DNA from: Myxococcales bacterium
GTDB taxonomy: Bacteria > Myxococcota_A > Polyangia > Polyangiales > Polyangiaceae
Assembly: GCA_025351875.1 (NCBI GenBank)
Contig: JANXVA010000649.1
Span: 1 to 34,225, forward strand
Length of the DNA stretch: 34,225 nt
Reading direction: 5' to 3'
Made by a program: the position numbers and the translations under genes. The notes beneath the pieces were generated by a model, which saw nothing but the letters and a program-made list of their open reading frames with translations, searched no databases and was not told where the DNA came from. Shown here piece by piece: positions 1 to 34,225 of this stretch (position 1 is its first letter; each line of letters starts with the position of its first letter).

Positions 1-2
1 CA

Positions 3-983
3 CGAACGGTTGCGCGGTCGACCGCGCTGCTCGTGGCGCTGGTGCTGGCGGCGCCGTCGGCCCGGGCCGACCGCACCAGCGAGGCGGAGGATCTCTTTCG
101 TCGGGCGAAGGGGCTCATCGCGCAGAACAAGCACGCGGAAGCCTGCCCGCTCCTCGAGGAGAGCTACCGCCTCGAGCGCGCGCGCGGCACGCTCCTCAAC
201 CTCGCCCTCTGCCACGAGCAGGTCGGCAAGACGTCCGCCGCCTGGGGTGAGTTCCGCAGGGTCGAGCAGGAGGAGCGCGCGTCAGGGGCGCCGAACGAGT
301 CGCGCGTGCAGCTCGCGCGCGAGCATGCCGACAAGCTCCAGTCCCGCGTGTCGCGGCTCAAGATCGTCGTGCCTCCTGCCTCGCGTGCGCCGGGCCTCGT
401 CGTGAAGGTCGATGGCGAGTCCAAGGGCGAGGCGCTCTGGGCCGGCGTCCCCGTCGACCCGGGCACACGCGTCGTCGAGGCGACGGCGCCCAACAAGAAG
501 CCAGTGCTCCTCAAGATCAAGGTCGACGACGAAGGCGTGCTCGTCGGCGTGACCATCCCCGTCCTCGCCGACGCGCCCGTCGCGGCGCCGCCGCCGACGC
601 AGGCCGGCGGCGCGAACCTCGAGGCGGTCGAGCAGTACGCGTCGAACCGGGCGCGGCGTACCACCGGCTTCGTCATCGGCGGCATCGGCCTCGCCACCCT
701 CGCGGCCGGTGCCGCGTTCGGTGTCGCCGCGATCATCAACGACAGCGACGCGAAGAAATGCTCGCCCTGCACGCGTGGCACGGCCGAGGCGACGGCGAGC
801 GATCAGTCCACGGATCGTGCGTTCGTCTTCGCCAACATCTCGAATGTCACCGTTCCACTCGGCGCGCTCGGCACGGTCGTCGGCGCCTACCTGGTTCTCA
901 GCGCCGGCCCGAGCCACAGCGTCGCGCTCGCCCCCCTCACCACGCCGCACGCGGGCGGCCTCTCGATGAGCGGGCTATGGTGA
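3..983 (+). CDS. TPR-like/PEGA-like envelope protein, 5'-truncated
   Basis: The frame is open to the left edge and the start lies outside the window. The visible beginning (RTVARSTALLVALVLAAP, then ARA) is the back half of a signal peptide, so the internal GTG at 33 is probably not the start. After the cleavage site comes a helical TPR-like part (EAEDLFRRAKGLIAQ, LNLALCHEQVGK), then a beta-rich PEGA-like part (VVKVDGESKGEALWAGVPV). Near the C-terminus are two hydrophobic segments (FVIGGIGLATLAAGAAFGVA and a stretch with GALGTVVGAYLVL) separated by a CSPC motif. This layout is common in myxobacterial envelope proteins; the function is unknown, and a periplasmic or membrane scaffold is my inference. 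The stop overlaps the next start by 7 bases (ATGGTGA), so the two genes are probably co-translated. Confidence 0.8.
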   Translation, partial: RTVARSTALLVALVLAAPSARADRTSEAEDLFRRAKGLIAQNKHAEACPLLEESYRLERARGTLLNLALCHEQVGKTSAAWGEFRRVEQEERASGAPNESRVQLAREHADKLQSRVSRLKIVVPPASRAPGLVVKVDGESKGEALWAGVPVDPGTRVVEATAPNKKPVLLKIKVDDEGVLVGVTIPVLADAPVAAPPPTQAGGANLEAVEQYASNRARRTTGFVIGGIGLATLAAGAAFGVAAIINDSDAKKCSPCTRGTAEATASDQSTDRAFVFANISNVTVPLGALGTVVGAYLVLSAGPSHSVALAPLTTPHAGGLSMSGLW

Positions 984-2239
984 GGCGCAGGCTTGCCGTC
1001 CTCGCGGGCGCGCTCGGCATGACCGTCCTCGCGTGCCAGCTCGTCGCGGGCATCGAGCGCGTCGACAAGGTCGAACCTCCGCCGCCCGAAGCCGGCCCCG
1101 ACACGAGTGTCCCGGACGCGTCGATCCCTGATCCCTGCAAGCACGTTCGCCCGCCCCCTCCGCCGACCGTCGACGACGCGCCCAACGACAGCATCGCCGC
1201 TTTCTACGTGGCGCTGCGCGAGGTGACCCTCGTCCCCAAGGGATCGGCGCCCGTCTTCGGTTTCGATCTCGACAAGGCATGCACGTGTGACACGCGGCCG
1301 GGCACCGCGTCCGACGGAGGCGCGTCGTGCGCGTCGACTCGCGCCGTGCTCTGCGACGCCGATGGCGGCGTCGACAACCAGGTCGCGAGCGCGCTCCGCG
1401 ACTACGCTGCGTTCATCGACATCGACAATGCCGCGAACATCAACGCCCGCATCGCGCGCGGCGAGCAGACCTCCATCCTCGCCATCACGAGCTACAACGG
1501 CCTCGCGAACGACAGGGACGTGAAGTTCGGCCTCTTCACCTCCGAGGGAATCAAGGACGGCCCAGGTTGCCCGGGGTCGGTGACCGATGCGAACGGCTTC
1601 TCCAACCCCGGGTGGTGTGGCGAGGACAACTGGACCGCGTCGGAATCTACGGTCAACAACGGGGGCGGCGGCATCGTCCCCAAGTCGGTCGGCGCGGGAT
1701 ACGTGACCAACTACGAGTTCGTGGTCGAGCTCGACAGCCCGGCGAGCGTGCCGTTCGGCGGCTACCGGCTCACGCTCGGGTCGCCGATCTCGCGCGGCCG
1801 CCTCGTCCCGCTCGACGACAAGCTCGTGCCGCTGGATACGGCGAAGCCGATCGTGCCGGCGACGATCAAGTACTGGCGCGTCGAGGACTCGGTCATCGGC
1901 GGACGGGTCCCGGCGTCGGAGCTCCTCGCCGCGATGGGCACCGTCAACACGCCGGGGGACTCGGGCGCGGGACCGAAACCGCCGCTGTGCACCTCGCCGC
2001 TCTTCGGGACGGTGAAGCAGACCCTCTGCGATCAGATCGACATCAACTCGAGCAAGCTGCTCGACTTCATCCCGAGCGCGCGCTGCGACGCGATCTCGGT
2101 CGCGATCAGCCTCACCGCGGCCTCGGTGAGGGTCACGAGGATCGAGCCGGTGACGGCGACCACGAACGTCTGCTATCCCACCGCGGACGGGGGCGGCCCT
2201 GTCGCCGGGCCCAACGGTGTCGACTACCAGTGCCCCTGA
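977..2239 (+). CDS. Cys-rich lipoprotein of unknown function
   Basis: 420 residues from the ATG at 977, which overlaps the preceding stop. That start gives a lipoprotein signal: MVRRR, a hydrophobic core, then VLAC with the lipid-attached Cys at residue 20. A Pro/Glu/Asp linker (EPPPPEAGPDTSVPDASIPD) follows. The mature part has many Cys residues (CTCDTR, GASC, GWCGEDNW, PLCTSP, CYPTADGG), suggesting disulfides outside the cytoplasm. I recognise no domain family. An in-frame extension upstream to 758 lies inside the previous gene and has no signal peptide, so I rejected it. It probably forms a short transcription unit with the truncated gene upstream. Confidence 0.8.
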   Translation: MVRRRLAVLAGALGMTVLACQLVAGIERVDKVEPPPPEAGPDTSVPDASIPDPCKHVRPPPPPTVDDAPNDSIAAFYVALREVTLVPKGSAPVFGFDLDKACTCDTRPGTASDGGASCASTRAVLCDADGGVDNQVASALRDYAAFIDIDNAANINARIARGEQTSILAITSYNGLANDRDVKFGLFTSEGIKDGPGCPGSVTDANGFSNPGWCGEDNWTASESTVNNGGGGIVPKSVGAGYVTNYEFVVELDSPASVPFGGYRLTLGSPISRGRLVPLDDKLVPLDTAKPIVPATIKYWRVEDSVIGGRVPASELLAAMGTVNTPGDSGAGPKPPLCTSPLFGTVKQTLCDQIDINSSKLLDFIPSARCDAISVAISLTAASVRVTRIEPVTATTNVCYPTADGGGPVAGPNGVDYQCP

Positions 2240-2299
2240 CGAGGTCTCCGCCCCCAGGCGCGGAGAGGTGAGAACTCCTGTTGCTCTCGCCACGTCGCG

Positions 2300-5200
2300 A
2301 TGGTACTCGGCCTGGGCCGCGTAACGGTGAGGCTCGCTCGTGCCGAGCGCCCCGAGAAACGCGCGCTTTCGTACGTTCCGCCTCACCTAAAAGGCGCGCC
2401 AACCCAGGCGCGACGCGCATTGCAAACCCGCGAACCCCGCGAACCCGGCGACTCCAGCGAAGCCCGTGAATCCGGCGAGCCCACGCCTGCGCCCACTCCG
2501 TTCACGGAGGCGCTGAGCCAGCTCAACGACCGGGCGCTCCGGAGGCTCCTCGGCGCCCGCGCCTTCCTGCGCGGCTACGACTACGTCCGGCGCCAGGCCG
2601 TGACCGAGGTGGTCATGGAAGACCTCTCCGCCAAGGGCGCCGTGCGCGGCACGGAGCCGGACCCGTACGCGGTGAAGCTGCAGGTGACCCCTTCGGGCTT
2701 CACGAGCGAGTGCTCCTGCCCGGCGTTCCCGAAGATCAACGGCCATTGCAAGCACGTGGCTGCGCTCCTCATCGCCCTCCGCGACCAGGTCCGGCCGAAG
2801 CAGCCGCGGCCGGATGCATCGGCCAACGGCAACGGTCCTGGGTCGAGCTCGATGCCGGGCATCAGCGACGGCTCGCAGACGGCGTCGTACGGGTCCCAGG
2901 GACCGCGCGGCGTGCCGGCGCCGGTCGGGTCGTCACCTTCGGGCGGACTTCGCGGCGATCGCGGCGGGGCCGATCGCGGCGGGGCCGATCGCGGCGGAAT
3001 GGACCGCGGCGGGATGGGCGGCGACGCGGAAGGCCTCGGCGGGAGCCGTCGCGCTCGGCGCCGCGCCCGGAAGCTCGCGGCCCAGCGCATCCCGGGCGGC
3101 GGCGGTGGTGGTGGCGGCGGTGGCAGCACGGCCGTTGGCGGAGGCGATCGCGGGGGACGGCCCAGCTTCGCGGAGGCCAGTCGCGGTCACGATCGCCATG
3201 GCGGTGGAGGCCTGGATCGCCAGACGAGCCAGAACCCGCACGGGGTCGACGCATGGCTCCCCGAGCCGATGCCTCCGGCACCGAAGACGATCGAGTACCG
3301 CATGCAGGTGCGTCCGAGCAGCCTGAGCGTCTCGCTGCTCGACCCGGAGGCTCGCACGCCGCTCTCGGCGACATCGCTCCTCCAGTTCCAGGCGCAGAAG
3401 CCGACCGCGGATCGCGACGCGCTCCGCCTGCTCGCGCGTCTCGAGAACGACGGCCCGCGTCGGGTCGGCACCGAGGTCCGTGGCGAGGATGCCGCCGATC
3501 TCCTGCCGCTCTTGAAAGGGCGACGAGTCATCCTCGAGCCGCAGATGATGGAGCTCCGCTTCGGCGACGAGCCGATCCGTCCGCGCTTCGATCTCGAGCT
3601 GGGTCCCGACGGAACCACCGTGCTCGTGAAGACGACCTTCCAGCGCGGCGGCGACCCGCGGAAGTTCACGTTGAACCAGGGCGGCTGGTTCGAGGGAAGC
3701 CCGGGCTGGCACGTCGATGCGCAGGAGGGCTGGGCGCGTCCGATCGATCGCCGCGTCTCGCCGGGCAGCATCCGCCGCCTGATGCGGACGGCGTTCATCT
3801 CGGAGTCGATCGACAACCTACCGTCGCTCATCGCGCAGGGGTTGCCGCGCGTGGCGCTCGAGGTCGGGGCCGAGCTCCCGGATCTCTCCCAGGTCGCCGA
3901 CGTCATCGACATCACCCCGACGTTCCGCCTCCGTGCGGGCGGCTCGCTCACCGAGGCGCGCGTCTCTCTCCGTGCCGCCTACGAGGACGTCGAGATCGAC
4001 GTCCGCGCCGACGGAATGACGCCGCCGGTCCTCGTGAAGCCCCCGCGTGCATCGGGCGAGGGCCGCGACGACGAGGGCGGCCCGCGTCGCCTCGCCGCGA
4101 GCAAGCGCGCGACGGTCATTCGTTGCGACATCGCTGCACAGCAGGAGGCGACCAACAACCTCCGCGCCCTCGGCCTCAAGGCCGACGAGGACGGCATGGG
4201 CTTCATCGCCCGCGGCGACGACGCCATCCAGTTCTGGACGGAGGCCGTCGGCTCGCTCCCCGATGCGTGGGACCTCTTCATTCCGGACGATCTCGTCGAT
4301 GTGCAAGTGCGCACCAATTCGCTCCAGGCGAACGCGCGCGTGTCGAGCGGCGTCGACTGGCTCTCGCTCCGTCTGTCGTTCGAGTCCGAGGGCATCGCCG
4401 TCACGCAGGAGGAGCTCGGGCGCTGCCTCGCCGAGGGCCGTCGCTACGTGCGCCTGCAGGACGGCTCCTTCGCGAAGATCGACGTCGACAAGGTGAAGGC
4501 CGTTCTGCTTCGCCAGGCCGAGATCCTCGCGACCGGCGGAGGGCAGGGGAGCCGGCTCCCGCTGTCGCAGGCCGGGCGCATCCAGGAGCTCCTCGAGCAG
4601 GTCGGCAAGGCGAACGTCACCGCGGACGCGAAGGATCTGTTCGGCAAGCTCCAGCACATCGAAGAGATCAAGGTCGTCAAGAAGCCGCGCAACCTCAAGG
4701 CGCAGCTCCGGCCCTACCAGGAGCAGGGCTACCAGTGGCTCTCCTTCCTCCACGAGATCGGGTCGGGCGGCATCCTTGCCGACGACATGGGTCTCGGGAA
4801 GACCGTCCAGACCATCGCGCTGCTTCTCTCGGTGAAGGCCGCCGTCGAGAAGGACGCGAAGGCCGACGGCAAGAAGAAGTTCAAGGCGCTCATCGTCGCG
4901 CCCACGAGCGTCGTCACGAACTGGGAGCGTGAGCTCGACAAGTTCTCGCCGTCGCTCACGCACATGGTGTGGCACGGCGCCGACCGCAAGGAGCGTTCCG
5001 ACGAGCTCGACGACGCGGACATCGTGATCACGAGCTACGCGCTGCTTCGTCGTGACGAGGAGCTGCTCGCGAAGCTCGATCTTCGCTACGCCATCCTCGA
5101 CGAGGCGCAGAACATCAAGAACCCGCTCAGCGCCACGGCGCGCGCCGCGAAGCGCCTCAAGTCGGATCGCCGGCTCGCGCTCACGGGAACGCCGATCGAG

Positions 5201-6118
5201 AATCGCCTCTCGGAGATCTGGTCGATCTTCGACTTCGTCAGCCCCGGCCTGCTCGGCCCGCTCGACAAGTTCGAGGAGCGCTACGCGCGCCCGATCGACG
5301 CCGGCGACCAGAAGGCTGCCAAGCGCCTGCGCGCGACGATTCACCCGTTCATCCTGCGCCGCACCAAATCCGAGGTCGCCAAGGATCTCCCGGAGAAGAT
5401 CGAGACCGACCAGTTCTGCGAGCTCACCGGCGAACAGGCGGCGCTCTACGCTGCCGTGTTCAAGGAGGTGCGCGCGCAGGTCATGGGCGAGGTCGAGCGC
5501 CAGGGGATGGCGAAGAGCCACATCCAGATCCTCGCGGGCCTCACGCGCCTTCGTCAGGCGGCGTGCGACCCGCGCCTCCTTGGTCTTCCGCGCGCCTTCG
5601 GCGACGAGGACTCGGGCAAGCTCGTGGCGCTCCGCGAGCTGATCCAGACGTCGGTGGCCGGTGGTCACCGCGTGCTCGTCTTCAGCCAGTTCGTCTCGAT
5701 GCTGACCCTCATCCGGCGCGCGCTCGAGGAAGACGGCGTCGGGTACGAGTATCTCGACGGCAGCACCAAGGATCGCCAGGCGAAGGTGAACAACTTCCAG
5801 CGCGAGGACGGACCGCCGATCTTCCTCATCTCGCTCAAGGCGGGCGGCGCCGGCCTGAATCTCACGGCGGCGGACACCGTCATCCACTTCGACCCGTGGT
5901 GGAACCCGGCCGTCGAAGATCAGGCGACGGATCGCGCGCACCGCATCGGTCAGACCAAGGTGGTCACGAACTACAAGCTCATCGCCAAGGGCACGATCGA
6001 GGAGAAGATCCTCGAGCTCGGCGGCAAGAAGCGCGAGCTCGTGGGCGCGGTCCTCAGCGAGGACATCGGCGGCGCCAAGAAGCTCACGAAGAACGACCTC
6101 GAAGAGCTCTTCAAGTAA
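2300..6118 (+). CDS. SWIM zinc-finger SNF2-family ATPase
   Basis: 1272 residues. A SWIM zinc finger lies near the N-terminus (C138, C140, C150, H152), in the context ECSCPAFPKINGHCKH. Residues about 165-330 are a low-complexity linker with four DRGG(A/M) repeats and a run of ten Gly. A middle domain of bacterial SNF2 type follows. The ATPase core has Walker A GLGKT at 831-835, DEAQ at 934-937, AGGAGLNLT at 1181-1189 and the arginine-finger motif QATDRAHRIGQ at 1208-1218. By family it is an ATP-driven double-stranded DNA translocase that remodels DNA-protein complexes; its client is unknown. The ATG at 2300 is the first in-frame start, but residues 1-65 are Arg/Pro-rich and may not be translated. 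A strong palindrome follows the stop. Confidence 0.93.
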   Translation: MVLGLGRVTVRLARAERPEKRALSYVPPHLKGAPTQARRALQTREPREPGDSSEARESGEPTPAPTPFTEALSQLNDRALRRLLGARAFLRGYDYVRRQAVTEVVMEDLSAKGAVRGTEPDPYAVKLQVTPSGFTSECSCPAFPKINGHCKHVAALLIALRDQVRPKQPRPDASANGNGPGSSSMPGISDGSQTASYGSQGPRGVPAPVGSSPSGGLRGDRGGADRGGADRGGMDRGGMGGDAEGLGGSRRARRRARKLAAQRIPGGGGGGGGGGSTAVGGGDRGGRPSFAEASRGHDRHGGGGLDRQTSQNPHGVDAWLPEPMPPAPKTIEYRMQVRPSSLSVSLLDPEARTPLSATSLLQFQAQKPTADRDALRLLARLENDGPRRVGTEVRGEDAADLLPLLKGRRVILEPQMMELRFGDEPIRPRFDLELGPDGTTVLVKTTFQRGGDPRKFTLNQGGWFEGSPGWHVDAQEGWARPIDRRVSPGSIRRLMRTAFISESIDNLPSLIAQGLPRVALEVGAELPDLSQVADVIDITPTFRLRAGGSLTEARVSLRAAYEDVEIDVRADGMTPPVLVKPPRASGEGRDDEGGPRRLAASKRATVIRCDIAAQQEATNNLRALGLKADEDGMGFIARGDDAIQFWTEAVGSLPDAWDLFIPDDLVDVQVRTNSLQANARVSSGVDWLSLRLSFESEGIAVTQEELGRCLAEGRRYVRLQDGSFAKIDVDKVKAVLLRQAEILATGGGQGSRLPLSQAGRIQELLEQVGKANVTADAKDLFGKLQHIEEIKVVKKPRNLKAQLRPYQEQGYQWLSFLHEIGSGGILADDMGLGKTVQTIALLLSVKAAVEKDAKADGKKKFKALIVAPTSVVTNWERELDKFSPSLTHMVWHGADRKERSDELDDADIVITSYALLRRDEELLAKLDLRYAILDEAQNIKNPLSATARAAKRLKSDRRLALTGTPIENRLSEIWSIFDFVSPGLLGPLDKFEERYARPIDAGDQKAAKRLRATIHPFILRRTKSEVAKDLPEKIETDQFCELTGEQAALYAAVFKEVRAQVMGEVERQGMAKSHIQILAGLTRLRQAACDPRLLGLPRAFGDEDSGKLVALRELIQTSVAGGHRVLVFSQFVSMLTLIRRALEEDGVGYEYLDGSTKDRQAKVNNFQREDGPPIFLISLKAGGAGLNLTAADTVIHFDPWWNPAVEDQATDRAHRIGQTKVVTNYKLIAKGTIEEKILELGGKKRELVGAVLSEDIGGAKKLTKNDLEELFK
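2957..3016 (+). repeat. Four 15-bp tandem repeats encoding DRGG(A/M)
   Basis: Units start at 2957, 2972, 2987 and 3002. The first two are identical (gatcgcggcggggcc); the third and fourth change the last codon to ATG, and the fourth starts gaccgc. In frame they encode DRGGA twice and DRGGM twice, at residues 220-239 of the SNF2-family ATPase. Confidence 0.95.
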
Positions 6119-6134
6119 CGCGCCGTCGCACCCC

Positions 6135-6180
6135 GAGATTTCAGACGGAGGCTCGGAGCTCCGAGCCTCCGTGTGATCTC
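6135..6180. terminator. Long palindrome after the SNF2 gene; repeat-element copy 1
   Basis: Positions 6145-6172 form a perfect 28-bp palindrome (acggaggctcgg, agct, then the complement). The arms extend imperfectly outward to gagattt on the left and gatctc on the right. It begins 17 bases after the SNF2 stop, which fits a transcription terminator although no T-run follows. The arm sequence reappears at 25709-25782, also at a gene end, so this is also a dispersed element (see findings). Confidence 0.7.
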
Positions 6181-6273
6181 GTTCCCGCGGCGGCGCTTAC
6201 GGGGCGCTTACATCGTCTTATGTGATGGCGCGGAGACGCAGCCGCCGGGTCGGCGCCGTGGTCCAAGCTCGCC

Positions 6274-8166
6274 ATGCGGACGTATGGCTTGGTGATGGGG
6301 CTCGGGCTGGTGGCGCTCGTGGCGGCTTGCGGATCGAGCGGGCGCGACTCCTACGACAACGGCGGGGCGACGCCCGGTAGCAGCGGTGACGTGGGCGGGC
6401 CCGCGCTCGGTGGGGACGGCTCGCTCGTCGTGGAGCCGGCCGAAACCGACATCGCCGTCGAGGACGGAAAGCCGCTTCCGAGCGTCGACTACCACGCGTT
6501 CATCGTGAACAAGGACGGCACGCGCCAGGACGTCACGCTGAACGCCGTCTTCCGCATGGTCCAGAACGCAGGCCCAGTGCAGGCCTCGTTCGCGGGACCG
6601 AAGCTGACCGCGTCGCCGAATGCCGTCGGCAAGGCGACGGTCCATGCGGACCTCCGCACGCTCTCCGGCGAGGCCGCGCTCCGGATTCACCTCAAGAAGG
6701 ACATCGTCGTCGACGGCGCGCCCCCCGACGCGGCCGCGAAGTTCGCGGGCGCGATCGACCCGGCGCGCAAGCCTACGATCGTCTACCCGTCCGACGGCGT
6801 GATGGTGCCGCCGAACATGAACGAGATCGAATGGCACTACCAGCCGGGCACCGGCAACGATCTCTTCGAGCTCGGCGTGAAGGGCTCGCTGCTCGATCTT
6901 CGTGTGTACTTTGCATGCAAGACCGTAGGCGCGGGCTGCGCTTACGCGCCTGACCCCACGGTGTGGGGCATCGTCGCGTCGGCCGGTCGCGGTGATGATC
7001 CGCTGTCGACCACGGTGCGCGGCACAAGCAAGGCGGGCGGCGCGTCGGTGGGCGCCTCCGCGACCCAGACGATCGCGTTCGGCGAGGAGGACATCCTCGG
7101 CGGGCTCTACTACTGGAACGCAGGCGCCGGCGCGACGATGCGCTACGAGTTCGGCGTGAGCGGCCAGAAGGCCGAGACGTTCATGAATGCGCCGAAGGCC
7201 GGCGCGGGCCAGTGTGTCGGCTGCCACGTCCTCTCGCGCGACGGCGAGCGCGTCTCTCTCGGTTTGGACATCCCCGCGCCCGCCGCGTACAAGGTCTTCG
7301 ACGTCGCGACCAAGTCGATGGTCTTCGCCCAGGGCGGTGCGGCGGGGGGAAGTGGCGCCAACTTCTTCTCGTTCTCACCCGACAAGAAGCAGCTGATGGT
7401 CTCGAACGGCGTCACGCTCTCGCTGCGCGACGGTGCGACGGGCGCGGCCCTCACGGAGAAGGTCGCCGACGGCGCGATGCCAGACTGGTCGCCCGATGGC
7501 ACCAGCATCGTGTTCGCGAAGTCGAAGCAGAGCCCGCCGTGCTTCGGCGCCATCTGCGGCTCGACCGGCGTGTCCGAGGCCTCGCTCTTCGTGATCAAGA
7601 GCGCGGGCGGCGCGTGGGGGAGCCCGATCGGTCTCGTCGCCGCCGGCGCCGACAACGCGTTCTATCCGAGCTACTCGCCGGACGGCGCGTTCGTCGTCTT
7701 CAATCGCGGCTCCGTCGGCACGAACGCGAAGGGCGAGACAAAGAGCTCGTACGACGCGCCCGACGCTTCGCTTTGGGCGGTCTCCGCCGCGGGCGGGTCG
7801 CCGATCGCGCTGGCCCGGGCAGGCTCCACGCACGGCGACTCGTGGCCGAAGTGGATGGTCCGGGAGCAGAAGTACCGCGGCAAGAAGCTCATGTGGCTGA
7901 CCTTCTCGACGCGACGTGCTTACGGGCTCCGCCTCGGCGCTGACAACAACGCACAGATCTGGATGGCCGCGTTCGATCCCGACGCAGTGGCGCAGGGCAA
8001 GGACGCTTCGTTCCCCGCGTTCTGGCTTCCGTTCCAGGAGCTCTCGAGCGGCAACCACATCGCGCAGTGGGTGACGCGCGTGGTGCGCCAGGGCTGCGCG
8101 GACAGCTCTCAGTGCGAAGGCAGCGAGGCCTGCATCGACACGGTCTGCCGCCCCGCGGTCAAGTAG
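6274..8166 (+). CDS. PD40/TolB-like lipoprotein with a CXXCH haem motif
   Basis: 630 residues with a lipoprotein signal ending LVAAC (C19) and a Gly/Ser/Asp linker. An Ig/cohesin-like beta part comes first, then a segment around PTIVYPSDGVMVPPNMNEIE. A c-type haem motif CVGCH sits at residues 314-318. A beta-propeller follows with PD40-type repeats (FFSFSPDKKQLMVS, MPDWSPDGTSIVF, FYPSYSPDGAFVVF). The C-terminus is a small Cys module (GCADSSQCEGSEACIDTVC). It is predicted to be outside the inner membrane, lipid-anchored, possibly an electron carrier or sensor; the function is not known. The last 58 bases overlap the 3' end of the convergent ferritin-like gene. The ATG at 6274 is chosen because it creates the lipobox. 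Confidence 0.88.
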   Translation: MRTYGLVMGLGLVALVAACGSSGRDSYDNGGATPGSSGDVGGPALGGDGSLVVEPAETDIAVEDGKPLPSVDYHAFIVNKDGTRQDVTLNAVFRMVQNAGPVQASFAGPKLTASPNAVGKATVHADLRTLSGEAALRIHLKKDIVVDGAPPDAAAKFAGAIDPARKPTIVYPSDGVMVPPNMNEIEWHYQPGTGNDLFELGVKGSLLDLRVYFACKTVGAGCAYAPDPTVWGIVASAGRGDDPLSTTVRGTSKAGGASVGASATQTIAFGEEDILGGLYYWNAGAGATMRYEFGVSGQKAETFMNAPKAGAGQCVGCHVLSRDGERVSLGLDIPAPAAYKVFDVATKSMVFAQGGAAGGSGANFFSFSPDKKQLMVSNGVTLSLRDGATGAALTEKVADGAMPDWSPDGTSIVFAKSKQSPPCFGAICGSTGVSEASLFVIKSAGGAWGSPIGLVAAGADNAFYPSYSPDGAFVVFNRGSVGTNAKGETKSSYDAPDASLWAVSAAGGSPIALARAGSTHGDSWPKWMVREQKYRGKKLMWLTFSTRRAYGLRLGADNNAQIWMAAFDPDAVAQGKDASFPAFWLPFQELSSGNHIAQWVTRVVRQGCADSSQCEGSEACIDTVCRPAVK

Positions 8167-9296
8167 TCGGAGGAGCCGAGCATCGCGACCGTGCACGGCA
8201 GCACGATCTCGCGGAGCACCGTCGCGCGGAGCTCGACCTCGCGCCGCCAAGGGATGGCCACGTCCTGCTCGAGCGAGACGATTTCGGTCACGATCTCCTC
8301 CTTCGCCTCGTCGAGGGCGCGCGCCACCTCGGCCCCGCCGGTCCGCAGCGCCCAGGCGACGATGCGCCAGGCGAGCTCGGCGTGGCGCTCCTCGTCGCTC
8401 GACATCGCGGCCAGTAGGCTCGCGAGGACGGGATCGGCTGCTCTGCGCGACGCGTCGGCGAGCGCGGCCGAGGCCACGGACTCCCCGACGCACGCGTCGA
8501 TGAAGGTGCTCCGCGCGAGGCTGACGAGCGTGCGCGATGCGCCGGGCATCACTGCGAGCGCCGCGGGCCCGACGGGGCGCGCGCCGTAGGCGGCCGCGAC
8601 GGCGAACGCGATCCGCGCATGCTCGATCTCGTCGAGCGTCGCTTGCTGCGTGGCTTCGAGGAGATCGGGCGGCGCGCCGACGGAGAGAAGGTCGAGCGTG
8701 AGCTGGGCAAAGGAGGCGATCGACGCATGCTCGAAGGTCGCCTCGCGCGTCCAGTGCGCCGCCAGCGCGGCGCGCTCGTCGTCGCGGAGGGGGGTGGTCG
8801 TGAGCGCGCCGATCGCGGCGCTCCAGTCCGCCCGCTCGACGGTAGGCGCCACGGACGGCGCACCGGTCGCGTCACGGAACGCCCGTCCACCGGCGCATGG
8901 CGTGAGCCACGTGTAGCAGCACGCGGTCGCGTCCTTCTTGCGTGCGTCGGCCGTGTTGTCACCGTTGAACGAGACGAGGCGGTCAGGCTTGAAGCCCGCG
9001 TCCTTCGCGTCGTCGGGATGGGTCGCGGCCGCTGCGCACCTCGCGTACGGCGCCGGCGCGGAGGCGTCCGATAGGGCGTTGCTGCTCTCCGCGACGCAGA
9101 AGGCGCCGTTCGGACACGGGGACATGTTGGACATGGGCGGGTAGCCCCGTGGCTTCTCCGGCGCCGTCGCGGTGCTGGTCGTGCCGTCAGCGTTCGTCGG
9201 CGGCTGCGCGGGATCCTTGCACGCCGCGAGGAGGAGCGACGGGAGCATCGCGCGGATGGCGGAGAGATAGCGCGCGCGCGCGGGCGAGAGGCTCAT
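8109..9296 (-). CDS. Ferritin-like di-iron lipoprotein
   Basis: 395 residues from the ATG at 9296, which has GGAGGA 10 bases upstream; a TTG at 9314 would bury that site. The signal ends LLLAAC (C26). A Thr/Pro-rich linker and a Cys-rich region (CPNGAFC, CAAA, ATACCYTWLTPC) precede a four-helix ferritin-like domain. Candidate iron ligands are complete: E189 (FEHAS), E223xxH226 (DEIEHAR), E272 (GESVAS) and E302xxH305 (SSDEERHAE). The E, ExxH, E, ExxH pattern is that of ferritin-like di-iron carboxylate proteins. Known relatives store iron, scavenge peroxide or oxidise substrates; which applies here is unclear. A lipid-anchored extracytoplasmic ferritin-like domain is unusual. It is convergent with the haem-motif lipoprotein and divergent from the next gene. 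Confidence 0.85.
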   Translation of the reverse strand: MSLSPARARYLSAIRAMLPSLLLAACKDPAQPPTNADGTTSTATAPEKPRGYPPMSNMSPCPNGAFCVAESSNALSDASAPAPYARCAAAATHPDDAKDAGFKPDRLVSFNGDNTADARKKDATACCYTWLTPCAGGRAFRDATGAPSVAPTVERADWSAAIGALTTTPLRDDERAALAAHWTREATFEHASIASFAQLTLDLLSVGAPPDLLEATQQATLDEIEHARIAFAVAAAYGARPVGPAALAVMPGASRTLVSLARSTFIDACVGESVASAALADASRRAADPVLASLLAAMSSDEERHAELAWRIVAWALRTGGAEVARALDEAKEEIVTEIVSLEQDVAIPWRREVELRATVLREIVLPCTVAMLGSSDYLTAGRQTVSMQASLPSH

Positions 9297-9465
9297 GGGC
9301 GCATCTTCCTCCAACTGTCGCGGAGCCCGTCCAGCAAAAGACGATGGAGGCGTGAACGGATTGCGCTCGCCGAGTGGGCGGCCGGGTCACGAGGTGCGAC
9401 ATGAAGCAGGTCTGCCACGCCGAGCTGCGTGACATGAGGACGCTGCCACGGCAGAGTGACCGCCG

Positions 9466-10893
9466 ATGAAGCTTCGACCCATTGGCTCGCTCCTTGGTTT
9501 TGCGCTGGTGATCGCTTGCGGATCCGCCGCGTGCAGCGAGGAAACGATCGTCCGCGTCAACGCGACGCCCGACGGCGGCGCGGACGAGGGCGGTCGCGAG
9601 GCCGGAGCTGGCGAGTGCACCCCGGGAGCATCCGTCGCGTGCACGTGCCCGAATGGCGACCCAGGCAAATCCGAATGCGACTCGAGCGGGAGCCCCGGCT
9701 TCTGCGGCTGCACCGCGACCAACCTCAACTCGCACACCATCATCTCGAAGGGCGGCAAGAGCCAGATCGAGGTGGAGACCCACCTCGCCGCCGCCCCCGA
9801 CGGCGCGATGGTCTCGGTCTGGATCAGCCTCGGCAACGTGAAGAGCGACATCGGCTACGTGTTCTCGCGCGACGGCGGCGCGACGTGGACCACGCCCAAG
9901 TCGATGGGCGACGCGACGGGACGCGAGTCGTCGGACCCGGTCGTCGCGTCCGATCCGCAGGGCAACTTCTACGCGACGTGGATCTCGTTCGTGCGCAGCG
10001 GCGGCGGGCAGCCGTCGGACTTCGTGCTGTACGTCGCGAAGGCGGCTGCGGGCCAGAGCACGTTCGGTACGCCCGTGGAGGTCGACGGGTTCTCGAGCGG
10101 CGACAAGCCGTGGATCACGGTGACGGCCGCGGGCACGGTGCTCGTCACGTGCATGCAGTCCGCGAGCGGCGGCAACTCTGTCCTCAATGCGCACCGCAGC
10201 ACGAACGGCGGAAGCACGTGGACGAAGTCTCCGATCTTCACCTCGACCGGCGGGGACCAGGCGAATTTCGTGGTTCCGTGCGCCCCGAAGACGGGGACGC
10301 GCGTCTGGGCAACGCACCTCTCGGTCGAGGGCTCCGGGCTCGCGCAGCGGCTCCACTGGAGCGACGACGACGGCGTGACCTGGCCCGTCGCGAACACGAA
10401 GACGTACGGGATCAACTCGTCGATCACGCCGGCCACGTGCGTCGCCAAGGGGGACGACGTGTGGATCGGATACGGCCAGTGGACGTCGCAGCCCTCGGGA
10501 GCCGACGCGCCAGTGGACGAGTACCACGTCATCCACACGACGAACGGCACGTCGATCACCGACGTCACCGCCAGCGACACGAAGACGAAGCTGCAGAACC
10601 TGGGGTCGCTCGCGCTCGACGACGCCACCGGCGAGCTCGCCCTCACGTACTACGCCGGCGACGTCGATGGTTCGACGGGCAACGTGCGCTCGGTGCGGTC
10701 GGGCGACAACGGCAAGACGTGGGGCGTCAGCAAGCCTGTCAGCGCCGACCTCACCTTCTCGTCGGATCGCGGGAGCCCGAAATGGCTCGGTGACTACATG
10801 GGCACGGCGCTGGTCGGCGGGTCGCTCTTCGTCACGTACGGCGAGAACGCGGACGGGTTCACGCACGTCGCCTTCTCGAAGACGGCGCAATGA
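9466..10893 (+). CDS. Asp-box (BNR) repeat lipoprotein, sialidase-like fold
   Basis: 475 residues. The signal has two possible lipoboxes, ALVIAC (C18) and GSAAC (C23). A DGG-rich linker and a small Cys cluster (CTPGASVACTCPNG, CDSS, CGCTA) follow. The rest is a predicted beta-propeller carrying four Asp-boxes: SRDGGATW (134-141), STNGGSTW (245-252), SDDDGVTW (299-306) and SGDNGKTW (412-419). Asp-boxes occur in sialidases and in many non-enzymatic propellers. I do not see the sialidase arginine triad clearly, so enzyme activity is not claimed. Its stop overlaps the next start by 4 bases (ATGA), so the two are probably coupled. Confidence 0.88.
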   Translation: MKLRPIGSLLGFALVIACGSAACSEETIVRVNATPDGGADEGGREAGAGECTPGASVACTCPNGDPGKSECDSSGSPGFCGCTATNLNSHTIISKGGKSQIEVETHLAAAPDGAMVSVWISLGNVKSDIGYVFSRDGGATWTTPKSMGDATGRESSDPVVASDPQGNFYATWISFVRSGGGQPSDFVLYVAKAAAGQSTFGTPVEVDGFSSGDKPWITVTAAGTVLVTCMQSASGGNSVLNAHRSTNGGSTWTKSPIFTSTGGDQANFVVPCAPKTGTRVWATHLSVEGSGLAQRLHWSDDDGVTWPVANTKTYGINSSITPATCVAKGDDVWIGYGQWTSQPSGADAPVDEYHVIHTTNGTSITDVTASDTKTKLQNLGSLALDDATGELALTYYAGDVDGSTGNVRSVRSGDNGKTWGVSKPVSADLTFSSDRGSPKWLGDYMGTALVGGSLFVTYGENADGFTHVAFSKTAQ

Positions 10894-11138
10894 GGTTCGG
10901 GCTCGCGGCGCTCGGGTGCGCCCTGGCATGTGCCTGCGCCAGGGCACCGGACGCGAGCCCGAGAGCGACGGCGGACGCAACTGCGGCCGCGGGGGGAGAT
11001 GCCGGGGCGAGCGTCGACAGCGGTCGACCGTTCGGCTTGCCGATGCCCCAGCAGTACCCTCACTTCGTCTGGGACGCGGGCGCAGGCGATGCGGCCGCAC
11101 GGGACGGTGGCACTGCGCAGGCGCCCCTCATGCACTGA
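10890..11138 (+). CDS. Small lipoprotein, translationally coupled
   Basis: 82 residues starting in an ATGA overlap with the Asp-box gene. The N-terminus MRFGLAALGCALACACA contains a lipobox (ALAC, C14). The mature part is Ala/Gly/Asp-rich with a short motif (PFGLPMPQQYPHFVWDAG) and no recognisable domain. The overlap suggests it works with the propeller lipoprotein or is at least made alongside it. The function is unknown. Confidence 0.7.
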   Translation: MRFGLAALGCALACACARAPDASPRATADATAAAGGDAGASVDSGRPFGLPMPQQYPHFVWDAGAGDAAARDGGTAQAPLMH

Positions 11139-11144
11139 CGGCCG

Positions 11145-11173
11145 TTGACCTGGGCCAGTTGCCTCCGTACCCT
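11145..11173 (+). promoter_or_regulatory. Candidate sigma-70-type promoter for the TerB-like gene
   Basis: A -35 of TTGACC (11145-11150), a 17-base spacer and a -10 of TACCCT (11168-11173) lie between the small lipoprotein and the TerB-like gene. The expected transcript start falls within a few bases of the ATG at 11183, so the message could be leaderless. The -10 matches only three of six consensus bases. Confidence 0.35.
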
Positions 11174-11182
11174 CATTTTCCG

Positions 11183-11728
11183 ATGATCTGGCTCACGAAT
11201 TCCACTGTCGCCCGTCTCCGTGATCAACTCCAGGCCCGCGGCCAGCGCCCCTCGCTGGTGGCGCCGGAAGCAAACCTCGACGCTGACGCGGTGGAGATGC
11301 TCAACATCGTCGCCGAGTACGGCCCGCTCTGCGAGGCGATGTACTTGATGATGAGCGCCGATGGCTCGGTCGGGACCGAGGAGCGCGAGGTCCTGAAGGG
11401 CGCCCTCCGCAACCTTTCCGGCGACGCCATCCGCGGCGTGCAGATCGACTCGATGCTGGAGGACGCCGTGAAGCGCGTCGAGGCCGAGGGCCGCGATGCA
11501 CGCATGAAGGAGGTCGTCGCCTCGTTGCACGGGGACAAGGCAAGGGGCGAGGTCGCGTTCGTCCTTGCGGCGGCGATCGCGTTTGCCGACAACGCCATCG
11601 CGGACGAGGAGAACGACACGCTCAACGCGCTCGCCGAAGGGCTTGGCATCGACGAAGCCCGGGCCAACGAGCTCCTCGACGACGTCGAGAAGGACCTGAG
11701 CGGTCAGGCCGAGGCGACGCAACAGTAG
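11183..11728 (+). CDS. TerB-like helical protein
   Basis: 181 residues from the ATG at 11183 (MIWLTNSTVARLRDQL). The open frame continues upstream to 10667 but overlaps two real genes, so that part is a shadow. All-alpha, soluble and acidic, with no signal peptide. It carries the TerB-like pattern of acidic Ala-Asp-Gly segments before helices: MSADGSVGTEEREVLKGAL and, later, ADNAIADEENDTLNALAEG. TerB-family proteins occur in tellurite-resistance and stress-related membrane complexes and may bind metal; here there is no other ter gene, so the role is unknown. It lies just upstream of the Ser/Thr kinase gene on the same strand, 56 bases before its chosen start. Confidence 0.72.
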   Translation: MIWLTNSTVARLRDQLQARGQRPSLVAPEANLDADAVEMLNIVAEYGPLCEAMYLMMSADGSVGTEEREVLKGALRNLSGDAIRGVQIDSMLEDAVKRVEAEGRDARMKEVVASLHGDKARGEVAFVLAAAIAFADNAIADEENDTLNALAEGLGIDEARANELLDDVEKDLSGQAEATQQ

Positions 11729-11784
11729 CGTTTCGGCGCTCCAGTCCGATACGCTTGACGCGGCGCGCAAGCGCCGGAGCGCGG

Positions 11785-14307
11785 GTGGACAAGACGGAAG
11801 GCACGGGACAGCGCGTCGGCGGCTATCGAGTCGTGCGCAAGCTTGCGACCGGCGGGACGAGCGACGTCCTGCTGGCAAAGGCCGAAGGGCCGCACGGCTT
11901 CGAGCGGTTGGTGGTCCTCAAGCTGCTCCTGCCCGAGTACACGCACGACGCGGACGTCAAGGGCATGTTCGCGCGGGAGGCTGCGGCGTACGCGCGCCTC
12001 TCGCATCCGAGCATCGTCAGGCTCTACGACTTCTTCGCGAATGACGAGCAGCTCGTCATGGTCCTCGAGTACATCGATGGACCTCCGCTGAGCCGGTTGC
12101 GTGGGATGCTCAAGGCCGTCAGCCAGCAGCTCGACGACGCGACGGCGATCTACGTCGCGTCGAGTCTCTTCGCCGGCCTCGCGGCGGCGCACGGCGCGAT
12201 GGACGACGGCGGTGAGCCTGCGCCGGTCATCCATCGCGACGTCAACCCGTCGAACATCCTCGTCCCGTGGGACGGGAACGTGAAGCTCGCCGACTTCGGC
12301 GTGGCGAAGGTGACGGGCGCAAGCCACCAGAGCAGCGTCGGCCTCATCCGCGGCACGTTCGGATACATGGCGCCCGAGCAAGTGAAGGGCGAGACGGTGA
12401 CGCCGCGTGCCGATGTCTACGCCGGCGCCATCATCCTCTGGGAGCTGCTCACGAAGCGCCGCGCGTTCATCCGAGGTGCACTCCCGGAGATCGAGGTGCT
12501 ACGCGAGCTCGCCGAGCCGCGCATCGTCTCGATCGACGTCCTCCGTCCCGATCTCGACAGGAGCGTTCGCGACGCCATCAAACGCGCGCTCGAGCCGCGC
12601 GGCGAGAGGCGCACCATCACTGCCGAGGAGATGGCCTCGATCCTGCGCAGCGTCGTGTCCGAGGGCGAAGGGCGCGAGACGCTCGCGAAGGCGCTCGCCC
12701 TCGTGCGGCATGAGCCAAGGCCGTCCGCGACCAGCATTCCGCCGCCCGTCACCATGACCTTCGGCGCGCCTGACCAGGCACGGTACGACGCGCGCCCGGC
12801 AGCGACGACGAAGCCGGCCTTCGCTCCTCGCGCGACGCCGCCGCCGGTGCCTGTCGTGAAGGGGGTCTCGCGCCAGACGGCGTCCTACGGAGCGACTCCG
12901 ATCGCGCCGACGGGTGGGCCCGGCTCGCCGCGCCCGCCGGTGGTCGCGGCGCCGCGTCCCGCCGCGAAGGCGACGGAGCCGCCGACGGTAGAGGCCGCTC
13001 CGTCGTCGGATCGCGGCCTCGCCGCGCTCCTCGAGCCGTCCGAGAGCGACCCGCGACCGAACCTCGGCGCCGGACCAACGGTGCCGGCCTTCGTGCCCGG
13101 CGCGGTGACGCTCGCTCACCGAGACTCGATCGACGAAATCCTCCGGAGCGTGCCGAGCAACGTCCCGCCGAACATGTTTCCGAAGACGGATCCGCCGGGC
13201 GGCGTGCCTGTCAGAGCACCCGGAGCGGTCTCGTCGATCCCGGGCGTCGATGTCCTCGCGGATCCCTTTGCGCGGGAGATCGGCCAGCTTCCACCGGCTC
13301 CGCCTCCGCTTGATCCGTCCGTCCCGTTGAACCTCGGCGCCACCTTCGTCGACGTGCCGCCGGTCGAGGTCAAGGCGTCGACGTCCTCGTTCCCGCCGCT
13401 CGACCGCACGCTCGCGCTCACAGCGCCGCCGCTCGCAATGACCGCACCGATGCTGGGCCTCGAGCCGATCGTCGGACCTCCTCCCGACACGGCGCGCATG
13501 GCCGGCTTTGCGAGCGCACCCGCCGCAGGCCTGCCTCCGCCCACCCGCCCACCGATGGCCGAGTCGGCGGCGGCCGGCACGCTGCCGCTCGGGGCGATGA
13601 GCGGCTTTGCGCCCGCGCCTCACGCAGCTACGCAGCTCCTCGCACCTGGCTCGTATCCACCCGCGCATGCGGTGGCCATTTCGGGGCCGAGCTCCGCGCC
13701 GAGCGCGTTGGGGAACTACGCACCGGGCGCGTCGCCGAGCGCGTCGCCCGCGCCGGTGAAGCGGCGCTCGCCGGCGGTTGCTCTCCTCGCGCTCGTCGTC
13801 GTCGTCGTCGTTGGGGGCGGCCTCGGCGCGGTTGCGTACCTGCGGCGGCCGCGGGCCTATGCCATCGTCGGGTCCGCACCGACGTCGAGCGCAAGGGCCG
13901 CCGCTGGAGCCGCCACGGAGGCCGCAACCGAGGAGAGTGCCGCGCAACAGGGCAGCGCGCCGTCGGCTGCGGCGAGCCAGGCGGCCGTGTCCACTCCGCC
14001 GACCGTCGCGTCGGCATCCGGGTCCGCCATGCCAGCGGCCACCGCGGCGCCGCCTGCGATGGCGTCCGCCTCCGCGTCCGCGGCGCCGTCCGAGCCAGCA
14101 TCGGATCTACCGCCGGGGATGGGACGCGTGCGTACCGCGGGGGCGGCACCAGGCCGCCGTATCTTCGTCGACGATCGCGTCGCGGGTCAGACGCCCGAGG
14201 CGGTCGTCGTGAAATGCGGAGTGCGCACCATCAGGGTCGGCAGCTCCGGCGTCGCGCGCTCGGTCGATGTCCCGTGCGGCGGAGAGATTACCGCCGGCGA
14301 CCGCTGA
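11785..14307 (+). CDS. Membrane Ser/Thr protein kinase with PEGA-like C-terminus
   Basis: 840 residues from the GTG at 11785, which has GGAG 5 bases upstream; a TTG at 11755 is the alternative. The kinase domain starts GGYRVVRKLATGGTSDV. Key residues: ATP-binding K46 (VVLK), catalytic loop HRDVNPSN (H150, D152, N157), DFG at 170-172 and APE at 196-198. A Pro/Ala-rich linker of about 350 residues follows. One transmembrane helix lies at about 662-688 (AVALLALVVVVVVGGGLGAV), then an Ala/Ser-rich stalk and a short PEGA-like domain (RIFVDDRVAGQTPEAVVV) with two Cys residues. The kinase is cytoplasmic and the tail extracytoplasmic, as in myxobacterial Pkn proteins. The substrate is unknown. It converges on the SGNH gene 12 bases away. 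Confidence 0.93.
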   Translation: MDKTEGTGQRVGGYRVVRKLATGGTSDVLLAKAEGPHGFERLVVLKLLLPEYTHDADVKGMFAREAAAYARLSHPSIVRLYDFFANDEQLVMVLEYIDGPPLSRLRGMLKAVSQQLDDATAIYVASSLFAGLAAAHGAMDDGGEPAPVIHRDVNPSNILVPWDGNVKLADFGVAKVTGASHQSSVGLIRGTFGYMAPEQVKGETVTPRADVYAGAIILWELLTKRRAFIRGALPEIEVLRELAEPRIVSIDVLRPDLDRSVRDAIKRALEPRGERRTITAEEMASILRSVVSEGEGRETLAKALALVRHEPRPSATSIPPPVTMTFGAPDQARYDARPAATTKPAFAPRATPPPVPVVKGVSRQTASYGATPIAPTGGPGSPRPPVVAAPRPAAKATEPPTVEAAPSSDRGLAALLEPSESDPRPNLGAGPTVPAFVPGAVTLAHRDSIDEILRSVPSNVPPNMFPKTDPPGGVPVRAPGAVSSIPGVDVLADPFAREIGQLPPAPPPLDPSVPLNLGATFVDVPPVEVKASTSSFPPLDRTLALTAPPLAMTAPMLGLEPIVGPPPDTARMAGFASAPAAGLPPPTRPPMAESAAAGTLPLGAMSGFAPAPHAATQLLAPGSYPPAHAVAISGPSSAPSALGNYAPGASPSASPAPVKRRSPAVALLALVVVVVVGGGLGAVAYLRRPRAYAIVGSAPTSSARAAAGAATEAATEESAAQQGSAPSAAASQAAVSTPPTVASASGSAMPAATAAPPAMASASASAAPSEPASDLPPGMGRVRTAGAAPGRRIFVDDRVAGQTPEAVVVKCGVRTIRVGSSGVARSVDVPCGGEITAGDR

Positions 14308-14319
14308 TCCGCTCTGCGA

Positions 14320-15063
14320 CTAAGGAGCGCCGGCGTCGCCGAGGCTCGCCGGGGAGGGCGCCGCCGGGGTCCCGCGGAAGTACGTCCAGAAGCTCGTCGC
14401 CCAGTCGGCGCCGCCGCGATCGGTCGGATGGATCCCGTCGCCGGCGCGCTGCAGCTTGAGGCCGCTCGAGTCGAAAAATTTGCACGGCGCGACGCTGTCC
14501 TTGAGAACCTGGACGATCCCGGTGTCGGGTTTCCACGTCGGCGGACCCATCCAGTAGCACTCGCGCGAGCCGACGCGCTTCACGATGTTCTGCACGTTGC
14601 CGACCATCGACGCGGGGTAGGGGACGAACACGTCGTTCGTGCCGAGCGTGATGATGACGATGTCGGGACGGTGCTTGTCGATGAGGCTCTTAAGCTTCGG
14701 CGAGTGGTCGTAGCTGACGATCGACTCGCTCACCTTGAAGTCGCGGATGAACCTGGCGCCCTCGGCGCTGAAGCGCTGGTCGAGCGCTCGTGTGAGGCCC
14801 CAGTTGCCGCCGACCATCGAGTCACCGACGTGGAGGACCGTCTTGCCGGTGAGCGGCGGTGCGGCGACGTTCTCGAGCGCTGCGCCCGCGTCCTGGGCGG
14901 CGCTCGGAACTTCCAGCGCCGTCGCGAGGCGAAGGCTCGCGCTCTTCACTTCCGCGGTGGCCGCGGCGGCGCTCTGCGGGGCGGGCGCAGGCGGATTACG
15001 CGAGCAGCCGCAGATCAGCGCAGCGCTCGTCAGGATCGCGCAGCCCAGGATGGGGGGACGCAT
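14320..15063 (-). CDS. SGNH/GDSL-type hydrolase lipoprotein
   Basis: 247 residues. Signal MRPPILGCAILTSAALICGC with a probable lipid-attached C20. After an Ala/Pro linker the SGNH blocks are visible: GDS at 80-82 (nucleophile S82), GTND at 141-144 (block III Asn) and DGIHP, giving the D209/H212 catalytic pair. SGNH enzymes are esterases, lipases or acyl transferases; a small lipid-anchored one often acts on O-acyl groups of envelope polysaccharides or peptidoglycan, but the substrate cannot be read here. The next gene downstream in its direction is the convergent kinase. The 71-base gap to the upstream same-strand gene contains an inverted repeat (15087-15093 with 15114-15120) that could attenuate read-through. 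Confidence 0.87.
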   Translation of the reverse strand: MRPPILGCAILTSAALICGCSRNPPAPAPQSAAAATAEVKSASLRLATALEVPSAAQDAGAALENVAAPPLTGKTVLHVGDSMVGGNWGLTRALDQRFSAEGARFIRDFKVSESIVSYDHSPKLKSLIDKHRPDIVIITLGTNDVFVPYPASMVGNVQNIVKRVGSRECYWMGPPTWKPDTGIVQVLKDSVAPCKFFDSSGLKLQRAGDGIHPTDRGGADWATSFWTYFRGTPAAPSPASLGDAGAP

Positions 15064-15134
15064 CGCGCTCCCTTATGACAGAGCGCACGGGTCCCGTCGA
15101 GATTCTGTCGAACGACCCGTCGCAGCAGAACTTG

Positions 15135-16088
15135 TCACGGCGCGACGTCGGAGCAGCAGCGGAAACCGGTCGAGTAGTCGTGGTACCAGGCTTCATGGGC
15201 GTCGGTGCGGTAGCCGCAGCCGTCGCCGTTCTGCGTCACGTCGAGGTAGTAACCGCCCTGGAACGTGCCCGCGGGATCGAGGACCCACTCGTGGAGGTTC
15301 CCGACCATGTCGTAGACGCCGTAGCCGTTCGTGCAGCCCTCATGAGAGCCTGTCTCGGCCAGGCCGCCCGCCATCTGGTTGAGGCGCTCGTCGTTCATCT
15401 TGTCCCAGGTCCACGCCTTGCCCTCCTGGACGGCCGCCGGGAAGAAGTTGCCGACCGGGCTCTTGCCGTTGTCGTTGCAGGTACCGGGCGTGCGCTCGTT
15501 CGCGTAGCCGAACTTCTTCGGCTCGGGGCCCTTGCATGCCGTCTTCCACTCGACGGGCTTGCAGAGGCGCTTCGCCGAACGGCCGCATGCCTCGATCGCC
15601 TGCTTCTCGCTGATGTAGCCTTGCGGATAGACGCCCTTTTCGCTCACGGCGCGGACCGTGTGACCTTCGACCGGCTGGTAATAGGGCCAGGCGCGCTCGT
15701 CGCCGTTCGACAGGATCTCCACGAGGGAGGCCTCGTACTTGTCGACGCAGAACTTGTCGTCGATGCTCGCCATGTCCGGCGGACACAGGCCGTTCATCGC
15801 GAGGGGGCGGTCACCGACCTTGAGGAGCTGCTCGACCGGAATGTCGGCCGTCGACGCGAAGCTGAGCCTGGGCATCGCGCCGGAGGTGAGCTGAATCGCC
15901 GCGGGATCGGCCGGCGCCTCGAGCGAGGTGGTCGCTTTTGCCGAGGTCAGCGTGGTCGTGCTGAAGACGCCGTGTCCCACTTGGCTCGCGTAGAGTCGAT
16001 TGGCGCAGCCGGCCGCCCCCGCGAGGGAAGCTGCCGAGAAACCTGCGATCGCCGCGATAAGCCAAGCCGGGTGGGTCTTCTGCTGCAC
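15135..16088 (-). CDS. Formylglycine-generating-enzyme-like (SUMF1 domain) lipoprotein
   Basis: 317 residues from a GTG at 16088 with an excellent ribosome site (GGAGGTGAG, core 6 bases upstream). The signal ends LAGAAGC (C28). The rest is an FGE-sulfatase/SUMF1 fold, with VDKYEAS, RLCKPVEWKTAC, GNLHEWVLD and the closing STGFRCC. The copper-binding Cys pair of true FGE (CX4C late in the domain) is not visible: only one Cys (GDGCGYRT) lies in that stretch. A formylglycine-generating role is therefore unlikely, and no CXPXR-type sulfatase occurs in the window. Such proteins in myxobacteria are usually extracytoplasmic with unknown roles. Extra Cys residues suggest disulfides. Confidence 0.86.
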   Translation of the reverse strand: MQQKTHPAWLIAAIAGFSAASLAGAAGCANRLYASQVGHGVFSTTTLTSAKATTSLEAPADPAAIQLTSGAMPRLSFASTADIPVEQLLKVGDRPLAMNGLCPPDMASIDDKFCVDKYEASLVEILSNGDERAWPYYQPVEGHTVRAVSEKGVYPQGYISEKQAIEACGRSAKRLCKPVEWKTACKGPEPKKFGYANERTPGTCNDNGKSPVGNFFPAAVQEGKAWTWDKMNDERLNQMAGGLAETGSHEGCTNGYGVYDMVGNLHEWVLDPAGTFQGGYYLDVTQNGDGCGYRTDAHEAWYHDYSTGFRCCSDVAP

Positions 16089-16422
16089 TTCTCACCTCCG
16101 GCAAACCGGCGGACGGGGCGTCCGCGGGTGACGCGTAGTTCCCTACGCGCTCCCTGGGGATACTTTGCACCAGGGGGGCCAGCCAACCCCAATCGACACC
16201 GGGCCGTCATTTAGGTGGGACCTCCACTCCATAAAGGCCGCGTTAGGATTGGATATTTGATGCATAATCTCGAGCTATTGAAGTCGAACAGATGAGGTGC
16301 CAGGTCACCTCGCCGAGGCGTGGCGTTACCGCCCATGTCGCGACTCGGAGAGGCGTCTGAGACTCAACGGGCGCGCAGTGTCGCGCCCGAACCACGGTCG
16401 CGCTCGACCCGTGACGGCGCCG
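16089..16422. promoter_or_regulatory. Gene-free upstream region of the FGE-like gene
   Basis: No supported gene lies between the GTG at 16088 and the Rieske stop at 16423. It contains the ribosome site of the FGE-like gene (16091-16099) and a short hairpin next to it (gcggac at 16109-16114 with gtccgc at 16120-16125). A stretch at 16225-16290 is clearly more AT-rich than its surroundings and probably contains the promoter. An inverted repeat gaggtg/cacctc lies at 16294-16311. I cannot assign a confident -35/-10 pair. Confidence 0.4.
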
Positions 16423-17526
16423 TCAGCCTGGCCGCGACGCGCTCGTGAGGGCCGCATGCACGAGGGATTGAAAGTGATGAACGCCGTTCTCGCGCAGCGT
16501 GGAGAACCGTCCGCGTTCGTAGGCGCCTGATGCGAGGCCCTTCTGAACGGCCTCGCAGATCGAGATGTCCTCGAGCTGGATGCCGTGGCTGAACGCCATC
16601 GTGCGCGCGATGGCCTCCGCGGCTCCAGGGGCGTCCGGGTCCTTCTGGAACCACACGAAGATCGTCACGCATCGATCGGGGCCGCGAGGGAGGACCACGT
16701 TCAGGGACATGTTGTCGGGATAGATGTTGAGCATCCATCCAGGGAAGACCCAGTAGTAGAGGGCCGAGAGCTCACCCTCGTTCGGGACGTACTGCCTACC
16801 GACCGCTCCGTCCGCGACGGGCCGGATGGGCGCAATCTGAGAGGAGTAATTGGAGAACGTCTCCACCCGGTAGTTCCCGTAGTCGAGCTCTCGGAAGAGC
16901 CCCGGGTGGACGGTCGGCAGGTGGTAGCCCTCGAGGAAGTTGTCGACGTACGTTTTCCAGTTGCACGCGATCTCGTACTCGCGCCGGGCGACGGGTCGCA
17001 TGGCCGCGAGGTCGTGGGCGGTGGTCTCGCTCGGGATGGCGCCGAGCGTAGTCAGTAGCGGAGCGGCGCCATCGTCGAGGCACGCGAACACGAGCGGTCC
17101 CCACTCCTCCACGCGAACGGAACGCAGTCCGTGGCACGTCGGATCGAAGCCCTCGACGGCGCCGAGCTCCGGCGTCTTCACGAGGCGCCCATCGAGCGCG
17201 TACGTCCAGCCGTGGTAGCGGCACGTCAGCGACTTGCGGGCACCCTTGCCGACGGCGACGGGGCCTGCGCGGTGGCGGCACACGTTGTAGAAGCCCCGCA
17301 GCGCGCCCGTCAGGTCGCGGGTGACGACGATCGGCGCGCCGGCGACCTCTGCCGTGAAGAAGGTCCCGGGCAGCGCGACGTCGACGGAGTTTCCGACGGG
17401 CTCCCAGGATCGCCGGAAGATCCGTGCGTTCTCTGCCGCGAGGATCGCCGCGTCGGTGTACGCGAACGCTGGCAACGTCGCCGCGCGGGCAAGCTCGCCC
17501 TCGAATGTGCCCAGCCGATGCGGCAT
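16423..17526 (-). CDS. Rieske non-haem iron oxygenase, alpha subunit (CntA/choline-monooxygenase type)
   Basis: 367 residues from the ATG at 17526. The Rieske [2Fe-2S] ligands are C83/H85 (CRHRAG) and C102/H105 (CRYHGW). The mononuclear iron site is the segment VDNFLEGYHLPTVH, with H202 and H207, and probably D320 (LEDISICEAV) as third ligand. The residue three before H202 is Glu (E199) where naphthalene dioxygenase has its bridging Asp; Glu at this place is known in carnitine oxygenase CntA. These enzymes hydroxylate or demethylate quaternary amines or aromatics using electrons from a separate reductase. No reductase or ferredoxin gene is in the window. The substrate is open; a quaternary amine is an inference from the CntA-like features. 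Confidence 0.9.
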   Translation of the reverse strand: MPHRLGTFEGELARAATLPAFAYTDAAILAAENARIFRRSWEPVGNSVDVALPGTFFTAEVAGAPIVVTRDLTGALRGFYNVCRHRAGPVAVGKGARKSLTCRYHGWTYALDGRLVKTPELGAVEGFDPTCHGLRSVRVEEWGPLVFACLDDGAAPLLTTLGAIPSETTAHDLAAMRPVARREYEIACNWKTYVDNFLEGYHLPTVHPGLFRELDYGNYRVETFSNYSSQIAPIRPVADGAVGRQYVPNEGELSALYYWVFPGWMLNIYPDNMSLNVVLPRGPDRCVTIFVWFQKDPDAPGAAEAIARTMAFSHGIQLEDISICEAVQKGLASGAYERGRFSTLRENGVHHFQSLVHAALTSASRPG

Positions 17527-17610
17527 GCGCGTGATCTAGCCGAATCGTGCGGACAAGCCGACACAATTGCCTGTTGCTTGCGGGCCCGCGCTGTTGTCCT
17601 GTTCGTTCTC

Positions 17611-18861
17611 GTGCATCGCGTCTACCTCTCCCCCGGCATGTTCGGCTTCGGACGACTCGCGACGTATGACTACTTCGCTCACGTCGAGCGGGCGCTCGTG
17701 AAGCGGTTCAGCGACGCTGGCAAGCGTCTCGAGGCTCACGTCGTGGACGTCTCGCCGACGGCGTCGATCCGGCGGCGGGCGGTCCGCCTCGCCGAGCTCG
17801 TCGCGAAGACGGCGGAGGATGGAGAGGGGACGATTCACCTCCTCGGCCACTCGACCGGCGGTCTGGATGCGCGCCTCGTTGCGTCGCCTTCGGCACGGCT
17901 TCCGACTGCGAAGGAGAACCTCTCGTGGGTCTCGCGGCTTCGCAGTGTGACGACGATGAGTACGCCCCACTACGGAACGCCGCTCGCGAGCTTCTTCGCC
18001 ACGGTGAGCGGCCAGCGGATGCTCTATGCGGTCAGCGCGCTCACGTTCATCGGGCTCTCGCTCGGAGCTCCTCCGCTCGCCGCCGCCAGCGCCCTCGTCG
18101 TCGCGATAGGGCGGCTCGATCGCACCCTCGGCGTCGAGCTCCGCCTCCTCGACCGCACGACGGATGCGCTCCTCAAGGCGCTCGAGCCGGCGACGAGCCT
18201 CGAGGTGCGCGGGTACCTCGATGCGATTCGCCGCGACCAAGGCGCCATGATCCAGCTCACGCCGGAGGCGATGGATCTCTTCCAGGCGGGAATCGAGGAC
18301 CGACCGGGCGTCGACTACCAATGCACGTGCGCGCAGGCGCCGCCGCCGACGCCGGGGACGCTGGCCCGGTCGCTGAGCGGTCCGTGGCGTGCGATCTCGT
18401 CGGCGATCTTCACGACGCTCTATGGCATCACCGCGCGCTACGACGAGCGCTATCCCTGCGCCGCGCCCGACAGCCCGCCGGAGGTCGAGGCGATGCTCAC
18501 GCGCGCTTTCGGTCGCATCCCTGGCGCGAGAGCGAACGACGGCGTCGTCCCGGTCCTCTCTCAGGTGTGGGGCCGGGTCGCGTGGGCGGGCTACGCCGAT
18601 CACCTCGACGTACTGGGCCATTTTCCAGGCGCGGCGCCGCCCCCGCGCGGCCTCTGGGCCTCCGTGTTCCGCGGGCGACCGAAGGCCGATGCGCCGCTCG
18701 AGGAGGGCGTCGTCGATGCGTCTGCCGGGGGCAGCGTGAACCCCGACCCGTCCGTCGCCACTCGTCACGTGGACTGGCTTCGTAGCGGCGCCGGGTTCAA
18801 CGAGCGCTCCTTTGCGTCGCTGATGGACGCCCTTGCCGCAGGCATGCTCGCGGCCTCGTGA
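17611..18861 (+). CDS. Alpha/beta-hydrolase lipase-like enzyme
   Basis: 416 residues from the GTG at 17611, which places the first strand at the N-terminus (MHRVYLSPGMFGFG). TTG at 17578 is an alternative, and neither has a clear ribosome site. The nucleophile elbow is GHSTGG with S81. Later ARANDGVVPV supplies a candidate acid (D310) and YADHLDVLGHF the candidate His (H331). This order matches bacterial true lipases and PGAP1-like esterases. A hydrophobic segment at about 130-170 could be a membrane-binding lid. There is no signal peptide, so it may be cytoplasmic. It is divergent from the Rieske gene with an 84-base gap. It may act on a lipid or ester; the substrate is unknown. Confidence 0.82.
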   Translation: MHRVYLSPGMFGFGRLATYDYFAHVERALVKRFSDAGKRLEAHVVDVSPTASIRRRAVRLAELVAKTAEDGEGTIHLLGHSTGGLDARLVASPSARLPTAKENLSWVSRLRSVTTMSTPHYGTPLASFFATVSGQRMLYAVSALTFIGLSLGAPPLAAASALVVAIGRLDRTLGVELRLLDRTTDALLKALEPATSLEVRGYLDAIRRDQGAMIQLTPEAMDLFQAGIEDRPGVDYQCTCAQAPPPTPGTLARSLSGPWRAISSAIFTTLYGITARYDERYPCAAPDSPPEVEAMLTRAFGRIPGARANDGVVPVLSQVWGRVAWAGYADHLDVLGHFPGAAPPPRGLWASVFRGRPKADAPLEEGVVDASAGGSVNPDPSVATRHVDWLRSGAGFNERSFASLMDALAAGMLAAS

Positions 18862-18892
18862 TAAGCTCGTAGCTTCTTACCGGGAGAACTCC

Positions 18893-20077
18893 ATGAATAC
18901 TCGTCGACGCTTGGCTCTGGTGATTGTTGCGCTTCCGCTCGCGTTCTACGGGTACGCGTGTTCGTCGAGCGACGACGCGACGGACAACCCCGCGGGTGAG
19001 GACGGCGGCAACGAGACGGGCACGAAGCCCGGCAACGACAGCAGCACGGAGAAGGACACCAGCACGACGGTGCCCGACAGCTCGATCAAGCCCGACGCGG
19101 CGGACGCAAGCGACGGCGCGGTCGCGCCCACGTGCATCGGCAACCCGCTCACCGCGGACGGCGGAAATCTCGACGGCGGCGTCACGCTCGATGGCGCGGT
19201 GACGAACCAGATCGTGACCGTGTTCAACGGCGACTTCCTCGACGGACCGCAGTGGTTCGACGCCGACGGCGGCTTCCTCGTGTACTCGGAGTACAACACC
19301 GCGACGCCGCAGCTGCTGCGCGTCGCGCCGGACGGCGGAAACAACGTCACGTTCCGCGCCTCCGGCTTCAGCACCGCGAACGGTCCGCTCGGAAACGCCG
19401 TTCGCAACGGCGTGCTCGTCACTGCGGTCGACGGCCAGAACGCGACGGGCAAGCCGCAGTTCTTCCTCTCGGCTTCGGACGGCGGCGACGCGGGGGCGAT
19501 CGCTCTCGGCGATGCGGGCGCAACGAGTCCGAACGACCTCGTCGTCGGCCCCGCCAACAACCTCTACTTCACCGACGGTCAGTACCAGAACACCGGCAAC
19601 GTCGGTGTCGCGGGCCTCTACCGGATCGCCGGCGACGGCGGCGTCTTCGCCGTACAGCAGAACTTCGGCCGCGCAAACGGCATCGCCATCACCGCCGATC
19701 TGTCGACGCTCTACGTCGGCGTCGGACCGCAGAACGGCGACCCCGATCCGAAGGCCGTTCTCCAGTACCCGGTCTCGGCGACGGGCGTCGTCGGCGCAGC
19801 CACGTCCTTCCTGACGGCGTTGGATCTCGTCGACGTCCCTGACGGCATGGCCGTCGACGTCGGCGGCAACCTCTGGGTCGCCGAGGCCGCGACGAGCAAC
19901 GGCGCGAGCGGTCGCGTCGAGGTGTTCAGCGCCGCGAAGAAGAAGCTCGGCACGATCCCGTTCGCAACGCAGCGCCCCACCGGTGTCGCGTTCGGCGGCG
20001 CCGACAACAAGACGCTCTTCATCACCACCGAGACGGGCGTGTTCACGTACGTCAGCCGCTGCGCCGGCGTGCGCTGA
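18893..20077 (+). CDS. SMP-30/gluconolactonase-like beta-propeller lipoprotein
   Basis: 394 residues from the ATG at 18893, with GGGAG 6 bases upstream; the frame extends into the lipase gene but without a signal. The signal MNTRRRLALVIVALPLAFYGYAC ends in a lipobox (C23). A Gly/Asn/Asp/Ser-rich linker follows. The body has propeller repeats of the SMP-30/gluconolactonase type (PNDLVVGPANNLYFTD, GRANGIAITADLSTLYVGV, PDGMAVDVGGNLWVAE, RPTGVAFGGADNKTLFI). Family members hydrolyse lactones or serve as binding platforms; the metal ligands are not all identifiable here. Predicted outer-envelope location. Confidence 0.86.
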   Translation: MNTRRRLALVIVALPLAFYGYACSSSDDATDNPAGEDGGNETGTKPGNDSSTEKDTSTTVPDSSIKPDAADASDGAVAPTCIGNPLTADGGNLDGGVTLDGAVTNQIVTVFNGDFLDGPQWFDADGGFLVYSEYNTATPQLLRVAPDGGNNVTFRASGFSTANGPLGNAVRNGVLVTAVDGQNATGKPQFFLSASDGGDAGAIALGDAGATSPNDLVVGPANNLYFTDGQYQNTGNVGVAGLYRIAGDGGVFAVQQNFGRANGIAITADLSTLYVGVGPQNGDPDPKAVLQYPVSATGVVGAATSFLTALDLVDVPDGMAVDVGGNLWVAEAATSNGASGRVEVFSAAKKKLGTIPFATQRPTGVAFGGADNKTLFITTETGVFTYVSRCAGVR

Positions 20078-20372
20078 GGAGCATCTCGGTCGTTCGCGTC
20101 GCGAGGTCTCCTCGGCCGCGACGCGGACGCCCGGGGGCCTCGAGATCGACGTGCGCACCGAGCTCGGCTCCCGGCAGAACGTTGCGAAATGCGTCGATCG
20201 CCGACGGGCTTCGGGGGACGTCCGCGGAGAGCCGATAGGTCGGTCTCACGCCGAATAGTTCGGAAAAGCCGCTGAATTTGCCCCGCCACGTAGGCGCGAG
20301 TCTTCGCGGAGTGACGTGCCGCGCCGCAGCGAAATCGGGCAAATCCAGCGGCGCCCCGGCACGAGCGTCCAA
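20052..20372 (-). pseudogene. Possible small or decayed coding segment
   Basis: An antisense frame of 106 codons beginning at a TTG, in an otherwise gene-free stretch. Its middle (FGVRPTYRLSADVPRSPSAI) reads like ordinary protein, and its third positions are mostly G/C. There is no ribosome site, no ATG or GTG near a sensible start, and no recognised family. It overlaps the end of the SMP-30-like gene by 26 bases. It may be the remnant of a longer gene or a chance frame. Confidence 0.22.
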
Positions 20373-20484
20373 TGCGCGTCCCGGTTATGCCGCACCGCAT
20401 AAAGGCCGAGAAAATTAGGCCTGTGAAGGAAGCGCACACTGGCGGCCGTGCCGAAGTCGAGTCATAAGAGGCCCTACCGGGGTC
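20078..20484. promoter_or_regulatory. Gene-poor upstream region of the glycan locus
   Basis: 407 bases with no well-supported gene apart from the weak antisense frame noted separately. The last part (20398-20422) is AT-rich for this DNA: a cataaaggccg motif followed by gagaaaattagg. It holds an inverted repeat AGGCC (20403-20407) with GGCCT (20418-20422). The same 11-base motif occurs at 16230-16240. The start at 20485 is about 60 bases downstream, so a promoter or operator here is plausible. No clear -35/-10 pair is visible. Confidence 0.35.
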
Positions 20485-22167
20485 ATGAGGACGCATCTGA
20501 CCGAACCGCTGCGCGAGGTGGTCGAGGTAGAGGTTCGCAGAGCCTCGTCGGTCGCCCCCGCGCGCGCGCGCGCGACCGAGAGCGGACCGACCAGCGCCGT
20601 ACGCCGTTCTTCGGCGCGCGCTGCGTGGGTCGGGCTCGGCGCGGTGGGTGCCCTCGCGGTGATGGTGTTCTGGGCGTTCGACGCCCTGCCGTTCCAGGAT
20701 CTGCCGGCGCACGCGGGCTTGATCGCGATGCGCCATCGCTTCACCGAAGCGAGCTTCGAATCGCGGTTCTTCGTCCTCGCCCCGCACATCGGTCCGTACT
20801 CGTTGTTCCGTTTCCTCGGCGAAGTTTTCGTGCGCTTCGTCGGTCCACTCGGTGCCGTTCGCGCGCTCGCGACGCTCCCGGTGATCGCGACGCCGCTCGC
20901 GATGCTCTACGCACGCCGCCGCCTCCACGGGGATCGGTCGCCGCTCTATGGCTACCTCGGCATCACGCTCTCGTTCGGCTTCATGACGCTCATGGGGTTC
21001 GCCAGCTACCTCCTCGGCGTGGCCGTCATGCTCGTCGGTCTCGTGATGTGGCTCGAGCTCCTCGTCGCCGCCGACGACGCCGCTCCCGATCTGCGCAGGC
21101 GTGAGCTCGGCATGGCGCTCTTCGCGCCGCTCATCTTCGTCGCACACGGGCACGCCTTCGCGCTCTTTCTGCTATGCGCCGGCGTCAGCGCAGCGTGCGT
21201 CGGTCTCCGCGCGGCGCGGCTCCTCCGCTTCCGCGCGCTCGTCCCGGCCCTCCTCCTCGCGGGGTGGGTCGCGTGGGTCGAGCGGGGGTCGACGACGCCG
21301 TCGGGCTCGGTGCCGGTCGTGCCGCCGCTCGTCCCGATCTTCCAGAGCCCCGCTGCGAAGTTCGAGCTGCTCGTCACGCCGACGCTCATGACCCGTAGCG
21401 GGATCGATTTTTTCGCCGGCGTCGCGCTCTGGCTCTTCGCGATCACGTGCACCGTCTACACCGTTCGCTCGCTCCTCACCGGATCGCGGCGCAACCTCAC
21501 CCCCGAGCAGCGGCACGGGCGTGCCCTGTACGCCTCCGCGGCGGCGCTCTTCGTGCTCTTCCTCGTGCTCCCGCACGCGATCGGCTGGTTCGGCTTCGTC
21601 GACGGTCGCCTCCTGCCGCTCGTGCTCATGCTCGCCCTGCTGGGCGTGCGTCGCGATGCGCTGCCTCGTCCGCTCGTGCTCGCGGCCGACATCGGCGTGC
21701 CGGCCTCCGCGGCCGCGCTGGCGACCGTGGCGCTCGTGGCCTCGTTCTTCTTCCAGCGAGAAGCGCACGGCTACCGCGAGGTCCTCGGCCGCATCCCGGC
21801 GCAGGCTACGCTGCTCAACCTACCGCTGGACCCGAACAGCGACATCTTCACGGGTCACCCGTTCGTCCACTACGACAAGCTCACGCTCGCCGAGCGGCCG
21901 GTCGTCGTGAGTGACGTCTGGTTCCACCAAGGATCCGCGCTCTACCCGACGAACGCGAACCCCGCGCTCCGTCTGCCGTCGAGCTACAGCGAGAGCGACC
22001 TCAAGTTCATCGACTGGCCTGCCTATCACCTCGAGGACTGGGAGTTCGTGCTCATCCGCACCCGCCCCACCGCCTCGCAGCCCTACACGCCCAACGACCT
22101 CACCCTCGAGGAGCACGTCGGCGGCTGGTGGCTCTTCAAGCGCGTCGCGGGCTCCGCATCCCGCTGA
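20485..22167 (+). CDS. Polytopic GT-C-like membrane protein, copy A
   Basis: 560 residues. A basic cytoplasmic N-terminus precedes about ten hydrophobic segments (such as VGLGAVGALAVMVFWAF and LMGFASYLLGVAVMLVGLVM), then a soluble C-terminal part of about 130 residues. The first extracytoplasmic loop has FQDLPAH with D72, the position where GT-C glycosyltransferases keep a catalytic acidic residue. The protein at 24058 has the same arrangement (YQDLPNH) and a similar soluble tail, so the two look like diverged paralogs. GT-C enzymes transfer sugars from polyprenyl-phosphate donors outside the inner membrane; donor and acceptor here are unknown. The ATG at 20485 has a weak ribosome site. The next gene follows after 8 bases. 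Confidence 0.8.
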   Translation: MRTHLTEPLREVVEVEVRRASSVAPARARATESGPTSAVRRSSARAAWVGLGAVGALAVMVFWAFDALPFQDLPAHAGLIAMRHRFTEASFESRFFVLAPHIGPYSLFRFLGEVFVRFVGPLGAVRALATLPVIATPLAMLYARRRLHGDRSPLYGYLGITLSFGFMTLMGFASYLLGVAVMLVGLVMWLELLVAADDAAPDLRRRELGMALFAPLIFVAHGHAFALFLLCAGVSAACVGLRAARLLRFRALVPALLLAGWVAWVERGSTTPSGSVPVVPPLVPIFQSPAAKFELLVTPTLMTRSGIDFFAGVALWLFAITCTVYTVRSLLTGSRRNLTPEQRHGRALYASAAALFVLFLVLPHAIGWFGFVDGRLLPLVLMLALLGVRRDALPRPLVLAADIGVPASAAALATVALVASFFFQREAHGYREVLGRIPAQATLLNLPLDPNSDIFTGHPFVHYDKLTLAERPVVVSDVWFHQGSALYPTNANPALRLPSSYSESDLKFIDWPAYHLEDWEFVLIRTRPTASQPYTPNDLTLEEHVGGWWLFKRVAGSASR

Positions 22168-22175
22168 GGGCGAGC

Positions 22176-24020
22176 GTGATCCGGATCCGCGCGTGGGTCC
22201 CTGCGAGCTTCTGGGCTGCCGCGCTCGTGCAGACGGTCTTCCTCGTCGCGCTCGCCGCGAGCGACGGCTACGACGTGGCGCGTAGCGGCGAGACGGTCCG
22301 CGTGGTGCTCACCTATGCCACGGTCTTCGCGCTCTTCGGCATCATCCATTCGACGATCACGAGCCCGAGGTGGTCGCAGCGGCTCGCGTCGTTCGTCTTC
22401 TTCTGCTTCGTGGCGGTGAACTTCGCGCGCTTCGAGACGGCGGGATCCTTCGACTACGGCTTCGCCCACGAGAACGCGCGAGAGCTGCTCACCCCGCTCG
22501 GCCGCACCATCGTCCTCGCGAACATGCGCGCGTGGGAGGTGGCGTGTCTCTTCGTTCTGCCGCTCGTCATCGGCCTCGCGATCGTCCGCCTGTCGGCTCT
22601 CCGCGGCCAGGGGCCGATCTCTCGCTCCCGCGCGGGGGTCGCGCTGTCGTGCTTCGCGTTTCTCGTCGGTCTGCCGCTCGCGCGCGTGAGCACTCATGAG
22701 TCACTCACGGGCTTCGTCGTGTCGGCGCTGCGCTTCCACGCCGAGTCGCGTGCTGCTGCGGCGATCATCAAAGGCGCACCGTTCCCATTCGTGCGCGCGT
22801 CGTCCCCTTCGCCCGGGGCTCGCGCCCTCGCCGGCGAGGACGCCCCGCGTCCTCACGTGATCCTCCTGTTCATGGAGTCGTGGAGCGCCGCCTACTCGGA
22901 CAGGTCGACCCCCGACGGTCACAAGATCACGCCTGTCTTCGACGCGCGACGGCGTGAGGGGCTCACGTACGACCATTTCTACGGCAACTCCGTCCAGAGC
23001 AGTCGAGGCCACTTCTCCACGCTCTGCTCGCTCATTCCGATGTTTCGCGGCAAGGAGTTCGTCGACCTGCCGGACGTGCGCCTCCATTGCCTCCCGAGCG
23101 TGCTCGGCGAGGTGGGCTACCGAACGCTCTTCTACTCGGCGACGGACGAGCCCGAGTTCGATCAGGCCGACAGGTTCTTCAAGCGCATCGGCTTCGCGGA
23201 CGTGCGCTGGGCGGAGGGCCGCAACGAGAAGGCCGACCCGGCGATGTGGGGGACCGGCGTCCAGGATGACGTCTTCTACGCGCGGTTCTTCGCGGCCCTC
23301 GACGAGAAGCTCACGCGGGAGCCGGGGGCGCCGATCCTCGCCGTAGCGGCGAACACCTCGCATCACTATCCGTTCAGTCACGACCCGAAACATGTCGCCC
23401 AGCCCGGGTACCCGACGAAGTACGGCCGTAACTTCGTCGCTTCGCTGCGCACGGCGGACGCTCGACTCGCGACGTTCTTCGACGAGCTCGAGAAGCGGCC
23501 GGCATTCCGCGACTCGATCGTCGTCCTGGTCGGCGACCACAGCTTCCCGGCCGACGAGCACGGAATTCACTTCAACGGGCTCGGCTCCTACGAGGAGGCC
23601 TTCCACACGGGCTTCGCGCTGCGCTGGAAGGATCATGTCCCGTCGCGCGTCGTCACGGATCAGGCGGCGTCACAGCTCGATCTCGCGCCCACCATCCTCG
23701 ATCTCCTCCAGCTACGGACGACGACCCACTTCACCGGGAGGTCGCTCTTCGCGGACGACAGCGACGTCCCGCCGGTGCCGCTCGTCCAGCCCTACGACGG
23801 CGTGCGCCTCGCCGCGGTCAAATGGCCGCTCAAGCTCGTTCGGCATGAATCGGCCGAGCAAGAGCACCTCTACGACCTCGCGAAGGACCCCGACGAGGAG
23901 CACGACCGGATCGCCGATCCGCAGCTCGCCGCGCCGCTCGCCGCGCTCCGCGAGACCCTCGTCCGGATCCACGCGAGCGAGCCAATCCTTCGGCAAAATA
24001 GGGTCTGGCCACCTCCGTAG
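22176..24020 (+). CDS. LtaS/MdoB-type membrane phosphotransferase (sulfatase fold)
   Basis: 614 residues from the GTG at 22176, 8 bases after the previous stop. The N-terminal third has about five transmembrane helices (ASFWAAALVQTVFLVALAA first). The extracytoplasmic alkaline-phosphatase-fold domain starts at PHVILLFMESWSAAY. Metal and catalytic residues visible: E234 (MESW), nucleophile candidate S276 (QSSRGH) and D454/H455 (VGDHSF). A GIHFNGLGSYEEAFH segment follows, as in the family. LtaS/MdoB-type enzymes move glycerol-phosphate or phosphoethanolamine groups onto envelope glycans. No CXPXR is present, so it is not a true sulfatase. It sits between the two GT-C-like paralogs and probably decorates their product. 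A Ser rather than Thr nucleophile would be a variation. Confidence 0.88.
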   Translation: MIRIRAWVPASFWAAALVQTVFLVALAASDGYDVARSGETVRVVLTYATVFALFGIIHSTITSPRWSQRLASFVFFCFVAVNFARFETAGSFDYGFAHENARELLTPLGRTIVLANMRAWEVACLFVLPLVIGLAIVRLSALRGQGPISRSRAGVALSCFAFLVGLPLARVSTHESLTGFVVSALRFHAESRAAAAIIKGAPFPFVRASSPSPGARALAGEDAPRPHVILLFMESWSAAYSDRSTPDGHKITPVFDARRREGLTYDHFYGNSVQSSRGHFSTLCSLIPMFRGKEFVDLPDVRLHCLPSVLGEVGYRTLFYSATDEPEFDQADRFFKRIGFADVRWAEGRNEKADPAMWGTGVQDDVFYARFFAALDEKLTREPGAPILAVAANTSHHYPFSHDPKHVAQPGYPTKYGRNFVASLRTADARLATFFDELEKRPAFRDSIVVLVGDHSFPADEHGIHFNGLGSYEEAFHTGFALRWKDHVPSRVVTDQAASQLDLAPTILDLLQLRTTTHFTGRSLFADDSDVPPVPLVQPYDGVRLAAVKWPLKLVRHESAEQEHLYDLAKDPDEEHDRIADPQLAAPLAALRETLVRIHASEPILRQNRVWPPP

Positions 24021-24057
24021 ACATGCCGAGAGCACCGCGCTAAACCGCTGACGCTTG

Positions 24058-25698
24058 ATGCCGGTGACCGACGCGAACACCTCTGTCGAGCCCCCCGAGC
24101 CCGTGCCGGGCGCGCAGCGAGGCCTGAGCAGGCTCACCGACGGCCAGCTCGCCCTCGTCGCCTCCGGCGTGCTGCTCGTCCTGGGCGCATGGCCGCTCGC
24201 GCTCACCGACATCCCGCCGTACCAGGACTTGCCGAATCACCTCGCCACGGTGGTCGTCATCGAGAACGCAGCTCGCTATCCCGAGTTCGTCTTCAACGGG
24301 TTCTTCAAGACGAACGCCGCGTTCTTCGTCTGGCTCGTCTTCGTCGGGAAGCTGACCGGCCTCCACGTCGCCGCGCGCCTCTTTGCGTTGCTCGTCCTCG
24401 GCGCGAACGCCTTCGTATTCCCGCGCTTCGTGCTGGCCTTCACGGGCAGTCGGAAGCGCATGGTCGTGGCCAGTCTGCTCATGTGGCCGATGATCCACAA
24501 CTGGTTCGTCTCGACCGGCATGCTCGACTTCGCGCTGGCGATCCCGCTCTCGCTCGCGATGCTCGTCGCGGTCGAACGCCAGCGGCGTACACCGACCGTC
24601 GCCAACGGCTTGCTCGTCTCTGCGCTGGGGGCGCTGACCTGGTACGCGCACGTGTTTCCGCTGCTCGTCGTGCACATGCTGCTGGGGATCGATGCGATCG
24701 TGCGGGCCTTCCGGAAGGAGGCCATCACGACGCGTGCCGTCGTCCTGCCGATCCTCCCCGTGACCTTGCTCGTGCTCTCTTCGCTCTACAGCCAGCTGCT
24801 CGACAAGGTCGGCCCGATGAGCGGGTCGGTCGACTACACCACGATGCTGCCGGTGTGGGAGCTCGCGTACAACGCGTGGGCGGAGTGGATGTACGGGTTC
24901 TCGAAGCTCTCCGTGACGAGCATCGTCCCGTGTCTCGTGCTCGTCTGGATCGGCGCGTCCCGGCGCAGGGAGTCACCTCCGTTCTTCTCGAAGTACGCGG
25001 TGCTCTCGCTGACGCTGCTCTACTGCTTCTCGCCCTACATCGTGACCAACTGGTTCCACGTGAACTCGCGGCTCATCCCGTACATCTGGATGGGCCTCTT
25101 GCTTCGCGTCCCGGAGACACTGCCGCGCAAGCTCGTCGGCCTGCTCGGTCTCTCCGCGGTGCTCTACAGCGCGGGCATGGGCGCGGACTTCGTTCGACTC
25201 GATCGCGAGCGGCACGAGTTCACTGCGGGCATCCCGTTCGTGCCCGACGGCGCTCGGCTCTTGCCCCTCATCTTCCGGCACAAGGGGACGAGCGACAATA
25301 CGCGTAGCCTGCTCCACTACTGGGGCTACTACGTCACGGAGAAGCACACGTCCGCGCCGCTCCTCTTCGCGCACTCGCACTCGTTTCCGGTCATCTACAG
25401 CAAGCCGCCGCCGGTCCGGTTCAACCACCTCGTGCTCGAGGGCTTCGCGGCGAACGCGACCGACCCGACGAGCCTCTGCGTGCGCCTCCTCAAGGGCAAC
25501 GTCGTGGAGAACGACTGCGACGCGGCGTTCCGCGCGATGTGGGGCGGCTTCTGGGCCGAGGCCACGCCGCTCTATGACCACGTTCTCGTGTGGGACGGCA
25601 CCCCGGAGGCGCGAGCCCTGATCCCGAGCGACTACATCCCCGTCTTCGAGCGCGATCGCCTCACCATCTACGAACGCATCCCGACCGCCGCCAGGTAG
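24058..25698 (+). CDS. Polytopic GT-C-like membrane protein, copy B
   Basis: 546 residues from the ATG at 24058; a TTG three bases earlier is also possible. About ten transmembrane segments, starting LALVASGVLLVLGAWPLAL. The first outer loop carries YQDLPNH with D57, matching FQDLPAH of the protein at 20485. The C-terminal 140 residues are soluble (HKGTSDNTRSLLHYWGYY, AHSHSFPVIYS). The layout matches GT-C glycosyltransferases; the specificity is not readable. It is 37 bases after the LtaS-like gene in the same direction, so the three probably form an operon. It ends at an inverted-repeat element facing the convergent transporter gene. Confidence 0.8.
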   Translation: MPVTDANTSVEPPEPVPGAQRGLSRLTDGQLALVASGVLLVLGAWPLALTDIPPYQDLPNHLATVVVIENAARYPEFVFNGFFKTNAAFFVWLVFVGKLTGLHVAARLFALLVLGANAFVFPRFVLAFTGSRKRMVVASLLMWPMIHNWFVSTGMLDFALAIPLSLAMLVAVERQRRTPTVANGLLVSALGALTWYAHVFPLLVVHMLLGIDAIVRAFRKEAITTRAVVLPILPVTLLVLSSLYSQLLDKVGPMSGSVDYTTMLPVWELAYNAWAEWMYGFSKLSVTSIVPCLVLVWIGASRRRESPPFFSKYAVLSLTLLYCFSPYIVTNWFHVNSRLIPYIWMGLLLRVPETLPRKLVGLLGLSAVLYSAGMGADFVRLDRERHEFTAGIPFVPDGARLLPLIFRHKGTSDNTRSLLHYWGYYVTEKHTSAPLLFAHSHSFPVIYSKPPPVRFNHLVLEGFAANATDPTSLCVRLLKGNVVENDCDAAFRAMWGGFWAEATPLYDHVLVWDGTPEARALIPSDYIPVFERDRLTIYERIPTAAR

Positions 25699-25708
25699 GA
25701 AACGAGAC

Positions 25709-25782
25709 GAGATCACACGGAGGCTCGTCGGGATGGAGGCCGGACCCAGCCACAAACGCTCCGAGCCTCCGTGTGAAATCTC
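25709..25782. terminator. Inverted repeat between convergent genes; repeat-element copy 2
   Basis: The left arm gagatcacacggaggctcg (25709-25727, with the last base of the match at 25726) pairs with cgagcctccgtgtgaaatctc's complement region at 25762-25782, around a loop of about 35 bases. It fills the 93-base gap between the stops at 25698 (+) and 25792 (-), as expected for a bidirectional terminator. Arm sequences match those of the palindrome at 6135-6180, including the gatctcgt and aaatctcgg extensions. Confidence 0.7.
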
Positions 25783-25791
25783 GGAACGCGC

Positions 25792-28446
25792 CTACGCCTT
25801 CGTGGGCGCGGGCTTTGGCTTGATCACGTGGAGGAGGGCAGGGAGGACGATGATGGCGCAGAGGAGCGTCGTGATTTCGCCGCACACCGCGAGGCGCCCA
25901 AACGACTCGAGGGCCTGGTTGTCCGCGACCAGGAGCGAGCCGTAGCCGACCGTCGTAGTGAAGCTGCACAGCATGACCGCGCCGCCGACGCGCTTCACAG
26001 CGCCGCTGATGTCGCCGCCGAGGAGACGCGAGCGATCGAAGATGTTGAACGGATACTCGGTGCCGATGCCGAACGTGATGGGCAAGGCCACGAAGTTGAG
26101 AAAATTCAGGCGGAGGTCGGCCAGCGCCGCGATCCCGACCATCCAGATGACGCCCATCAAGAGCGCCGCGAGAACTGCGGCGGCGCCGCGTTTGCTGTGG
26201 GTGGCGATGAGCACGACGACGATGACGGCGCCGAACGAGGCTCCGGTCGCCAGCGGCGCGTCGCGTGTCATCGAGCGAATGAGCTCCGCGTAGCGCGTCG
26301 AACCGCTCGCGGTGTGTACGAGCGTCCCGTCCGGCAAGATGATGTTGTCCGTCGTCTTGGCGATGCGGAGGACCGTGCGTCCGTTGCTGAAGCCGATGTC
26401 GTGCCGGAACTGCACGTACATGAGCGTGCCAATCGTCCCGTTGATCTCCTCGAACTTGCGCCGCAGGATGAGTGGGAGGTCCTTGCCGCCGAGCGCCGCG
26501 AGCGTCTCCGGGGGCCTCAGCTCCTCGAGCTTCGCGCGCTCCTCGGGCTCCATGTCGAAGAGGACGCGCTCGGTGAGGCGGCCCCGGATGCGGTCGAGGA
26601 CCTCGAGCTTCTGCGCCTGCAACCTGGCGTCTCCGGGGAGGAGGTTCTCGACGGTGGTGACGTCGACGATGAGCTTCCCCTCGGGATCCTTCGCGTCGTT
26701 TGCGAAGATCTGGGCCTTGACCGCAGAGGTCTGGCCGGGGTGGTCGACGAGGATGCGCGCGCCCGCGATGTTCAGCTTTCGGCCGAAGATCTTGTCGGCG
26801 TTCGAGGACCACTCGTTCGCGCCGCCGGTCTGGCGCGTCCCCTTCGAGCCGAGTTTGTCGAAGTGATACTCCCACGGGTCCCTCACGTAGCCCGGGATCT
26901 TGTACGAGAGCGCGAGGGTGACGAGGGTGGCCACCGCGAGAATCGGCCAGCGATAGCGCTGGGTGAAGCGCGCGAGGAAGCCAGTGACCCAGCCCTGGCT
27001 GTCGTCCTCGCGGATCTTCGGCAGCGGCTCGCGCATCCACGTGGGGAGCCTCGCCTGCGCCCGCTCGATGAGCGTGATGAGCGCCGGGACGAGGGGGATC
27101 ATCCAGAGCCAGACGAACAGCATACCGACGAAGCCGATCGTTCCGAACTGGCTGAAGCCGCGCGAGCGCGTGATCGTGAGCGAGCCGTAGGCGATCGCCG
27201 CGACGCTCGCGCCGAGCAGCTCGGCCCGCAGCGAGTTCCAGACGGCGTTGTGACGCGCCTCCTCCGGCTCCTGACCGCGCGCGCGGAACTCGCGGTAGCG
27301 GGAGAGGAGCACGATCGGATAGTTGATCCCGTTACCGAGGATGATCGCGCCGAGGAACGCGCCCGCGGTGTTGACGTAGCCGTACCTCCACATCGCGAAC
27401 GCGTACGCGGAGCCGACGCCGAGGAGGGCCGGCAAGGCGATCACGAAGATCGACCACGGCGAGCGGTAGTACCAGACGACGCCGGCGAGAATCAGGACGA
27501 GCGCGAGCGCCGAGGCCCAGACCGCCTCGCTGATGATCGACCGCTTCTCCTCGACCGCGTTCGGGATGTCTCCCGCGAGGCCGACCTTCATCTCGGGGTG
27601 GTAGCTCGAGGGGTTCTGGTCCTTGACGATCTGCTTCACGCGGTCGTGGAGGATGTCGCTCGAATGCTCGCCCGTTCCGGTCGTCAGCGTGATGATCCGG
27701 AGCGCGGCGAGCGTGCCGTCATCGGTCTCGAAGTAGCCGCGCGGGAAGTCGTCGTGCTTCGAGGCGTCCGCCTTCCAGCGCGAGCGGAACTCATCCATGC
27801 CGAGCGCGGACTTCTTCTCGGGGTTGACCGGCTTTCCGTCCTTACCGAGGGCCGGCGCGCCGGCATCGGGCGGCGCGCCGCCATCGACGCCCTGCTTGGA
27901 TGCCGGCGGCGGATCGTCACCGATCAAGTCGTCGACCATGCCGCTCTTGATGGCGATCTGTCGGTCGAGCGTGCGGTCGGCGTCCTCGAGATCCTTGAGG
28001 TCCGCGTAGAGCCACTTGTTGTCTTCGTAGAACTTGTGGACGTCCTTCGTCCCGTGCTCGATGTAGCTGATGACCCTCGGTCCGCAGGCTTCGGTGCACG
28101 CGGCGTTCTCACCGCACTGCTTCACGCAGGTCTCGTGCTCGGCCGCCATCGAGGCGAGCCTCGTGTAGACGTCGTCGACGTATCTCTCGTTCGCGGTCCG
28201 ATCCGGCGACTTGACGACGACGATGAGGCTCGCGCCTCCGCCGACGCGACCGAGCTGGCGCTCGTAGGCCTGATAGCCCGGGGTATCCTTCGGGACGAGG
28301 TCGAGAAAATCGGTGTGGGCCTCGAGGTGCGAGCCGTACCACCAGCAAGCGCCACCCATGAGGAGCGCCACCGCGAGAACGAGCCAAGGCCGGCGGTTCG
28401 CGAGGTTGACGATGGCGGTGAAGGCAGCTCGGACACGCTCAGACAT
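25792..28446 (-). CDS. RND/MMPL-family membrane transporter
   Basis: 884 residues from the ATG at 28446, which overlaps the upstream stop by 8 bases (ATGTCTGA). The architecture is classic RND: TM1 (RPWLVLAVALLMGGACWWYG), a large outer loop, a TM2-6 block with GNGINYPIVLLSRYR, a second loop after residue ~540, then a second block with FGIGTEYPFNIFDRSR. It is half the length of a tripartite RND pump doubled up with no partner genes nearby, closer to MMPL/HpnN-type lipid exporters. The first outer loop has a four-Cys cluster (C107, C111, C117, C121) with spacing CX3CX5CX3C. Coupled to the phosphotransferase gene, it may export or flip the lipid product; this is an inference. Confidence 0.9.
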   Translation of the reverse strand: MSERVRAAFTAIVNLANRRPWLVLAVALLMGGACWWYGSHLEAHTDFLDLVPKDTPGYQAYERQLGRVGGGASLIVVVKSPDRTANERYVDDVYTRLASMAAEHETCVKQCGENAACTEACGPRVISYIEHGTKDVHKFYEDNKWLYADLKDLEDADRTLDRQIAIKSGMVDDLIGDDPPPASKQGVDGGAPPDAGAPALGKDGKPVNPEKKSALGMDEFRSRWKADASKHDDFPRGYFETDDGTLAALRIITLTTGTGEHSSDILHDRVKQIVKDQNPSSYHPEMKVGLAGDIPNAVEEKRSIISEAVWASALALVLILAGVVWYYRSPWSIFVIALPALLGVGSAYAFAMWRYGYVNTAGAFLGAIILGNGINYPIVLLSRYREFRARGQEPEEARHNAVWNSLRAELLGASVAAIAYGSLTITRSRGFSQFGTIGFVGMLFVWLWMIPLVPALITLIERAQARLPTWMREPLPKIREDDSQGWVTGFLARFTQRYRWPILAVATLVTLALSYKIPGYVRDPWEYHFDKLGSKGTRQTGGANEWSSNADKIFGRKLNIAGARILVDHPGQTSAVKAQIFANDAKDPEGKLIVDVTTVENLLPGDARLQAQKLEVLDRIRGRLTERVLFDMEPEERAKLEELRPPETLAALGGKDLPLILRRKFEEINGTIGTLMYVQFRHDIGFSNGRTVLRIAKTTDNIILPDGTLVHTASGSTRYAELIRSMTRDAPLATGASFGAVIVVVLIATHSKRGAAAVLAALLMGVIWMVGIAALADLRLNFLNFVALPITFGIGTEYPFNIFDRSRLLGGDISGAVKRVGGAVMLCSFTTTVGYGSLLVADNQALESFGRLAVCGEITTLLCAIIVLPALLHVIKPKPAPTKA

Positions 28447-30922
28447 GGGGCAGGGCCTCATCGAGAAGGGAACGGGGCGCCCGCACGATCGCGTAGGCGA
28501 CGGCGACCATGAGGAGCGCAAGAAGGACGTGAGGGAGCTCGCTCGTCACCCAGACGGGTGTCCAGAAGGACCCTCGTGAGGCCTCGAGCGAGCCGACGAG
28601 CACCGTCGCGCGGAGTGCGTAGAGCGCGACGAGACTGCGGAGAGCGAGCAGGCGCATGGATCGAGGGAGCGGAAGGAGGACTCCGAACGAGAGAAAGCCT
28701 CTGACCACCGCATATTTGTACACCAAGGCGAGGACGATGCGGGGCATCGAGACGCCGGGATCGCGAAAGGTTCCGGCCGCGAAGTCGAGGTGCATGAAGT
28801 GGAGCCCCATCTGGATGCCCGCGAGCTGGACGAACCCCCACGCAAAGATGAAGGACACGATGCTGAGTGTCAGGACTCGCGACGATGTCTCGCTGGCGGG
28901 AGTGCCGCGGTCTGGTTCGGCGAGCTGCTTGCCGACGGCGTCACCGAATGCGACGGCCACCATGTAGCTGGCGAGGAAGAAGGGGACCTCGAGGTCGCGC
29001 GAGACCCACGCATACGAGCCGAAGCCGAGCAGCTCAGCCAGTGCGCGCTCTCTTCGGTAGAGCGCGACTGCAGCGAGCACGGCGACCACGCCCCAGCCGA
29101 CGAGGCAGACCCACGCGGGCGCGCTCCGGCGCATGAGGAGGGACAGCGTCGCGACCGACACGCCGGCCACGGTCCGGAAGAGCGGAGACTCGAGGCGCAG
29201 GTGGCGGACTACGGCGAACACGAGCAGGCTGCCGAGCGCGATCGCAAGCAGGAGACGCGGCGCCGCGAGGAGCCACGCGGGCGAGAAGTTCCCGGCGTCG
29301 ACGCACACCACCGAGACGCCGAGGAGCAGCGGCCCGTAGAGCGCGATGCGTGACGCCGTCGAGCTCGACCACGCCCACGGGAACCCCTTGCTGGTCGGGA
29401 CGCCGCGCGTCAGCGCGAAGCCGACGAGGACGGCCGACAGGAGGTACGCCTCGGTGAGGGCCGAGTGTGTCTCGGTCAGGACGAGCACGCCGGGGAAGAG
29501 CACCGGTGCGAGCACCGAGGCGCGCTCGAGGATCCTGCTCGTGGGGATCGGCACGAGGATCCAGAGCAGGAGGGGTGCGTTGAAGAGCACGTAGAGCGTG
29601 ACGCGCGCCGGTGTGAGCCACGCGCCGGGCAGCTTCTCGAGAGAGGCGGTCACGAACACGCTCGTGACGAGCGCGACGCCGAACGCGATGCCTCCTCCGA
29701 GGACCTGTCGGGCTGGCATCGTGCGGTAGAAGAGGACGAACCCGAGCAGCGCAGTGAGCGCGGTCGCGAAGAGCGAGAGCGTGAAGCCGCTTCGCTGCGA
29801 CGCCGCCTCGGCCTCGCTGGTGCGAGTGTCGAGCGCGCGAGCGATCGGCAACGCGGCGGCAACGCGACTCGGCGCTCCGCGACTCGCTTCACACGCCGGC
29901 GCGAGGCGAGGGTCGTTGGCGGGCTCGCCGAGCGTACGCGCGAGGTCCTGGACGTTCCTGCATGCCATCGCCGCGCGCGTGTCGTCGCTCACATCGAGCC
30001 AGGAGACGAGCGGCTGTCCTCGCGAGTGACGCGGCGTCGCGATGCCGAGGAGCGCCGTCATCGTCGGCGCGAGATCGATGTCGTCGACGCGCGGAAGGGA
30101 GCGAGGCCCGGCGATGATGCCCGGCCCATACGCGAGCATGAAGGTGCGCCGCTGCTCCTCCGTGTCCGAGCCGTGGATGCCGGACATCGTCGCACCGTGG
30201 TCTCCGAGCACGATCACCGTCGTGTCGTGCGCGAAGCGGCCGAGAAAGGTCGCGAGGAGCGCGTCGAAGCTCGCGATGTAGGTCTCGTAGACCGGGCTCG
30301 CGATCCCGTACCCGTGCGCCATGTGGTCGGGCGTCGCGAAATGATAGACCGCGACGTCGACGGTCGGCTGGATGGCCTGAAGCGCGGCTGCCTCGAGGAA
30401 GCGCGCCTCGTCGTCGCCGACGCCGACCGCGAGCTGATGCGGATCCTCGGCGCGCGTGACGTCCCAGGCGCTCGGGTAGAGACCCGTCCATACAGGGTCA
30501 CCCACGGTCCCGGTCCGTAGCCGCGCGGCGCGAGCGATCGTGAAGAGATCCTCGAAGAGGGTCGGGAGGCTCGTCTCGTTACGGATGGCCTGATCGATCC
30601 CCGCATGGCCTCCGGTGCCGAAGACGAGCGCGGCCGAGGCCGTCATCGAGATGGGCTCTGCCCACAGCTCGGAGCCGGCGCTCGACCGGAAGCGCTCGGC
30701 GAGCTGCGGCATCCGCCGGCCGTCGGTCGCGACGTCGAAGCGGAGGCCGTCGAGCAGGACGAAGGCCAGCCGTTGGGTGAGTGGCGGACCGAGCGCCGCG
30801 CGCGCAGGGAGCCCGGCAGAGGGGGCCTCGGGGGTAACGACCCGCATGACCATCGCCGCGATGCCAACCACCAGGACGACCGCCAGGAGAAGCACAAGGG
30901 AGCCGAGGCGGCTCGAACGCAT
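28439..30922 (-). CDS. GPI ethanolamine-phosphate-transferase-like polytopic protein (PIG-N/O/G type)
   Basis: 827 residues. TM1 is at about 8-28. An alkaline-phosphatase-fold domain (about 50-340) faces outward: LLDGLRFD (D58), nucleophile candidate T94 (EPISMTAS), a TG-x4-ID block, HFATPDHMAHGYG (D199, H203), and LGDHGATMSGIHG (D241, H242, H250). A RVDDIDLAPTMTALLG segment and RHSRGQPL follow. The C-terminal ~440 residues are packed with about a dozen transmembrane helices. The order of motifs and the large polytopic tail match eukaryotic GPI ethanolamine-phosphate transferases rather than bacterial EptA or LtaS, which carry their helices at the N-terminus. Those enzymes move phosphoethanolamine from a phospholipid onto mannose of a GPI lipid. 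The acceptor here is unknown. The gene is coupled to the RND gene. Confidence 0.85.
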   Translation of the reverse strand: MRSSRLGSLVLLLAVVLVVGIAAMVMRVVTPEAPSAGLPARAALGPPLTQRLAFVLLDGLRFDVATDGRRMPQLAERFRSSAGSELWAEPISMTASAALVFGTGGHAGIDQAIRNETSLPTLFEDLFTIARAARLRTGTVGDPVWTGLYPSAWDVTRAEDPHQLAVGVGDDEARFLEAAALQAIQPTVDVAVYHFATPDHMAHGYGIASPVYETYIASFDALLATFLGRFAHDTTVIVLGDHGATMSGIHGSDTEEQRRTFMLAYGPGIIAGPRSLPRVDDIDLAPTMTALLGIATPRHSRGQPLVSWLDVSDDTRAAMACRNVQDLARTLGEPANDPRLAPACEASRGAPSRVAAALPIARALDTRTSEAEAASQRSGFTLSLFATALTALLGFVLFYRTMPARQVLGGGIAFGVALVTSVFVTASLEKLPGAWLTPARVTLYVLFNAPLLLWILVPIPTSRILERASVLAPVLFPGVLVLTETHSALTEAYLLSAVLVGFALTRGVPTSKGFPWAWSSSTASRIALYGPLLLGVSVVCVDAGNFSPAWLLAAPRLLLAIALGSLLVFAVVRHLRLESPLFRTVAGVSVATLSLLMRRSAPAWVCLVGWGVVAVLAAVALYRRERALAELLGFGSYAWVSRDLEVPFFLASYMVAVAFGDAVGKQLAEPDRGTPASETSSRVLTLSIVSFIFAWGFVQLAGIQMGLHFMHLDFAAGTFRDPGVSMPRIVLALVYKYAVVRGFLSFGVLLPLPRSMRLLALRSLVALYALRATVLVGSLEASRGSFWTPVWVTSELPHVLLALLMVAVAYAIVRAPRSLLDEALPHV

Positions 30923-31027
30923 CGCGCGCAGGCTACCACACGAGGGTGGCCTCCGCCGGACCCGTGGACCGCGGGAAAGCCTCTGCGCGACCTTCGGGAG
31001 CGCGCGGGGTGTGATTCACAACCCGAT

Positions 31028-31055
31028 TTGACAGGCGTGGTCGCGTTGCGATAGT
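31028..31055 (+). promoter_or_regulatory. Candidate sigma-70-type promoter for the GT4 operon
   Basis: A perfect -35 TTGACA (31028-31033), a 16-base spacer and GATAGT (31050-31055, four of six consensus bases). The expected transcript start lies at about 31061-31063, only a few bases before the TTG at 31066. The region lies between divergent genes (30922 minus, 31066 plus). Confidence 0.5.
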
Positions 31056-31065
31056 TGACCCTGTT

Positions 31066-32223
31066 TTGGCGCAATCGACACGGAGCGGAGAGGCTAAAAA
31101 GGCGGGCCTTCGCGTCGTTCACGTCGTCGTCGCCGGGGATATCGGCGGCGCGGAGCGGCTGCTCGTCGACCTCGCCTCGCGGCCCGAGGAGAGCGGCGCC
31201 GAGCACGTCGTAGCGCTCTTCACTCCGAACCGCGCGCTCGCCGCGATGTTCGAGCGCGCCGGCCTCACGATCCGCGACCGCGGCCCGGTGCTGGAGAACC
31301 CCGTCGCGTACCTCTGGCGCTCCTTGGGCCCGAGCGACGTCGCGTGGCTTGCGGGTGTCCTGCGGGAGGAGCGCGCCGACGTGGCTCACCTCCATACGTT
31401 CGCCTCGCACGTGCTGGGGACTCGCGCGGCGCGGCGGGCGGGCGTCCCGACGCTTCGCACCGAGCACCACGTCCAGTACTTCGTCGACCCGAGCACGAAG
31501 TCCTTCACGCTCTGGTCGCTGGCTCGTGTCGACCGGAGCGTGGCGATCAGCCAGTACGTGGCGGACTGGGTGCGGCGGGCGGTGCCGGCGGTCGCCGCCA
31601 AGCAGCGCGTGGTGCTGAACGGCGTCGACGCCGACTACTTCTCTCCGCGACCTCGGAGCGCCGAGGCCGCCGCGCGCCCGTTCACGTTCGTGGTCGTGTG
31701 CCGGCTCGAGCCGTGGAAGGGCATCGACCTCGTCGTCGAGGCCGCGGCGATGGCGTCGGGCTTCGACGTCGAGATCGTCGGCGACGGCAGCGAGAAGCCG
31801 CGCCTCGCCCGCATGATCCAGGAGAAGGGGCTAGGCGACCGCGTGCGCGTCCTCGGGTACCTCGCCGATCCGCGTTCGTCCATCGCCGATGCCGACGCGT
31901 TCGTGAGCGCTTCTCGTGATGAGCCGCTCGGCCTCGCCGTGCTCGAAGCTCTCGCGATGGAGCGCCCGGTGGTCGGCTTCGCCGGCGGCGGCATCCCGGA
32001 GATCGTCCAGGACGGCAGGACGGGCTGGCTCGTCCACGAGCGGACCGCCGAGCTCCTCTCGCGAACCATGGCCGACGCAGCGAGCGACCGCGAGCGCGCC
32101 CGACGCTTCGGCATCGCTGGCCGGGCGTTCGTCGACGGTCACTGCCGGATCGAATCGATGTGCCGAGGCTACCGGGCCGTCTACGAGGAGCTCGCGCAGG
32201 CCAAGGCGCCGCGGGAGCCATGA
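31066..32223 (+). CDS. GT4-family (GT-B fold) glycosyltransferase
   Basis: 385 residues. The only in-frame start ahead of the first strand is the TTG at 31066; no ATG or GTG is available and no ribosome site precedes it, which fits a leaderless message. The N-domain starts RVVHVVVAGDIGGAERLL. The C-domain has the nucleotide-sugar site: R213 and K218 (VCRLEPWKG) and the E-x7-E motif E286/E294 (EPLGLAVLE), then GGGIPEIV. There are no membrane helices, so it acts at the cytoplasmic face on an NDP-sugar, probably extending a lipid-linked or cell-surface glycan. The ATGA overlap with the next gene indicates coupling. Confidence 0.9.
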   Translation: MAQSTRSGEAKKAGLRVVHVVVAGDIGGAERLLVDLASRPEESGAEHVVALFTPNRALAAMFERAGLTIRDRGPVLENPVAYLWRSLGPSDVAWLAGVLREERADVAHLHTFASHVLGTRAARRAGVPTLRTEHHVQYFVDPSTKSFTLWSLARVDRSVAISQYVADWVRRAVPAVAAKQRVVLNGVDADYFSPRPRSAEAAARPFTFVVVCRLEPWKGIDLVVEAAAMASGFDVEIVGDGSEKPRLARMIQEKGLGDRVRVLGYLADPRSSIADADAFVSASRDEPLGLAVLEALAMERPVVGFAGGGIPEIVQDGRTGWLVHERTAELLSRTMADAASDRERARRFGIAGRAFVDGHCRIESMCRGYRAVYEELAQAKAPREP

Positions 32224-33947
32224 AGGCGCGGCTCCTCACGCTCGCTCGTGAGCTGCGCTCGTCGCCCCTTGCATGGATTCTGTGCGCGGCGTTCGTCGTG
32301 CACGTCATCGGCTTGGCGTGGGGGCTGCCCGCCGCCGACGCGTGGGAGGACGACGGCATCGCGCCGCGCGATTTCCTCGTGGGCGCGTACGAGACCTACC
32401 TCCCGGGGCACTACTTCACCTATCCACCGGTGCACTTGCTCGGCCTGAGCTTGCTCACGTCGCCCGTCTGGGGTCTCGCGCTCGCACGAGCGCCGTCACT
32501 CGCCCAGTCGGACGTGATTTCCACGATGATCCAGGTGCCGACGATGACCGCATTGACGCTGGTGGCGCGGCTCGTGAGCCAGCTCATGGCGCTCGGCATC
32601 ATCTATTTCCTCGCGAAGCTCGCGGAGGAGGTCTGGAGCAAGCGCGCATCGCTGTTCGTCGCGCTCGTGATCGCGATCAACGCGCCGCTCACCTACTACG
32701 CGCACACCAGCAACCTCGATGTCCCCTACATGTTCTGGGCATGCTTCGCGCTGCTCGAGACGGCGCGAACGATCGTACGTCGCGAGCCGCGGCGCCTGCG
32801 TCGCGTGTTTCTCTATGCCGCCCTGGCCGTGGGCACCAAGGACCAAGCCTACGCGATCTTCCTCGCCGGCTTCCCGGTCGCGATCGCCGCGTGGCTCCTG
32901 CTCGACCGCGAGGTGAAGGCCCGTCGCGGAGAGATCGCGCGGCAGCTCGTGATCGGCCTCGCGATCTCCGGCGTGCTCTTCCTGCTCGTGAGCGGCGCGA
33001 TCACGAATCCGAGCGGCTTCCGCGCGCGCATCCACTTCCTCCTCGGGCCTGCGAGCCAGAACCACGCGTATTACGCCTCGAGCTGGGGGGGGCGACTCAA
33101 CATCCTGCGCGACATCGCCGTCGGTTGGGACCGCTTCTATCCGTATCCGTTCGCGGCCGCCGCGCTCGCGGGGCTCTGGGCGCACGTGGCGGGCGCAAGG
33201 CGTGCAGGCACGCCCGAGCGACTGGTGGCCGGGCTCGTTCCGCTGCTCGGCGGGCTCTCGTTCATCCTCTTCTTCAACATGACGGCGCGGCGCACGGAGC
33301 ACCGCTTCGCGATGCCCGAGATGCTCCTGTTCGGCGTCTACGCAGGCGTCGCCTTCGATCGCCTCACGGAGCTCTGCCGCGGGGTGCTGGCGCGTCGAGC
33401 GGCGCTCGCGTCGATGACCGGGCTGCTCGGGTGGGGCCTCTTCGAGTGCGCAGCCGTCGACGCGAACATGCTCCTCGACCCGCGTTACGACACCGAGGCG
33501 TTCCTGGCCGCGGAGGTCCACGAGGGCGACGTCGTCGAGGCGTACGGCGCGAACGCCTACCTCCCGCGTTTCCCGAAGGCGGCGCACGCCACTCGTGTCG
33601 ATCTCTCGTCCCTCTCGACGCGGAACCCTCTTCCCGACGTCCAGGAGATCCAGGCTCCGTTCAACGAGATCGAGTCGCGCAAGCCGCGCTTCATCATCGT
33701 CACTGACGCCTGGGTGTGGCGCTACTTCGCCACGGGTGCGTGGGGAGGCAGAGTGGTCCCGCCCGAGCAGGCCGAGCGCGAGCGCGACGAGCCGAGCCGT
33801 GCGTACTTCCATCGGCTGCACACAGACCAACTCGAGTATCGCCTCGTGCACGTTTCGAAGTTCTCGAGCGGCGTGTGGCCGGCGCGGCCGATTCACCAGA
33901 GCCTCGCGAAGGAGATCCGCATCTTCGAGCGGAAAACGGGCTTGTAG
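32220..33947 (+). CDS. PMT/ArnT-like GT-C glycosyltransferase
   Basis: 575 residues from the ATG at 32220, which overlaps the GT4 stop (ATGA). TM1 is LAWILCAAFVVHVIGLAWGL. The first outer loop carries acidic residues (AWEDDGIAPRDF, D44/D45) and FTYPPVHLLG, then LTYYAHTSNLDVPYMFW, patterns typical of the GT39/PMT-ArnT-like GT-C group. About ten further transmembrane helices and a soluble C-terminal region of about 120 residues follow. Such enzymes use polyprenyl-phosphate sugars and act outside the inner membrane. Coupling to a cytoplasmic GT4 enzyme suggests successive steps of one glycan. The acceptor is not known. Confidence 0.88.
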   Translation: MKARLLTLARELRSSPLAWILCAAFVVHVIGLAWGLPAADAWEDDGIAPRDFLVGAYETYLPGHYFTYPPVHLLGLSLLTSPVWGLALARAPSLAQSDVISTMIQVPTMTALTLVARLVSQLMALGIIYFLAKLAEEVWSKRASLFVALVIAINAPLTYYAHTSNLDVPYMFWACFALLETARTIVRREPRRLRRVFLYAALAVGTKDQAYAIFLAGFPVAIAAWLLLDREVKARRGEIARQLVIGLAISGVLFLLVSGAITNPSGFRARIHFLLGPASQNHAYYASSWGGRLNILRDIAVGWDRFYPYPFAAAALAGLWAHVAGARRAGTPERLVAGLVPLLGGLSFILFFNMTARRTEHRFAMPEMLLFGVYAGVAFDRLTELCRGVLARRAALASMTGLLGWGLFECAAVDANMLLDPRYDTEAFLAAEVHEGDVVEAYGANAYLPRFPKAAHATRVDLSSLSTRNPLPDVQEIQAPFNEIESRKPRFIIVTDAWVWRYFATGAWGGRVVPPEQAERERDEPSRAYFHRLHTDQLEYRLVHVSKFSSGVWPARPIHQSLAKEIRIFERKTGL

Positions 33948-33960
33948 CCGGTCTTTTCCC

Positions 33961-34131
33961 ATGCAAGCTAGACCCCGGATGACGACCGCGCGCGAGGCCG
34001 CTCAAGGCGAGGACACCCGGGAGGGAGCTCCCTCTGGTGTGACTCGCTCGCACGCGCCCGTGCGGGCGCTCTTCCTGAACGACACGTCGAGGAATGGCGG
34101 CCCGGGGCGCACGCTCTTCTACATCCTGAAA
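33961..34131 (+). CDS. N-terminal part of another glycosyltransferase, interrupted
   Basis: Starts at the ATG at 33961 (or ATG 33979), 13 bases after the preceding stop. After about 35 polar residues comes LFLNDTSRNGGPGRTL and then FYILK, the first strand and glycine loop of a GT-B glycosyltransferase. After the Lys codon at 34129-34131 the frame stays open to the window edge, but the residues (SSRSMGRFHGSMTF) no longer look like this family. The continuation appears inverted on the other strand, so this is probably a broken or mis-assembled gene and not a true short protein. Confidence 0.6.
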
Positions 34132-34223
34132 TCCTCGCGGTCCATGGGGCGGTTCCACGGCTCGATGACGTTCTCGACGAGGTTCGGCAAGAAGTGCAGA
34201 TCGTCGACGACCTTGCCACCGAG
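34119..34223 (-). other. Inverted fragment resembling the next part of the same glycosyltransferase
   Basis: On the minus strand, bases 34223 down to about 34129 encode LGGKVVDDLHFLP followed by NLVENVIEPWNRPMDREDF; a stop occurs at 34119-34121, where the frame runs antisense into the plus-strand gene. This resembles the segment that follows the N-terminal strand in the NDTSxxGGPGR group of glycosyltransferases. The natural place for it is downstream on the plus strand, about 25-30 residues after YILK. Confidence 0.5.
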
Positions 34224-34225
34224 CA

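Follow-up and report, generated by a model that had tools for sequence, protein, structure and literature searches.

A bacterial protein family of PIG-like architecture with an NPP-type active site, some members of which are encoded beside glycosyltransferase and RND genes in the Polyangiaceae

The 34,225 nt contig JANXVA010000649.1, from a Myxococcales bacterium of the Polyangiaceae (assembly GCA_025351875.1) and hereafter termed the window, contains a gene for a membrane protein that recalls the eukaryotic PIG-N, PIG-O and PIG-G proteins, flanked by genes likely to be involved in glycosylation and lipid export. The relevant features are as follows:

25792..28446, (-) strand: gene for an HpnN/MMPL-type RND protein of 884 aa, a probable lipid exporter
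28439..30922, (-) strand: gene for the putative PIG-like membrane phosphotransferase, 827 aa, ATG start
30836..30919, (-) strand: N-terminal membrane helix, residues 2-29, placed by AlphaFold2 and hydropathy
29993..30787, (-) strand: catalytic domain, residues 46-310, delimited by Pfam, invariance, the Xac NPP alignment and Foldseek; key residues D58, T94, N115, D199, H203, D241, H242 and H250
28481..29791, (-) strand: C-terminal membrane domain, residues 378-814, about 14 helices, placed by AlphaFold2 and hydropathy
31066..32223, (+) strand: gene for a GT4 glycosyltransferase, TTG start as called, a divergent neighbour
32220..33947, (+) strand: gene for a GT-C-like multi-helix protein (PMT_2 at 24.7 bits, below the 26.1 cut-off)

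The ATG of the RND gene lies inside the end of the PIG-like gene, the two overlapping by 8 bp (ATGTCTGA), such that they are probably co-translated; the RND protein is matched by the HpnN and BstA NCBIfam models, in both cases below their cut-offs. On the opposite side, 143 bp separate the GT4 gene from the PIG-like start codon, and the GT4 stop is overlapped by 4 bp by the GT-C-like gene, the product of which is a possible partner of the PIG-like system; no relative of it was found near other PIG-like copies among the loci searched. Elsewhere in the window, an LtaS/OpgB-like gene of the sulfatase family (22176-24020; Sulfatase 3.7e-28, with the LTA synthase model at 2.1e-14 and below its cut-off) is flanked by genes for multi-helix proteins at 20644-22167 and 24058-25698 (+), neither of which has a Pfam match above cut-off. 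Both of these flanking proteins are GT-C-like in look and carry the pattern D-x-x-P-[FY]-Q-D-L-P-x-H near the N-terminus.

The sequence-only reading had pointed to a series of motifs in the PIG-like protein, each of which was found with its residue numbers correct: DGLRFD (D58), SMTAS (T94), HFATPDHMAH (H194, D199 and H203) and GDHGATMSGIHG, which carries D241, H242 and H250. The eight key residues are invariant in 12 of 12 sequences, comprising the window protein and 11 relatives, and the motifs are therefore not the product of chance. An AlphaFold2 model of the 827 aa protein, built from 27 sequences (mean pLDDT 88.2, pTM 0.89), begins with one helix (residues 2-29), continues as a domain of mixed alpha/beta structure to about residue 310 and ends in approximately 14 helices at 378-814, which bears out the dozen C-terminal helices of the sequence-only reading; hydropathy agrees with the placement of these helices.

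Pfam assigns the catalytic domain most clearly to Phosphodiest (PF01663; 3.6e-12, 47 bits against a cut-off of 23), while the Sulfatase HMM is barely above its threshold (2.8e-6, 27.3 against 25 bits, residues 212-294) and the Metalloenzyme match stays under its own; no NCBIfam model comes near its cut-off. Across the family, the same three models match 25, 21 and 22 of the 27 members, respectively, at E <= 0.1. Sulfatases employ a formylglycine, derived from Cys or Ser, as their nucleophile, and a sulfatase identity was rejected because Thr94 stands at the formylglycine position.

The top PDB profile match is to the nucleotide pyrophosphatase/phosphodiesterase Xac NPP (2.4e-15), followed by ENPP7, PafA and ENPP6 (among the best 60 of 79 matches). 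Family residues D58, T94, N115 and D199 align with positions 15, 51, 72 and 171 of the 2gsn chain, and H203, D241, H242 and H250 with positions 175, 218, 219 and 324; adding 39 gives D54, T90, N111, D210, H214, D257, H258 and H363 in the full numbering of Xac NPP. This column-by-column correspondence indicates an active site of the NPP type, with a threonine nucleophile, two metals and an asparagine, and the PIG-like protein thus has the seven residues of a predicted two-metal and nucleophile site plus Asn115 as the predicted phosphate-binding residue. Similarly, the best 50 of 795 Foldseek matches in the PDB all belong to the alkaline phosphatase superfamily, being NPP, ENPPs, YejM/PbgA, sulfatases and a Vibrio protein, with a probability of 1.00 for the NPP, ENPP6, ENPP7 and YejM domains. 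Against Xac NPP (PDB 2gsn/7n1s), the target TM-score is 0.54-0.55. Nevertheless, only 9 residues separate D241 of the DHG motif from H250 of the HG motif in the PIG-like protein, compared with 106 in Xac NPP, and it was the absence of this long insert of about 100 residues that led to the rejection of NPP proper as an identity. The solved chains of Xac NPP, at about 380-430 residues, also leave no room for a membrane domain such as that of the PIG-like protein.

Between the two domains lie C321 and C344, kept in 95% and 91%, respectively, of the 22 full-length members. This conserved pair would fit a disulfide outside the cytoplasm, and hence an exported domain. The membrane domain itself is less conserved than the catalytic domain (mean majority-residue fraction of 0.44 against 0.60 in the 22 full-length members), yet includes 16 positions conserved at >= 90% in the same set. 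Its conserved residues include E429, R440, R642, E645, D713, K736, R771, S785, W787 and T788, the first seven of which are charged residues in or near helices, with R642, K736 and R771 being invariant across the full-length members. A large domain bearing these three invariant residues should exceed the needs of a simple hydrolase. When modelled alone, it is predicted with a pLDDT of 85.3 and a pTM of 0.87, and Foldseek found no match at E <= 0.001 either in the PDB or among viral models. It is consequently a predicted fold with no solved relative at the sensitivity of Foldseek; a GT-C type of membrane domain was rejected on the same lack of a PDB match at E <= 0.001, although PMC7801869 cites GT-C structures that have been deposited.

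PIG proteins have the catalytic domain first and the helix bundle after it, with an active site of the NPP type. GPI anchors are not known from bacteria. PMC7125958 describes PIG-N, PIG-O and PIG-G as multi-helix proteins that transfer ethanolamine phosphate and have lumenal catalytic sites, with phosphatidylethanolamine (PE) as the donor for PIG-N. The window protein has in common with these enzymes (Mcd4, Gpi13 and Gpi7) an N-terminal helix, a catalytic domain and a large C-terminal helix bundle, and in both cases a multi-helix protein would hold its catalytic site on the exported side, the exported side being probable rather than observed for the present family. By contrast, the window family is bacterial, lacks matches to PF04987 and PF19316 and, in some copies, has GT4 and RND genes as neighbours.

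The proposal that the protein is a homologue of the GPI ethanolamine-phosphate transferases fared less well. The best HMM match of the protein is the generic Phosphodiest, and its C-terminal part has no PigN or PIGO_PIGG match, largely the outcome that the sequence-only reading had named as a refutation; as no control matched, a distant or even whole-length homology to the PIG proteins may nonetheless exist. PF04987 (PigN) and PF19316 (PIGO_PIGG) match 0 of 27 family members at E <= 0.1, with no positive control matched. With no control genome matched, not one of the 20 genomes searched has PF19316 at E <= 10, while PF04987 was found in four of 20, as weak matches below cut-off in other genes and none on the PIG-like gene. 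Nor does a GPI phosphotransferase appear among the PDB matches listed (best 60 of 79 by profile, best 50 of 795 by Foldseek), and the titles and opening abstract lines listed from open-licence papers show no structure or bacterial homologue of these enzymes. GWT1 (PF06423), the acyltransferase family of the GPI pathway, is over its cut-off in 0 of 18 genomes, with two matches below cut-off (E 0.06-0.09) that have an inner stop; this result, from one marker and with no control genome matched, fits the earlier remark that a myxobacterium is not known to make GPI anchors. The Mas proteins of Myxococcus and the BindGPILA domain were considered and set aside. The GDxxW and GxHG blocks may resemble blocks of PIG-G and PIG-O, a likeness to be used only as a lead, as may the nucleophile block and GDHG motif that the sequence-only reading likened to human PIG-O; in Xac NPP, GEPVW corresponds in part to the GDxxW block.

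EptA and LtaS do a job of the kind proposed here, and, together with OpgB and PbgA (YejM), they carry their helices ahead of a terminal catalytic domain. They share a superfamily with the window protein, the YejM periplasmic domain ranking among the best fold matches with target TM-scores of up to 0.57, but the order is reversed in the AlphaFold2 model, where the catalytic domain precedes the helices, and an EptA/LtaS type was rejected on this basis. Of the original suggestion that the protein has the PIG layout and not that of EptA or LtaS, the layout and the Thr-nucleophile site of NPP/PIG type thus stand, whereas PIG family membership is unsupported. The protein is PIG-like in architecture, with an active site of the NPP/PIG type, and the present evidence does not justify filing it as a member of PIG-N, PIG-O or PIG-G. 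The family adds a bacterial form to an enzyme type already described, and gives a lead toward a possible glycolipid.

The relatives in the 27-row alignment, some rows of which are truncated by the ends of contigs, share 25-36% identity with the window protein. Their distribution is patchy: 25 of the 108 genomes belonging to the window's taxonomic family have a relative at E <= 1e-30, but 0 of the 11 same-genus genomes listed besides the window's own. In a phylum-wide sample, with at most two candidates scored per genome, relatives occur at E <= 1e-25 in 21 of 377 genomes, 11 inside the taxonomic family and 10 outside it, the latter matching the profile only in part and mostly in its N-terminal portion. 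For five diverged proteins of 752-1004 aa from other Myxococcota families, a profile alignment extends from column 22 to column 799 (729 aligned columns, E 2e-58, 19% identity). An initial search of genome contigs with the single protein gave no relative.

Diverged Phosphodiest proteins of 750-1000 aa occur in other Myxococcota families or orders (L065-L070 and L073; Phosphodiest falls below its cut-off in L067), and none of those scanned matches the PIG C-terminal families; the whole-length profile comparison covered five of these proteins. The window's own genome encodes a shorter paralogue of 516 aa (L071, G000:C673, 8963-10513(+)) that aligns with the PIG-like protein over its catalytic region at 27% identity. 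Another locus (L064, G149:C1) packs three PIG-like reading frames into about 11 kb, at 8244-10679(-), 15046-17349(+) and 17116-19413(-). One of them begins on the final base of a GT4 gene (13985-15046). The two diverged frames overlap convergently by 234 bp, and only one of these was retained by the gene caller.

A GT4 domain (PF13439 at E <= 1e-8, among the matches listed) lies within 1 kb of five of the 23 family copies in 20 genomes, namely those of G000, G033, G023, G283 and G284, the genomes G276, G297, G303, G304 and G326 being left out of the count although they hold family matches. The other 18 copies have no GT4 domain within 1 kb among the matches listed. The five linked copies require four changes on the family tree, and since those of G283 and G284 are near copies of one another, the linkage was counted as four. 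Genome-wide counts give an expectation of 0.064 and a Poisson chance of at least four of 7e-7, for a domain family that was selected because its recurrence had already been noticed. On the tree, the GT4 label is no more clustered than chance, with 156 of 500 shuffles as low, and a single old linkage that has been lost many times is a possible alternative explanation for the four places on the tree. Over the stretches aligned by BLAST, identity among the GT4 proteins adjoining the window, L058, L059 and G283 copies is 25-45%. Genes near other copies encode, among others, a kinase, a PAP2 phosphatase and an HrcA-like repressor; the L120 copy adjoins a nucleotidyl transferase and a GDP-mannose dehydratase-like gene, and the L057 copy a Wzx-like protein. 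One family copy (L135) has directly upstream, at a distance of 33 bp, a gene for an FGE-sulfatase-domain protein (7719-8738(+)), although the family nucleophile is Thr and not Cys.

Among the loci searched, a related RND gene is found only at the window and in G283 and G284. In G283, the order on one strand is GT4, RND, GT4 and PIG-like gene, after which come a GuaB1-like gene and an acyltransferase, and the same order was recovered in G284 by tblastn and gene calls; in both, an RND gene stands one gene from the second family copy. The G283 RND protein is 28% identical to that of the window over window residues 8-859 (E 3e-75). Five of the genomes each encode about four to seven MMPL proteins by hand count, and with so few per genome, the pairing with RND in two lineages among 23 copies looks unlikely to have arisen by chance, as a judgement rather than a computed value.

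The presence of GT4 and lipid-exporter genes alongside suggests that the PIG-like enzyme probably adds a phosphate-linked group to a glycolipid. The predicted fold, active-site residues, layout, family and gene associations are the computed results; the mechanism that we infer to accompany them would begin with a GT4 enzyme adding a sugar to a lipid on the cytoplasmic side, after which the lipid would be flipped. The PIG-like protein would be an inner-membrane enzyme of the alkaline phosphatase superfamily with its catalytic domain probably on the periplasmic side, where two metal ions would activate T94 for attack on a phospholipid, most likely PE, generating a T94-linked phosphoalcohol. This group would then be transferred, rather than released by hydrolysis, to a hydroxyl of the lipid-linked sugar held by the C-terminal membrane domain, and in the window the HpnN-like RND protein may carry the glycolipid product toward the outer membrane. 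PE appears the likeliest donor in view of the PIG analogy and of PS decarboxylase, a route to PE, which is encoded in 17 of 18 genomes (none in G034). We give about an even chance to this reading of a periplasmic phosphotransferase that modifies a GT4-made glycolipid exported by the RND protein, with PE-derived ethanolamine phosphate as the likeliest group. A bolder version, which we consider rather doubtful, is that the family is a whole-length bacterial branch of the GPI transferases, membrane domain and all, that the GT4, PIG-like and RND genes form a module for making and exporting a phosphoethanolamine glycolipid of GPI-like kind, and that the eukaryotic enzymes may descend from a bacterial family of this sort.

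The best solved relatives, Xac NPP (2.4e-15), ENPP7, PafA and ENPP6, are hydrolases with the same active site, as would be expected were water to accept the group from the T94 intermediate, making the protein a membrane-bound phosphodiesterase or phospholipase engaged in head-group trimming or phosphate scavenging. We nevertheless find this unlikely, as the approximately 14 C-terminal helices with invariant charged residues suggest the binding of an acceptor in the membrane, and glycosyltransferase neighbours recur. Still further down the scale is a generic nucleotide pyrophosphatase of NPP type with an incidental membrane domain: Pfam offers only Phosphodiest, Sulfatase and a Metalloenzyme match below cut-off, but DHG and HG lack the long stretch that separates them in NPP, conservation across the family takes in the membrane domain as well as the catalytic domain, and the profile alignment to the diverged relatives spans columns 22-799 (E 2e-58), making this reading extremely improbable.

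Were the protein a transferase, its active site would not reveal donor specificity, and it might use glycerol phosphate from phosphatidylglycerol or a sugar phosphate. The superfamily members LtaS and OpgB use phosphatidylglycerol, and an LtaS/OpgB-like gene is present in the window at 22176-24020; however, as 17 of 18 genomes have a route to PE and the PIG-like layout points to PE, the donor of PIG-N according to PMC7125958, such a donor seems quite unlikely. The acceptor, in turn, could be a polysaccharide or a protein instead of a glycolipid, in keeping with the polysaccharide genes adjoining the L057 and L120 copies, but the HpnN-like RND gene, which overlaps the PIG-like gene in the window and lies nearby in G283 and G284, makes this very unlikely.

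On the preferred reading, a phosphotransferase acting on a GT4-made glycolipid, myxobacterial envelopes would contain a possibly undescribed glycolipid route. As a bacterial family with the PIG architecture and a confidently predicted membrane domain, these proteins could be a tractable model for the way in which a lipid acceptor is held, and the existence of a PIG-like family in bacteria would bear on the origin of the GPI pathway.
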